Below are positions 1 through 50,341 of a stretch of DNA of 50,341 nucleotides, in pieces. The stretch is taken from the NCBI GenBank assembly GCA_020723345.1, contig DYJA01000044.1, forward strand, positions 1 through 50,341, read 5' to 3'. Below the pieces are notes generated by a model that was given only the letters and a program-made list of their open reading frames with translations, ran no database searches and was not told where the DNA came from. Position 1 is the stretch's first letter. Every line of letters begins with the position of its first letter. The DNA is from Candidatus Aquidulcis sp. (GTDB lineage Bacteria; Chloroflexota; Anaerolineae; UBA4142). A program made the position numbers and the translations under genes.

Positions 1-435
1 TGGCATCGCGCCGGGCGCAAGATTTCGTACGATTTCAGTCACCGCGCCAAGCCGGAACAAATCGCGCTCTTGCCGTACGTCACCGTCGCATTTTTTTCTG
101 GACAACACATTGAACCGGCGGACGCGCGCGAACACGTTATCGCGTATCAACGACAAGGCGCGCGCGTCGTCGTGATGACGTTCGGCGAAAACGGGAGCAT
201 CGCGTTCGACGGCGCGCGCGAATATCGTCAGCCGGCGGTACCGGCGCAAGTCGTGGACACGCTCGGCGCGGGCGACGCGTTCCAAGCCGGTTTCATCGTC
301 GAATACCTCAAGACCGGCGCGGTTGACGCGGCGTTGTCCGCTGGCGCGGCGCGCGCGGCAAAGGTGTGCGAGCACTACGGCGCGTTCGGCTACGCGCACG
401 CGGTTGATATGACCGACCCGCGCATCAAACAATAG
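1..435 (+). CDS. PfkB-family carbohydrate kinase, C-terminal part (5' end cut by window)
   Basis: The reading frame is open from the first base and ends at a TAG. It gives 144 codons of the C-terminal half of a ribokinase/PfkB-fold kinase, which phosphorylates a sugar or nucleoside with ATP. The signature GAGDAF is visible with its catalytic Asp at bases 274-276, followed by the usual hydrophobic helix (FQAGFIVEYL) and an Ala-rich end. Family members are about 300 residues, so roughly half is missing to the left. The substrate cannot be told from this half. The stop codon lies at the edge of a palindromic repeat. Family assignment is secure, specificity open. Confidence 0.85.
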   Translation, partial: WHRAGRKISYDFSHRAKPEQIALLPYVTVAFFSGQHIEPADAREHVIAYQRQGARVVVMTFGENGSIAFDGAREYRQPAVPAQVVDTLGAGDAFQAGFIVEYLKTGAVDAALSAGAARAAKVCEHYGAFGYAHAVDMTDPRIKQ

Positions 436-441
436 ACCGCT

Positions 442-479
442 GACCGCCGACGACCGACCGTGTAAATGAGTCGGCGGTC
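442..479. repeat. Palindromic intergenic repeat after the PfkB gene
   Basis: Arms of 9 bases (442-450 and 471-479, core gaccgccga/tcggcggtc) pair around a 20-base loop, and a further copy of the cggcggtc motif follows at about 486-493. There is no T run, so it is not a classic terminator. It fills the gap between the kinase stop and the hyuA-like start. Confidence 0.5.
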
Positions 480-517
480 TGCCGTCGGCGGTCGGATTCT
501 TCGAGGAGAACGACTTT

Positions 518-2569
518 ATGCAATATATGATTGGCGTTGATGTCGGCGGCACGTTCACCGACTTGACGCTCGTGGATGTCGCGGCGCAGCGCGCTGCGAT
601 CCACAAAGTGCTTTCGACGCCCGCGGACCCATCGCGCGCGATTATGACCGGCGTTACGGAATTGCTCGCACGCGAAAAAGTGGTTTTCGGGCAGGTGGAT
701 TATTTTGGGCACGGCACTACCGTCGCGACGAACGCGCTCATCGAGCGTAAAGGATCGAAAACCGGTTTGCTCGTAACGGCGGGGTTCAAAGATTTGTTGG
801 AGATTGGACGCCAAACACGGCCTGCGCTTTACGATCTCCAAAAAGAAAAACCGTCGCCGCTCGTTCCAGGTCATCTCTGCAAAGAAATCCCGGAACGCGT
901 ATATCACAACGGCAGCGTGCGCAAGCCGATTGATGTCGACGCGCTCAAGCAAGCCGTCACCGAACTTCGTTCCGCTGGCGTCGAATCGATCGCGATTTGT
1001 TTCCTGTTTTCATTCATCAATCCCGATCACGAAAAGACCGCGCTCGCGGTTGTCCGCGAAATTTTTCCTGAGGCATACGTCACGGCATCGCACCAGGTTG
1101 TGCCCGAGTTCCGCGAGTTTGCGCGTTTGAGTACGACCGTCCTCAACGCGTACCTGGGTCCGGTGATGCGCCGCTATTTGGGCAATCTGCAAACCTCGGT
1201 GCGCCAAGCGGGGATTCGCCAAGACCCGTACATCACACAATCGAACGGCGGGATTTTGTCGCTGCAAGAGAGCATCGCCTCGCCAGTCCGCACGGCGGTC
1301 TCCGGTCCGAGCGCGGGCGTCATGGCAACGTTGCAACTCGGTCGGCTCGTCGGTCTCGACAATTTGATCACGCTCGACATCGGCGGCACGAGCGCGGACA
1401 TTAGTTTGATCCATCGCGGACAACCCTTGCTTTCGATGGAGCGCGCCATCGAAGGATGGCCCGTCCGCATTCCGATGCTCGACATCGTGACGATTGGCGC
1501 GGGCGGCGGCTCGATTGCCTGGCTCGATGCCGGAGGCGCGCTCAAGGTCGGTCCGCCAAGCGCGGGCGCGCACCCAGGTCCCGCGTGTTACAGTTTTGGC
1601 GGCGAACTGCCGACGGTGACCGATGCGAACGTCGTGCTGGGTCGCATGAATCCGCAGCGGATCCTGGGTGGGCGGATGACGTTGAAAACGGAACTCGCCC
1701 AAAAAGCGATTCAGTCGCGGATCGCGCAACCGACAAAACTCTCGCTGCTCGACGCGGCGAATGGAATGATTGATGTCATCAACGCGAATATGGTGCGCGC
1801 GATGCGTTTGGTCTCGGTCGAACGCGGGTACGATCCGCGCGAGTTTACGATGGTCGCGTTCGGTGGCGCGGGTCCCGTTCACGCGGTCGCGCTCGCGCAA
1901 GAACTCGGCATCCCGCGCGTCCTCGTGCCCCCCGCGCCGGGGACGCTTTGCTCCCTCGGACTGCTCGTCACCGACATCCGCGTCGATTTCGTGCGTAGTT
2001 TGTTGCTCAAACCGACGCGCGACGCGCTACCAAAAATCGCGCGTGTTTTCGACGAACTCGTCGCCGAGGGTCGCCGCGCGCTCGACAAAGAAAATGTTCC
2101 CGCCGCGCAACGCCGCTTGACGCGTTGGATCGAAGCGCGTTATCAGCGCCAGAATTTTGAATTGCCGATTCCGGTTGAGGATGCGGACTTGACTGAAGCC
2201 GGGCTTGGGCAACTCGCCGAAAAATTCCACGCCGAACACAAACGACTTTATGGTTACGCGCGACCAGACGCACCGGTCGAATTCGTCAATTTTCGATTGA
2301 CCGCGATTGGCGAACTGCCCAAAGCGCCGATTCCACTTTGTCCCGCGCGCAACGGCAACGCGCCGACGCCGTTCGGACGACGCGAGGTGTACTTCAAGGA
2401 AGCGGGCGGATACGTGATCGCCGCGCTTTACCAGCGTGACGATTTGCGCGCGGGCGATTGCATCACTGGTCCCGCGATCATCGAGCAGATGGATGCGACG
2501 ACGGTGCTCCCGCCGCAAATGCCGCTGCGCGTTGACGCGTACGGCAACTTGATGATTGACGTGAAATGA
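518..2569 (+). CDS. hyuA: Hydantoinase/oxoprolinase subunit A (HyuA family)
   Basis: 683 residues, the usual length for the ATP-binding A subunit of the N-methylhydantoinase / 5-oxoprolinase / acetone-carboxylase superfamily, which activates a lactam or ketone with ATP. The N-terminal actin-like motif GVDVGGTFTD is at residues 6-15, the second glycine-rich motif LDIGGTSADIS lies mid-protein, and MVAFGGAGPVHA begins the C-terminal conserved block. A GAGGAG Shine-Dalgarno at 503-508 supports the ATG at 518. The B subunit follows after 119 bases and two peptide-type permeases after that, so a role in taking up and opening a cyclic amide or small peptide derivative is plausible. The actual substrate is not deducible. 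Confidence 0.88.
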   Translation: MQYMIGVDVGGTFTDLTLVDVAAQRAAIHKVLSTPADPSRAIMTGVTELLAREKVVFGQVDYFGHGTTVATNALIERKGSKTGLLVTAGFKDLLEIGRQTRPALYDLQKEKPSPLVPGHLCKEIPERVYHNGSVRKPIDVDALKQAVTELRSAGVESIAICFLFSFINPDHEKTALAVVREIFPEAYVTASHQVVPEFREFARLSTTVLNAYLGPVMRRYLGNLQTSVRQAGIRQDPYITQSNGGILSLQESIASPVRTAVSGPSAGVMATLQLGRLVGLDNLITLDIGGTSADISLIHRGQPLLSMERAIEGWPVRIPMLDIVTIGAGGGSIAWLDAGGALKVGPPSAGAHPGPACYSFGGELPTVTDANVVLGRMNPQRILGGRMTLKTELAQKAIQSRIAQPTKLSLLDAANGMIDVINANMVRAMRLVSVERGYDPREFTMVAFGGAGPVHAVALAQELGIPRVLVPPAPGTLCSLGLLVTDIRVDFVRSLLLKPTRDALPKIARVFDELVAEGRRALDKENVPAAQRRLTRWIEARYQRQNFELPIPVEDADLTEAGLGQLAEKFHAEHKRLYGYARPDAPVEFVNFRLTAIGELPKAPIPLCPARNGNAPTPFGRREVYFKEAGGYVIAALYQRDDLRAGDCITGPAIIEQMDATTVLPPQMPLRVDAYGNLMIDVK

Positions 2570-2590
2570 AAACATCGACCGCAAAGCATG

Positions 2591-2609
2591 TCCTGAGCTT
2601 GCCGAAGGA
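2591..2609. repeat. Short dispersed repeat (tcctgagcttgccgaagga type)
   Basis: This 19-base sequence is an imperfect inverted repeat whose complement has the form tccttcg-N-ctcagga. The same outline occurs at 41691-41714 inside a ferredoxin gene. It lies in the 119-base hyuA-hyuB gap, which otherwise holds only a purine-rich stretch and the hyuB ribosome site. Confidence 0.55.
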
Positions 2610-2688
2610 ACGCAAAGAACACCAAGAGAAAAAAATGAAACCAGGCGCCCTTCGCGTCTTTGCGGTGAAAAGATTTTTGGAGTGAAGC

Positions 2689-4440
2689 ATGTCCTCTTTG
2701 CATAATTCGCCGATGGATCCCGTGACGCTCGAAGTACTGAGCAATCGCTTGCTCGCGGTCACCGAAGAAATTAGCGTCGCCCTGATTCGCACATCCTACT
2801 CGACGAACATCAAGGAACGCCGCGATTGTTCGACCTGTGTGTTCGACGCGGCGGGACGAATGATTGCGCAAGCGGAACAAATTCCGATGCACCTGGGTTC
2901 GCTGCTGGGCGTCGTTGAAGCCGTCTTGAAAAAATATCCCGCCGACCAACTGCGCCCGGGCGATATGTTCGTGACGAACGATCCGTACTCGGGCGGCGGC
3001 ACGCACTTGCCGGACATTACGATGGTCGCGCCCGTGTTTCTCGAAAACCAATTGATCGGCTTTGTGGCGAACATCGCGCACCATGCGGATCTGGGCGGCA
3101 AAGTGCCGGGCAGTTCGTCGGGCGACGCGACGAGCATCTTTCAGGAAGGTCTGCGGATTCCGCTCGTGCGGATTTGTCGCAACGACGAATTGCTCCACGA
3201 CATCGTTGAATTCGTGATGCTCAACAGCCGTACGCCGGAGGAACGCGAAGGCGACCTGGGCGCGCAAGTTGCCGCGAATCGCGTCGGCATTCGCCGCTTG
3301 ATCGAAGTGGTCAAGCATTACGGCATCGAACGCTACAACCAAGCCGTCGGCGCGCTGCTCGATCACGCGGAAGCGATGATGCGCGCGAGCATCAGGACGC
3401 TTCCATCCGGCGTTTATTCATTCACCGATTACATGGACGACGACGGCGTCAACCTGGGTGTGCCCGTGCCAATTTCGATCAAGGTCACGATTGACGGCGA
3501 TCGCGCCGCGGTAGATTTCACCGGCTCGAGCGCGCAGGTGGCGGGTCCGATCAACGTGACGCTCAACGGAACCTGGGCGACTGTGTTCTATTGTTTCAAG
3601 GCGTTGGTCGGTCCGACGATTCCATCGAATCACGGCATCTATCGTCCCTTGCGTTTGATCGCGCCGGAAGGGAGCGTCGTCAACTGTCGTCCGCCCGCGC
3701 CGGTCGGCGGACGCGTGGACACGTGCCAGCGCATCGCGGATACGTTCTTTGGCGCGATGGCATCCGCCGCGCCCGCGCGCGTGATCGCGGCGAGTAACAG
3801 CAGCGTGACCACCGCGACCTTCTCCGGCATTCATCCGGAAACCGGACAGTTCTATGTTTATCTCGAAACGATTGCGGGCGGGCAAGGCGCACACTCGGCG
3901 GGCGATGGTTTGAGCGGCGTGCAAGTTCACATGACGAACACCTCGAATCTGCCGATCGAGGCGCTCGAACGCGAGTACCCGTTGCTCGTCGAGCGGTACG
4001 CGCTGCGGACCGATTCCGGCGGCGCGGGAAAATATCGCGGCGGGTTGGGCATTCAACGCGACATTCGCGCGCTGCACGACGGCGTCACGTTTTCCGGTTT
4101 TGCCGATCGTCAGCGCATGGCGCCGTGGGGACTCGACGGCGCGGGGCAAGGCGCGGTCGGACGATTTCTCTTGCGGCGCGCCGATGGCTCGGAGTCGAAA
4201 CTGAATTCCAGAGTTTCGGATACCCCGCTCAAAGCGGAAGATGTGATCAGCGTGCAGACTCCGGCAGCGGGCGGTTATGGCGCGGCAATCTTGCGCGATC
4301 CAAAAGCGGTATTACGTGATATAATCGAAGGCAAGGTTACCGTGCGCGCGGCGTTCGAGTTGTTCGGCGTGGTGCTGAACGAAAACGAAACTGCGATTGA
4401 CGAAGAAAAGACGCGGCAAGCGCGCGCCGCGCGAATGTAG
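2689..4440 (+). CDS. hyuB: Hydantoinase/oxoprolinase subunit B (HyuB family)
   Basis: 583 residues, matching the B subunit that partners HyuA in hydantoinase/oxoprolinase enzymes. The N-terminal block DPVTLEVLSNRL, the FVTNDPYSGGGTHLPD block at roughly residues 96-111 and the later glycine-rich segment (TDSGGAGKYRGGLG) are family hallmarks. GGAG at 2679-2682 supports the ATG at 2689; a second Met nine codons in would also start a near-normal protein. It is co-directional with hyuA and is followed after 16 bases by a DppB-like permease. The C-terminal 40 residues (KAVLRDIIEGKVT onwards) are a charged extension. Substrate unknown. Confidence 0.88.
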   Translation: MSSLHNSPMDPVTLEVLSNRLLAVTEEISVALIRTSYSTNIKERRDCSTCVFDAAGRMIAQAEQIPMHLGSLLGVVEAVLKKYPADQLRPGDMFVTNDPYSGGGTHLPDITMVAPVFLENQLIGFVANIAHHADLGGKVPGSSSGDATSIFQEGLRIPLVRICRNDELLHDIVEFVMLNSRTPEEREGDLGAQVAANRVGIRRLIEVVKHYGIERYNQAVGALLDHAEAMMRASIRTLPSGVYSFTDYMDDDGVNLGVPVPISIKVTIDGDRAAVDFTGSSAQVAGPINVTLNGTWATVFYCFKALVGPTIPSNHGIYRPLRLIAPEGSVVNCRPPAPVGGRVDTCQRIADTFFGAMASAAPARVIAASNSSVTTATFSGIHPETGQFYVYLETIAGGQGAHSAGDGLSGVQVHMTNTSNLPIEALEREYPLLVERYALRTDSGGAGKYRGGLGIQRDIRALHDGVTFSGFADRQRMAPWGLDGAGQGAVGRFLLRRADGSESKLNSRVSDTPLKAEDVISVQTPAAGGYGAAILRDPKAVLRDIIEGKVTVRAAFELFGVVLNENETAIDEEKTRQARAARM

Positions 4441-4456
4441 CAAAAAAATCAACACC

Positions 4457-5407
4457 ATGAGCCAATTTCTGATCCGTCGTTTGCTAATTTCCTTGCTGTT
4501 GGTTCTCCTCGTCGAGACCATCGTCTTCAGTTTGGTGCATCTCCTCCCCGGCGATCCTGTCATGATCATCCTGGGTTCGGAACGCACGCCGGACCCGGCG
4601 GTGGTGGAAGCGGTGCGCGTGCAACTGGGTCTCGACCAACCCTTGCCGACGCAATACGCGCGCTGGCTTGCCGGATTGGTCCAGCGCGATTGGGGAACTT
4701 CGCTCGTGGATGGCTCGCCGGTGTGGGACACGGTAATCGAACGACTGCCGCGCACGCTCGAACTGGTGACAGTCGCGATGATGCTCGCCACGCTCCTCGG
4801 CGTGCCGATGGGAATCGTCGCCGCGCTGCGCTGGAATCGCGCGCCCGATCGTGCGCTTTCGATCCTGGGTGCGATCGGCATTTCGTCGCCGGTTTACGTC
4901 GTCGGTACATTGCTCGTCCTTCTGTTTGGCGTCACCTGGCGTTTATTACCGACGGCGGGTTACGCGCCCTTCGACGAAAGTTGGACGGAACACCTGCGCC
5001 GCCTGACCTTGCCCGCGATTACGTTGGCACTCGGTCCGATGGCGATCATCACGCGGATGACGCGCTCGAGTATGCTCGAAGTATTTCACCAAGATTACAT
5101 CCGCACCGCACGCGCCAAGGGTTTGCAGGATCGCCTCGTGGTGACGCGGCACATGCTGAGCAACGCGTTGATCCCCATCGTCACTGTCATCGGTCTGCAA
5201 ATGGGGACGCTCATCGGCGGCTCGGTGCTGGTGGAGTACATTTTCAATTGGCCCGGGCTGTCCACGCTGCTTGTAACCGCGTTAGGACGGCGCGATTATC
5301 CGGTGGTGCAGGGCGTGATCCTGACTTCGGCAAGTCTCTTCATCATTTTCAACACGATCGTGGATATGCTGTACGGCATTCTCGATCCGCGCGTGCGTTA
5401 TTCGTAA
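4457..5407 (+). CDS. dppB: Peptide/nickel-type ABC transporter permease (DppB/OppB)
   Basis: 316 residues starting at MSQFLIRRLL, a typical DppB N-terminus; the frame is open 20 codons further upstream into hyuB, but the ATG at 4457 gives the family start. Six membrane segments are expected, with a long first periplasmic loop (PGDPVMIILG...). The cytoplasmic EAA-type loop that contacts the ATPase is RTARAKGLQDRLVV near residues 215-230. The C-terminal end ILDPRVRYS is characteristic. It pairs with the DppC-like permease 25 bases downstream. No binding protein or ATPase for this importer is in the window, so these must lie upstream or elsewhere. Confidence 0.9.
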   Translation: MSQFLIRRLLISLLLVLLVETIVFSLVHLLPGDPVMIILGSERTPDPAVVEAVRVQLGLDQPLPTQYARWLAGLVQRDWGTSLVDGSPVWDTVIERLPRTLELVTVAMMLATLLGVPMGIVAALRWNRAPDRALSILGAIGISSPVYVVGTLLVLLFGVTWRLLPTAGYAPFDESWTEHLRRLTLPAITLALGPMAIITRMTRSSMLEVFHQDYIRTARAKGLQDRLVVTRHMLSNALIPIVTVIGLQMGTLIGGSVLVEYIFNWPGLSTLLVTALGRRDYPVVQGVILTSASLFIIFNTIVDMLYGILDPRVRYS

Positions 5408-5432
5408 ACGCAATCCTGGCAATGGTGCGGCG

Positions 5433-6260
5433 ATGGCGCGAAAAATTCAACGCTACTTTTGGCTCTGGCTCAGCGGCGCGATCATTTTGATCGTCGTTCT
5501 TGCCGGTGTCTGCGCGCCGGCGCTTACTTCGCGCGATCCCTTGGCAATCGATGCGTTGCGCGTTTTGCAACCGCCCTCCCCGCAAAACCCCCTCGGCACC
5601 GACGAGTTCGGACGCGATGTGCTCAGTCGTTTGTTGTACGGCGCGCGCCCTTCGCTGATTGTGGCAACAGGCGCGACCACACTGGCAATGCTCCTCGGCG
5701 TGTTCTTCGGCGTGAGCGCCGGATATTTTCGCGGCAGGATCGAACAGATCATCATGCGCCTCGTCGACGCGCTCTTGTGCTTTCCGCCGATTTTGTTGGC
5801 GATGGTCGTCGTCGGACTCCTCGGTCCCGGCGTTACCAACCTAATTATCATCATCGGCATCTTGTATTCCACGACCTTCGCGCGTTTGTCTTATGCCTCG
5901 ACGCTGCAGGTCAAAGCGATGGAGTACGTGACCGTCGCGATCGCGGTCGGCGTTGGAAATCAACGGGTGATCTGGCGGCACATCATACCCAATATTCTTT
6001 CGCCATTGATCGTGCAAGCCAGTCTCACCGCCGCCGCGACAATCTTGCTCGAATCAGGGTTGAGTTTCTTGGGACTGGGCGTCGTGCCGCCGACGCCATC
6101 GTGGGGTTTGATCATTGGCGCAGCGCGCAACTACATGTACCAATCGCCGCTCTACGTGGTGTGGCCCTCGCTCTTGATCGCGGGCACCGTACTGGCGATC
6201 AACACCTTCGGCGACACCCTCCGCGATTTTCTTGATCCGCGACTGCGCAAATGGATGTGA
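5433..6260 (+). CDS. dppC: Peptide/nickel-type ABC transporter permease (DppC/OppC)
   Basis: 275 residues with the DppC hallmarks: one N-terminal membrane segment, the loop containing NPLGTDEFGRDVLSRLLYGA, then five membrane segments, and the EAA loop AIAVGVGNQRVIWRHIIPN. The C-terminus (TFGDTLRDFLDPRLRKWM) is complete. It completes the heterodimeric pore with the preceding DppB-like protein. The gene ends exactly where a broken - strand histidine kinase begins, so anything that once followed in this operon, such as the ATPase genes, may have been lost or displaced. Confidence 0.9.
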   Translation: MARKIQRYFWLWLSGAIILIVVLAGVCAPALTSRDPLAIDALRVLQPPSPQNPLGTDEFGRDVLSRLLYGARPSLIVATGATTLAMLLGVFFGVSAGYFRGRIEQIIMRLVDALLCFPPILLAMVVVGLLGPGVTNLIIIIGILYSTTFARLSYASTLQVKAMEYVTVAIAVGVGNQRVIWRHIIPNILSPLIVQASLTAAATILLESGLSFLGLGVVPPTPSWGLIIGAARNYMYQSPLYVVWPSLLIAGTVLAINTFGDTLRDFLDPRLRKWM

Positions 6261-6269
6261 GTTGAAATA

Positions 6270-7250
6270 ACAATTCATCCGAAGCACTCGCGGAGGTCAG
6301 GAGGATGATGGGAAGATTGGACAAACTGGGATTCTGTCGGATCTGCTCGAGGATTTGCATGCCATCCGGCGCGGGCAACTGGAGATCAAGCAACAAGAGA
6401 TCAGGCGGTCGCGAACGGAGTGCTTGCAAACCTGTTGCGCCATCGAACGCTTTGCGTAATTGAAGTTTCTGGTCGGATGTGTCCAACATCCGATCAACCA
6501 ATTGGGCGAACCCAGGATCATCGTCAATGATCAAAATATCTTGGACTGGTCCGCTGTTGGCGATTTCTTGAAGTAGTTGCTGCGACGTGATCGGTTTGCT
6601 GAGCAACGCGCGTACCGATAATGCTTTGGCGATCTACGCCCGGCTTGGCAACGCGCAATGGATGACCGGCACGTTCGCGCCGCCGGGCAGAGTCGGCGAT
6701 TCAGTTTCTTCTTGTTGCGCGTTAATCACGCCGCCGTGCGGACGCTGCGCGATTTGATGCTCGTTGATCTCCGCGACGTTCGCGATTTGGACGATCTGGC
6801 AACCGGGCAGATGCCGTTCCATCATCGCGCCAATCGCCGGATCGGGATCGATCAGCATGAGATCGAATTGCGCCGCGCTGGGCTGCGCCGCCGCTGACGC
6901 GCGTCTCTCCAAGGGACGCCATGCCGCCGTCGAGGCGATGGGCAGCGCAAAACTAAATCGCGACCCCATGCCCACCTCGCTCTCCGCCCAGATTCGTCCC
7001 CCGTGCGCCTCGACAAAATTTTTGCTGATCGTCAACCCCAAGCCCACGCCACCCTGGGCGCGGCGCGTGGAGGTATCGGCTTGAAAAAATTCATCGAAGA
7101 CGTGCGCCAATTTATCCGGCGCGATACCTGTGCCCGTATCGCTGCCCGACACGATGCATGGTCTTCGCACTGACTCGCTTCGACGAGGACTTGCCCTTGC
7201 TGCGTATAGCGTTGGGGCATCAGCAATGAATTTGCGGTAGCACCCCACTC
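6270..7250 (-). pseudogene. Broken hybrid histidine kinase (HATPase plus receiver domains)
   Basis: On the - strand one can read, from high to low coordinate, a fragment ending [11 protein letters not shown] (about 7185-7220), then after a frameshift near 7140 the ATPase domain with [21 protein letters not shown]-like G1 and [11 protein letters not shown]2 boxes, then a receiver remnant ([14 protein letters not shown]), then a second receiver with ILIIDDDPGFAQLV and phospho-acceptor context LLLLDLQLPAPDG. A TAG codon (6634-6636) interrupts the same frame between the two receivers, and the second receiver stops matching at about 6285, where it runs into the end of dppC. The sensor and dimerisation regions are gone. 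It is a clear relic, not a working kinase. Confidence 0.8.
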
Positions 7251-7384
7251 AAGGTTACTGTTGGCAAACTCAGGAATTGCGGTTGCTAGAAGCGGTACGT
7301 CCTCCACGAGTATGATTCGATGCAATTGACCGCATCACTGAACAACGGACACTGAGCTTGGAGCCACGAGTTGCTTCAATCCGA

Positions 7385-7683
7385 CTGACAGCGAAAGACG
7401 AGAAATTCTTTGGGTGGCGCTTACATTTGGTCTGCACGCCACAGGGCGAACCTGTTCGTTTCACGCTGTTGCCTACGTCTTTGCACGATCTAACGCCGCT
7501 ACACGAGTTAGCCGATGCGTTCCCTGAAGGGGCACGTCCGTTTGGAGACAAAGGTTACATCAGTGCCCCGGATGCGGCGGCGATTTTGGATGCCTGCGGA
7601 GTGCGGACCATTGCTCAACCGCGCGACAACATGGAGGCGCTGGATTGGGCAGACGAGTTCGATCTGCGCCTCTATCTCTCCTG
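7385..7683 (+). pseudogene. IS982-like DDE transposase remnant
   Basis: The frame carries KDEKFFGWRLHLVCTP, then HDLTPLHELADAFPEGA, FGDKGYIS and DWADEFDLRLY, which follow the order of the catalytic core in IS982-type transposases. Neither the beginning nor the final Glu-containing segment after DLRLY is present; a TGA follows two codons later. Terminal inverted repeats were not found. It sits next to the broken kinase and may have caused its truncation, but that is inference. Confidence 0.6.
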
Positions 7684-7772
7684 ATTTTGACGTGCCGCGC
7701 CCAATCGAGCACAACCTTGCCACACCTACATCGCAATCTCTCCCCAACTTTTTGCGCGACGGAGCGGCAACC

Positions 7773-7886
7773 ATGCTCGCCAAAGTCACCAGTTGCGCGG
7801 TCGTCGGTCTCGATGGCGCGCGCGTAGACGTCGAAGTCGATGTTTCTGGCGGACAAAGCGGCTCTACGATTGTTGATCTGCCTGAT
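7773..7886 (+). pseudogene. ComM/YifB-like AAA ATPase, first 38 codons only
   Basis: The 38 residues beginning MLAKVTSCAVVGLDGA and continuing VDVEVDVSGG with a later TIVDLPD match the N-terminus of the ComM (YifB, Mg-chelatase-like) family that helps natural transformation. A GGAG lies 5-9 bases before the ATG, so the original start region appears preserved. After LPD the similarity ends, and about 450 residues of the family are missing. The open frame continues into unrelated sequence. It is a decayed 5' fragment. Confidence 0.6.
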
Positions 7887-8019
7887 CGTAACGACTTGCA
7901 GCGTGTCAACTTGAGGACATTGACGACATTGGCAAAGTTTCTGTTCCAACACACATCAGTCCGTACAGTGGAACCCCAAAGCCGTCAGATGCTCCATTTG
8001 GCGTATCTACCGCCAAATA

Positions 8020-8170
8020 GTTTTGCATATTTTCTCGTGCATGCCGCAAAACGGTAGCAGAAAATTCCGCGTGCTCGTCCAGCCCTTCGATTGTGTTCAC
8101 ATGCACTTTGCTGATTCCATCTCCATCGTCGTCGCGTGCCCGCTCATTCTGACCATGACAAACAGTGAAA
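8020..8170 (-). pseudogene. IS1595 (ISXO2-like) transposase C-terminal remnant
   Basis: The - strand reads TVCHGQNERARDDDGDG then VHVNTIEGL, which resembles the C-terminal catalytic segment of ISXO2-like transposases; after one frameshift the next frame reads TRNFLLPFCGMHEK, matching the expected RNFLRPFRGVxKK block. Both pieces in the correct order but different frames indicate a decayed copy. No ends of the element were identified. It directly borders the promoter of the molybdoenzyme operon. Confidence 0.5.
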
Positions 8171-8245
8171 TGGGAACGCAGCAACCCACATACGCTCTTG
8201 TTTCTTCTCCCGTGACCTTTGACAAGCCGTGCCGTTTGGGGAACA

Positions 8246-8273
8246 TTGACAGTCCGCAAAATTGTGCTATAAT
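8246..8273 (+). promoter_or_regulatory. Near-consensus sigma-70 promoter of the molybdoenzyme/oxoacid oxidoreductase operon
   Basis: TTGACA at 8246-8251 and TATAAT at 8268-8273 are separated by 16 bases. Transcription would begin near 8280, just at the operator-like repeats. The same arrangement, including an AAAATTGTG spacer motif, recurs at 17130-17157. Confidence 0.75.
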
Positions 8274-8277
8274 ACAA

Positions 8278-8305
8278 TTGTAATTACAACATTACAACAT
8301 TACAT
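8278..8305. promoter_or_regulatory. Operator-like site: palindrome plus 8-base direct repeats
   Basis: TTGTAATTACAA (8278-8289) is a perfect 12-base palindrome. ATTACAAC is repeated in tandem at 8283-8290 and 8291-8298, with ATTACA continuing at 8299-8304. It overlaps the expected start of transcription, a position suited to repression. The palindrome has the GT-N4-AC outline common in GntR-family operators, and a GntR/UTRA gene lies at 28326-29111; the link is inference. Confidence 0.6.
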
Positions 8306-8382
8306 TTATATAATTTGTGTGGCTATGTCAAGTGTTTGCCTCATCAGACAACACATTTGGTTTCGGAGCGAGCCGTTGGATT

Positions 8383-8625
8383 ATGTCAGTTCGAGTTGAT
8401 CTCAGCCCGATATTGAGAAGGAAATATCGCCCGGATTATGACCCCGACAAAGGGTTGATAGTCGACGATGGGGCAGGCAAAACTCTAAATCAGATCGTCC
8501 AAGGACTTGGCATACCACTTGACGAGGTAACCTCTGCTCTGGTCAACCACCACGTTGTGCAGCCAAGTTATATCGCAAAAGACGGTGACTGGATTCTGCT
8601 CACTGTCGCGATTAGCGGCGGTTGA
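8383..8625 (+). CDS. MoaD/ThiS-like ubiquitin-fold sulfur carrier
   Basis: 80 residues starting MSVRVDLSPILRRKY and ending in a C-terminal Gly-Gly (VAISGG), the feature of MoaD/ThiS proteins that carry sulfur as a thiocarboxylate for molybdopterin or thiamin synthesis. The frame is open 22 codons further to a GTG, but the ATG at 8383 gives the expected beta-grasp start. It is first in the operon before a molybdenum hydroxylase, so a role in making or sulfurating its pterin cofactor is likely. It is shorter in its conserved features than true MoaD, so the assignment is to the superfamily only. Confidence 0.65.
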   Translation: MSVRVDLSPILRRKYRPDYDPDKGLIVDDGAGKTLNQIVQGLGIPLDEVTSALVNHHVVQPSYIAKDGDWILLTVAISGG

Positions 8626-8677
8626 GTGGGGCAAGTCGACAGTCATCACCAACGAAGAAACTTGTTGAGGAGGTAAA

Positions 8678-9199
8678 GTGCACAACATCGCAACGGACGT
8701 TGCTACACATTCGGTCGAGTCACTCACGCTATCCGACAACGTTATCCGGCTCATCATCAATGACGAGATCCACCAACTCCGTGTCGAGCCGGACTGGACG
8801 CTGCATTATCTCATCCACGACCGATTGGGACTGACCGGCACCAAGACGTTTTGCGACCGCGGAGCATGTGGGTCCTGCACCGTAATTCTGGATGGACGAC
8901 CGGTCCTCTCCTGTATGACGCTGGCGATCGAGTGTGACGGCAAGCGGGTCGAAACGATCGAAGGGATCGCGGCGAAACAACATCCGCTGATTGATACCTA
9001 CGTCAAACATCACGCGATGCAGTGCGGCTATTGTACGCCGGGCTTTATCGTGACTGCCAAGGCACTGCTCGACCGCAACCCAGACCCGACTGACGAGGAA
9101 ACCCGGCAAGCTCTGGCGGGCAACTTATGCCGGTGCGGCACTTATCCTCAGCATCCGACGGCGGTGCGGGAAGCGGCGCAAATCCTCAGGAAAGGGTGA
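8678..9199 (+). CDS. Xanthine-dehydrogenase-family [2Fe-2S] small subunit
   Basis: 173 residues from a GTG start with a strong GAGGAGG site at 8667-8673. Two [2Fe-2S] centres are visible: the plant-ferredoxin type with Cys59, 64, 67 and 79 (CDRGACGSC...LSC), and the C-terminal type with Cys116, 119, 151 and 153 (CGYC and CRC). This is the electron-transfer subunit of XDH/aldehyde oxidoreductase/CO-dehydrogenase-like molybdenum hydroxylases. An extra 20 residues precede the ferredoxin fold compared with typical members. The stop overlaps the start of the large subunit gene. Confidence 0.93.
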   Translation: MHNIATDVATHSVESLTLSDNVIRLIINDEIHQLRVEPDWTLHYLIHDRLGLTGTKTFCDRGACGSCTVILDGRPVLSCMTLAIECDGKRVETIEGIAAKQHPLIDTYVKHHAMQCGYCTPGFIVTAKALLDRNPDPTDEETRQALAGNLCRCGTYPQHPTAVREAAQILRKG

Positions 9200-11643
9200 T
9201 GACCATGGCGCAAGAATCGGAAACTCATTTACCAGGAAGTTATCAGCGTCTGCGAGCGGACGGACAATATCGCGTTGGTGCGGAACCGACGACGATCGCG
9301 TTCAATCACATCGGCAAGCGGGGTGAGCGGCGCGTGGATGGTTACGAGAAGGCAACCGGCAAAGCGCTTTACACGCGCGATATGGTGCTGCCGGGCATGT
9401 TATTCGCGCGGGTAATGCGCTGTCCGTACGCGCACGCCCGTATCAAGCAGATGGATACTCGCAGTGCCGAGGCGTTACCCGGCGTCAGAGCCATCATCCG
9501 CTACGATGACCCGGAGGTCAAGGGTCGCGCGCTCAACGGAAGCTATTTCGCGCAAGGGTGGGCGCGTCCAAAACTGGCTGGCTGGGCGCTCAAGCCGGTT
9601 CACCTAGTCCTGGCGGACGAGGGCTGGCATGAGGGTCAGCCGATGGGAGTCGTCATCGCCGCCGACACGGAAGCCATTGCCGAGCAGGCGTTGCGACTCG
9701 TCCGCGTCGAATGGGAAGAGCTGCCTTTCGTTCTCGACCAAGAAGATGCGCTCAAGCCGGATGCGCCCGTTTTGCGACCTGGGGCAACCAGCAATGAGAT
9801 TCACGACCCGCGCAAGACATTCAAGTTTGGCGATGTGGAGAAGGGCTTTCAGGAAGCCGACAGGGTCATTGAATTCCAAGCCCGACGGCGGGCGCACTTG
9901 TGGGCTGGCGCAGAAATGCCCAGCGTCTTGGTGCGCTGGCTCGACGGCAGGATGGAATTGTGGGTGCATGAGCAGCAGCCCTATCACGCCAAGCAGTTGC
10001 TGGCTGAATGGCTCGACATCGGCATGGATCAAATCACCATGAACACGGTCTATCAGGGGTGCTCGTTCGGGGGGCGCGGAAATCCCGCCAACCACTCTGA
10101 AAACGGCATGAACATTTTGGCGACCTTGCTATCCAAGAGAACGGGTCGCCCAATCAAAATGCTGTATGACCGGCGCGACACGTTTTTTGGCGAATCGGGC
10201 GACATCGCGACCAGCTACTTTAAGGTGGGCTTTAAGAACGATGGAACGATCACAGCCGTCCAGATGAAAAACATTTTCGCGGTGTACGTGGCTGCGACGG
10301 GCGTCGATCATCTGGTGGAGAATACCAAGATCCCCAACCTGTCTTGCGAGGCGATTCCGGTGGACGTGAGCATCGGACCCGCTTGGTGGGCGCGCTGTGA
10401 GCATTTACCCAGTTGCCTTTCCCTGACGCTGGTGTTCGATCATGTGGCGGCTGAACTGGGGATGGATCCCATCGAAGTGGCACTCAAGAACGACGGCAAC
10501 CACGGTCACGACGTAAGCTATCTCTTGCAATACATGCGCGAGCACGGCTTTCCAGAACGCGATAGTCTCAAAGAGTGCATTGAGATCGGCAAGCGCGCTA
10601 TCGGCTGGGACGAGAAATGGCATCAGCCCGGCGCGAGGAAATTGCCCAACGGCAAGTTGCACGGTATCGCGTTCACCTGGGATCACAACTGGGACGATTC
10701 GCGCGGCACCGGTTCCGCCGCGGTGATGATTGAAAACGACGGCTCGGTCAACATCATCGGGCAACACGTAGACATTGGACCGAATCCCTGGACGCCGCTC
10801 TGCCAGATTGTCGCCGACGAAATCGGTGTACCGTTTGAAAGCGTACACATCAAACCGTGGACGTTGGATACCGGCTTTGCGCTCATGTCGCCCGACGGTT
10901 CCGCAAACCTGGTCGCGAACGGCGCCATTGTCCGCAAGGCGGCTCAAAAGGCAAGGCGGATGCTGCTCGAATTAGCCGCCGAAGTGTTCGAGGTTGCTTG
11001 TCCCGAAGAACTCGACATTCAAAACGGCGCGATCTTTGTCAAAGCCGATCCCGGTCGAACCAAGACTATCCGGCAGGTCGTGACCAAAGCGATGCCGATG
11101 CACTGCTCGGGCGCATTTTGGACGCAGCCGCCTGTTCTCGCCTGGGCGTGGCATGCGCAAGGCATCTGGGGACAAGCCGACGAAACGGGACGACCGCGCC
11201 TGTGTCGTCAGGCGCACTTTATGGAAGTGGAGGTGGACCCCGACACCGGGCAGGTGGACGTGACCCGTGTGGTCAATGTCAACGACGTCGGCAAAGCCGT
11301 CTCGCCCGAAGCCGTCGAAGGGCAAATGTACGGCGGCACGATCCTGGGTGTGAGCCGGGGACTCATCGAAGAGATGGTTTGGGATCCGCGGACGGGCGTG
11401 CTGCTCAACGGCAACTTGCTGGACTACAAGTATGCCACCGCCCTCGACTGCGGTCCGATTGACACGTGCTTCATCGAGACAGGGTTGGGGCATGGACCGT
11501 ACGGAACATGCGGGATCGGCGAAGCAACCCCAACGATTATTCCCGCGCTGCTAAGTCCTGCGGTGTACAACGCGATTGGCAAATGGGTGGACGATTTTCC
11601 GATCACTCCCGAAAAAGTGCTGCAAGCGCTCGGTAAGATCTAG
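9199..11643 (+). CDS. Xanthine-dehydrogenase-family molybdopterin-binding large subunit
   Basis: 814 residues if begun at the ATG at 9199, which overlaps the previous stop; ATG 9205 is an alternative. The substrate-oxidising subunit binds molybdopterin-Mo. The motif QGCSFGGRG starts at residue 286, and the family's catalytic Glu lies in GIGEA at residue 775 near the C-terminus. Length and domain order (small N-terminal aldehyde-oxidase a/b domain, then two Mo-binding domains) are normal. The CO-dehydrogenase active-site loop is not evident, so an aldehyde or aromatic/heterocyclic hydroxylation substrate is more likely than CO. The exact substrate is unknown; the neighbours suggest an aldehyde from sugar cleavage. 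Confidence 0.92.
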   Translation: MTMAQESETHLPGSYQRLRADGQYRVGAEPTTIAFNHIGKRGERRVDGYEKATGKALYTRDMVLPGMLFARVMRCPYAHARIKQMDTRSAEALPGVRAIIRYDDPEVKGRALNGSYFAQGWARPKLAGWALKPVHLVLADEGWHEGQPMGVVIAADTEAIAEQALRLVRVEWEELPFVLDQEDALKPDAPVLRPGATSNEIHDPRKTFKFGDVEKGFQEADRVIEFQARRRAHLWAGAEMPSVLVRWLDGRMELWVHEQQPYHAKQLLAEWLDIGMDQITMNTVYQGCSFGGRGNPANHSENGMNILATLLSKRTGRPIKMLYDRRDTFFGESGDIATSYFKVGFKNDGTITAVQMKNIFAVYVAATGVDHLVENTKIPNLSCEAIPVDVSIGPAWWARCEHLPSCLSLTLVFDHVAAELGMDPIEVALKNDGNHGHDVSYLLQYMREHGFPERDSLKECIEIGKRAIGWDEKWHQPGARKLPNGKLHGIAFTWDHNWDDSRGTGSAAVMIENDGSVNIIGQHVDIGPNPWTPLCQIVADEIGVPFESVHIKPWTLDTGFALMSPDGSANLVANGAIVRKAAQKARRMLLELAAEVFEVACPEELDIQNGAIFVKADPGRTKTIRQVVTKAMPMHCSGAFWTQPPVLAWAWHAQGIWGQADETGRPRLCRQAHFMEVEVDPDTGQVDVTRVVNVNDVGKAVSPEAVEGQMYGGTILGVSRGLIEEMVWDPRTGVLLNGNLLDYKYATALDCGPIDTCFIETGLGHGPYGTCGIGEATPTIIPALLSPAVYNAIGKWVDDFPITPEKVLQALGKI

Positions 11644-11685
11644 GCGATCGAGTACGACGAAGGAAAATATTTGGAGGGCAACTAG

Positions 11686-14037
11686 ATGAGAAAGTTCAAA
11701 CACGTCAATGTTTCAACCATAGAAGAAGCGGTTTCAGCCCTTAGACAATCCGGGGAGACGGCGAAGGTCATTGCCGGCGGCACGGACTTGATTGGCGAGA
11801 TGAAGGACGACATATTGCCTCAATACCCGGAGGTACTCGTCAACCTCAAGACGATTCCGGGCTTGGAATATATTCAGACAGACGGCACTGGTCTCAAAAT
11901 CGGCGCGATGACTCGGCTTGAGGATATTGCCAAGGATCAGACCATCAAGAGAGAATATGCTGCTTTGGCAGAAGCGGCGCGCAGAGTGGCATCACCGCAC
12001 ATCAGAGAGATGGGCACGATCTCAGGAAACATCTGCCAAAACAATCGGTGCTGGTTCTACTGGGTGCAGGGTAACCGGTTCAACTGTATGCGGAAGGGTG
12101 GTCGGATCTGTTATGCGATAGCCCAGGAAGACAGATACCATTCTATATTTGGCGCTGCTGACGTAGGCAGTACGCCTTGCTCTTCGGATTGCCCCGCTCA
12201 TATTGATATTGCCGGCTATATGGAGAAAATCAGGGAAGGTGACATGACCGGGGCGGCTGAGATTCTTCTCGATTCCAACCCGATTCCGGCAATAACGGGT
12301 AGAATCTGTCCGCATTTCTGCGAAGAAGAGTGCAATCGGGGTGGACTTGACGAGGCGATTTCCATCCGATCGGTGGAGCGTGTTCTGGGGGATTACATTC
12401 TTGAGAATGTGGACAAGTTCATACACGCGCCTAAAGCGGGCGATAAAACGGTGGCGGTTGTTGGCTCTGGACCGGCGGGACTATCCGCTGCCTATTACCT
12501 TACGAAGACCGGATACAACGTGACTGTATTTGACCGAATGGAACAAGCCGGAGGTTTGTTGACCTACGGTATCCCAGGATACCGGCTCCCCAAGACGGTG
12601 GTCAAGAAGCAAATACAAGTTTTCGAAAGGGCGGGGATCAAATTCCAACTGAACGCCGCGCTCGGCAAGGAAATCACTGTAGCCGAACTGGCGCAAAGCT
12701 TCGACGCTGTCTTTATTGCCTGCGGCACGTGGAAAGAAAGAGCGGCTGGTGCAAAGGGCGAGCAAGCCATGACCTCCGGTTTACAGTTCCTGGTGGAAGT
12801 AAACTGCGGACGGGCGAAAGAGATGTCCGGCAAAAAAGTGGCGGTCATCGGAGGCGGCAACGTGGCGGTCGATGTGGCGCGCACATTGTTGAGACTGGGC
12901 GCTGAGCCGGTGATGATCTACCGCCGAACCGAGGCAGAAATACCGGCGATCAGAGAGGAAATCGAGAATGTCAAGCAAGAGAATATCAAGATCGAGTTCC
13001 TGACAACGCCTACGGAAGCAATTCGGAACGGCAACCAGGTCGCCCTCAAGTGCGTAAGGATGAAACTGGGTACTCCTGATGAGTCCGGGAGACCGCGACC
13101 TGTACCGATTGAAGGTTCAGACTTTATCATGGAATTTGACGCAGTTATGAAGGCGATTGGGGAAGGAGCGGACACTTCCTGTCTTCCAGCCGAATTTCTT
13201 GATCAGCAAGGACGTTTAGCGGTAGACCAAGCCACGTATTCCCTGGCGAAGAATGTCTTTGCCGGCGGTGATTTCGTCACCGGGGCGGCTACCGTGGTAG
13301 AGGCGATTGCCGCTGGCAGGAAAGCCGCCGGCTCGATAGACCAGTACCTCGGCGGTACAAAGAAAGAAAAAGTTGAGCATGTTGGCGCGCTGAAGACATT
13401 CAACAGTGCTTATCTCGAAAAGACAAACCGAGTGAAATCGCCGGAACGCTCCGTGGAGGAGAGGATCCACACTCTCGACGTTGAGGATATTGCATCAATA
13501 GAGATTGAGGGCGCGGAAGCAGAGGCAAACCGGTGCTTTAACTGTGGCTGCGTAGCCGTGAATCCGTCGGATGTCGCACCGGCGCTAGTCGCCCTGAATG
13601 CCACGATCAAGACAACCAAGCGGGTGATTGCAGCAGATGATTTTTTCATGGTGGGTCAAGACCGGACGACCGTTCTCGACGATGATGAGATCGTGACCGA
13701 GATTCAAATTCCCAAGCCGAGCGCGGATGCGAAGAGCGTCTTCATCAAATATGCGCTGAGAAAGTCAATAGATTTTCCGATCGTCAACTGCGCTCTGGTC
13801 GCGGAGATCACGGGCGGCAGTGTCAAGTCAGCGCGCATCTGTCTTAATTCGGTGTACAACAATCCTTATCGAGCGACCAAAGCTGAGGAGATGATTGCTG
13901 GCAAGGTGATCGACGAATCAACTGCCGAAACAGCCGGCAACGCTGCTGTCACTGATGTTTGCCCGGCGCTGAAGAGCCGATACAAAATACCAATCGCCAA
14001 GACATTGGTGAAAAGGGCATTGTTGGCTTGTAGGTGA
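11686..14037 (+). CDS. FAD/[4Fe-4S] subunit of a molybdenum hydroxylase with an inserted GltD-like NAD(P)H oxidoreductase
   Basis: 783 residues, far above the roughly 290 of a CoxM/XDH FAD subunit. Residues 1-155 are the N-terminal FAD-domain half (AGGTDLIGEMKD; TISGNICQNNRC), with Cys117, 122, 134 and 142 spaced like the extra [4Fe-4S] loop of 4-hydroxybenzoyl-CoA reductase beta. Residues about 160-620 are a GltD-like unit: a Cys-rich helical domain (CSSDCPAHIDIAGY, CPHFCEEEC), a GSGPAG dinucleotide site near 250-256, a second GGGNVAVDVA site near 386, and a closing CFNCGC at 617-622. The FAD domain then resumes (VNPSDVAPALVAL) to the end. GGAGGG upstream fixes the start. Electrons could pass between the Mo enzyme and NAD(P)H or ferredoxin. 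By eye the codon use is less GC-rich than the flanking genes. Confidence 0.85.
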   Translation: MRKFKHVNVSTIEEAVSALRQSGETAKVIAGGTDLIGEMKDDILPQYPEVLVNLKTIPGLEYIQTDGTGLKIGAMTRLEDIAKDQTIKREYAALAEAARRVASPHIREMGTISGNICQNNRCWFYWVQGNRFNCMRKGGRICYAIAQEDRYHSIFGAADVGSTPCSSDCPAHIDIAGYMEKIREGDMTGAAEILLDSNPIPAITGRICPHFCEEECNRGGLDEAISIRSVERVLGDYILENVDKFIHAPKAGDKTVAVVGSGPAGLSAAYYLTKTGYNVTVFDRMEQAGGLLTYGIPGYRLPKTVVKKQIQVFERAGIKFQLNAALGKEITVAELAQSFDAVFIACGTWKERAAGAKGEQAMTSGLQFLVEVNCGRAKEMSGKKVAVIGGGNVAVDVARTLLRLGAEPVMIYRRTEAEIPAIREEIENVKQENIKIEFLTTPTEAIRNGNQVALKCVRMKLGTPDESGRPRPVPIEGSDFIMEFDAVMKAIGEGADTSCLPAEFLDQQGRLAVDQATYSLAKNVFAGGDFVTGAATVVEAIAAGRKAAGSIDQYLGGTKKEKVEHVGALKTFNSAYLEKTNRVKSPERSVEERIHTLDVEDIASIEIEGAEAEANRCFNCGCVAVNPSDVAPALVALNATIKTTKRVIAADDFFMVGQDRTTVLDDDEIVTEIQIPKPSADAKSVFIKYALRKSIDFPIVNCALVAEITGGSVKSARICLNSVYNNPYRATKAEEMIAGKVIDESTAETAGNAAVTDVCPALKSRYKIPIAKTLVKRALLACR

Positions 14038-14092
14038 TTCTAGCAGTCTGCCGGGGATTATCAGATCCGATTGGAGTTTAGGGAGAGTCACA

Positions 14093-14977
14093 TTGAAAGA
14101 GATACGGCTTCATGGACGCGGTGGTCAGGGCGCGGTGCTGGCTGCTGAATTGATGGTTGTTGCCGCATTTGAAGACGGCAAGTATGGGCAAGCGTTTCCC
14201 GCGTTCGGCGGCGAGCGTCGGGGCGCACCGGTGCAGGCGTTCGTACGTTTGGATGCGCGCCCGGTGCGCGTGCGCTATCGCGTCAATCAGCCGGACCACG
14301 TCATCATCCTTGATCGAATGTTGCCGAATACGGTGGATGTGTTATCGGGTCTCAAGCCGGATGGACTCGCGTTTATGGACAGCGAAAAATCTCCGGCGAC
14401 TCTGCTCTGGTCTGTGGACGCTCCAGTGTATGCCGTTCCAGCTACACGCATCGCGCTTGAGGTGTTCGGTCAGCCGTTCGTCAACCCGGCGATGTTGGGC
14501 GCGTGGGCGGCAGTCACGCGCGAGGTCAGTTTGGAGGCAATCCAACGCGCGTACCAACATCGCTTCCCAGGTTCCCTGGGTGAAAAAAATAGTCGAGCCG
14601 CGCAGAAGGGCTATGATTTTATTCGCGCCGGAGCAACCCCGGTGCAGGTCAAGAAATCTGAGCAGACGCCGGGTGGTGTGATTAAATGGAATAGGGAGGA
14701 AGTCGCCGGCGTGCCGGGGCAGCCACTCCACTTTGCATCCGTCGTCGCGGCGCGCACCTCGTTGGCATACCCCACTGGCAGTTGGCGATATAGTCGCCCG
14801 GTGGTTGATCCCGCGGCGTGCAACGGCTGCGGCGTATGCGAGACGTTTTGCCCGGACAGCAGTCTGATGATCGTGGACAAGCAAGCGATCGTGGACTATG
14901 GATTCTGTAAGGGCTGCGGCATCTGCGCGGAAGAGTGCGCGCGCAACGCGATTCAGATGGTGATCGAGGAGGCGTGA
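14093..14977 (+). CDS. 2-oxoacid:ferredoxin oxidoreductase, fused gamma and delta subunits
   Basis: 294 residues from a TTG start supported by GGGAGAG at 14081-14087. Residues 1-185 form the gamma subunit (GRGGQGAVLAAELMV at the N-terminus). After a linker, the delta part carries two [4Fe-4S] motifs, CNGCGVCETFCP and CKGCGICAEECA, which pass electrons to ferredoxin. The four-domain pyruvate/2-ketoisovalerate type of enzyme oxidatively decarboxylates a 2-oxoacid to an acyl-CoA. Fusion of gamma and delta is known in the family. The second cluster ends ECA where many have ECP. The alpha gene starts 3 bases after the stop. Confidence 0.92.
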   Translation: MKEIRLHGRGGQGAVLAAELMVVAAFEDGKYGQAFPAFGGERRGAPVQAFVRLDARPVRVRYRVNQPDHVIILDRMLPNTVDVLSGLKPDGLAFMDSEKSPATLLWSVDAPVYAVPATRIALEVFGQPFVNPAMLGAWAAVTREVSLEAIQRAYQHRFPGSLGEKNSRAAQKGYDFIRAGATPVQVKKSEQTPGGVIKWNREEVAGVPGQPLHFASVVAARTSLAYPTGSWRYSRPVVDPAACNGCGVCETFCPDSSLMIVDKQAIVDYGFCKGCGICAEECARNAIQMVIEEA

Positions 14978-14980
14978 GAT

Positions 14981-16189
14981 ATGGCGCATGGCAAACTTTC
15001 CGTCATGGAAGGATCGATGGCAATCGCCCAGGCGATCAAGGCGTGCCGCCCCGACGTCGTCTCGGCTTACCCCATTACACCCCAGACGCACATTATCGAG
15101 TCCCTCGCGCAGATGGTCGCCAATGGCGAACTGGATGCCGAATATATTCGCGCGGATTCCGAATTTTCGGCGGCTTCGATTTTGGCTGGCGCAAGCGCGA
15201 CCGGGGTGCGCGCTTACACGGCATCGTCGTCGCAAGGATTACTCTTGATGACCGAGGTGATCTATTATCTCGCGCGCACTCGATTGCCGGTCGTGTTCAC
15301 CGGGGCGAATCGTCAGGTCACCGCGCCAATCGGTTTGCAGCCCGATCATCAGGATACGATGAGTTTTCGTGATGCGGGCATCATCGAGTTGTATGTCGAA
15401 GATGTGCAAGAGGCATACGATACGCATTTGCAAGCATTCAAAATCGCCGAGGATCACGATGTTCTGTTGCCGGTCATGGTGTGCGTGGATGGCTTTGTCC
15501 TGACGCATGTGTACGAACCAGTCAAAACTTTCGAGCAAGCCGATGTGGATGCGTTCCTGCCACCGTACGATCCTGCGCATTATATGACGCCTGAAAAGCC
15601 GATGGTGTTCGGTTCCGGCACCGACGACTTGAACACGATGGAATTTCATTACATGAATCATCAGGCAGTGTTGCGCGCCAGGGACAAGATCGAAGCGGTG
15701 GCGCGCGAGTATGAAGCGATGTTCGGTCATTATCACGGCGGCTTGATTGACACGTACGCCACCGAGGATGCAGAAGTGATCCTCGTGGCGATGGGTTCTG
15801 TGATCGGCACACTGCGCGAAGCAGTAGATATCTTGCGTGGCGAAGGCGTCAAGGTGGGCTTGATCAAAGTACGCAGCTTCCGCCCGTTCCCAACCGAAGC
15901 GCTGAAACAAGCCGTCGGTCGCGCGGGCGCAGTGGCAGTCTTCGATCGCGCGCTCTCATTCGGATTTCAAGGTGTGCTTGCGACCGACGTCAAGACGGCG
16001 CTCTACGACGCGCCACATCGTCCGCTGGTGTTGGGTTTGATGGCTGGCTTTGGCGGGCGCGAAGTCAACCTGGACACGGTGCGCGAAATCGTTCAGCGCG
16101 CTCGGCGCGCGTTAGACGCCGGTCGCGTTCCGCACGAGGCGGAATTCATCGGCTTGAAGACCGAGACGCTGCCGCAAGTTTTCGTATGA
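14981..16189 (+). CDS. porA: 2-oxoacid:ferredoxin oxidoreductase alpha subunit
   Basis: 402 residues. The N-terminal pyrimidine-binding-like domain shows YPITPQTHIIE and the block ADSEFSAASILAGASATGVRAYTASSS, typical of alpha subunits that help bind thiamin diphosphate; the C-terminal domain (GLIKVRSFRPFP) corresponds to the transketolase-C part. It acts with the gamma-delta and beta proteins to oxidise pyruvate or a similar 2-oxoacid with CoA. The stop overlaps the ATGA at the start of the beta gene. Pyruvate is the default guess, but residues that would fix specificity cannot be judged by eye. Confidence 0.92.
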   Translation: MAHGKLSVMEGSMAIAQAIKACRPDVVSAYPITPQTHIIESLAQMVANGELDAEYIRADSEFSAASILAGASATGVRAYTASSSQGLLLMTEVIYYLARTRLPVVFTGANRQVTAPIGLQPDHQDTMSFRDAGIIELYVEDVQEAYDTHLQAFKIAEDHDVLLPVMVCVDGFVLTHVYEPVKTFEQADVDAFLPPYDPAHYMTPEKPMVFGSGTDDLNTMEFHYMNHQAVLRARDKIEAVAREYEAMFGHYHGGLIDTYATEDAEVILVAMGSVIGTLREAVDILRGEGVKVGLIKVRSFRPFPTEALKQAVGRAGAVAVFDRALSFGFQGVLATDVKTALYDAPHRPLVLGLMAGFGGREVNLDTVREIVQRARRALDAGRVPHEAEFIGLKTETLPQVFV

Positions 16190-16197
16190 GGTATGTC

Positions 16198-17127
16198 ATG
16201 GATGAAAGCATCATAAGCAAGTACGATGAAATGTTGTTCACGCCGGGGCACCGCGCCTGCCCAGGTTGCGGCGCTTCGATTGCGGTGCGCGCAATCTTGG
16301 AAGCGACGGGACCGGATGTGATCGTGGTCAGTCCGACGGGATGTGTGGAAACTTTTACCGCCCAATATCCCTACTCGCCTTGGGGCGTGCCGTGGTTGCA
16401 CGTTCTGTTCGAGAATGCCGCCGCGGTCGCGTCGGGCGTCGAAGCAGCGCTCAAAAAGCGCGGTCTAGCCGACAAAGTCAAGGTCATCGTCATTGGCGGC
16501 GATGGCGGCACGCACGACATTGGCTTGGGCGCACTCTCCGGGATGATGGAGCGCGGTCACAACGTAACCTATATCTGTTACGACAACGAAGCATACATGA
16601 ACACGGGCGTGCAACGTTCCAGCGCCACGCCGATGGGCGCATCAACGATGACCAGCCCGGCAGGCACGCTGGCTTGGGGCAAGGAGCAGCCCAAGAAAAA
16701 TCTGCCCGCCATCGCATTGGCGCACGGCATCCCTTATGTTGCGACGGCTTCGATTGCGTTTCCGAAAGACCTGACCCGCAAGGTGAAACAAGCCCTGGCG
16801 ATCAAAGGTCCGAAATACATCGAGGTACACAGTCCATGCCCGATCGGGTGGGGCTTCGACGCGGCGCAGACTATCGAGATCGCCCGGCTTGCCGTCCAGA
16901 CGGGTCTCGTGCCGCTTTACGAAGTCAGCGAAGACCAGCCACTCCAAGTCCGCAAGTTACCCAAGCGCGTGCCAGTTGTCGAGTATCTACGACTCCAAAG
17001 GCGCTTCCGTCACCTCTTTGAGGCGGAAGGCAGACAGGCATACCTGAATCTCATTCAGGCAATCGCCGATGAAAACGTAATTCGCTACAAATTGGGTGAG
17101 CAAAACAGTGAAATTGACCAAAATTGA
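16198..17127 (+). CDS. porB: 2-oxoacid:ferredoxin oxidoreductase beta subunit
   Basis: 309 residues from ATG 16198, chosen because GAGG at 16188-16191 is well spaced; ATG 16186 in the same frame overlaps the alpha stop and is an alternative. The thiamin diphosphate motif GGDGGTHDIGLGAL followed by YDNEAYMNTG is clear. Four Cys that can hold the proximal [4Fe-4S] cluster are seen in CPGCG, the later TGCVE and HSPCPIGWGF. The last codons run up to the -35 box of the next promoter at 17130. This is the final gene of the first operon. Confidence 0.92.
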   Translation: MDESIISKYDEMLFTPGHRACPGCGASIAVRAILEATGPDVIVVSPTGCVETFTAQYPYSPWGVPWLHVLFENAAAVASGVEAALKKRGLADKVKVIVIGGDGGTHDIGLGALSGMMERGHNVTYICYDNEAYMNTGVQRSSATPMGASTMTSPAGTLAWGKEQPKKNLPAIALAHGIPYVATASIAFPKDLTRKVKQALAIKGPKYIEVHSPCPIGWGFDAAQTIEIARLAVQTGLVPLYEVSEDQPLQVRKLPKRVPVVEYLRLQRRFRHLFEAEGRQAYLNLIQAIADENVIRYKLGEQNSEIDQN

Positions 17128-17129
17128 TC

Positions 17130-17157
17130 TTGACAAAGGCAAAAATTGTGTTATATT
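17130..17157 (+). promoter_or_regulatory. Promoter of the transporter/sugar-catabolic operon
   Basis: TTGACA at 17130-17135 and TATATT at 17152-17157 are 16 bases apart, and the spacer carries AAAAATTGTG just before the -10, nearly as at 8246-8273. The -35 begins three bases after the porB stop codon. Confidence 0.7.
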
Positions 17158-17169
17158 TATAAGTAGTAA

Positions 17170-17195
17170 TGTAATTACAACACTACAACACGACC
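17170..17195. promoter_or_regulatory. Second copy of the operator-like site
   Basis: TGTAATTACA (17170-17179) is a perfect 10-base palindrome and is followed by the tandem units ATTACAAC (17174-17181), ACTACAAC (17182-17189) and a decayed third unit ACGACC. The layout relative to the -10 box resembles that at 8278, so both operons are probably controlled by the same protein. Confidence 0.55.
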
Positions 17196-17633
17196 TATTT
17201 ATTGACGTGTACAGTGACAGCCATTGGGGAGGTGCGCGGAAAACCACGAGATATAAAAGACTTTCGACAATAATTTTGGACACTGATAAACACAGATGCA
17301 CACAGATTGAAAACCTAGAGATCAGTGTTAATCAGTGTTAATCTGTGTCAAAATTCTGGATTGGGTTTATTTCCGATAATGTCTAAACTTTGACACGTTG
17401 GGCAGATTGAGCAAGGTCAAAGTCGGGTCATTCTGGATAACCCACTTTCGTCTGGGCGCAGTCAAGCAATGAGTCTTGCCGCGAATTGACTTTGCAAATC
17501 GCTTGTGAAGCATGTCATCCTCTGCGCGCGGAGGAGGGCTGAAGAAGGAGGTGCAGCCAAAACAGATTACTCAATGTGCTCGCTGCATAACTATTGTGAA
17601 TCAACTGTCACCAACTTTTCAAGGAGGAGAAGC
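17196..17633 (+). other. Long untranslated leader before the binding-protein gene
   Basis: About 470 bases separate the predicted transcription start from the ATG at 17634. It holds a palindromic repeat (17274-17355) and then about 280 bases with no frame I can defend. Purine-rich GAGGAGG and AAGGAGG stretches occur at about 17529-17535 and 17547-17553 without an evident gene behind them. No riboswitch class was recognised. Confidence 0.4.
17274..17355. repeat. Dispersed palindromic repeat (ggacactgat.../...atctgtgtc family), copy 1
   Basis: The left part carries ggacactgataaacacag and the right part atcagtgttaatctgtgtc; outer edges attttg/caaaatt are also complementary. A related copy lies at 29540-29609, so this is a repeat family and not a site specific to this operon. 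Confidence 0.6.
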
Positions 17634-19070
17634 ATGAGAAGAAAAATGTTGAGCATCATAGCAATGCTCATCTTGTTCTCTGTCTTGGCGGCATGCACGA
17701 CGCCAACACAGGCGCCTGCGCCAACGCAAGCCCCCGCAGCTGTACAACCGACCCAACCGCCCGCCGCAGGCGGCTGCAAAGATTCGGATCGCGTGCCGAT
17801 TTCCTGGTCAACCATCGCAGGGTTCTATACCGACGCGATGACCTCGATCATCAAAGATTTCGAATCAAAGAACTGCGTCAAGGTTACTATCGTCGGTATT
17901 GACAACGCGCAACTCTACGACAAGCAAATCATCGAAGCGGTTGGCAAGACCGGCGCGTATGACGTGTACAACATCGAAACAGCCGAAAAAGCTGGCTTTG
18001 CCGAAAATGGCTACATTCTCCCGATGGATGATTATATCAAAGCCAACGCCGACAAAGTTCAGTACGATGACATCGCGCCGATTTTGGCTGACGTGACCAC
18101 CAAGTACAAGGGCAAGACCTGGGGCTTGCCGTACTACACCTACACCCAGGGGCAATTCTATCGCGCCGACCTGTTTGAGGATGCGACCGAGATGGCTGCC
18201 TTCAAGACCAAGTTCGGCTATGACCTCAAGCCGCCTACGACCTGGGATCAGATGAAAGATGTTGCCCAATTCTTTACCCGCAAAAAGGGCGAGATGCTCA
18301 AGGGCAAGCCGCTGGACAAGGACTTTTACGGCATCGGCTTGATGGCAGGTCGTTTCCAAGAAATCCAGGATGAGCTTTCGGGCATGATCTTGTCCAAGGG
18401 TACCGATTGGCTCAAGGACGATGGCACGATTGCCGTCAAGGACGATGGCAACTTGTGGGCGCTCAAGTTCTATGTTGAAAAGTTGCTCCCCTACGCCCCT
18501 CCGGCGGCGCTGACCGTCACCTATGACGGCGTGATGAACCAGATGCAAGACTGCCAGATCGCCATGACCGCCAATTTCTTCCTGGATCAGTGGCCGAACG
18601 CAGCCAACACCGAGAAAAAGTGCCCTGGCGCCAAAATGGCAATCGGCGTCGGCATCGAAAAAACCACCTACATCGGCGCGTTCCTGATGGGTGTTTCCTC
18701 CAGCTCCAAGCACCCCAAGGAAGCTATGGACTTTGTCGCTTATATGGGTGGAAAGGAAGCGCAGACCAAGTTCGCGTCCCTGGGCGGCTCGACAACCCGC
18801 ATCAGCGTCTTGAAAGATCCCCAATTCAACACGCCTGAGAGCCGCACCAAAACTGCCCAATTTGCCTTCCTGCTGCAAGTCTTTGACAACATGAAGACCA
18901 AGAAATCGAACCTGTTCTACAGCCCTTATGGCGCCAAGCTCTACAACGCGATGGGCCCAATCTACCACACTGCCGCCGCGAAGGAAAAGACCCCGGAGCA
19001 GGCGCTCCAAACCCTGTACGACGAGTTTGTCAAGATCTGCGGCGGGCCCAAGTGCGCTGTGAACAAGTAG
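17634..19070 (+). CDS. Sugar-type ABC transporter substrate-binding lipoprotein
   Basis: 478 residues, an extracytoplasmic binding protein of the CUT1/MalE type. AAGGAGGAG ends a few bases before ATG 17634. The signal sequence MRRKMLSIIAML leads to a lipobox LAAC with the lipidated Cys at residue 21, followed by a Thr/Pro/Gln-rich linker. The mature part has the aromatic-rich blocks GLPYYTYTQGQFY and TWDQMKDVAQF and the later GVSSSSKHPKEAMDFVAYM typical of type I sugar-binding proteins. It should deliver an oligosaccharide, sugar or polyol to the permeases encoded next. The ligand cannot be named from sequence. Confidence 0.92.
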   Translation: MRRKMLSIIAMLILFSVLAACTTPTQAPAPTQAPAAVQPTQPPAAGGCKDSDRVPISWSTIAGFYTDAMTSIIKDFESKNCVKVTIVGIDNAQLYDKQIIEAVGKTGAYDVYNIETAEKAGFAENGYILPMDDYIKANADKVQYDDIAPILADVTTKYKGKTWGLPYYTYTQGQFYRADLFEDATEMAAFKTKFGYDLKPPTTWDQMKDVAQFFTRKKGEMLKGKPLDKDFYGIGLMAGRFQEIQDELSGMILSKGTDWLKDDGTIAVKDDGNLWALKFYVEKLLPYAPPAALTVTYDGVMNQMQDCQIAMTANFFLDQWPNAANTEKKCPGAKMAIGVGIEKTTYIGAFLMGVSSSSKHPKEAMDFVAYMGGKEAQTKFASLGGSTTRISVLKDPQFNTPESRTKTAQFAFLLQVFDNMKTKKSNLFYSPYGAKLYNAMGPIYHTAAAKEKTPEQALQTLYDEFVKICGGPKCAVNK

Positions 19071-19087
19071 GAATGACGTTCTGAGTC

Positions 19088-19117
19088 GGTTGGGGCTTGG
19101 CTGGCTAGGCCCCAACC
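19088..19117 (+). other. Hairpin between binding-protein and permease genes
   Basis: GGTTGGGGC (19088-19096) pairs with GCCCCAACC (19109-19117) around a 12-base loop, without a T run. In CUT1 operons such hairpins after the binding-protein gene commonly stabilise its mRNA or lower read-through, giving more binding protein than permease; that role is inferred here. Confidence 0.55.
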
Positions 19118-19160
19118 CTCCATGTTGCTGCAATGCAGTCTGCCCCGTAGGGAGAAAAAG

Positions 19161-20096
19161 ATGGAAACAGCAGCGATCAAGAACCCAGGTCCCGTACAAG
19201 CCCGGAGAACCATGTCCGATACATGGTACTCGATACTGCTCATTGCCCCGGCGATGATCATTATCCTGTTCTTTGCCCTCGTGCCGCTCTTTTATGCGAT
19301 TGATGTCTCGTTCCGCCAGGCGGACCTGACGATGGGGGGCATACAAGGGTTTGTGGGACTGAGAAACTATCGAACGGTGCTGCACGAGCCGTACTTTTGG
19401 CAGTCCGTTGGGACGACGGTCGTGTTCACCTTTTTTGCGATTGTGATCGAGATGGGTCTAGGTATCTTTGTTGCGTTTCTGATCCACGGCGCCACCGTGG
19501 GCAAGGGATTGATTCGAAGCTTGGTGATTCTGCCGTTGGCGACTGCGCCATCCGTCACCGGGCTTTTTTGGAGATACCTGTATGACACCCAGTTTGGGCT
19601 CTACAACTATTTCTTGAGTGTGTTGGGATTACCTTGGCAACCCAACTGGCTGGGTGACATTAAACTCGGCTTGTGGAGTGTGATCATCTTTGATGTCTGG
19701 TTGTGGATGCCCTTTGTCGCCTTGATCGTTTTGGCGGGTCTGCAATCGCTGCCCAAGGAGCCGTTCGAAGCCGCCGAACTAGATGGCGCGTCCAATTTTC
19801 GGGTCTTGCGCACGCTCACGTTCCCGATGCTAACGCCAGTGCTCATGCTGGTCTTTGTCCTGCGGACGATTGACTGTCTACGTCTGTATGATAGTGTAGC
19901 CACGTTAACACGAGGTGGACCTGGATCGGTCACAGAAACCGTGACTTATTTTCTCTATCGCCAGGGTCTGGTGTTCTTCCGCATGGACTATGCCTCGACC
20001 ATGGCACTATTGTTCATGTACGCCGTGATCCTCGCCAGCGGCTATGCGCTGCGACCATTGCTTGCCCGGCTCGCCATGCGCGCGGGTCAACGATAA
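19161..20096 (+). CDS. Sugar ABC transporter permease, MalF type
   Basis: 311 residues beginning at ATG 19161 with AGGGAGAA upstream. Six membrane segments are readable, from SILLIAPAMIIILFFALVPLF near residue 25 to the last one ending ALRPLLARLA. The EAA motif that docks on the ATPase is present as FEAAELDGASNFRVLRTLTFP. The N-terminus (METAAIKNPGPVQARR) is a short cytoplasmic tail. It forms the pore with the MalG-type protein encoded 12 bases downstream. Confidence 0.92.
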   Translation: METAAIKNPGPVQARRTMSDTWYSILLIAPAMIIILFFALVPLFYAIDVSFRQADLTMGGIQGFVGLRNYRTVLHEPYFWQSVGTTVVFTFFAIVIEMGLGIFVAFLIHGATVGKGLIRSLVILPLATAPSVTGLFWRYLYDTQFGLYNYFLSVLGLPWQPNWLGDIKLGLWSVIIFDVWLWMPFVALIVLAGLQSLPKEPFEAAELDGASNFRVLRTLTFPMLTPVLMLVFVLRTIDCLRLYDSVATLTRGGPGSVTETVTYFLYRQGLVFFRMDYASTMALLFMYAVILASGYALRPLLARLAMRAGQR

Positions 20097-20108
20097 GGAG
20101 ATCCGAAC

Positions 20109-20969
20109 ATGCTTCAACAACGAAGTTCAACCCCCATCGAGATTTTGCGGTACGCCCTCATCGTGGTCATCTTGACGGCGTCGCTCTTTCCGATTGCCTG
20201 GCTGATCATCACGTCCTTCAAGCCCGCCGACGATATCATGGTATCGCCGCCCCGGTTCATTTTCACGCCGACGTTGGACAACTATACTTATGCGCTCCAC
20301 AAAGCCAACTTTATGCACTTTATCCAAAACACGCTGTACGTGGCTGTGGTGTCTACGGTGTTCGTGATTGTGTTGAGCTCTCTCGCCTCTTATAGCTTTG
20401 CCCGCTACAACCCCGGCGGCGGCAACATCCTGTTCTTTATCCTGACGACGAAAATGTTCCCGGCGATCGCAGTTGTCCTGCCCTACTTTCTCATCTTCAA
20501 AGAGATCGGCGACACTGCCGTTGGCAAAGCCCTCGGTATCGGTCTGGATCGACCGGGCGCGTTAATCGTCAGTTACACCATGTTCAACTTGCCGTTTGCG
20601 ATTTGGTTGATGGTGTCCTTTTTCCAGGACATCCCGCGCGAACTGGAGGACTCGGCTCGGCTGGATGGTTATAACCGACTGCAGGTGCTGTGGCGGGTGG
20701 TGTTGCCGTTAGCCGCCCCCGGCATCGCCGTCACGGCCATCTTTTGCCTGCTCTTTTCCTGGAACGAGTTCCTGTTTGCCTACATCCTGACCCGAGATGC
20801 CGCCCGCACCATCACCGTTGGCGTCGAGTCCTTCTTTACCCTGCGCGGAATTCTGTGGGGCCCGGTGGCGGCTGCCGCGACGATCAGCGTTGCGCCGATG
20901 CTGGTCTTTGTCCTGATCTTGCAGCGGTACATGGTGCGCGGGCTGACCTTTGGCGCGGTCCGAGGATAA
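20109..20969 (+). CDS. Sugar ABC transporter permease, MalG type
   Basis: 286 residues with six membrane segments and the N-terminal feature SLFPIAWLIITSFKP typical of MalG-type permeases. The EAA loop reads EDSARLDGYNRLQVLWRVVLP. AAGGAG precedes the ATG. One loop (KEIGDTAVGKALGIGLDRPG) is somewhat long for the family. It partners the MalF-type permease and is followed after 15 bases by a small membrane protein. Confidence 0.92.
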   Translation: MLQQRSSTPIEILRYALIVVILTASLFPIAWLIITSFKPADDIMVSPPRFIFTPTLDNYTYALHKANFMHFIQNTLYVAVVSTVFVIVLSSLASYSFARYNPGGGNILFFILTTKMFPAIAVVLPYFLIFKEIGDTAVGKALGIGLDRPGALIVSYTMFNLPFAIWLMVSFFQDIPRELEDSARLDGYNRLQVLWRVVLPLAAPGIAVTAIFCLLFSWNEFLFAYILTRDAARTITVGVESFFTLRGILWGPVAAAATISVAPMLVFVLILQRYMVRGLTFGAVRG

Positions 20970-20984
20970 TCAGAAGGAGTCACT

Positions 20985-21251
20985 ATGCTGACCTTTCCTA
21001 TCATTTGGGATCTCAGTTTTTCGGCTTTTCAAATGTTTGTCGGTGTCGGGATCATCTGGATGCTCTTTATCGAGCCGCATATCCCATCCAGGGATCTGTC
21101 GGTCACACTGATGATCATCGTCGCCATCGCGGCAGCGGCGCTCAGCTTTTACCTGGGCTTGAGCAAGGTTCGCCGAGAGTGGGATACTGCTCAAAAGCAG
21201 ATAACCGCGAGCGAGTCAGCCGCCGTTGAATACGAAGGTGAGATAGCATGA
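20985..21251 (+). CDS. Small two-helix membrane protein of the importer operon (GlpU-like position)
   Basis: 88 residues with two hydrophobic segments (about 5-29 and 38-60) and a charged C-terminal tail (KVRREWDTAQKQ). AAGGAG upstream and an ATGA overlap with the next ATPase gene show that it is a real member of the operon. A small membrane protein alongside two permeases and two different ATPases is the composition of the glycerol importer GlpSTPQUV of rhizobia, where GlpU occupies this role. Sequence homology to GlpU is only suspected. Its function is unknown; it may stabilise or regulate the permease. Confidence 0.7.
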   Translation: MLTFPIIWDLSFSAFQMFVGVGIIWMLFIEPHIPSRDLSVTLMIIVAIAAAALSFYLGLSKVRREWDTAQKQITASESAAVEYEGEIA

Positions 21252-22390
21252 TCGAACTACGCAACGTCACTAAACGCTATGGTCTTTCGACTTTCGGGGT
21301 CAGAGATCTCAACTTTGAGGTGCGCGACCAAGAATTCCTCGTGATCTATGGACCCTCGGGCGCTGGCAAGAGCACCACGCTCAAACTCCTCGCCGGCATC
21401 ATCCAGCCGACTGCGGGGGATCTGGTGCGCGATGGCGAGTCGCTGCTCAAGGTCGCCCCGGAAAGCCGCGATATGGCGATGGCGTTTGAAAATTATGCCC
21501 TCTATTCCCACATGTCGGTCTACGAGAACCTGGCGTTTCCGCTGCGCGCCAAAAAGATGACCAAGCAAGAGATCGACGAGCGGGTGCAACGAACGGCGCG
21601 GATGTTACAGATCAGCGATCTGTTGGATCGGCGACCTGGGTTCCTGAGCGGCGGGCAACGTCAGCGCGTCGCGCTGGGTCGCGCGATCATTCGCCCCGCC
21701 AGTCTCTACCTGCTCGATGAGCCGATTGGTCACCTGGATGCCAAGCTGCGTCACCGGATGCGCGGCGAACTCAAAGCCATGTCCGTTGACTTACGGGCAA
21801 CGATCGTGCTCGTAACGACGGCTTCCCGCGAGGCGCTGGCACTGGGCGATCGCATCGCCATTCTCCGGGAAGGTCACCTGCAACAGATCGGCACGCCCAA
21901 CGAAGTCTATTATCAGCCGGCGAACGAGTTTGTCGCCTCGTTTGTCGGAGAGCCGCCGATGAGCTTTCTAGGCATCGAGCCAACCAGCGAAAACGGGCAG
22001 CTGTATTTTAATATGCAAGACTGCGCCTCCCGTTTGCGCGTGCCGCCGCAACTGGCGCAACACCTCAATGGGGAAACCGCCGGTTACCGGCTCGGCGTCC
22101 GGGCTTCTGAGATAACCGTCGCTCAACAGCAAGATGCTGGGCATTGCGTTCCTGGGCAGGTCTTTATCATCGAGCAGATGGGGTACTGCAACATTATCTC
22201 CGCCAAAGTCGGGAATGGCTTGGTCAGAGTCGTAACCGACTCGACCGTCACGGCAAAGCGGAACGAAACGATCTGGCTTTCTCTGGATGCGGAGCACATG
22301 CATCTATTCTATCAGCACAAAGCCATCTGTCATCCCACTCGCTTTGTGGACGAGGGAAGAGCAAATGCCGCCGGGATGAATGCGAGGTAA
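21248..22390 (+). CDS. ABC transporter ATPase 1 (MalK/UgpC-like) with altered Q- and H-loops
   Basis: 380 residues. Walker A GPSGAGKST is at 35-43, signature LSGGQ at 133-137 and Walker B LLDEP with catalytic Glu158. Two usual catalytic-site residues differ: the Q-loop position is Glu81 (AFENYALY) and the H-loop reads VTTAS, placing Thr191 where the switch His is expected. The C-terminal regulatory TOBE-like domain is complete (VRASEITVAQQ...). The second ATPase gene follows two bases later and keeps its H-loop His, so the two subunits probably form a heterodimer with one weakened site. Note the Cys/His-containing tail after residue 355. Confidence 0.9.
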   Translation: MIELRNVTKRYGLSTFGVRDLNFEVRDQEFLVIYGPSGAGKSTTLKLLAGIIQPTAGDLVRDGESLLKVAPESRDMAMAFENYALYSHMSVYENLAFPLRAKKMTKQEIDERVQRTARMLQISDLLDRRPGFLSGGQRQRVALGRAIIRPASLYLLDEPIGHLDAKLRHRMRGELKAMSVDLRATIVLVTTASREALALGDRIAILREGHLQQIGTPNEVYYQPANEFVASFVGEPPMSFLGIEPTSENGQLYFNMQDCASRLRVPPQLAQHLNGETAGYRLGVRASEITVAQQQDAGHCVPGQVFIIEQMGYCNIISAKVGNGLVRVVTDSTVTAKRNETIWLSLDAEHMHLFYQHKAICHPTRFVDEGRANAAGMNAR

Positions 22391-22392
22391 AA

Positions 22393-23514
22393 GTGGCAAC
22401 GATCACTTTGGAAAACGTCTCCAAGACTTATGCGGGTAACGTCGAAGCGGTCCGCAACATCAATTTCGAGGTCAAGAACGGCGAGTTTGTCGCCCTGCTG
22501 GGTCCGTCTGGCTGCGGCAAATCCTCGACGATGCGGATGATCGCCGGGCTGGAGGAAATTACCGGCGGCACGATTTACTTTGACGGCAAGCCGGTGAATA
22601 GACTTCGTCCGCGTGATCGCAAAGTGGCGATGGCTTTTGAAACGTATGCCTTGTATCCGACATTGACCGTCTATGAAAACCTGGCTTTCCCGCTCCGGTC
22701 GGCTGGCTGGTCACAAGCCCAGGTGGATGCCAAAGTCCAGGAGTTTGCCCGACTGCTTGAGCTCACTCGCTTGCTCCACCGGATGCCGGGCGAGTTGAGC
22801 GGCGGTCAGGCACAACGCATCGGCTTGGCGCGCGCGCTCGTTCGCGAGCCGGCGGTCTTTTTGCTGGATGAGCCGATCTCGCACCTGGATACGCGCCAGC
22901 GCTTTCGAATGCGCCAGATCATCAAGCGGCTGCACCTTGAAAAAGGGTACACGATGATCTATGTGACCCACGACCAAGAGGAAGCCATGGCGATGGCGGA
23001 TCGGATCGTGGTGATGCACGAAGGTGTAATTCGGCAGATCGGCGCGTCGACCGAGATCTATCGCGACCCGGCGGATGATTTTGTCGCGGGCTTTGTGGGT
23101 GAGCCGCCCATGAACTTTCTTGAAGGCGCTCCCAATCTCTGCGATGGGGCGTGGATGTTCCGCTCCGGCGACCGGCAATTCCCGTTCCCGAACTGGCTGC
23201 AATCGCACGGAGACAAGTTGCCCGCCGCGCTCAAGATGGGCATCCGCCCCTACGATGTCAGTGTGAGTCTGGATAGCAGCGCGCCCTGCGACGCCAAGGG
23301 CGAGGTCTTTGTCTGCGAAAACATGTGCGACTATAGCGTTGTGACGGTCGATATGGCTGATGTGCGGTTCCAGGCGGTGACGCCGCCTTCTTTCAGCGCC
23401 AATCGCCACCAACCCGTTTCCCTCAAGTTCGATCCAACGTTTATGCGGTTCTTTGACAAGTCAACGGGCAAAGCGATCCAGGTGTCAACGAATGTCCAAC
23501 GAATAAACGAATAA
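22393..23514 (+). CDS. ABC transporter ATPase 2 (MalK/UgpC-like)
   Basis: 373 residues from a GTG with GAGG five bases upstream. Walker A GPSGCGKSS at 37-45, LSGGQ at 135-139, Walker B FLLDEP with Glu160 and the H-loop His193 (VTHDQEEAM) are canonical, but the Q-loop residue is Glu83 (AFETYALYP), the same change as in ATPase 1. A TOBE-like C-terminal domain follows. The last residues (STNVQRINE) and the stop codon are encoded by the left arm of a palindromic repeat at 23486-23568, so the original C-terminus has been replaced or extended. It powers the CUT1-type importer with ATPase 1. Confidence 0.9.
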   Translation: MATITLENVSKTYAGNVEAVRNINFEVKNGEFVALLGPSGCGKSSTMRMIAGLEEITGGTIYFDGKPVNRLRPRDRKVAMAFETYALYPTLTVYENLAFPLRSAGWSQAQVDAKVQEFARLLELTRLLHRMPGELSGGQAQRIGLARALVREPAVFLLDEPISHLDTRQRFRMRQIIKRLHLEKGYTMIYVTHDQEEAMAMADRIVVMHEGVIRQIGASTEIYRDPADDFVAGFVGEPPMNFLEGAPNLCDGAWMFRSGDRQFPFPNWLQSHGDKLPAALKMGIRPYDVSVSLDSSAPCDAKGEVFVCENMCDYSVVTVDMADVRFQAVTPPSFSANRHQPVSLKFDPTFMRFFDKSTGKAIQVSTNVQRINE

Positions 23515-23568
23515 ACAAATGAAATCCCCCTGCACACGACGTTCGTTTATTCGTTCCGTCATTCGTTG
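23486..23568. repeat. Palindromic repeat overlapping the ATPase 2 gene end
   Basis: The left arm (23486-23512, caacgaatg...) and right arm (23541-23568, ...cattcgttg) are complementary at about 24 of 27 positions. The left arm lies inside the ATPase reading frame and supplies its stop codon TAA at 23512-23514 or immediately beside it. Confidence 0.65.
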
Positions 23569-23584
23569 ATGAGGTGATACCAGC

Positions 23585-24733
23585 ATGAGCAAAAAAATCG
23601 GCGACTATGAAGTACTCTTCCACTGGAGTCGTCTAGATTGGCTGTTCCAAGATCAGAAAATAAAAGCCGATTTCTACGCAAAGGAATATTGGAAAGGGGC
23701 TATGCCAGCCGGGGTCAAAGTTGATCGCGCTGGGAACTATTACGTTTCCGTCCCGCGTTGGTCGCCTGGAATTCCTGCCACGGTCAACAAGATCGAAATC
23801 GTGGATGGCAAGCCACTATTGTCGGCTTATCCGAACTGGGGAATGAACAAGATCGGCGATCCGAATGCGCTTCAATCGGTGCTCGGATGGGAAATAGACG
23901 AAAACAACCGGGCGTGGTTCTTGGATCAGGGTCATATCGAAGGAGCACCTTGCATAGACGGCGCGCAGAAAATTGTGTGCTGGGATCTCACCCGCAACGA
24001 ATTGGTCAAGTCCGTCAAGATTCCAGACGCGATTGCTTCGTACAATGCCTCGTTTCTGAACGATCTCATGGTTGACAACAAGAACGGCTTTATCTATATC
24101 GCCGACTCGGGGATCTTTACTGATCCACTCGAGGGCGGCTTGATCGTTTACAACATGCGCACCAAGGAACTGAGAAGGGTTTTGCACCAGCACACAAGCA
24201 CGCAAGATGTTCCCGGTTACTGGTTCAAGATCGCCGGAAAACCGGTGTGGAAGGACAGAGCGATGCGCACCGGAGCCGATGGCATCGCGCTCGCGGCAGA
24301 TCGAAAGACCTTGTACTGGTGCCCGTTGACCGGGCGGAACTTGTACTGCGTCGCCACGTCGCTCTTGCAAGACATGACCACGCCGCACGGAAGAATCGAA
24401 AAGGCAGTCGTTGACCTGGGCGACAAAGGCGGCACCAACTCGGATGGTCTGGGAGCGGACAACAAGGGGAATATCTATTACACAATGCTCGAAGGACAAG
24501 GGATCGGCATCTACAATCCAACGGAGAAAACGTTCAAACCATTCGTGACGGATGAGCGAATGATCTGGGTCGATGGCATGACATTCGACAACCACGGTCA
24601 TCTCGTGTTCAACAACAATCGGTTGCACGAACTCTTCGGCGGCGACCTGGATTGGGACAATGAGTACAACCTGATTGTGTGGAAAGCGTTCGTGGGGGAC
24701 GACGTAAAATCTTATCTGTATCACAACGGATAG
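23585..24733 (+). CDS. Major-royal-jelly-protein/gluconolactonase-like beta-propeller
   Basis: 382 residues without a signal peptide. Blocks typical of the MRJP/yellow family and related six-bladed lactonase propellers are visible: GWEIDENNRAWFLDQG near residue 100, FLNDLMVDNKNGFIYIADSG, GADGIALAADRKTLYWCPL and GTNSDGLGADNKGNIYY, each the inner strands of a blade. Bacterial relatives often act as sugar lactonases hydrolysing aldonolactones, which would suit a pathway with an alcohol dehydrogenase and a KDG aldolase. Cytosolic location fits this. Family assignment is good; the lactonase activity is inferred from context. Confidence 0.75.
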   Translation: MSKKIGDYEVLFHWSRLDWLFQDQKIKADFYAKEYWKGAMPAGVKVDRAGNYYVSVPRWSPGIPATVNKIEIVDGKPLLSAYPNWGMNKIGDPNALQSVLGWEIDENNRAWFLDQGHIEGAPCIDGAQKIVCWDLTRNELVKSVKIPDAIASYNASFLNDLMVDNKNGFIYIADSGIFTDPLEGGLIVYNMRTKELRRVLHQHTSTQDVPGYWFKIAGKPVWKDRAMRTGADGIALAADRKTLYWCPLTGRNLYCVATSLLQDMTTPHGRIEKAVVDLGDKGGTNSDGLGADNKGNIYYTMLEGQGIGIYNPTEKTFKPFVTDERMIWVDGMTFDNHGHLVFNNNRLHELFGGDLDWDNEYNLIVWKAFVGDDVKSYLYHNG

Positions 24734-24736
24734 CCC

Positions 24737-26248
24737 ATGCCATCGAATGAGTGCCGCGACCTTGTTTTGTCTGTTGATATTGGGACGAGTGCTACGAAGG
24801 CAGTCTTTTTTGATACCGACCTGCATCAGATCGCCATCGTAAGAAAACATTATCCGATCCACGCTCCGCATAAAGGTTGGAGCGAACAAGAGCCGGAAGT
24901 TATTTTTGAAGCAGTGTTGGATGCGCTTTGCGAGATAGTACCATCTGTCCCGGCGGGTGGTCGAATACTGGGTGTTACATTCAGTTGTCAACTATACAGC
25001 ATTCTTGCAGTTGATGCGGACGGCAATGCGCTCACAAATTCCCTGACCTGGTCCGACACGCGCAGTGCAGAAATCGCTCAATCGATCCGGCAGAACCCGG
25101 AAGCACGCGGAATTTACCAGAGAACCGGGTGCCCGATTGATGCGATATATCCCCTCGCCAAGATCCGGTGGATCAAGGAAAATATCGAATTACCCGAGAA
25201 TGTCAAGTTCGTCTCGATCAAAGAGTATGTGATCTTCCGGCTGATCGGCGAATGGGTGGCTGACTGGTCCATCGCCTCGGCGACGGGTTTGTTCGACATC
25301 AAAGAGCATCGTTGGGATGACACTGCGCTCGCGTTGCTCGGTCTTACCTCGGCTAATTTCTCTGAATTGGTATCCCCACGACGTATCTTTAACAAGTGGA
25401 ACAAAGAAATTGCGGAGCGCATAGGACTCGCGCCGGATACTCCGCTCATCATCGGTGCAGGAGATGCCCAACTGTCCAGTGTCGGTGTGGGAGCGTACGG
25501 TTCCAGTACGCCGACAGTAAATGTTGGAACAAGCGCGGCTGCCCGCCTAATAATTTCTGAAGCGAAAGTTGATCCTGAAGGCAGACTGTGGACCTACGTA
25601 TTGGATGAAGATTTGTGGGTCATCGGCGGAATCGTCAGCAGCGGGGGCATCGTTTACGAATGGGCTTGTAAGAATTTCTTTTCAGGGACAAAAGCAACTG
25701 AGGACGAGATTCTCGCTCACGACGTTCATGAATATGCCGAGAGACTCGCTTCGGTTGTTCCGCCGGGAGCGGAGAACCTAATCTTCGTTCCCTACCTGGG
25801 AGGAGAACAGTGTCCCGGTTGGCGTCCTGACACCCGGGGCAGTTTTTTCGGTCTTGATCTTAGACACAATAGAGGTCATTTGATCAGAGCAGTTCTGGAA
25901 GGGATTACGCGTTCGATCTACATGATCGCGGAGAGCATCAAGTCTACGTTCAATAGCGAGTTTAGCGAAATACGCGTGACCGGTGGGCTTGCGTCTTCTC
26001 CCTTGTGGGAGCAGATCGCCGCCGATATGTTCGGAGTCCCGATTGTCGTGCCGGAGAGTGTGGAGGGTTCTGCGCGAGGAGCCGCGATGTTGGCGATGGT
26101 CGCATTGGGGCTGAGATCCAACATCCGAGATTTTGCTGACTCGATCACGGTCCAAAAACGCGTGCAACCCAGGGAGAAAGTTCACACTTTTTATCAGGCA
26201 CAATACCAAACATTCAAAGAACTACTCGATTTTTCGAGAACCCATTAA
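24737..26248 (+). CDS. FGGY-family carbohydrate kinase (gluconokinase-like)
   Basis: 503 residues, normal for FGGY kinases. The phosphate-binding motif LSVDIGTSATKAVFFD is at the N-terminus, GAGDAQLSSVGVGAYG marks the second domain and VTGGLASSPLWEQIAADMFGVPI the C-terminal ATP site. Among FGGY kinases the sequence outline (HAPHKGWSEQEPE; GTSAA) is closest to gluconokinases, but xylulokinases are not excluded. It starts 3 bases after the lactonase-like gene stop, with no strong ribosome site, suggesting translational coupling. A likely role is phosphorylation of the hydrolysed sugar acid or of a side-branch sugar. Confidence 0.87.
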   Translation: MPSNECRDLVLSVDIGTSATKAVFFDTDLHQIAIVRKHYPIHAPHKGWSEQEPEVIFEAVLDALCEIVPSVPAGGRILGVTFSCQLYSILAVDADGNALTNSLTWSDTRSAEIAQSIRQNPEARGIYQRTGCPIDAIYPLAKIRWIKENIELPENVKFVSIKEYVIFRLIGEWVADWSIASATGLFDIKEHRWDDTALALLGLTSANFSELVSPRRIFNKWNKEIAERIGLAPDTPLIIGAGDAQLSSVGVGAYGSSTPTVNVGTSAAARLIISEAKVDPEGRLWTYVLDEDLWVIGGIVSSGGIVYEWACKNFFSGTKATEDEILAHDVHEYAERLASVVPPGAENLIFVPYLGGEQCPGWRPDTRGSFFGLDLRHNRGHLIRAVLEGITRSIYMIAESIKSTFNSEFSEIRVTGGLASSPLWEQIAADMFGVPIVVPESVEGSARGAAMLAMVALGLRSNIRDFADSITVQKRVQPREKVHTFYQAQYQTFKELLDFSRTH

Positions 26249-26266
26249 GACCTGCGGAGGGCAACG

Positions 26267-27208
26267 ATGATAAAAGGATCTCTCGTTCCAAACATTACCT
26301 TTTTCGATGCCGATGGCAATTTGGACATCGAAAAGACAAAATGGCACATGCGCTGGATGTTCGAAAAAGGCGTGGACGGACTCTTCTTGACCGGCTCGTA
26401 CGGATCAGGTCCTCTGATGACCAATGAGGAACGCATTCAGGTGTTCAAAGCGGCAAAGCAAGTCGTCGCCGCGTTCAAAGGCAAGATTGTGCTTACGCAC
26501 GTTGGTTGCATCGACACCAAATCTACTTTGGAGCTTGCAAAAGCCGCCGACGCGATCGGCGTAGATGGAATCAGCGCGGTGCCTCCTTTCTACTACAAGC
26601 ACAGTGAGGATCTGATTCTCGGCTACTACAAGGAAATTGTAGAAAGCGTCAAGACGCCGGTGTATGCGTACAATAATCCAGAGACCTCGAGATTCACTTT
26701 TACGCCGGACACAGTGCTAAAGCTTCAAAAGATCGGGCTGGCTGGTCTCAAGGATAGCCCGGTGGATGTCGGCTTTTTGAGCACAGTTTACTACGACGTC
26801 AAACTCAATCAGAAGAATTTCGAAATGATTTTGGGAACGTCGAAAGGGTGGCTGCCGTACTATTACATGGGTCTTCAAGCGGCGATTGCGGGCATGAACA
26901 ACTGGGCGCCTGAAATTATCACCGCGATGATGAAATGGACTTTTGAGGGCGATTGCGCCAAGTCAGAGAAAGCGTACGTGGTGATGTTGGACCTGAGCAA
27001 GAAAATGCACTTTACTGACAGCACGATTGTTTCCCACATGGGACTGTATGCGCGAGGTTTTGACGCCGGCTTTCCACGAAAGCCCATGCGCTTGCCCGCC
27101 TTTGACAATCCCAAATACAAGGAGATCAGAACTTTCGTGAAGAAAGGGTTTGACGAATTAGGGATCGAGATGGAAACGGGAACCGCGTCGTCTGTCGCGT
27201 TGGATTGA
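26267..27208 (+). CDS. DapA-family class I aldolase (KDG aldolase-like)
   Basis: 313 residues. The Schiff-base Lys162 lies in AGLKDS and the catalytic Tyr135 in VYAYNNPE, both standard for dihydrodipicolinate synthase/N-acetylneuraminate lyase/2-keto-3-deoxygluconate aldolase proteins. The usual GTTGE motif is altered to GSYGS (43-47), so substrate handling probably differs from DapA. GGAGG at 26256-26260 supports the start. With a KDG-type kinase encoded next, cleavage of a 2-keto-3-deoxy sugar acid, phosphorylated or not, to pyruvate and an aldehyde is the best guess; dehydratase members of the family are an alternative. Confidence 0.85.
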   Translation: MIKGSLVPNITFFDADGNLDIEKTKWHMRWMFEKGVDGLFLTGSYGSGPLMTNEERIQVFKAAKQVVAAFKGKIVLTHVGCIDTKSTLELAKAADAIGVDGISAVPPFYYKHSEDLILGYYKEIVESVKTPVYAYNNPETSRFTFTPDTVLKLQKIGLAGLKDSPVDVGFLSTVYYDVKLNQKNFEMILGTSKGWLPYYYMGLQAAIAGMNNWAPEIITAMMKWTFEGDCAKSEKAYVVMLDLSKKMHFTDSTIVSHMGLYARGFDAGFPRKPMRLPAFDNPKYKEIRTFVKKGFDELGIEMETGTASSVALD

Positions 27209-27259
27209 GAGAATCTCGACCAATGGGTCAGTTCCTCCGCTCATATTTTGGAGACCATG

Positions 27260-28240
27260 ATGTACGATGTTGTGACTTTTGGCGAAACTATGCTGCGACT
27301 CACGCCGCCGAACTTTCAGCGGCTTGAGCAGACCCACTCTTTTGACGTTGGCGCGAGCGGCGCTGAGTTGAATACAGCGACCGGGCTGGCGCGCCTGGGT
27401 TTGCGTACGGCATGGGTCTCGCGCCTCGTGGACAGTCCATTGGGACGAATGATTGCCAATAAAGCGCGCGAACAGGGTGTGGACACCTCGCACATTCTCT
27501 GGGCGAAAGATGGACGCGTGGGACTGTATTATTACGAGATGGGCGCTTCGACGCGTGCGAGCCAGGTGATCTACGACCGGGTGAATTCCGCGATCAGCCA
27601 GCTCAAGCCAGGCGAGATTGATTGGGCGACGATCCTAAACGGCGCGCGCGCTTTTCACATCAGCGGCATCACGCCTGCGCTCAGCGCGAGTTGCGCGGAG
27701 GCATCGAAAGAAGCAGTGAGAGCAGCCAAGCGATTCGGCTGCGTCGTCAGCATGGACGTCAACTATCGCGCGCGGCTCTGGTCGAAAGAAGCCGCCCGCG
27801 AGTGCATCACCGCGATGTTGCCAGATGTGACCATCTTGTTTACGACGTTGGACGAAGCGAGCACGGTCTTTGGCTTGAACGCCGGACCGGAAGAGGTGGC
27901 GCGCGCAATCGCCGACAAGTGGCGCGTGCCGGTGGTAGCCATCACACTCCGCGACGCGCCGAGCGTGCTGCGAAATGTCTGGCGGAGTATGGCGTTTGCA
28001 AACGGTACGGTGTATACTGGGCGTACGATCGACCTGGAATTGATTGACCGCATGGGCTCCGGCGATTCGTACGACGCGGGTTTTCTCTACGGCTATCTCA
28101 CGGGCGATGTCCAAAAGGCAATCGCTTATGGCGACGGGCTATCCGCCATCAAACATTCGGTGCCCGGCGATTATACCTGGGTCACACCGGCTGAACTTGA
28201 ATCGCAAGTCAAGAACGTCCAAACGAAAATCCAGAGGTAA
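27260..28240 (+). CDS. kdgK: PfkB-family sugar kinase, 2-keto-3-deoxygluconate kinase-like
   Basis: 326 residues from ATG 27260, with TTGGAG six bases upstream; ATG 27257 is the alternative. The N-terminus YDVVTFGETMLRLTPP and the phrase FDVGASGAELNTATGLARLG are typical of KdgK. The catalytic motif is GSGD (266-269) instead of the common GAGD, a change also seen in KDG kinases. It would phosphorylate 2-keto-3-deoxygluconate or a related acid before or beside the aldolase encoded just upstream. Confidence is high for the family and moderate for the substrate. Confidence 0.85.
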   Translation: MYDVVTFGETMLRLTPPNFQRLEQTHSFDVGASGAELNTATGLARLGLRTAWVSRLVDSPLGRMIANKAREQGVDTSHILWAKDGRVGLYYYEMGASTRASQVIYDRVNSAISQLKPGEIDWATILNGARAFHISGITPALSASCAEASKEAVRAAKRFGCVVSMDVNYRARLWSKEAARECITAMLPDVTILFTTLDEASTVFGLNAGPEEVARAIADKWRVPVVAITLRDAPSVLRNVWRSMAFANGTVYTGRTIDLELIDRMGSGDSYDAGFLYGYLTGDVQKAIAYGDGLSAIKHSVPGDYTWVTPAELESQVKNVQTKIQR

Positions 28241-28325
28241 ACCATGAAAAAGCCAGAACAAATATGCCGAGACCGTCCGTCGAGCGCGACAAAAGCACAT
28301 CTCACAATGAGGGGGAATTAGAACT

Positions 28326-29111
28326 ATGACTTTGTTAGAATCGCTTGACCCCAAGTCAATCCGGCGCAATGTTCCCATTCCGCTCCACTATCAACTGTCG
28401 GAACTCTTGAACCAAGAGATCGAAGCGGGACGCTGGAAAGTTGGGGAACAAATTCCGGTGGAAGAAGATCTGTGCGCGCACTTTTCGCTCAGCCGGACGA
28501 CCGTCCGCAAGGCGCTGGACGCTTTGGTCAGCACTGGTTTGCTGCACCGGGAACAAGGGCGCGGGACGTTCGTCTCAGAGCCCAAACTCGTGGAAGGACT
28601 GGTCAATCGCCCGGTAGGTTTCTTTGACGATATGGCTGAACGCGGAATTCATGTCGTGAGCCACGTCTTGGAATTCCGGGAGACTCAGCCATCGCCGAAG
28701 ATCGCGCGCGAGCTAGAGTTGGGACCCGATGAAACCGCCATCGTAATTGACCGGGTTCGCTACATCCAAAACGAGCCGGTCTTGACGGTTACTTCGTACT
28801 TGCCGCACAAGTTGTGCCCCAACTTATTGCAGGTCGATTTGACCAACATAGGGCTGTACACCTACATGCGCGAACACTGTGGTTACAAAATGGGTCGCGC
28901 CAAGCGCTTTGTGGAGGCAGTGGCTGCCAACGATCAGGAAGCGCAACAGTTGGAAATCGAGCTTGGCTCGCCCTTGCTCTTGATCGAGAGCACGGTGTAC
29001 TTGGAAGATGGTCGTCCCTTCGATTATTTCAAGGCGCGCCATCGGGGAGATCGCCTGCGGTTGATCATCGAGAGCGTCGGCTACGATCATGTGGAGACCA
29101 AGAAACCATGA
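28326..29111 (+). CDS. GntR-family transcriptional regulator with UTRA ligand domain
   Basis: 261 residues. The winged helix at about 15-85 shows PLHYQLSELLNQEIEAGRW, LCAHFSLSRTTVRKALDAL and GLLHREQGRGTFV, and the rest is a HutC/UTRA effector domain ending in FKARHRGDRLRLII. It is the only DNA-binding regulator in the 8-39 kb region, and it sits among the enzymes, so it is the prime candidate for binding the operator-like repeats at 8278 and 17170. The effector is probably a pathway sugar phosphate or acid, which is inference. An 85-base gap before it holds no recognisable gene. Confidence 0.9.
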   Translation: MTLLESLDPKSIRRNVPIPLHYQLSELLNQEIEAGRWKVGEQIPVEEDLCAHFSLSRTTVRKALDALVSTGLLHREQGRGTFVSEPKLVEGLVNRPVGFFDDMAERGIHVVSHVLEFRETQPSPKIARELELGPDETAIVIDRVRYIQNEPVLTVTSYLPHKLCPNLLQVDLTNIGLYTYMREHCGYKMGRAKRFVEAVAANDQEAQQLEIELGSPLLLIESTVYLEDGRPFDYFKARHRGDRLRLIIESVGYDHVETKKP

Positions 29112-29143
29112 GCACTCCCGATTCTCTCACGGAGGAAGCCCGG

Positions 29144-29521
29144 ATGGAAAAAAACGTACAGTTCCTCAATGTCCCAGTGGAAACCGGCGTAAGCAGTTTT
29201 GCTGCGCTGTTGCGCCAGCAAGGCGACGAAATTCGCCGCGATGTGTTCAACCTCGTGTTGCCTCAAGAAACCGAGGGAGGCGTGCTGCACGCGGGCTATA
29301 CCATCGTCTATCCCGGCTGCAAAACCAAGGGGCACGCGCACCCAGATCGCGAGGAAATTTACTTTTTCGTCCGGGGCAATGGCATCATGGGTGTGGAGGG
29401 CAAGGACTATAAAGTCGCCGCGGGGGATACGTTCTATGTGCCCTTCGGTCCCTTCCACACGACTCGCAATCCCAGTACTATCCCACTTGAATTCTTTTGG
29501 ATCACGATCCAAAAAAAGTAA
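29144..29521 (+). CDS. Small cupin-domain protein
   Basis: 125 residues from ATG 29144, supported by GGAGG at 29131-29135; an in-frame ATG at 29108 overlapping the GntR stop would add 12 residues. The cupin motifs are readable as GHAHPDREEIYFFVRG (His, His, Glu metal ligands) and GDTFYVPFGPFHTTRN (second-motif His). Such proteins act as isomerases, epimerases, or binding and regulatory proteins on sugars. Position suggests an isomerase or ligand-binding role in the same pathway, but no reaction can be named. Confidence 0.85.
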   Translation: MEKNVQFLNVPVETGVSSFAALLRQQGDEIRRDVFNLVLPQETEGGVLHAGYTIVYPGCKTKGHAHPDREEIYFFVRGNGIMGVEGKDYKVAAGDTFYVPFGPFHTTRNPSTIPLEFFWITIQKK

Positions 29522-29539
29522 CTAAAAATGAAAATAATT

Positions 29540-29609
29540 GGACACTGATCAACACAGACGCTTCGCGCACAGATTTATTATTCAGTGTCATCAGTGTTTA
29601 TCTGTGTCC
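29540..29609. repeat. Dispersed palindromic repeat (ggacactgat.../...atctgtgtcc family), copy 2
   Basis: It starts ggacactgatcaacacag and ends atcagtgtttatctgtgtcc, the same outline as the element at 17274-17355. It fills the 108-base gap between the cupin and the decarboxylase-family gene. Confidence 0.6.
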
Positions 29610-29629
29610 TATTTTCGGAGGAGACCGCC

Positions 29630-30349
29630 ATGAAAGTCGAACAAATGGGATACACCAATCCCGTCATCGCGCCGTTGTACTCCAAACCACCGCTGATCTG
29701 GCGCGATACGCAAGTCGTGCTCGTGTTGTACGAAGCCAATCTGGAGCGCATCCGCTCCGTGCTGCCAGAGCCGATGGAACCTTGGGGCAACAAGGTGATC
29801 GCTTGGGTTTCGTGGACGCCGATTGGTACGCAAGGCGCGTGCGGCGAAGCATGCATCTATGTTCAAGCCAAATTCAAGAACTATGTTGGGACCTACGAGC
29901 CGTACCTGTACGTGACCACCGAGATTCCGCTTGCAGCGGGTCGAGAGATTTGGGGCTTTTGCAAGAAACTGGCGAACATCAACGTACGCCTGGACAAGGA
30001 AATCGCGCGCGGCGAGGTCGAGCGCGTTGGCACCAAGATTCTAACGATTCAGACGACGATTGATGAACCGGCGAACTTTTCCGATTTGCCCTGGGGCGAT
30101 GCCGGCGTCTTTTCGCTCAAGAACATTCCGGCGGCTGAGGAAGGTGAGCCAGCGCTGCGTCAATTGGTCTTGACCGCAGGCACGGTGGATGCATTGCCGG
30201 GAAAATTTTTCAAAGGACGCGGCTCGATCGCATTTGAACACCCGGACATTGACCCGCTGCATATTCTGCAACCGGAGCGCGTGATTGCCGGGTATTACGG
30301 CATCATCGAAATGAATCTTCCGCTCGGCAAGATCGTACACCGCTACTAA
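29630..30349 (+). CDS. Acetoacetate decarboxylase family protein
   Basis: 239 residues from ATG 29630, with GGAGGAG just upstream. The central motif GREIWGFCKKLANINV contains the Lys pair (112-113) matching the Schiff-base Lys115/Lys116 of clostridial acetoacetate decarboxylase, and Glu73 (CGEAC) may correspond to its catalytic Glu. The usual Pro before the Lys pair is Cys111. Members include decarboxylases and also dehydratase/aldolase-like enzymes acting on 2-oxo and 3-oxo acids. In this sugar-acid setting it may process a keto acid, but the reaction is undetermined. Confidence 0.8.
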   Translation: MKVEQMGYTNPVIAPLYSKPPLIWRDTQVVLVLYEANLERIRSVLPEPMEPWGNKVIAWVSWTPIGTQGACGEACIYVQAKFKNYVGTYEPYLYVTTEIPLAAGREIWGFCKKLANINVRLDKEIARGEVERVGTKILTIQTTIDEPANFSDLPWGDAGVFSLKNIPAAEEGEPALRQLVLTAGTVDALPGKFFKGRGSIAFEHPDIDPLHILQPERVIAGYYGIIEMNLPLGKIVHRY

Positions 30350-30362
30350 ACCGACAAATTCC

Positions 30363-30441
30363 GTAGGGGCGAAGCATTTTTTTCGCATGGTTCGCATGAG
30401 TACAGAGAAAACAAGAAGCGAAAAAAATGCTTCGCCCCTAC
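30363..30441. repeat. Perfect 24-base inverted repeat (gtaggggcgaagcattt family)
   Basis: The arms 30363-30386 and 30418-30441 are exact complements around a 31-base loop. Each arm begins or ends with the gtaggggcgaagc motif. It lies between the decarboxylase-family gene and the second FGGY kinase, and could fold into a strong hairpin. Confidence 0.75.
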
Positions 30442-30477
30442 CAGGTTCCCCTTTCCCATGAAAACGGAAGAATAACG

Positions 30478-32001
30478 ATGGCACACGAGTATCTGCTCGG
30501 AATAGACATCGGTACCCAAAGTAGCCGCGCGGCGTTGATTGACCTGGAGGGTCGGGTCATCGCCAGTCACAGCGCCGAGCTGGCGTTGAACACGCCGCGC
30601 GCCGGATGGGCAGAGCAAGACCCTGCGGTTTGGTGGAGGACCACGGCAGAAAACATCCAGACGATTTTGCAACAGAGCAGCATTTCGCCCCACGCGATCC
30701 TGGGTGTGGGCGTGAGCGGTCAGATGCACGGCACGGTGCCACTCGGATCGAAGGGCGAACTGCTTTCGCACGGCGTCCAACTCTGGTGCGACAAGCGCAG
30801 CGCCGGTCTGGTGGACGAGTTCAAGCAGCGTCCTGATGCGTCGTCCGCACATCTGATTTCCGGGTCACCGCCGGCGGCTGCCTGGTTCGGTTTCAAAATC
30901 AAGTGGGTGCAAGTGAATGAGCCGGATTTATACCGGCGAACGTGGAAATTTGTCGTCCCCAAAGACTATATCAATTTTCAGTTGACCGGCGTCACCGCGA
31001 TTGATTTTTCCGAAGCGTCCGGCTCGTTTCTCTTGGACGCGCGGCGCGAGGTTTGGTCGGAAGAAATGGTCGCGTGTCTCGGACTCGATCTGGACAAATT
31101 GCCGCCGCCCTATCCATCATCTCGCGTCATTGGGCAAGTGACTGCCGACGCCGCCCGCGCGACGGGATTGGCGCAAGGCACACCCGTCGTCGCAGGCGGC
31201 GGCGACATGTTGTGCGCGCTGCTGGCGGCGGGCATCTCGCAACCTGGACGCGCCTGCGACATCACCGGCACCGCGTCGCACCTGTCCGTCTATGCCAACG
31301 CGCCTGTGCGCGATGAGCGACTGATGAATCTGCATCACGTCATGCCCGGCTGGATTCCATTCGGCATCATTGATTCGGCGGGTGGCGCGCTCAAGTGGTT
31401 CAAGGACACATTCTGCCAGGAAGAAATCGCGCTAGGGAAGCAGACGGGGCGCTCGCCTTATACCTTCCTCGATCAATCCGCGACCCAGGTTGAGCCGGGC
31501 AGCGAAGGGCTACTTTACTTCCCTTACATGATGGGCGAGCGGACGTTCGGCACACCGTATGCGCGCGGCGTGTTCTTTGGTCTGAGTCTACGCACGGGCA
31601 AAGGTGCGATCACGCGCGCGATCATGGAAGGCGTGACGTTCGAACTCAAGCGGACGCTGGAGGTCATCGAGGCGGCGGGCAATCGCGTGGTACAAGTCCG
31701 CACGACCGGCGGTGGCGCGCAGAGCGCGCTCTGGTCGCAGATCAAAGCCGACATCTATCAAAAGCCGGTGGTGACATTTGAAGTTTTTGAGGGCAGCGTT
31801 CTCGGCGCGGCAATCCTGGCTGGGGTCGGCGCGGGCTGTTACCCCGACGAGCGCACCGGCGCCGAGCGCGCGATCCGCTTGGGCCCGGTGTTTGAGCCGA
31901 ATCTCGCCCACAAAACCCGGTACGATTATCTGTTCGATCTGTTCAAGGACACGCACGACCGGATGCAAGAACCATTCAATCGGTACAGCACGTTGCCGTA
32001 A
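30478..32001 (+). CDS. FGGY-family carbohydrate kinase (xylulokinase-like)
   Basis: 507 residues from ATG 30478 with GGAAG upstream; the frame is open to within the preceding repeat but that part is not coding in appearance. GIDIGTQSSRAALID at the N-terminus, GVGVSGQMHGTVPL, LWCDKRS and the ATP-site segment RTTGGGAQSALWSQIKADIYQKPV are typical of xylulokinases and close relatives. It is the second FGGY kinase of the locus and differs clearly from the first, so two different sugars or two steps are implied. It could phosphorylate a ketose formed by the alcohol dehydrogenase or SDR encoded downstream. Confidence 0.88.
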   Translation: MAHEYLLGIDIGTQSSRAALIDLEGRVIASHSAELALNTPRAGWAEQDPAVWWRTTAENIQTILQQSSISPHAILGVGVSGQMHGTVPLGSKGELLSHGVQLWCDKRSAGLVDEFKQRPDASSAHLISGSPPAAAWFGFKIKWVQVNEPDLYRRTWKFVVPKDYINFQLTGVTAIDFSEASGSFLLDARREVWSEEMVACLGLDLDKLPPPYPSSRVIGQVTADAARATGLAQGTPVVAGGGDMLCALLAAGISQPGRACDITGTASHLSVYANAPVRDERLMNLHHVMPGWIPFGIIDSAGGALKWFKDTFCQEEIALGKQTGRSPYTFLDQSATQVEPGSEGLLYFPYMMGERTFGTPYARGVFFGLSLRTGKGAITRAIMEGVTFELKRTLEVIEAAGNRVVQVRTTGGGAQSALWSQIKADIYQKPVVTFEVFEGSVLGAAILAGVGAGCYPDERTGAERAIRLGPVFEPNLAHKTRYDYLFDLFKDTHDRMQEPFNRYSTLP

Positions 32002-32026
32002 TCAGATGTAGCAGGAGACAGCACCC

Positions 32027-33019
32027 ATGCCGAAGGTACTTGTGACCGCGCGCTCGTTCCGCAAAATGCAAGGCGAGCACTGGCGCATCTTGGAAGAGGC
32101 ACACTGCGAGATCATTGCTCCGCAGGATGACAATCCTCGCAAAGAAGCGGACATGCTGCTGCTCGTCTGCGAAATGGACGCCTTGCTTGTTGGCAATGAC
32201 GCGGTCACAGCCAACGTCATTGCGGCTGCGCCCAATCTTAGGGTCGTGTCGCGCTATGGTGTCGGTCTGGACAACATTGATGTCCCGGCTGCTACGCGCG
32301 CGGGTGTGATCGTGACCAACACGCCAGGCACTAATCAGGTTGCCGTCGCCGAACTGACAGTTGGGTTGATCCTGTCGCTCGCTCGCAAGATTCCGCACCA
32401 CGATGCGGTGGTCAAATCGGGCGCGTGGAGTCGCGTTGTCGGAACTGAACTGGCAGGCAAGACCGTCGGTGTTGTCGGCTTGGGTCGCATCGGCAAAGAG
32501 GTTGTGCTGCGGCTAAAAGGGTTCGGCGTCAGATTCCTCGTTTACGATGTTTACCAGGACGCGGCTTTTGCGACTGAGCACGACTTGCGTTTCACATCGC
32601 TGGAGGAATTGCTGACCCAGTCCGATGTCGTCACGCTGCACGCCACGCTCACCACGGAGAACCAGAGCTTCATCGGCGACAAGGAGTTGGCGCGCATGAA
32701 GCCGAGCGCGTTCCTGATCAACACCGCGCGCGGCGGCTTGGTGGACGAGAATGCGCTGTATCGCGCGTTAGCCGAAAATCGTTTGGCGGGCGCGGCGATT
32801 GATGCGTTTGCGGACGAGCCGCCCAAAGACAATCCACTCTTAAAATTAGGTGACAAAATTATTTGTACCCCACACCTGGGCGCGCAGACGCACGAGGCGG
32901 TGCAAAAGATGAGCATCCTGGCAGCGCAAAACATTGCGCAAGCGCTGCGCGGAGAAAAGCCGGTTGGCTTGGTCAATCCAGAAGTGTACCAAAGCCGAGC
33001 AGAGACATTCGGCGCATGA
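32027..33019 (+). CDS. D-isomer-specific 2-hydroxyacid dehydrogenase (phosphoglycerate dehydrogenase-like)
   Basis: 330 residues. The NAD-binding motif GLGRIG is at 151-156, and the catalytic set Arg235 (NTARGG), Glu264 (ADEPP) and His283 (TPHLG) is complete. There is no C-terminal ACT regulatory domain, so it is not a full-length regulated serine-pathway SerA. It interconverts a D-2-hydroxyacid and a 2-oxoacid with NAD(P)H. In this context a glyoxylate/glycerate/hydroxypyruvate or sugar-acid role is plausible. It overlaps the next gene by ATGA. Confidence 0.9.
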   Translation: MPKVLVTARSFRKMQGEHWRILEEAHCEIIAPQDDNPRKEADMLLLVCEMDALLVGNDAVTANVIAAAPNLRVVSRYGVGLDNIDVPAATRAGVIVTNTPGTNQVAVAELTVGLILSLARKIPHHDAVVKSGAWSRVVGTELAGKTVGVVGLGRIGKEVVLRLKGFGVRFLVYDVYQDAAFATEHDLRFTSLEELLTQSDVVTLHATLTTENQSFIGDKELARMKPSAFLINTARGGLVDENALYRALAENRLAGAAIDAFADEPPKDNPLLKLGDKIICTPHLGAQTHEAVQKMSILAAQNIAQALRGEKPVGLVNPEVYQSRAETFGA

Positions 33020-34152
33020 TTGTCTCTGAAGATTTCGCCAAAAAGTTCGTGGCGCGTTACGGCTTGAATATCCCGCCGGGTCGCGTGGCACAGACGCCGG
33101 ATGAAGCGGCTGCCATCGCGAGTGAGTTGGGCGGCGCGAGTGTGGTCAAGGCGTTGATTCCATCCGGCGGTCGAGGCAAAGCGGGCGGTGTACAAGTATG
33201 TGCGTCCGTCGAGGCGGCGCGCGAGGCAGCCGGTTCGCTGCTGGGTCGCGAGTTGCTGGGACATGCTGTGACGCGCGTGCTCATCGAAAAAGCCATGCCG
33301 ATTGCGCGCGAAATGTACGTGGGCATTGTCGCAAATTCCGCCACCGACATGATTGACTTGATCGTTTCGCTGTCCGGCGGTGTGGAAATCGAGGACACAG
33401 TTCAGCATAGCCGGGCTGTGCTGCACCTCGCTGTCGAGCCAGGAAACGTGCTGCCGGTTCATCGTGTTCGCGCGTGGCTGCGTCAAGCGAACGTTCAGAC
33501 GATAGACATACCCGCGCTAGCTGATGTGCTTGTCAAATTGTACCGCGCCGCCGCGGACCTGGATGCGATGCTGCTCGAAATCAACCCGCTGGCAGTTCTG
33601 CAGGATGGCTCGCTCGTTTTGCTCGATTGCAAATTGGAAATTGACGACAACGGTCTAGCGCGTCAGCCGGAACTAGCCGAACTGTACCGCGTGTCGCTGT
33701 CTGACCGGGAGCAACGCGCGCGCGAACTAGGCGTATCGTTTGTGCCGCTCGATGGCGACATTGGCGTCATCACCAGCGGCGCGGGTTTGGGCATGGGAAC
33801 GCTCGACCTGCTGAAGCAACAAGGTCTTTCGCCGGCAAATTTTCTGGACACCGGCGGCGGCATTTCGGAATCGTTGGTCGAGGGCGCGCTCGAGTTGATT
33901 ATGGAGCCGTCCCAGGTGCGCGGGGCAATCGTCAATCTGTACGGCGGCATCAATCGCATGTTGGAAGCCGCCAAAGGCATTGTCGCTGCGCTTGAGAACA
34001 TTCAAGGCAATCGTCCCATCGTGGTCAAGATTCTGGGTAATCAGCAAGAAGAAGCGTGGAACATGCTCGCATCTGAGCCGAACATTCACGTGATTCGCGT
34101 GGTTCAGACCGAAGCCGCCGTCGCCAGATTGGCAGAGTTGGTGCGTAACTGA
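33016..34152 (+). CDS. Succinyl-CoA synthetase-like acyl-CoA synthetase, beta subunit
   Basis: 378 residues from ATG 33016, overlapping the preceding stop. An ATP-grasp N-terminal domain (KALIPSGGRGKAGGVQ; EKAMPIAREMYVGI; LLEINPLAV) is followed by a CoA-ligase domain (GAGLGMGTLDLL; NFLDTGGG; YGGINR). The family makes or uses an acyl-CoA with NDP and phosphate. Paired with the alpha gene directly after it and set next to two ferredoxin-linked oxidoreductases, it could form ATP from the acyl-CoA made by the 2-oxoacid oxidoreductase. Substrate not determinable; succinate is not assumed. Confidence 0.9.
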   Translation: MIVSEDFAKKFVARYGLNIPPGRVAQTPDEAAAIASELGGASVVKALIPSGGRGKAGGVQVCASVEAAREAAGSLLGRELLGHAVTRVLIEKAMPIAREMYVGIVANSATDMIDLIVSLSGGVEIEDTVQHSRAVLHLAVEPGNVLPVHRVRAWLRQANVQTIDIPALADVLVKLYRAAADLDAMLLEINPLAVLQDGSLVLLDCKLEIDDNGLARQPELAELYRVSLSDREQRARELGVSFVPLDGDIGVITSGAGLGMGTLDLLKQQGLSPANFLDTGGGISESLVEGALELIMEPSQVRGAIVNLYGGINRMLEAAKGIVAALENIQGNRPIVVKILGNQQEEAWNMLASEPNIHVIRVVQTEAAVARLAELVRN

Positions 34153-35027
34153 TGACGACGCGATTGCTCGATCAGGACACGCGCGCGATTGTTCAGGGCA
34201 TTACGGGCAAAGTGGGGCAAGCGCAAACTCACTGGATGCTCAGAGCCGGCACCAAGTTGGTTGCGGGTGTTACGCCAGGGCGCGGCAGTGGGCAGGTTGA
34301 AGGACTGCCGGTGTACAACACCGTCGCGGAAGCAGTCCAGAATGAAAACGCGAACGCCTCAGTCATTTTTGTCCCGGCGATGGTTGCCCGCGATGCGGCG
34401 TTTGAAGCGATCGCCGCCGGGCTGCGGCTCATCGTCATCGTGACCGAGCATATTCCGATACGCGACACGATGGAGATCAAAGCGCGCGCACGCATCGCCG
34501 GCGCGACGGTGATCGGACCCAACTGTCCCGGCATTTTCGTGCCCGGCATCGGCAAGTTGGGCATTATGCCCACCAGCATTTTTCAGAAAGGAAATATTGG
34601 CATCGTGGGTCGCAGCGCGACGCTTTCATACGAAGTGATCGCCAACCTAACCGATGCGGGATTGGGGCAGACGGCAGCAGTCGGCATCGGCGGCGATCCG
34701 GTCGTGTGTACCGAGTTCACCGAGGTGCTGAAACTATTCGAAGCAGACCCGGTAACGCGCGGCATAGTCCTCGTCGGTGAGATCGGCGGCTCGGCAGAAG
34801 AACGGGCAGCCGAATTCATTTCCAAGATGAGCAAGCCGGTCGTTGCGCTCATCGCCGGGCGAGCCGCGCCGCCGGGACGCCGTTTTGGTCACGCGGGGGC
34901 AATCATTCGCGCTGGCACCGGCGGAGCGCAGCAAAAGATCGAAGCACTATGCAAGGCAGGCGTATCCATCGCCAACACGCCTTGTGAGATTCCGATATTG
35001 TTGAAACGGAGATTGCTTGGCGACTAG
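34152..35027 (+). CDS. Succinyl-CoA synthetase-like acyl-CoA synthetase, alpha subunit
   Basis: 291 residues. The CoA-binding Rossmann domain starts TRAIVQGITGKVGQ, and the active-site His that is phosphorylated is His247 in GRRFGHAGAI, equivalent to His246 of the E. coli enzyme. The power-helix region (GPNCPGIFVPG, GRSATLSYE) is normal. The start codon shares its A with the beta-subunit stop, showing translational coupling. A single Lys/Arg-rich tail ends the protein. Together the pair should be an active nucleotide-diphosphate-forming acyl-CoA synthetase. Confidence 0.92.
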   Translation: MTTRLLDQDTRAIVQGITGKVGQAQTHWMLRAGTKLVAGVTPGRGSGQVEGLPVYNTVAEAVQNENANASVIFVPAMVARDAAFEAIAAGLRLIVIVTEHIPIRDTMEIKARARIAGATVIGPNCPGIFVPGIGKLGIMPTSIFQKGNIGIVGRSATLSYEVIANLTDAGLGQTAAVGIGGDPVVCTEFTEVLKLFEADPVTRGIVLVGEIGGSAEERAAEFISKMSKPVVALIAGRAAPPGRRFGHAGAIIRAGTGGAQQKIEALCKAGVSIANTPCEIPILLKRRLLGD

Positions 35028-35060
35028 ACCGTATTGTGAGAAGCACATCAGATTGAGGAG

Positions 35061-36911
35061 ATGAGAATGTTCCAAGGTGGGTATATGGGCAAATTGCTCA
35101 GAGTCAATCTGAGCACTCGCCAGTCCTTTATTGAAACAATTGAGCCGGAGGAGTTTCGTCTCTTCTTGGGCGCGCGAGGATTGGGTGCTTTGTGGTATTG
35201 GCGTGAAATTGGACCGGAGATCAAGCCGCTGGACGCCGAGAACAAACTGTTTTTTTTCACCGGTCCCATGACAGGCATGCCGCTCGTTTCGACGACCAAG
35301 TTCGAGTTGACGACTAAGGGACCAGAGACCGGGCGCTACCTCTGCTCCAATTCGAGCGGCAACTTTGGTCCACGTCTGCGCGAGGCGGGTTTCGATGGAT
35401 TGATCATCGAAGGTGTCTCGGAGCGCTGGACGGCGATCGTCATCGAGAACGACGCGGTGCAATTCGTTGACGACGAAGGATGGCAAGGGCTGTCGCCGAT
35501 GCAAGCGCGTGGCAAACTACTCAGTCAGGTGCCCGAGCGCAAAACCAAGTGGGCAACGATGAGCATCGGTCCCGCGGCAGAAAACCGGGTTGCTTTTTCG
35601 TCAATATTTGTAGACGACGGACGCGCGTTTGGGCGAGGCGGCGGCGGCGCGGTGATGGCATCCAAGAAGGTCAAGGCATTCGCCGTGCGCGGCGATCAGC
35701 AAGTACCAGTGGCGGACGCGAACAAGTGCAAAGAGATCGCCAACAACGCGCGCACGGACTTGAAGACCTCGCGCGCCAAGCATCGGCAGTTGGGCACGGC
35801 GCAGTTGGTGGAAATCATCAACGAATTGGGATGCATGCCCACGCGCAACTTTCAGACTTCCTGGGATGCGCCAGACAAGGTGCAAGGCGTCTATGCTCAG
35901 ACCTTGCGCGACAAGTACTACGTTCGCAACTATGCGTGCTATCGTTGCTCGGTCGCGTGTGGTCAGGTGGGCGCGGTGAAAGAGGGTGAGTTCGCCGGCG
36001 CAACCGCCCGACCCGAGTACGAGAGCATCGGTTTGCTGGGACCGTCGTGTGGGATCACCGACATGGCAGCCGTCATCGCCGCGAACGAGTTGTGCGATAA
36101 CCTGGGTATGGATACGATGACTGCCGGCAATCTCGTCGCGATGGTCATGGAGTTGTTCGAGCGCGAATTGGTCACCGCCAAGGAGAACGAAGGGCTTGAG
36201 GTTCGTTTCGGTGACAGCAGAGCACTGTTAGAAATGCTCAAGCTCATCGCGCAGCGGCGCGGATTGGGCGCGATCGTTGCCGATGGGGCAAAGGGCATCA
36301 TTCAGGCGCGACCTGAATGGAAACCCTTCATTCTGCATTCCAAGGGCATGACGTTTGCCGCTTATGACCCGCGGGGCTTTCACGGCATGGGGTTGGCGTA
36401 CGCCACATCGGCACGCGGCGCATGTCACAACGTCGGCGGGTACACCGTCAGCGAAGAATTGCTGGGGACAAAGTATGATCGCTATGCGGTCGAAGGCAAA
36501 GGCAAGTTGGTCAAGACGGTCCAGGACAATCGCGCGTACATTGACAGTCTGGGATTGTGCACCGTCGTGCGCAGCGCGTACAAGTTCAGCACCAGTCCGA
36601 CGCCCGAGACACTGTTGGCGATCACGGGGTACGACTTTGCTCCGCATCTGATGACGATTGGCGAACGCATCTCGAATCTCGAACGCATGATCCTCGTGCG
36701 CGAGGGCGTCCGTCGCAGCGACGACGACTTGCCGCCGCGGATGAAAGAAGCCATCCCCGATGGTCCGACCGCCGGGCATTTGATCAGCGATCAGATGTTG
36801 AGCGTGATGCTTGACGAGTATTACGCCGTGCGCGGCTGGGACGACCAGGGCATGCCACGGACTGAGACGTTGGAGAAACTTGAGTTGACGAGGGTGCTGG
36901 AGACAGCGTGA
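35061..36911 (+). CDS. aor: Aldehyde:ferredoxin oxidoreductase (tungsten/molybdopterin AOR family)
   Basis: 616 residues, the usual AOR size. The N-terminal domain begins FQGGYMGKLLRVNLS; SIGPAAENRVAFSSI and GRGGGGAVMASKKVKA are pterin-binding blocks; the [4Fe-4S] Cys are 293, 296 and 300 (CYRCSVAC) and the distal 500 (GLCTVV); RGACHNVGGY is also conserved in the family. AORs oxidise aldehydes to acids, reducing ferredoxin. An ATG at 35061 with GAGGAG at 35054-35059 starts the gene; MFQGG two codons later is the alternative. A MoaD-like gene overlaps its stop. Glyceraldehyde, glycolaldehyde or a similar product of the aldolase is the likely substrate, by inference. Confidence 0.92.
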   Translation: MRMFQGGYMGKLLRVNLSTRQSFIETIEPEEFRLFLGARGLGALWYWREIGPEIKPLDAENKLFFFTGPMTGMPLVSTTKFELTTKGPETGRYLCSNSSGNFGPRLREAGFDGLIIEGVSERWTAIVIENDAVQFVDDEGWQGLSPMQARGKLLSQVPERKTKWATMSIGPAAENRVAFSSIFVDDGRAFGRGGGGAVMASKKVKAFAVRGDQQVPVADANKCKEIANNARTDLKTSRAKHRQLGTAQLVEIINELGCMPTRNFQTSWDAPDKVQGVYAQTLRDKYYVRNYACYRCSVACGQVGAVKEGEFAGATARPEYESIGLLGPSCGITDMAAVIAANELCDNLGMDTMTAGNLVAMVMELFERELVTAKENEGLEVRFGDSRALLEMLKLIAQRRGLGAIVADGAKGIIQARPEWKPFILHSKGMTFAAYDPRGFHGMGLAYATSARGACHNVGGYTVSEELLGTKYDRYAVEGKGKLVKTVQDNRAYIDSLGLCTVVRSAYKFSTSPTPETLLAITGYDFAPHLMTIGERISNLERMILVREGVRRSDDDLPPRMKEAIPDGPTAGHLISDQMLSVMLDEYYAVRGWDDQGMPRTETLEKLELTRVLETA

Positions 36912-37195
36912 TTGCAATAACCGTCAAGTTCCTAGGCGGCTTGCGCCAAGAGATGGGCACAGCCCAAACATCGCTATCCATGCCTGATGACGCTACCGTT
37001 GGCGATTTGGAACCTCGTCTCCGTGCGTTAGGACTTGACCTAGATTCAGAAAAAAACATTGTCGTTCTGAACAATCGTGGTCTGGGTCAGTGGCAGCCCA
37101 ATCGCCCTCTCGCCGCCGATGATGCCGTGATCGTTTTCCCACACATTGCGGGTGGGTCTGGTACCTCCAGACCTGTCAGGTTTCCGGAAACCTGA
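36908..37195 (+). CDS. MoaD-like protein paired with AOR, carrying a repeat-derived tail after Gly-Gly
   Basis: 95 residues from a GTG that overlaps the AOR stop. The beta-grasp fold pattern (IAITVKFLGGLRQEMG; VIVFPHIAGG) ends in the diglycine expected of MoaD at residues 82-83, but translation continues for 12 residues (SGTSRPVRFPET). These and the TGA stop are encoded by the palindrome at 37169-37202 and the bases before it. Active MoaD needs a free C-terminal Gly, so the protein must be trimmed, be inactive, or serve a non-carrier role. Its pairing with AOR suggests a part in tungstopterin cofactor synthesis. Confidence 0.8.
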   Translation: MIAITVKFLGGLRQEMGTAQTSLSMPDDATVGDLEPRLRALGLDLDSEKNIVVLNNRGLGQWQPNRPLAADDAVIVFPHIAGGSGTSRPVRFPET

Positions 37196-37202
37196 CAGGT
37201 CT
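37169..37202. repeat. Perfect 34-base palindrome (acctgtcaggt family), copy 1
   Basis: The two 17-base halves are exact complements about the centre ccgg at 37184-37187. The left half encodes the end of the MoaD-like tail and the right half supplies its stop codon. A related hairpin is at 43856-43890. No T run follows. Confidence 0.8.
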
Positions 37203-37231
37203 CCCAATCACATGCCATACGAGGTGCAAAC

Positions 37232-38263
37232 ATGAAACGCGCGAATCTCTTACAGCCCCGGCATTTGGTGATCGAGCAAGCGCCAATTCCCGCGCCCACG
37301 CCCGGCGAAGTACGCATCGCCGTTCGTGCGTGCGGCGTCTGCGGCACCGACATTCATGCCTATCTGGGCAAACATCCGCTCATCGTTTGTCCAATCGTGC
37401 CGGGTCACGAATTCAGCGGGGTCATAGACGCGTTAGGCGCGGATGCAGATGCGAGTGATCTGCGCGTGGGAATGCCCGTCGTCGTCGAACCGAGTCTCAC
37501 GTGCGGCAAGTGCGAGCCATGCCGCACCGGACGTTACAACATCTGCGACAGTCTGCGCGTGCTCGGTTGTCAGGCAACGGGCGCGCAAGCGGAATATATC
37601 ACGGTGCCCGCAGCCAAAATCATCCCGATGCACGACGGGATGACGTTTGAGCAAGGTGCGCTAGTCGAGCCGACGGCGGTGGCTGTTCACGCGCTGCGGC
37701 GCGCGCCAATTCACCAAGCCGATCGGGTGCTGATTGCCGGCGCGGGCACGATTGGCTTGCAGGTCTTGCAGGTCGCGCGCGCATTGGGCGCGTCCACGAC
37801 GATCGTCACCGACGTCGTCGAAAAGAAACTCGAACTGGCGCGGCAGCTTGGCGCGACGTACACGATCAATTCGCGCACGCAATCGCTTTCTGATTTTTTG
37901 CGCGCGCAGTTTGGCAAGTCGTCTGCCGTAGACGTGGCTCTCGAATGTGTCGGCGTCGAACAGACGATGCGACAGTGCGTCGAAGCTTGCAAAAAGGGCG
38001 GGCAGATCGTCGTGGTCGGCGTGTTTGAGCAGGATGCGCCCGTGCGCCTGAGCGCGGTGCAAGATCGCGAGCTTGACGTGCTGGGCACGCTGATGTACAT
38101 GCGCCGCGATTTCGTAAAGGCGCGCGACCTGATCGCTAGCGGGCAGGTGCAGACTGAGCCGCTCATCACGCGCCGCGCGCCACTAGACGAGCTGCCCCAG
38201 GTGATGGAAGCGATCCTTGCCGATCCGAGCACCAATATCAAAAGCATGATTCACATTCATTGA
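37232..38263 (+). CDS. Zinc-dependent medium-chain alcohol/polyol dehydrogenase
   Basis: 343 residues. Catalytic zinc ligands are Cys37 (CGVCGTD) and His59-Glu60 (GHEFSG); the structural zinc set is Cys91, 94, 97 and 105 (CGKCEPC...C). The Rossmann motif GAGTIG follows near residue 170. The family includes sorbitol, threonine, galactitol and glucose dehydrogenases. In the locus it would oxidise the imported sugar or polyol, providing the lactone or ketose for the next steps. The start ATG 37232 follows the palindrome by 29 bases. Confidence 0.9.
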   Translation: MKRANLLQPRHLVIEQAPIPAPTPGEVRIAVRACGVCGTDIHAYLGKHPLIVCPIVPGHEFSGVIDALGADADASDLRVGMPVVVEPSLTCGKCEPCRTGRYNICDSLRVLGCQATGAQAEYITVPAAKIIPMHDGMTFEQGALVEPTAVAVHALRRAPIHQADRVLIAGAGTIGLQVLQVARALGASTTIVTDVVEKKLELARQLGATYTINSRTQSLSDFLRAQFGKSSAVDVALECVGVEQTMRQCVEACKKGGQIVVVGVFEQDAPVRLSAVQDRELDVLGTLMYMRRDFVKARDLIASGQVQTEPLITRRAPLDELPQVMEAILADPSTNIKSMIHIH

Positions 38264-38279
38264 CAAAGGAGTTGTGACC

Positions 38280-39038
38280 ATGATCCTCGACAAGTTTACG
38301 CTCAACGACAAGGTTGCCATCGTTACCGGCAGCCGCCGAGGGTTGGGGCGCGGTATGTCAGTTGCGCTGGCGGAAGCGGGCGCAGATGTGGTCGGATTCG
38401 ACCGCACCGATCCCGCAGAAACACGACAAGCGATCGAAGCGTTAGGACGCCGCTATTGCTGGCTGCCGGTGGACTTGCTCAAGGCAACACCTGGCGATTT
38501 GCAGCGTGCAGTAGATAAAGTCATTGCCGCGTTTGGACACGTTGATATTTTGGTCAACAATGCCGGCATCTGCCCACGCAGTCCGACGCTGGAATACCCG
38601 GAACAGTACTGGCTCGATACCTTGCAGACCAACTTGCATAGCGTGTGGTTCCTTTCGCAAATCATCGCGCGCCAGATGGTCGAGCAAGGCAGAGGCAAAA
38701 TCATCAATGTGGCGTCGCTGCTCTCGCACCAGGGCGGTGTGATCGTGCCGGGATATACTGCCGCCAAGCACGGCGTCTTGGGTCTCACACGCGCCATGGC
38801 AAATGAACTCGCGCCCAAGCACGTGAATGTCAACTGCATCACGCCGGGCTATATGCGCACGGATTTGACCGACCCGTTGGTGGGCAAACCAGAGTTTAAT
38901 ATCGAGGCGCGCATACCGGCTGGTCGCTGGGGCACGCCCGAAGACTTGCAGGGCGCAGCGGTCTTTCTTGCGTCTACTGCTTCGGACTATATGCACGGGG
39001 CAGATGTGGCTGTAGACGGCGGGTGGCTGGCATGGTAG
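38280..39038 (+). CDS. Short-chain dehydrogenase/reductase (KduD/gluconate 5-dehydrogenase-like)
   Basis: 252 residues from ATG 38280 with AAGGAG upstream. The cofactor motif TGSRRGLGRG is at 16-25, NNAG at 93-96 and the catalytic Ser146, Tyr159 and Lys163 are in place. The N-terminal phrase FTLNDKVAIVTGS resembles 2-deoxy-D-gluconate 3-dehydrogenase and gluconate 5-dehydrogenase. It could oxidise a sugar acid or reduce a keto sugar. It is the last intact gene of the catabolic array; the next gene in line is frameshifted. Confidence 0.88.
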   Translation: MILDKFTLNDKVAIVTGSRRGLGRGMSVALAEAGADVVGFDRTDPAETRQAIEALGRRYCWLPVDLLKATPGDLQRAVDKVIAAFGHVDILVNNAGICPRSPTLEYPEQYWLDTLQTNLHSVWFLSQIIARQMVEQGRGKIINVASLLSHQGGVIVPGYTAAKHGVLGLTRAMANELAPKHVNVNCITPGYMRTDLTDPLVGKPEFNIEARIPAGRWGTPEDLQGAAVFLASTASDYMHGADVAVDGGWLAW

Positions 39039-39074
39039 AGCAGTGAGAACTCGGCTGGGTGGAGTATAATTGAG

Positions 39075-40258
39075 TTGCTTCACGCCTCATCTTGTCGCGA
39101 AACATCAATCTGTCAGCGACGACTGGAGAAATGCAACCGCATGATGAAAGAACATGGGCTCGACGTTCTCCTGCTCACCAAACCGTCGAACATGTTTTAT
39201 CTCACGGGCGACGGGCGACTGTGCGCGTACGCGATGATCACCCAAGACGCGCAGGTCGCCATCGGCGTGCCGTCCACCGATGTCGAAGACGTGACCGCGC
39301 TCGCGTATTTCGATCACATCGTCGGCTTTGAATTGGCATGATCCACTCCATCGCGCATTACTTTGAGCATTTCGGCGTCAAGCAAGGCACGGTCGGCTTG
39401 GAGTACACTTTCCTCACGCAATCCATGCTGGCGATGATGACGCATCCGCACGCCAAGCCCAAAGATGTTGTCGCGAAAGATTGCACGCACATCTTGTCTG
39501 AAATGCGGATGGTGAAAGAGCCAGAGGAAATCGAGCGCATCCGCGCGGCGGCGAAGGTGGCGGACATTGGAATGAAAGCCGCGATTGTCGCCGTCAAGCC
39601 AGGCGTGACCGCAAGCCAGGTCGCGGCGGCGGAATTCGCGATGCGAAACGCGGGCGCGGAAGAATTCTGGCGCACGTACGTCGCGTCGGGACCGCGCACG
39701 AACATCGCGCACGGCTTGCCGACGACGCGCAAAATCGCCAAAGGCGATCTGGTGATGATCGACGCGCATCCCATCGTCAACGGCTACAGCGCGGACATCT
39801 GCCGCACCGCGTGCGCGGGCAAGCCGACTGCCGAACAGCAAGCCGCGTACGATTTGTATCTGCGCGCGCAGCAAGCGACGATTGCAAAAATCAAAGCGGG
39901 CGTCGGCATCATGGAATTGGAGCAAACGATTCACGGCATCCTCAAAGACGCGGGACACGGTAATCACATTTTCGGTCCGCCAATTCACGGCGTCGGCATC
40001 GAGTTCGAGGAAGCGCCACTGCCGCCTGGTCACGCGTTCTTTCACGGCGAGAAAGAGCCGCCGCCGCTCCCCGCGAACGTCGTCATCTCGGTCGGCAACT
40101 GCGGATTGTACGTCGGCGCGTGGGGCGTGCGCGTCGAGGACACGAACGTGGTCGGCGCGGATGGTCCGATCACGCTGACGAATTATCCGCGCGTGCTCAC
40201 GCCTACGCCCGCGCGCAAGCCAGTCAAGCGCGTCGCGCAGAAGCGCACGAAGAAATAG
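39075..40258 (+). pseudogene. M24/creatinase-like peptidase, split by a frameshift near 39338
   Basis: The first frame (39075-39341, TTG start with GTGGAG ten bases before) encodes the creatinase N-terminal domain (LEKCNRMMKEHGLDVLLLTKPSN). It stops at a TGA, overlapping ATGA, and the remainder continues in another frame (39338-40258) through the pita-bread domain (VMIDAHPIVNGYSADICRT; HGVGIEFEEAP; GVRVEDTNV). Joining the frames gives one ordinary Xaa-Pro peptidase/creatinase-type protein, so a small deletion is likely. The metal-site Glu expected in the TIEPG motif is absent (VISVGN), as in creatinase-like relatives. Coupled translation as two polypeptides is possible but less likely. The C-terminus is Lys/Arg-rich. 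Confidence 0.7.
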
Positions 40259-40261
40259 GAA

Positions 40262-40499
40262 TTGGATGCGGACGAACCTGGGATCATCCATGCGGGCATG
40301 CACATCGTCGTCGAACGTGGGAAACCGATTGAAAACGCGAACAAGATCGCAGAAGAGGTGCGCCAGCGCGTGCACGCGGACAGCGAAGCGGGTTTTTGCG
40401 GGACGCGCATTGATCCCTCCGAAGCATCAAATTTCGAGAGTCCAATGATCAACGCAAGGAGTTGTGCCGCTCACCGATTTTCCGATGGAGTTGTAAGCG
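40262..40499 (+). other. Unrecognised segment with a possible protein remnant
   Basis: The frame reads PGIIHAGMHIVVERGKP and then IENANKIAEEVRQRVHADS, ending RIDPSEA. It faintly resembles the C-terminal dimerisation part of cation diffusion facilitators (IAEEV...hVDP), but this is very tentative. There is no good start, and the frame runs into the next gene. It is probably a decayed fragment. Confidence 0.3.
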
Positions 40500-40856
40500 A
40501 TGATCAAGATCAAACGCGCGTATGATCCGCCCGCGCGCGGCGACGGCAAACGCTTTCTTGTCGATCGTCTGTGGCCGCGCGGGATGACCAAAGCGAAATT
40601 GCGCTTGGACGATTGGCTGAAAGATGTCGCGCCCAGCAACGCGCTGCGAAAACAATTTCATCACGATCCAGCAAAGTGGGACGAGTTCAAACGACGATAT
40701 TTCGCGGAACTGGACGCGCATCCAGACGCATGGCAGCCGATCCTGCAAGCCGCGCGGCGCGGTAATGTCATATTGGTTTATGGCGCGCGCGACACAGAAC
40801 ACAACAACGCGGTCGCGCTCAAAGCATATTTGGAGAAACAAATTGGACGAAAATGA
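40500..40856 (+). CDS. DUF488 family protein
   Basis: 118 residues with the DUF488 hallmarks [10 protein letters not shown] at 22-31, then [11 protein letters not shown] and [19 protein letters not shown], and [22 protein letters not shown] at the end. The family has no established biochemical role; many members are small and occur next to stress or redox genes. The stop overlaps the ATG of the Crp/Fnr-type regulator, so the two are co-translated. Nothing is missing from the fold. Confidence 0.9.
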
Positions 40857-41539
40857 CTGACGTATCTTCTGCCGCAACGAAAATTCTGTCCACCGTCCCG
40901 TACTTTGCCGCGCTCGACGCGAAATCGCTGGAGGTGGTCGCGCGCACGGCGGTTCGGCGCGAGTACGAAGCGGGCGAAATGGTTTTTGGCGAAGGCGAAC
41001 CGTGCGCGGGACTGTTCGTCGTCGAAAGCGGCTGGCTCAAATCGGTCAAGGTTTCGCCGGCAGGACGCGAACAAGTCATCCGCTTTGTCGGACCAGGCGA
41101 TGCGTTCAACGAAGTCGGCGTTCTCGTCGGCTCGCCCAATCTCGTGAGCATCATCGCGCTTGAGCCCGCCGCGGTGTGGGTCGTCCAGCGCGATACGCTC
41201 TTCGCGTTGATTGACCAGAATCCGCGCCTGGCGCGCTTTGTCATTCAGAATCTCGCCAAGCGCACCCTGCATCTCATCGGCTTGGTCGAAGATTTGTCGC
41301 TGCGTTCGGTCGAAGCGCGGCTCGCGCGCTTGTCGCTGGAGCAAGCGAAAGAGGGTGCGGTGCGCCGCCGCCGTTGGACGACGCAAGCGGAAATGGCGGC
41401 GCGGCGCGGCACCGTGCCCGACGTGCTCAATCGCGCGCTGCGGAGTTTCAGCGATGAGAATTTGATTCAGGTGGATCGGCATCAGATTCGGATTCTCGAC
41501 CGCAAGGGGCTGGAGGCGAAGGCGACGGTGGGTTCATAA
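40853..41539 (+). CDS. Crp/Fnr-family transcriptional regulator
   Basis: 228 residues. The N-terminal cyclic-nucleotide-binding-like barrel runs about 14-125 ([26 protein letters not shown]), then a dimerisation helix, then a C-terminal winged helix ([27 protein letters not shown]). Only one Cys (in GEPCAG) is seen, so it lacks the [4Fe-4S] Cys set of Fnr; the cAMP-contact Arg-Ser pair is also not evident. It may sense a redox or small-molecule signal. It precedes the repeat-interrupted ferredoxin and ftsH. Confidence 0.88.
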
Positions 41540-41633
41540 AAAAATCGAAAACCGACTCAAGTCGTGGAGTTCCAATCGCTCAGGTGGTATGCTAAACGCA
41601 GAAACCTGAGCGATTTCTTTTGGAAGCGACAAG

Positions 41634-41891
41634 ATGAAACGAAATGAATCGGCTATGCCGATCATCGATCCAAAGCGCTGCGATGGCTGCGTCCTTCGAC
41701 TTCGCTCAGGACAAGGCTTGTGCGTGCGATTGTGTCCCAGCGGCGCGCTCGTGCCGCGCGACGGCAAAGCAGTCGTCGTCGCGGACGAACCGTGCGCGTG
41801 TGAAATACAGTGCGAAACGCTTTGTCCGCGCGGCGCGATCCAACTGCCATTCCAAATCGTGTTCGCCAAAAACCCTCATTCCCACCGATAG
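41634..41891 (+). CDS. Ferredoxin-like [4Fe-4S] protein interrupted by a repeat insertion
   Basis: 85 residues from ATG 41634 (GGAAG upstream). Without 24 bases at 41691-41714 the sequence would read CDGC-GLCVRLCPSGAL, a standard CxxCxxCxxxCP cluster motif. The inserted eight residues (VLRLRSGQ) separate Cys19 from Cys30, giving CxxC-x10-CxxxCP. A second Cys group, CACEIQCETLCP, is near the C-terminus. The last three residues and the stop lie in another palindromic repeat at 41880-41955. The protein may still fold with a looped-out insert, or it may have lost the first cluster. Confidence 0.75.
   Translation: MKRNESAMPIIDPKRCDGCVLRLRSGQGLCVRLCPSGALVPRDGKAVVVADEPCACEIQCETLCPRGAIQLPFQIVFAKNPHSHR
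41691..41714. repeat. 24-base repeat insertion inside the ferredoxin gene
   Basis: The sequence gtccttcgacttcgctcagg plus acaa, exactly eight codons, separates the codons of the CDGC and GLC parts of an Fe-S motif. It shares the tccttcg...ctcagga outline with the repeat at 2591-2609 read on the other strand. Confidence 0.7.
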
Positions 41892-41955
41892 AAAAGAACA
41901 CGGAAAAAACGGGCGGCAATTCATTGAAATGTCCGTGTTTCTTTCGGTCGGTGGG
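41880..41955. repeat. Imperfect inverted repeat between the ferredoxin gene and ftsH
   Basis: Arms 41881-41904 (cccaccgata...) and 41932-41955 (...tcggtcggtggg) match at 20 of 24 positions. The left arm contains the ferredoxin stop codon TAG (41889-41891). Confidence 0.65.
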
Positions 41956-41986
41956 ATGAACAATGAGAATCAAGGAGGAAATGAAA

Positions 41987-43849
41987 ATGGACAAGAAACT
42001 TTCCGACAAACGAGTCAAATTCTCGATTGGGTACGTCTTCGTCGCGTTTCTCATCATCACGCTGCTCCAATCGTTCGTCGTCGCGCCCTTGCTCAAGCAG
42101 GGACAGGCGATCGCGTACAGCGATTTCAAAACGTCGCTGCGCGCGGGCAAGGTCACGAGCGTCAGCATCGATGAACAAAAAATCGCGGGCAAACTGAGCG
42201 ACGGCAAAACCTTCTACGCGATTCGCGTGGACGATCCGAATCTGCTCATAGAACTCGAAGAGAAGAAAGTGGAAATTCGCGGCGAGGTCGCGAGCGACGG
42301 CGGCGCGCTCGGCGCGATCCTGGGTTGGGTGATGCCGCTCGCGCTGATGTTCGGTCTGTACTACATGATGATGAATCGAATGAAAGGCGGCGCGGGCGGA
42401 ATTGGCGGCATCTTTTCGTTGGGCAAGAGCAAAGCGCGCGCGATTCAAGGGCAGCAAACGGGCGTCACGTTCAAAGATGTCGGCGGCGTCGGCGAAGCCG
42501 CCATCGAACTGCAAGAGGTGATCGAGTTCCTGAAAAACCCCGCGCGTTTCAAGCGACTCGGCGGCAAAATGCCGAAAGGCGTGCTGCTCGTCGGACCGCC
42601 TGGCACGGGCAAGACCTTGCTTGCCAAAGCGACGGCGGGCGAAGCGGGCGTGCCGTTCTTCTCGCTCAGCGCGTCCGAGTTCGTCGAGATGTTCGTCGGC
42701 GTCGGCGCGTCGCGCGTGCGCGATCTCTTCGAGCAAGCGAAAAAGACCGCGCCCGCGATCATCTTCATTGACGAGATCGACGCGATCGGCGCGCGCCGCG
42801 CGGGCGCGGGCGCGATCAGCGTGCACGAAGAGCGCGAGCAAACGCTGAACCAACTCCTCGCGGAGATGGACGGCTTTGAATCATCGCAGAGCGTCGTCGT
42901 GATGGCGGCGACCAATCGTCCCGAAGTGCTCGATCCCGCGCTGTTGCGCCCTGGGCGCTTTGATCGTCAAATCACGGTTGACTTGCCCGATGTCGTCGGG
43001 TGCGAACAAATTCTGCGAATTCACACGCGCGGCATCGTTCTCGCCGACGGAATGAACATCGAAACGATTGCGCGCATCACGCCTGGGTTTTCGGGCGCGG
43101 ACTTGGCGAACGTCGTGAACGAAGCCGCGCTGCACGCTGCGCGGCGCGACAAGTCAGCCGTCGAAATGTCCGATTTCGACGCGGCGATCGAGCGCGTGGT
43201 TGCGGGTTCGGAACGGCGCACGCGCGCGATGAATGAACACGAGAAGGCAGTCGTCGCCGCGCACGAAGCGGGACACGCGCTCGTCGCGACGCTCTTGCCT
43301 GGGACTGATCCCGTTCACAAAGTTTCGATTGTGCCGCGCGGACGCGCGCTCGGCATCACGTGGCAACGCCCCGCTGAAGATCGCTACTTGTTGTGCGAGG
43401 ACGAACTGCGGGCGCGGCTCGCTGTCTTGCTGGGCGGACGCGTCGCGGAGGCGCTGACGTTCAACGGCGTCTCGACAGGCGCGGCAGACGATCTGGCGCG
43501 CGCGACCGATCTCGCGCGGCGAATGGTGACCGAGTTCGGAATGAGTCCCGCGTTGGGTCCCGTGCGCCTCGCGTCCGATCCGCAGGCGGCGTACCTGGGA
43601 ATGCAGATGGGCTTGGATGCGCGCGTGAGTCCGCAGACTGCCGCGCAGGTGGACGCGGAAACACGGCGCATTGTCGAGGACGCGGTGGATCGCGCGTGGG
43701 ACTTGCTCGACGCGCACCGCGCCGCGCTGGACGCGCTTGCCGCGCGCCTGCGCGAGCGCGAGACGGTGGACGGCAGCGAGGTCGCCGCGATTCTCAGAGA
43801 AACGCAACCATCGAAGAAACGCGTGGAGGAACTCGCGCTGGCGATGTAA
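41987..43849 (+). CDS. ftsH: ATP-dependent zinc metalloprotease FtsH
   Basis: 620 residues from ATG 41987, chosen because GGAGG at 41974-41978 is eight bases away; ATG 41981 is too close. An N-terminal membrane segment (about 12-32), a periplasmic domain, and a second segment ([17 protein letters not shown]) anchor the hexamer. The AAA domain has Walker A GPPGTGKT (203-210) and Walker B IIFIDEID with Glu263; the protease zinc motif HEAGH is at 426-430. It degrades misfolded membrane proteins and short-lived regulators. The C-terminal peptidase domain is complete. Many bacteria carry several copies; nothing shows whether this is the main one. Confidence 0.95.
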
Positions 43850-43855
43850 AGTTCA

Positions 43856-43890
43856 CAGACCTGTCAGGTCTCGGAGACCTGACAGGTCTG
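43856..43890. repeat. Perfect hairpin (acctgtcaggt family), copy 2, after ftsH
   Basis: Arms of 17 bases (43856-43872 and 43874-43890) pair around a single base. The core is the same acctgtcaggt/acctgacaggt as at 37169-37202. It begins seven bases after the ftsH stop and might act as an end-of-transcript structure, although no T run follows. Confidence 0.75.
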
Positions 43891-44044
43891 GTGAGGTGTC
43901 ACATGTTATTCGCTTTTGATCCAATCTACTTGCTCTTGATTGTACCCGCCACAACGACAATTTAACTTTTCGCAAAGACAGCGCAGACGAAAAGTGATAT
44001 TCTCTGTGCTTGGAAATCTCGAATCATTGACGCGGAGGTATGAA

Positions 44045-44902
44045 ATGAAAGACAATTTCGTGCTCGGTGCAGTTCTCGCGGTGATTGGCATTATCGTCGG
44101 GATGATCGGATTCTACGTGTTCGCGCAAATCTACAATCCGCTGATGACGACGCTGATCAATCTCAATCGCCCACACGAAGGCGAATCTGTTCGTTACACA
44201 TTTGCGGTGCTCGGATGGCTCACGATTGCCGCGGGCGCGCTCTGGACGCTCGCGCTCTATGGCTTTGTGACGAAGGAGCGCTGGGCGTGGATGCTCGGCG
44301 TTATCGCCAGCACGCTCTCCATTCTCGCGGGCTTTTTCCCTGCGATCCCCGCGATGGATGCCAAGACGCCGCCGCTGACCATCGCGAGCTTTGTGCCGAA
44401 CCTGCTCTTGTGGCTCGCGCTGTTGCTCTTCGTTCGCAAGACCGATTGGCGCATCGTGACGCTCGCGCTGTTCGCGGGTATCGCGTTCACGCTTTCGTTT
44501 ATGGATGGCGTCGCGCCGATTGCCAAATTTCACGAGACGCTCGGACACGGCGCGGTCAACGCGTTGTACTTGTTCGCGCAGCAGATCAACTGGTGGGCGA
44601 GCGCGGCGTGGGCGATCTTTATCTTCGCGCTGGTTGCGCGTAAACCGTGGGCGCGCGTCGTCGGCATCGGCGCGGGACTGCTCGAATGTTGGGGCGGTTA
44701 TCCCGTCGGGATTCTGAACATGCTCGAAGTGAAACGCTTTTCGCTCTTTTTGCCTGCGCCATTGCTCAGCACCGCGCTCGTCATCTTTTTGATGTTGCCC
44801 TACGCGCGCAAATTGCTGGCGGATTGGGCAAGCGGCAAGGAAACGGCGAACGCACCCGCGCGCGCGGTGGACGCGCGGCAGACGGTTGGGGTTGTGCATT
44901 AG
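44045..44902 (+). CDS. Polytopic membrane protein of unknown function
   Basis: 285 residues from ATG 44045, with GGAGG at 44034-44038. Seven or eight hydrophobic segments are visible, starting VLGAVLAVIGIIVGMIGFYVF and ending LLSTALVIFLMLP, with a short charged tail. No catalytic motif was recognised; His in FHETLGHG and several membrane Trp are the main polar features. It is first of a run of membrane-protein genes leading to a HxH-motif protein and a CtaB-type prenyltransferase, so a membrane redox complex is possible. Family not recognised. Confidence 0.75.
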   Translation: MKDNFVLGAVLAVIGIIVGMIGFYVFAQIYNPLMTTLINLNRPHEGESVRYTFAVLGWLTIAAGALWTLALYGFVTKERWAWMLGVIASTLSILAGFFPAIPAMDAKTPPLTIASFVPNLLLWLALLLFVRKTDWRIVTLALFAGIAFTLSFMDGVAPIAKFHETLGHGAVNALYLFAQQINWWASAAWAIFIFALVARKPWARVVGIGAGLLECWGGYPVGILNMLEVKRFSLFLPAPLLSTALVIFLMLPYARKLLADWASGKETANAPARAVDARQTVGVVH

Positions 44903-44917
44903 ATATGATGCGTGTTG

Positions 44918-44961
44918 CGTGTTGCGTATTCCGTTTCACGCACCACGCAATACGCAACACG
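44918..44961. repeat. Inverted repeat (cgtgttgcgtatt family)
   Basis: Arms of 13 bases, 44918-44930 and 44949-44961, are exact complements around an 18-base loop. It occupies most of the 69-base gap before the HxH-motif membrane protein gene. Confidence 0.65.
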
Positions 44962-44971
44962 AGAATGACAC

Positions 44972-46441
44972 ATGCAGGCACTCACCAACCGCTTCACCTA
45001 CCTCTTCCGCTCGACCCAGGGACTCGCGCTCGTGGCGATGGCGATGATCGCGCTGACGACCGCGATCTTTAGCACGCTGTCGGGACCGATGGCGGAGTGG
45101 GGCATCAAAGACCTCAGCGTGCGCGTGCTCGGAATGGAACTCGTCGAAGCCGAACGCGAGGGGCGCATCGTTTTGCTGTACCATTCGATTGCGATGGCAG
45201 TCATCGCGATTGAAGTGTATTTCATCACCGCGATCGTGCCGATGAAGGACAGTCAGCGCGTCACGATCAACACGACGATAACGTTCGGCTATTTGTTCGC
45301 GCTGATCTTTGGTTTGTGGTTTGGTTACTTTGGACACAACTGGATTTTTCACGGGCTTTATCTTGTCGGACTGTCGCTGATATTTTTCGCGGGCATCTTG
45401 TTGAGCGTCGCGCTGTTCCCGTTTCGCAAAGAGTACCACGTCAAAGACAAGTCCTACGCGCACGGACCTGGCGGCGTGGATCAAGCGCGGATGGCGTTCT
45501 TCGTCATGGCGTTGTGTACGCTCGGCTCGGTCATCGTTGGCGCGATTCCTGGGGCGTACTTTGGCAACGGCTTTGAAAGTTTCCTCGCCGAAAACGTCAT
45601 CCGCGAGCCGCACAAGACCGATCTGCAACTCGCGGTCATCGGTCACTTGCACATCATGCTCGTCTTGATCGCGGTTGCCATTTTTCTCGTCATCGCGCGC
45701 TGGTTCGATTTCAAAGGCATCTGGCACAAACTCGCGATGCCGCTGACGATTTGGGGCACGTTCATCATCACGCTCGGCGCGTGGCTCGTCGTCCCGTTCG
45801 AAACGATCGCGCATTACATCATCTATGTCGGCTCGACGATGGTGATGCTTGCCGCGCTCTTCCTCGTCATCTTCGGCTTTCGCAAACTCGTCGGCGAAGG
45901 ATTGGCGGAACGCGGCAACACGAAAGCAAGTTTCGGCGACAAGCTGCGCGCGCTCGTGCGCGATCCGCTCAAGTTCGGCGCGCTGTGGCAGATGGTGTAC
46001 ATGAATTTCACGACGAGCGGTCCTGGGATTTTTATGGCGATCACGCTCGACAAGATCATCCGCAAGTGGCAATTCCGCGACGAGCGCATCATCCTCACGG
46101 GACACTGGCATACGCTCTCCGCCGTCATCGCGACGATCATCCTATTTTACTTTGCGGATCGCGTCGGGCTGAAAGGCAAAGCGCGCCAACTATTCGGCTG
46201 GACGCTCCTCCTCGGATCGAATGTCGCGTTCGCGGCGGTGGACATTTTCGAATTGAAGCGGCTGTTCGTCAGTCAAGCCGCGCAGCAGCCGCTCGTCGAT
46301 TGGACGATGCTCTTCGCCGACCTGGGTTTAGGCGCGGTGATGCTCGCGCTCGCGGTCTTTATGGTGTGGCGATTGGTTGACCTGTTCAAAAGCGATGGAC
46401 ATTGGAAGAAAGACGTCGCTGCGCGGGAGGTGACGCGATGA
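44972..46441 (+). CDS. Polytopic membrane protein with His-x-His motifs, distantly like heme-copper oxidase subunit I
   Basis: 489 residues with about 12 membrane segments. His71 ([13 protein letters not shown]) opens an early helix, and two HxH motifs occur at helix starts: His225/His227 ([11 protein letters not shown]) and His378/His380 ([11 protein letters not shown]). These resemble low-spin heme and HxH ligands of oxidase/NO-reductase subunit I, but the usual CuB set (HxxxY/HxxE followed by HH) is not seen. It may bind heme without being an oxygen reductase. A CtaB-type heme O synthase gene lies two genes downstream, supporting a heme link. Weak ribosome site; the start follows the repeat by ten bases. 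Function unknown. Confidence 0.75.
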
Positions 46442-47421
46442 GTGGGATCACCTTGAAACGCAATCAAAATATTTGTCCACGAAGAACACGAAGTTTCACA
46501 AAGGATTTTTTCGTGTTCCTTCGTGTTCTTCGTGGACAACCACTGATCTTTCTGCTTGCGGCGCTCGTCGTGCTGGCAACGGGCTGCGCGACCGCGCAAG
46601 CCGCGCCTGCGCCTGCCATCACGCCAAACGTTTCCGCCGACGGCTGGGCGCGCGTCCCTGCGGGCGAGTTTTTGCTGGGGCAGCACAATCACGAAACGAC
46701 GATTGAGTACGATTACGCGATCATGATCAACGACGTAACAAACGCGCAGTACGCGCGCTATCTCGACGACGCGCTCGCGGCAGGCAAAATCAAAATCGCG
46801 GACGACAAAATCGTCGGCTACTACGCGGGCGACAAGTTTCACGGCGTGCGCCACGAAGAAAAAATCAACGCGGGCGATTATTTGCACTTGCCGCTCAAGG
46901 ACGTAAATTTGCGATTGATGTTCGACGGCAAAACATTCGGCGTCAAACCAGGTTACGAAAATCATCCCGTCACGATGGTGACCTGGTTCGGCGCGAAAGC
47001 GTACTGCGATTACTACGGCGGGCGTCTGCCAACTGAAGTCGAATGGGAAAAAGCCGCGCGCGGCGTTGACGCGCGCCCGTTCCCCTGGGGCGAAAAAATC
47101 GCGCGCAACCACGCGAACTATTACGACAGCCGCGATCCGTTCGAGAAGAACGCGGGCAAGCAAGGCGATACAACGCCCGTCGGCTACTACGGCAAGGCGC
47201 ACGACGGTTATCAGACACTCGACGCGCGCAGTCCGTACGGCGCGTACGATATGGCGGGCAATGTGTGGCAGTGGACCGCCGACGTGTACGAAGGTCAGCA
47301 CTATCGCTATCTGCGCGGCGGCAGCAAAGCAAGTTACGATTACGATTTGCGCGTGTGGTCGCGGAACAACGCGCGACCCGATTACTACGATGTGGATGTG
47401 GGGTTTCGGTGTGTGAGGTGA
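46438..47421 (+). CDS. FGE/SUMF1-fold lipoprotein with a repeat in its N-terminal region
   Basis: 327 residues from ATG 46438, which overlaps the preceding stop (ATGA). Residues about 10-33 are encoded by an inverted repeat (46473-46539). The hydrophobic stretch 35-49 and lipobox LATGC with Cys50 follow. The mature part is a formylglycine-generating-enzyme-like domain: [85 protein letters not shown] and GFRCVR. The Cys pair of true sulfatase-modifying enzymes is not present, so it is probably a structural or binding member. The unusually long and basic pre-lipobox segment may hinder export unless an internal start is used. Confidence 0.85.
46473..46539. repeat. Inverted repeat inside the lipoprotein gene
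   Basis: The arms 46473-46493 (ttgtccacgaagaacac...) and 46519-46539 are exact 21-base complements around a 25-base loop. The whole element is read through as protein upstream of the lipobox. Confidence 0.75.
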
Positions 47422-47470
47422 AGCGTGAAACGTGATACGTGATGCGTGAAAATCACGCATCACGCTTCAC
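47418..47470. repeat. Nested inverted repeat (cgtgatgcgtga family)
   Basis: Inner arms 47438-47449 and 47453-47464 (12 bases, 3-base loop) and outer arms 47418-47427 and 47461-47470 (10 bases) overlap to give alternative hairpins. The outer left arm covers the lipoprotein stop codon. Confidence 0.65.
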
Positions 47471-47488
47471 GAGGAGTAGGAGGAAGGG

Positions 47489-48352
47489 ATGTCAAGTCTG
47501 AAAACGCGGTTACGCGCATACTGGACACTCATCAAAAGTCTGCAAACGGGATTACTGCTCATCACGGGCTTGGCGGCGTACATGAGCGCACGCTGTCCCG
47601 TGACGACGTGGGAGACGTTGCTTGCTGTCACCGCGACCTTGTTTCTCGCGATCAGCGGCAGCACGGTGCTGAACATGGTGTACGACCGCGACATCGACGC
47701 GAAGATGAAACGCGCGTGCATGCGTCCGCTGCCCGCGGGCAAAGCGTCGGCGCGCGAAGCGTTAGCGCTCGGACTCGTTCTTTCCATCGCGGGTATCGGC
47801 GGCGCGTTGTTGATGAATCCGCTCTACGGCGCGGTCGTGTTCGCGGGCTTGTTCTTCGACGTGGTCGTGTACACGATTTGGCTCAAACGCCGCACGCCGT
47901 ACTCAATCATCATCGGCGGATGGGCGGGCGGGATGCCCGCGCTCGCGGGACGCGCGCTCGCGGTCGGCGCAATTGATCCGCTGGGCATCTTGCTCGCGCT
48001 CGCCGTGTTGCTTTGGATTCCGACGCACATCATGACGTACAACATCAAATACGTCGACGATTACGCGCGCGCGGGCGTGCCGACATTTCCGTCGGTGTAT
48101 GGCATTCGCGCGACGCGCGTCATCATCACTCTATCGTCCGTCGGCGCGGCGATTGCGGTGATGCTCGCGGCAATCGGCATCGGAATGGATTGGGGCTTGC
48201 TGCGTTTGCTCGTCGTGCTGAGCGGCGGCTTGCTCGCGCTTGCGGCGGCAAGTATGTGGCGACCGTCGGAGCGATTGAATCTTGGGTTGTTCAAGTACGC
48301 GTCGGTCTACATGCTGGGTTCGATGTTGCTCCTCGCCGCGGAGGCATTCTGA
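47489..48352 (+). CDS. ctaB: UbiA-family prenyltransferase, protoheme IX farnesyltransferase-like
   Basis: 287 residues with about nine membrane segments. The first Asp-rich motif reads NMVYDRDIDAKMKRACMRPLP and the second region YVDDYARAGVPTFPSVYG; the NxxxDxxxD and the M-R-RPL sequence resemble CtaB/CyoE, which farnesylates heme B to heme O for terminal oxidases. Family is secure; heme specificity is likely but other UbiA members share the layout. The stop overlaps the next gene start. Its presence suggests that this gene run assembles a heme-containing membrane complex. Confidence 0.85.
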   Translation: MSSLKTRLRAYWTLIKSLQTGLLLITGLAAYMSARCPVTTWETLLAVTATLFLAISGSTVLNMVYDRDIDAKMKRACMRPLPAGKASAREALALGLVLSIAGIGGALLMNPLYGAVVFAGLFFDVVVYTIWLKRRTPYSIIIGGWAGGMPALAGRALAVGAIDPLGILLALAVLLWIPTHIMTYNIKYVDDYARAGVPTFPSVYGIRATRVIITLSSVGAAIAVMLAAIGIGMDWGLLRLLVVLSGGLLALAAASMWRPSERLNLGLFKYASVYMLGSMLLLAAEAF

Positions 48353-48948
48353 TGAAACAATTCGACCGCGCGCTGTTGCTGATCACTGGCTTGCTCGCGG
48401 CGTATCAAATCGTCGTCGGCGTCAAAGGCGCCGACGCGCTCGCGGGACTCGGCTACTTGACGGCGTTCGGCGTGCTGCTCGTCGCAGGACTCTTGCTCAT
48501 CATTTTCGGTTTTGAGATTCTGGCAAGTCCAATCGTCGTCGTCGTCGCCGCGCTCATTCCGCTCGGGCTTGCGTTCGGTCTCGTGGCGCACTATTTTGCC
48601 GCGTTCGAAATGATCGCGCTTGGCGCGGCGATCATCGGTTTGCTTGCGATTGCAGTGACGCGATTCGGCGCGCGCGGCGCACTTGCGACGATGGCGCTGG
48701 CGGTCGTTCACGGCGTCGCGGGCATTCTCATCTTTGGCTTGCCGATTGTTTTGTGGCTGCGCGGCAGCGCGCCGCCGGGCTTTGCGTTGGTCGGCGGCGG
48801 CGGCGCGCTGATTGGGCTGGGCGGTTTGCTGCTGAGTTTTCTGAAAGTGGGCAAGCCGATTCTGGCGCAAGAAACCATTTTGCGGGTGCTGCCTGGTTTG
48901 TTATTGCTGATGACCGCATCGTTCGTCGCGGGATTCGCCGCGTTGTAG
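48352..48948 (+). CDS. Polytopic membrane protein of unknown function
   Basis: 198 residues starting MKQFDRALLLITG, overlapping the ctaB-like stop by ATGA. It consists almost wholly of about six membrane segments rich in Gly, Ala, Leu and Val, with the loop LWLRGSAPPGFALVGGGG. Two His (VAHYF and VVHGVAG) lie at or inside the membrane segments. No family was recognised. Co-translation with the heme O synthase-like gene suggests a function in the same complex. The 157 bases after it contain only a purine/T-rich stretch and the next ribosome site. Confidence 0.7.
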   Translation: MKQFDRALLLITGLLAAYQIVVGVKGADALAGLGYLTAFGVLLVAGLLLIIFGFEILASPIVVVVAALIPLGLAFGLVAHYFAAFEMIALGAAIIGLLAIAVTRFGARGALATMALAVVHGVAGILIFGLPIVLWLRGSAPPGFALVGGGGALIGLGGLLLSFLKVGKPILAQETILRVLPGLLLLMTASFVAGFAAL

Positions 48949-49105
48949 GAAAGGCGCGAGCCGCCACGCGTTGGGCAATCGAAAAGATTGTCGCGCCGCA
49001 CGCGGTTCGATGGCAAGGAGGGCAACAAGAAAACGAATCCGTTCTGGCGCAGCGGGCTTGGATCGCCGCGTCTTTTTTTTATCTCAATAATCAGGAGTGA
49101 AACAA

Positions 49106-49951
49106 ATGACAAACGAAACTACCGCGCGTGATCGTCTGATTCTCGCGGTGATCGCGCTTATCGCGGCAATCCTACTGATGACCTGGGTGCCTGCGTCCGT
49201 CATCAGCGCGATGGAAGCCACGCTCAAAGGCGCGGTCGCCAAGATCGCGGCGACGAACAATCCGCTGTTCGCGCCCGCGCCGCTGCTGGTCACCTTCTTC
49301 TTCCCGTTCTGGGGCGCGCTGTGTGTCGTCGCGGGTGCGGCGCTGCTTGTGCTCGCGTACCCGATTTATCGCGGCGATACTTGGGCGCGTCCTGCCGCCG
49401 TCGGACTGCTGGCAATTCCGTCGATCACAGGCGCGTACATGACGGGACCGATCATGGCGTTTGCGCCCGACGCGCGCACGCAATTCATGATCGTGATGGC
49501 GGTTGGCTTGATTCCGTACTTTGCGCTCTTGCTCTGGGAAAAATCGTCGTGGCGGCGCAAGTTGGCGAACTTGGTGGTCTTCTTGCTTCTCGGCGTGACT
49601 GCCGCGTGGACGTTCTCGAACGGACACTCGTCGCTGCGAATGGTGCTCGCGCGTCCGCAAGCGTACGCATTCGACGCGAGTCTCTTCGGCTACGTGTTCA
49701 ACATTCCTGTGATCTGGGCGGGCGTCCTTGCGACGATCATCGCGATTCCTCTGCTCGCGGCGCGCACGCGCGCGGGGTGGTGGCTCGCGACGTCGGCAGT
49801 CGTCATCATGCTCGTCGGAACGATTGGGCTTTACGTCACGCATTCGAACGTCGCCGAATTCGCGCAAGGAATCGCGATGGCGATTGGCAGTCTCGCGTTG
49901 CTGCTGATCCCAGGGATCGGCGGATGGCTGCGCGAGAGGAGTGTGGCGTGA
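49106..49951 (+). CDS. Polytopic membrane protein of unknown function
   Basis: 281 residues from ATG 49106, with AGGAG at 49093-49097; a GTG at 49097 overlaps the ribosome site and is less likely. Seven or eight membrane segments are visible, from LILAVIALIAAILLMTWV to GIAMAIGSLALLLIPGIGG. The loop order and the long extracytoplasmic segment SAMEATLKGAVAKIAATNN recall the protein at 44045-44902, so the two may be distant relatives. No catalytic motif was seen. The stop overlaps the GTG of a small gene. Confidence 0.75.
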   Translation: MTNETTARDRLILAVIALIAAILLMTWVPASVISAMEATLKGAVAKIAATNNPLFAPAPLLVTFFFPFWGALCVVAGAALLVLAYPIYRGDTWARPAAVGLLAIPSITGAYMTGPIMAFAPDARTQFMIVMAVGLIPYFALLLWEKSSWRRKLANLVVFLLLGVTAAWTFSNGHSSLRMVLARPQAYAFDASLFGYVFNIPVIWAGVLATIIAIPLLAARTRAGWWLATSAVVIMLVGTIGLYVTHSNVAEFAQGIAMAIGSLALLLIPGIGGWLRERSVA

Positions 49952-50118
49952 CGCACTATTTCCGTCACGCGACGAACGATTATTTGTACGGCGCGCTAAT
50001 GGGCTTGAGTGTGATCGTTTTGCTCGTCATTCCAGCGTTCAAGCAGCGATTGCTCGAAGGGTCCCCGTTTGACGCGAAGACAGCGCAGGGACAGGTTTTG
50101 CAAGTCAAGCCAGCATGA
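49948..50118 (+). CDS. Small single-helix membrane protein
   Basis: 56 residues from a GTG that overlaps the preceding stop (GTGA). It has a short polar N-terminus with His and Asp (THYFRHATNDY), one hydrophobic helix (about 14-30, GALMGLSVIVLLVIPAF) and a charged tail. The coupling and helix make it a credible small subunit of the membrane-protein group upstream. It matches no family that I recognise. Confidence 0.6.
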   Translation: MTHYFRHATNDYLYGALMGLSVIVLLVIPAFKQRLLEGSPFDAKTAQGQVLQVKPA

Positions 50119-50147
50119 TCTGCGCGACGCAAATCTAAACGCATAGA

Positions 50148-50177
50148 TACTCCCGGAGCAATGTGGCTTCGGGAGTA
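50148..50177. terminator. Possible terminator or repeat hairpin before hppA
   Basis: TACTCCCG (50148-50155) pairs with CGGGAGTA (50170-50177) around a 14-base loop. T-rich sequence follows only after a few bases (ttgtttgtctgcgtttgtg), so termination is possible but not certain. It lies between the small membrane protein gene and hppA. Confidence 0.4.
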
Positions 50178-50230
50178 CGTTGTTTGTCTGCGTTTGTGTT
50201 TTTCCAAAGCGGCATCGAAGGAGGGAGAGG

Positions 50231-50341
50231 ATGGATCTGATCTGGGTTGTGCCCGTATCGGGAGTTTGCGCGCTCGTGTTCGTCGCGTATCTCGCGTGGG
50301 ATGTGCTGCGCCGCGACAAGGGCACGCCGGAAATGCAGCAA
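50231..50341 (+). CDS. hppA: Membrane-bound pyrophosphatase, N-terminus (3' end cut by window)
   Basis: The 37 codons begin MDLIWVVPVSGVCALVFVAYL and continue to LRRDKGTPEMQ, which is the first membrane helix and the conserved start of the cytoplasmic loop of H+/Na+-translocating pyrophosphatases. GGAGGGAGAG ends just before the ATG. The protein uses pyrophosphate to pump ions across the membrane. The rest lies outside, so the K+-dependence and the ion pumped cannot be judged. Confidence 0.75.
   Translation, partial: MDLIWVVPVSGVCALVFVAYLAWDVLRRDKGTPEMQQ

Follow-up and report, generated by a model that had tools for sequence, protein, structure and literature searches.

A GltD/NfnB-type oxidoreductase module nested within the FAD subunit of a predicted molybdenum hydroxylase, with a probable role in linking the Mo site to NAD(P)(H)

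The window considered here, a stretch of 50,341 nucleotides from Candidatus Aquidulcis sp. (contig DYJA01000044.1), encodes a molybdenum hydroxylase whose flavin subunit appears to contain a second oxidoreductase. This raises the question of whether the arrangement is real and where the electrons of the Mo site would then go. The nested gene, M, is an open reading frame at 11686-14037 on the forward strand and encodes 783 residues. In the preliminary description, a GltD-like unit was said to interrupt a CoxM-like FAD subunit at about residue 160, the latter resuming at about 622. A domain search with the 783-residue protein bore out both the position and the order: Pfam returned FAD_binding_5 (3-120), Fer4_20 (162-240), Pyr_redox_2 (255-544), FAD_binding_5 again, and CO_deh_flav_C (688-780), with scores of the main domains all far over the gathering cut-offs, and among the NCBIfam models those of GltD type covered residues 163-623 while those of CoxM/HcrB type covered both outer parts. 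The gene consists of the following parts:

11686..12045, forward strand: first part of FAD_binding_5, residues 1-120 (Pfam 3-120), with invariant G31, G32, T33, and G114
12046..12156, forward strand: HcrB/PaoB-like Fe-S loop with C122, C134, C142, and H152 (from conservation and alignment to the HcrB and PaoB loops)
12157..13551, forward strand: inserted GltD/NfnB-type module, residues 158-622 (Fer4_20, Pyr_redox_2; Z 46.2 to NfnA 9bov_A)
13552..14037, forward strand: remainder of FAD_binding_5 and CO_deh_flav_C, residues 623-783 (Pfam), packed in the model against residues 1-157 in the manner of 1rm6_B

M is the FAD subunit of a Mo hydroxylase: both of its domains score above the curated cut-offs, the FAD motifs are present, and the genes of the small (S) and large (L) subunits adjoin it. 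The insert is a GltD/NfnB-type module, with Fer4_20 and Pyr_redox_2, two nucleotide sites (one for FAD, one for NAD(P)H), eight Fe-S ligands, and a CxxCGC motif at its C-terminal end.

The AlphaFold2 model of M, built from 28 aligned sequences, had a mean pLDDT of 87.8 and a pTM of 0.82. Among the matches listed by Foldseek, only the GltD part was represented; further structural alignment gave the FAD part. Three FAD subunits were superimposed on the two outer pieces together, each spanning model residues 1-783: the aldehyde oxidase subunit 5y6q_B (Z 38.6, rmsd 1.9 A, 316 residues), HcrB 1rm6_B (Z 37.5, rmsd 1.9 A, 305/323 residues), and PaoB 5g5g_B (Z 35.8, 305/316 residues). The fit of the aldehyde oxidase subunits to the model is thus no worse than that of HcrB. 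All three share with M the whole outer domain, the FAD motifs, and the position of the Cys loop; however, with about 316-330 residues they have no inserted module. The inner part matched NfnA 9bov_A (rmsd 2.6 A over 451 residues, model 158-621) and StnC 8oh5_C (Z 45.5). The halves of the FAD domain, whose failure to pack would have spoken against nesting, thus pack together in the predicted structure, and the structure-based limits of the insertion (158 and 621-622) agree with those proposed. The model indicates with good confidence that the two outer pieces form one complete FAD domain and that the insert is a complete module; domain order and predicted structure alike point to a clean insertion and not to an end-to-end fusion.

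Homologues were sought with a degenerate DNA pattern of the second junction (C..CG....P.D.APAL) across 84,980 species, each represented by a single genome. The pattern occurred in 53 stretches, 44 of which encode homologues by BLASTP, whereas the other nine (the viral contig L070, L033, and seven others) had none at E 1e-20. Near-full-length homologues with an identical nested order and 40-66% identity were encoded in 31 of the 44, a count that is a lower bound because the junction pattern was exact. They are distributed over six phyla, the holders being Bacillota (22), Chloroflexota, Actinomycetota, Acidobacteriota, Synergistota, and one Bathyarchaeon; the cultivable Sporobacter termitidis is among the carriers of the nested gene. 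On the tree, the window M groups with Dehalococcoidia, an actinobacterium, and the Bathyarchaeon. In the majority of homologous loci of sufficient extent, S and/or L genes adjoin the nested one. Since the homologues have the same junctions and S/L neighbours, the nested gene is a conserved family and not a chimera. A whole NAD(P)H-Fe-S module is therefore found inserted inside, rather than fused to, the flavin subunit of Mo hydroxylases in bacteria and archaea of no fewer than six phyla. Because the junctions are constant, a single origin of the insertion would be the simplest reading. One homologue (L047, 2191-4920) has about 130 additional residues, for the most part Gly, Ala, Asn, and Ser, between the module and the last Cys motif.

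The assembly consists of 132 contigs and the gene is absent from the same-genus and same-family genomes tested, both of which would suit an artefact of assembly or gene calling; nevertheless, 31 independent homologues with identical junctions exclude a chimera for the gene itself and leave such an artefact a practically negligible probability. The nested gene was missing from all near relatives tested (same genus, same family), a close PorA was likewise missing from near relatives, and a further full-length copy was found neither in a same-phylum sample of 301 genomes nor in 60 relatives. Plasmids gave matches to the GltD part only. A protein scan of the genome contig collection with the window M gave no match, probably because the short peptide patterns were too specific. 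A remnant of a DDE transposase lies directly upstream of the Mo-enzyme operon (window 7358-7684); together with the lack of the nested gene and of a close PorA in the relatives, it would fit a recent acquisition. A less likely alternative is wrong binning, by which the contig as a whole might have been misplaced in this genome.

Conservation of candidate cofactor ligands was counted in 32 sequences, that is, the window M and the 31 near-full-length homologues. In the loop, C122, C134, and H152 were present in 32/32 sequences and C142 in 31/32. The extra Cys loop that had been likened to that of 4-hydroxybenzoyl-CoA reductase thus exists as regards these three Cys, but no Cys corresponds in position to the fourth one of HcrB: Cys155 of HcrB aligns with Tyr151 of M, and the invariant His152, which aligns with a PaoB His, stands one residue on. 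M therefore resembles PaoB in this position and does not have Cys at the four positions of an HcrB-type loop. The loop may nevertheless bind a cluster. Within the module, C165, C169, C208, C212, C216, C617, C620, and C622 were invariant (32/32), and so were H210 at its front, E231, and R300. By alignment to NfnB of P. furiosus, the ligands expected for two [4Fe-4S] clusters are C617, C620, C165, C169, C208, C212, C216, and E231, an assignment counted on the printed alignment, in which the C617/C620 pair aligns weakly to the NfnB N-terminus. The CxxC pair and the extra C622 sit at the point of return into the FAD domain, near the end of the insertion at which the HcrB-like loop lies. We infer that a chain of clusters joins the two flavins of M.

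Among characterised modules, StnC is structurally closest to the insert. The GltD-like N-terminal parts of NfnA in NfnABC (9bov, 9n5u) and StnC in StnABC (8oh5) have the fold of the M module and share its FAD and NAD(P) sites, its Fe-S ligands, and a CxxCGC motif at the C-terminal end of the module. However, their module is attached to a NuoG-like part and cooperates with a bifurcating unit of HydBC type (StnABC; PMC10482914), whereas that of M lies inside a FAD subunit. In addition, the proximal cluster has a Lys ligand in StnC (K170), while Glu (E231) occupies this place in all 32 M sequences, so that the Lys ligand of the StnC/NfnABC type was found in none. NfnB (NfnL) of NfnAB shares the module fold, the Arg at the flavin N5, and the Glu at the proximal cluster, but its CxxC pair is N-terminal instead of C-terminal, and no NfnA partner was seen beside M. 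In E. coli, related parts (the GltD-like YgfK, the FAD protein YgfM, and the Mo protein XdhD) are encoded together as separate proteins, and YgfK itself is a yanthine reductase (PMC12507026); the YgfK model TIGR03315 was not reached by M (317.7 bits against 835.3). These proteins, the Stn system (PMC10482914), AadN (PMC9973337), and the Sulfolobus enzymes (PMC4726530) are the closest systems found, and searches of open-licence PMC papers for the nested architecture or its parts gave no description of it.

The genes surrounding M bear on both the electron path and the substrate. They and their control regions are as follows:

8246..8299, forward strand: promoter-like TTGACA-16-TATAAT, then a 22-base putative operator, TTGTAATTACAACATTACAACA, at 8278-8299
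8383..8625, forward strand: MoaD/ThiS-like sulfur carrier with a Gly-Gly end (Ub-Mut7C, E 2.6e-6; C-terminal ISGG; ORF listed from GTG 8317)
8678..9199, forward strand: small subunit S with two [2Fe-2S] motifs (Fer2_2, E 6.9e-28)
9199..11643, forward strand: large molybdopterin subunit L (MoCoBD_1, MoCoBD_2, Ald_Xan_dh_C)
14093..14977, forward strand: PorCD, fused gamma and delta subunits of a 2-oxoacid:ferredoxin oxidoreductase (POR, Fer4; TIGR02175 and TIGR02179 above cut-off)
14981..16189, forward strand: PorA, alpha subunit of pyruvate:ferredoxin oxidoreductase type (closest solved chain 9bt4_B, 410 bits)
16186..17127, forward strand: PorB, beta subunit (TPP_enzyme_C; NF008819 392.5 bits, cut-off 405)
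17130..17190, forward strand: second promoter and copy of the putative operator (17169-17190), before the sugar-acid operon
17505..39038, forward strand: adjacent sugar-acid operon sharing the operator (context)

The genes from the MoaD-like protein through S, L, M, PorCD, and PorA to PorB lie no more than about 55 bases apart or overlap; the ORF of L is listed from 9127, and an ATG at 9199 overlaps the stop of S. The Mo-enzyme genes and those of the oxidoreductase (POR) thus form one probable operon. By its PorA/B/C/D composition, POR is assigned as a pyruvate:ferredoxin oxidoreductase, its substrate being putative.

The invariant ligands and the conserved neighbourhood make it quite probable that M serves as a wire by which electrons pass between the Mo site and NAD(P)(H). 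Here we infer the cofactor content, electron path, direction, coenzyme, and substrate of the S-L-M complex. The GltD/NfnB-type NAD(P)H:Fe-S oxidoreductase module is inserted just behind the Fe-S loop of the FAD subunit itself. Electrons would pass from the Mo site in L through the two [2Fe-2S] clusters of S to the FAD of the outer domain, then to the loop cluster (C122, C134, and C142 with H152 or C622), and over the two [4Fe-4S] clusters of the module to the second FAD and NAD(P)(H); ferredoxin might be an additional partner. The transfer of Mo-site electrons to NAD(P)H, as had been proposed for this protein, is the natural reading, although a predicted one. Concerning the coenzyme, YRR closes the second nucleotide-binding strand in the window M and its nearest kin; the same holds for the NADP(H)-using NfnB and StnC (PMC10482914). 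In place of YRR, CLE is found in most clostridial members (M residues about 412-423), which suggests use of NAD(H); the difference splits the family and may mark the two coenzymes. If the electron path is correct, the Mo hydroxylases of anaerobes gain a built-in Fe-S link to NAD(P)(H), and the nested subunit makes the electron acceptor of Mo-dependent aldehyde oxidation testable.

As in NfnB, the module flavin might instead split or join electrons among NAD(P)H, ferredoxin, and the Mo-side chain. Such a Mo hydroxylase would bifurcate by itself, dividing Mo-site electrons between ferredoxin and NAD(P)+ or joining them in reverse, and would constitute a bifurcating enzyme of a new class. The oxidation of an aldehyde has a potential low enough to proceed without bifurcation. 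R300 stands at the place of R201 of NfnB and E231 at that of the NfnB Glu binding the proximal cluster, both invariant, and three partners are available in principle. However, no NfnA or HydBC homologue was seen in the window unit or the neighbours examined; an NfnA partner was found neither in the window operon nor among the neighbours scanned in other loci. StnC, with the identical C-terminal Cys arrangement, keeps the Arg, yet its GltD-like part is reported to have lost bifurcation and to pass electrons to a HydBC-like unit (PMC10482914). It appears that the two residues do not decide the question and that the absence of a partner beside the gene speaks against bifurcation; the suggestion, also made in the preliminary description, found no positive support and is very improbable.

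The best curated models for S were those of glyceraldehyde dehydrogenase gamma and HcrC, both under the cut-off. The whole of L scored best against the HcrA model (315.2 bits, cut-off 994.55) and the XdhA model (314 bits), below all cut-offs, and aldehyde oxidases were not best; for residues 330-560, however, the best matches were the aldehyde oxidases 5y6q_C and PaoC. L retains the catalytic Glu motif GIGE. Its structure model had a pLDDT of 68 and was left out of the structural comparison. Two specific identities were discarded on curated cut-offs. For 4-hydroxybenzoyl-CoA reductase, hinted at in the preliminary description by a likeness of the loop only, all three subunits remained far below the curated cut-offs (TIGR03193/4/5: 149.3/257.8, 315.2/994.55, and 156.2/404.55 bits). 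The glyceraldehyde dehydrogenase models NF041018-NF041020 were likewise not reached (231.6/790, 155.8/350, and 165.9/290 bits). A cysteine of L in an RCE motif recalls the Cu-binding Cys of CO dehydrogenase, but this stretch aligns best to aldehyde oxidases.

In the control regions, the promoter match was 12/12 at 8246-8273 and 11/12 at 17130-17157, and a nearly identical 22-base element follows each. The local alignment of the two promoter-operators scored 31, whereas none of 1000 shuffles exceeded 22. With up to three mismatches, the 22-mer occurred at two places only in the 6.34 Mb genome (the reversed control pattern gave one match). The second operon encodes a sugar-type importer, lactonase-like, gluconokinase-like, KDG-aldolase-like, and KDG-kinase-like proteins, a GntR/UTRA regulator (28326-29111), SucCD-like proteins, a tungsten-type AFOR, and dehydrogenases. 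Because of this gene content and the promoter-operator common to both, the two operons probably constitute one sugar-acid regulon.

Since the operator is common only to the Mo-enzyme and sugar-acid operons, aldehyde oxidation in a sugar-acid pathway is our preferred function, with the chances for it about even. The window complex would then run mainly outward: the aldehyde left by the aldolase of the sugar-acid operon would be oxidised at the Mo site with reduction of NADP+, and the co-encoded POR would dispose of pyruvate. The nearness of the middle of L to aldehyde oxidases and the KDG-aldolase-like, KDG-kinase-like, and AFOR genes support this function. Against it, the tungsten AFOR of the same operon could oxidise the aldehyde, the whole L is nearest to HcrA/XdhA, sugar operons do not adjoin the nearest homologues, POR adjoins none of the enlarged loci, and the near relatives tested do not have the gene. 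The Mo-dependent glyceraldehyde oxidoreductase of Sulfolobus (4zoh) has the same S-L-M subunits and the context of a non-phosphorylating sugar pathway, but unlike M no inserted module; with the Sulfolobus enzymes, NAD+, NADP+, and ferredoxin failed as acceptors, and the physiological acceptor is not known (PMC4726530). Overall, an M that links the Mo site of an S-L-M hydroxylase to NAD(P)(H) in an aldehyde/sugar-acid role is the best explanation and a moderately probable one.

It is less likely, although it deserves consideration, that the complex runs inward as a reductase, with NAD(P)H and/or ferredoxin reduced by POR reducing a substrate at the Mo site, for example by reductive dehydroxylation as in 4-hydroxybenzoyl-CoA reductase or E. 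coli XdhD-YgfM. The HcrB-like loop of M would suit this, such a loop being associated with inverted electron flow in 4-hydroxybenzoyl-CoA reductase according to the title of a structure paper cited in PMC3958847; however, it is equally the loop of PaoB-type aldehyde oxidoreductases. The POR genes begin 55 bases behind M, and there are precedents in the feeding of ferredoxin to benzoyl-CoA reductase by KorAB in Thauera (PMC9973337) and the reduction of uric acid by XdhD (PMC12507026). In many clostridial members, moreover, the Mo subunit is without the catalytic Glu, but the window L retains GIGE and scores 315 against the HcrA cut-off of 994.55, and the co-regulated neighbour genes point to an oxidative use of sugar acids.

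The XdhA score of L, level with that of HcrA, could also suggest a xanthine-dehydrogenase-like enzyme of purines or N-heterocycles that lies beside the sugar operon by chance, and a homologue (L089) is flanked by a tryptophanase-family gene and an amidohydrolase. This is improbable, as the unique operator is common to the sugar-acid operon and no purine genes were recognised among the window proteins scanned.

Aldehyde oxidation, if correct for the window complex, need not extend to its kin. Beside the nearest homologues stand TRAP transporter genes and others rather than sugar operons; the neighbours of others include TRAP transporters, XdhC, glycyl-radical enzymes, and a tryptophanase-family gene, and POR adjoins the nested gene in none of the 20 enlarged loci. 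Because POR and the other neighbours vary among loci, the substrate probably differs among family members, and a general electron module is the best description of the nested subunit; it appears to be a modular part serving several kinds of Mo subunits. Clostridial L proteins, e.g., L079 6991-9375, L084 2972-5377, and L087 5032-7431, have GISHS in place of GxGE; they seem to lack the usual active-site Glu, and their chemistry may differ.

Several further observations were made at these loci. Glycyl radical enzymes of the PFL2/glycerol-dehydratase type are encoded near the nested-subunit Mo enzymes in L084 (5389-7848) and L087 (8206-10680); they score below the cut-offs of named members. In L089 (4312-12805), a tryptophanase-family gene, S, L, the nested M, and an Amidohydro_3 gene stand in a row, which could suggest a pathway of indole or phenol. 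In the window itself, genes of hydantoinase A and B, followed by those of a dipeptide-type importer, are located at 518-4440.
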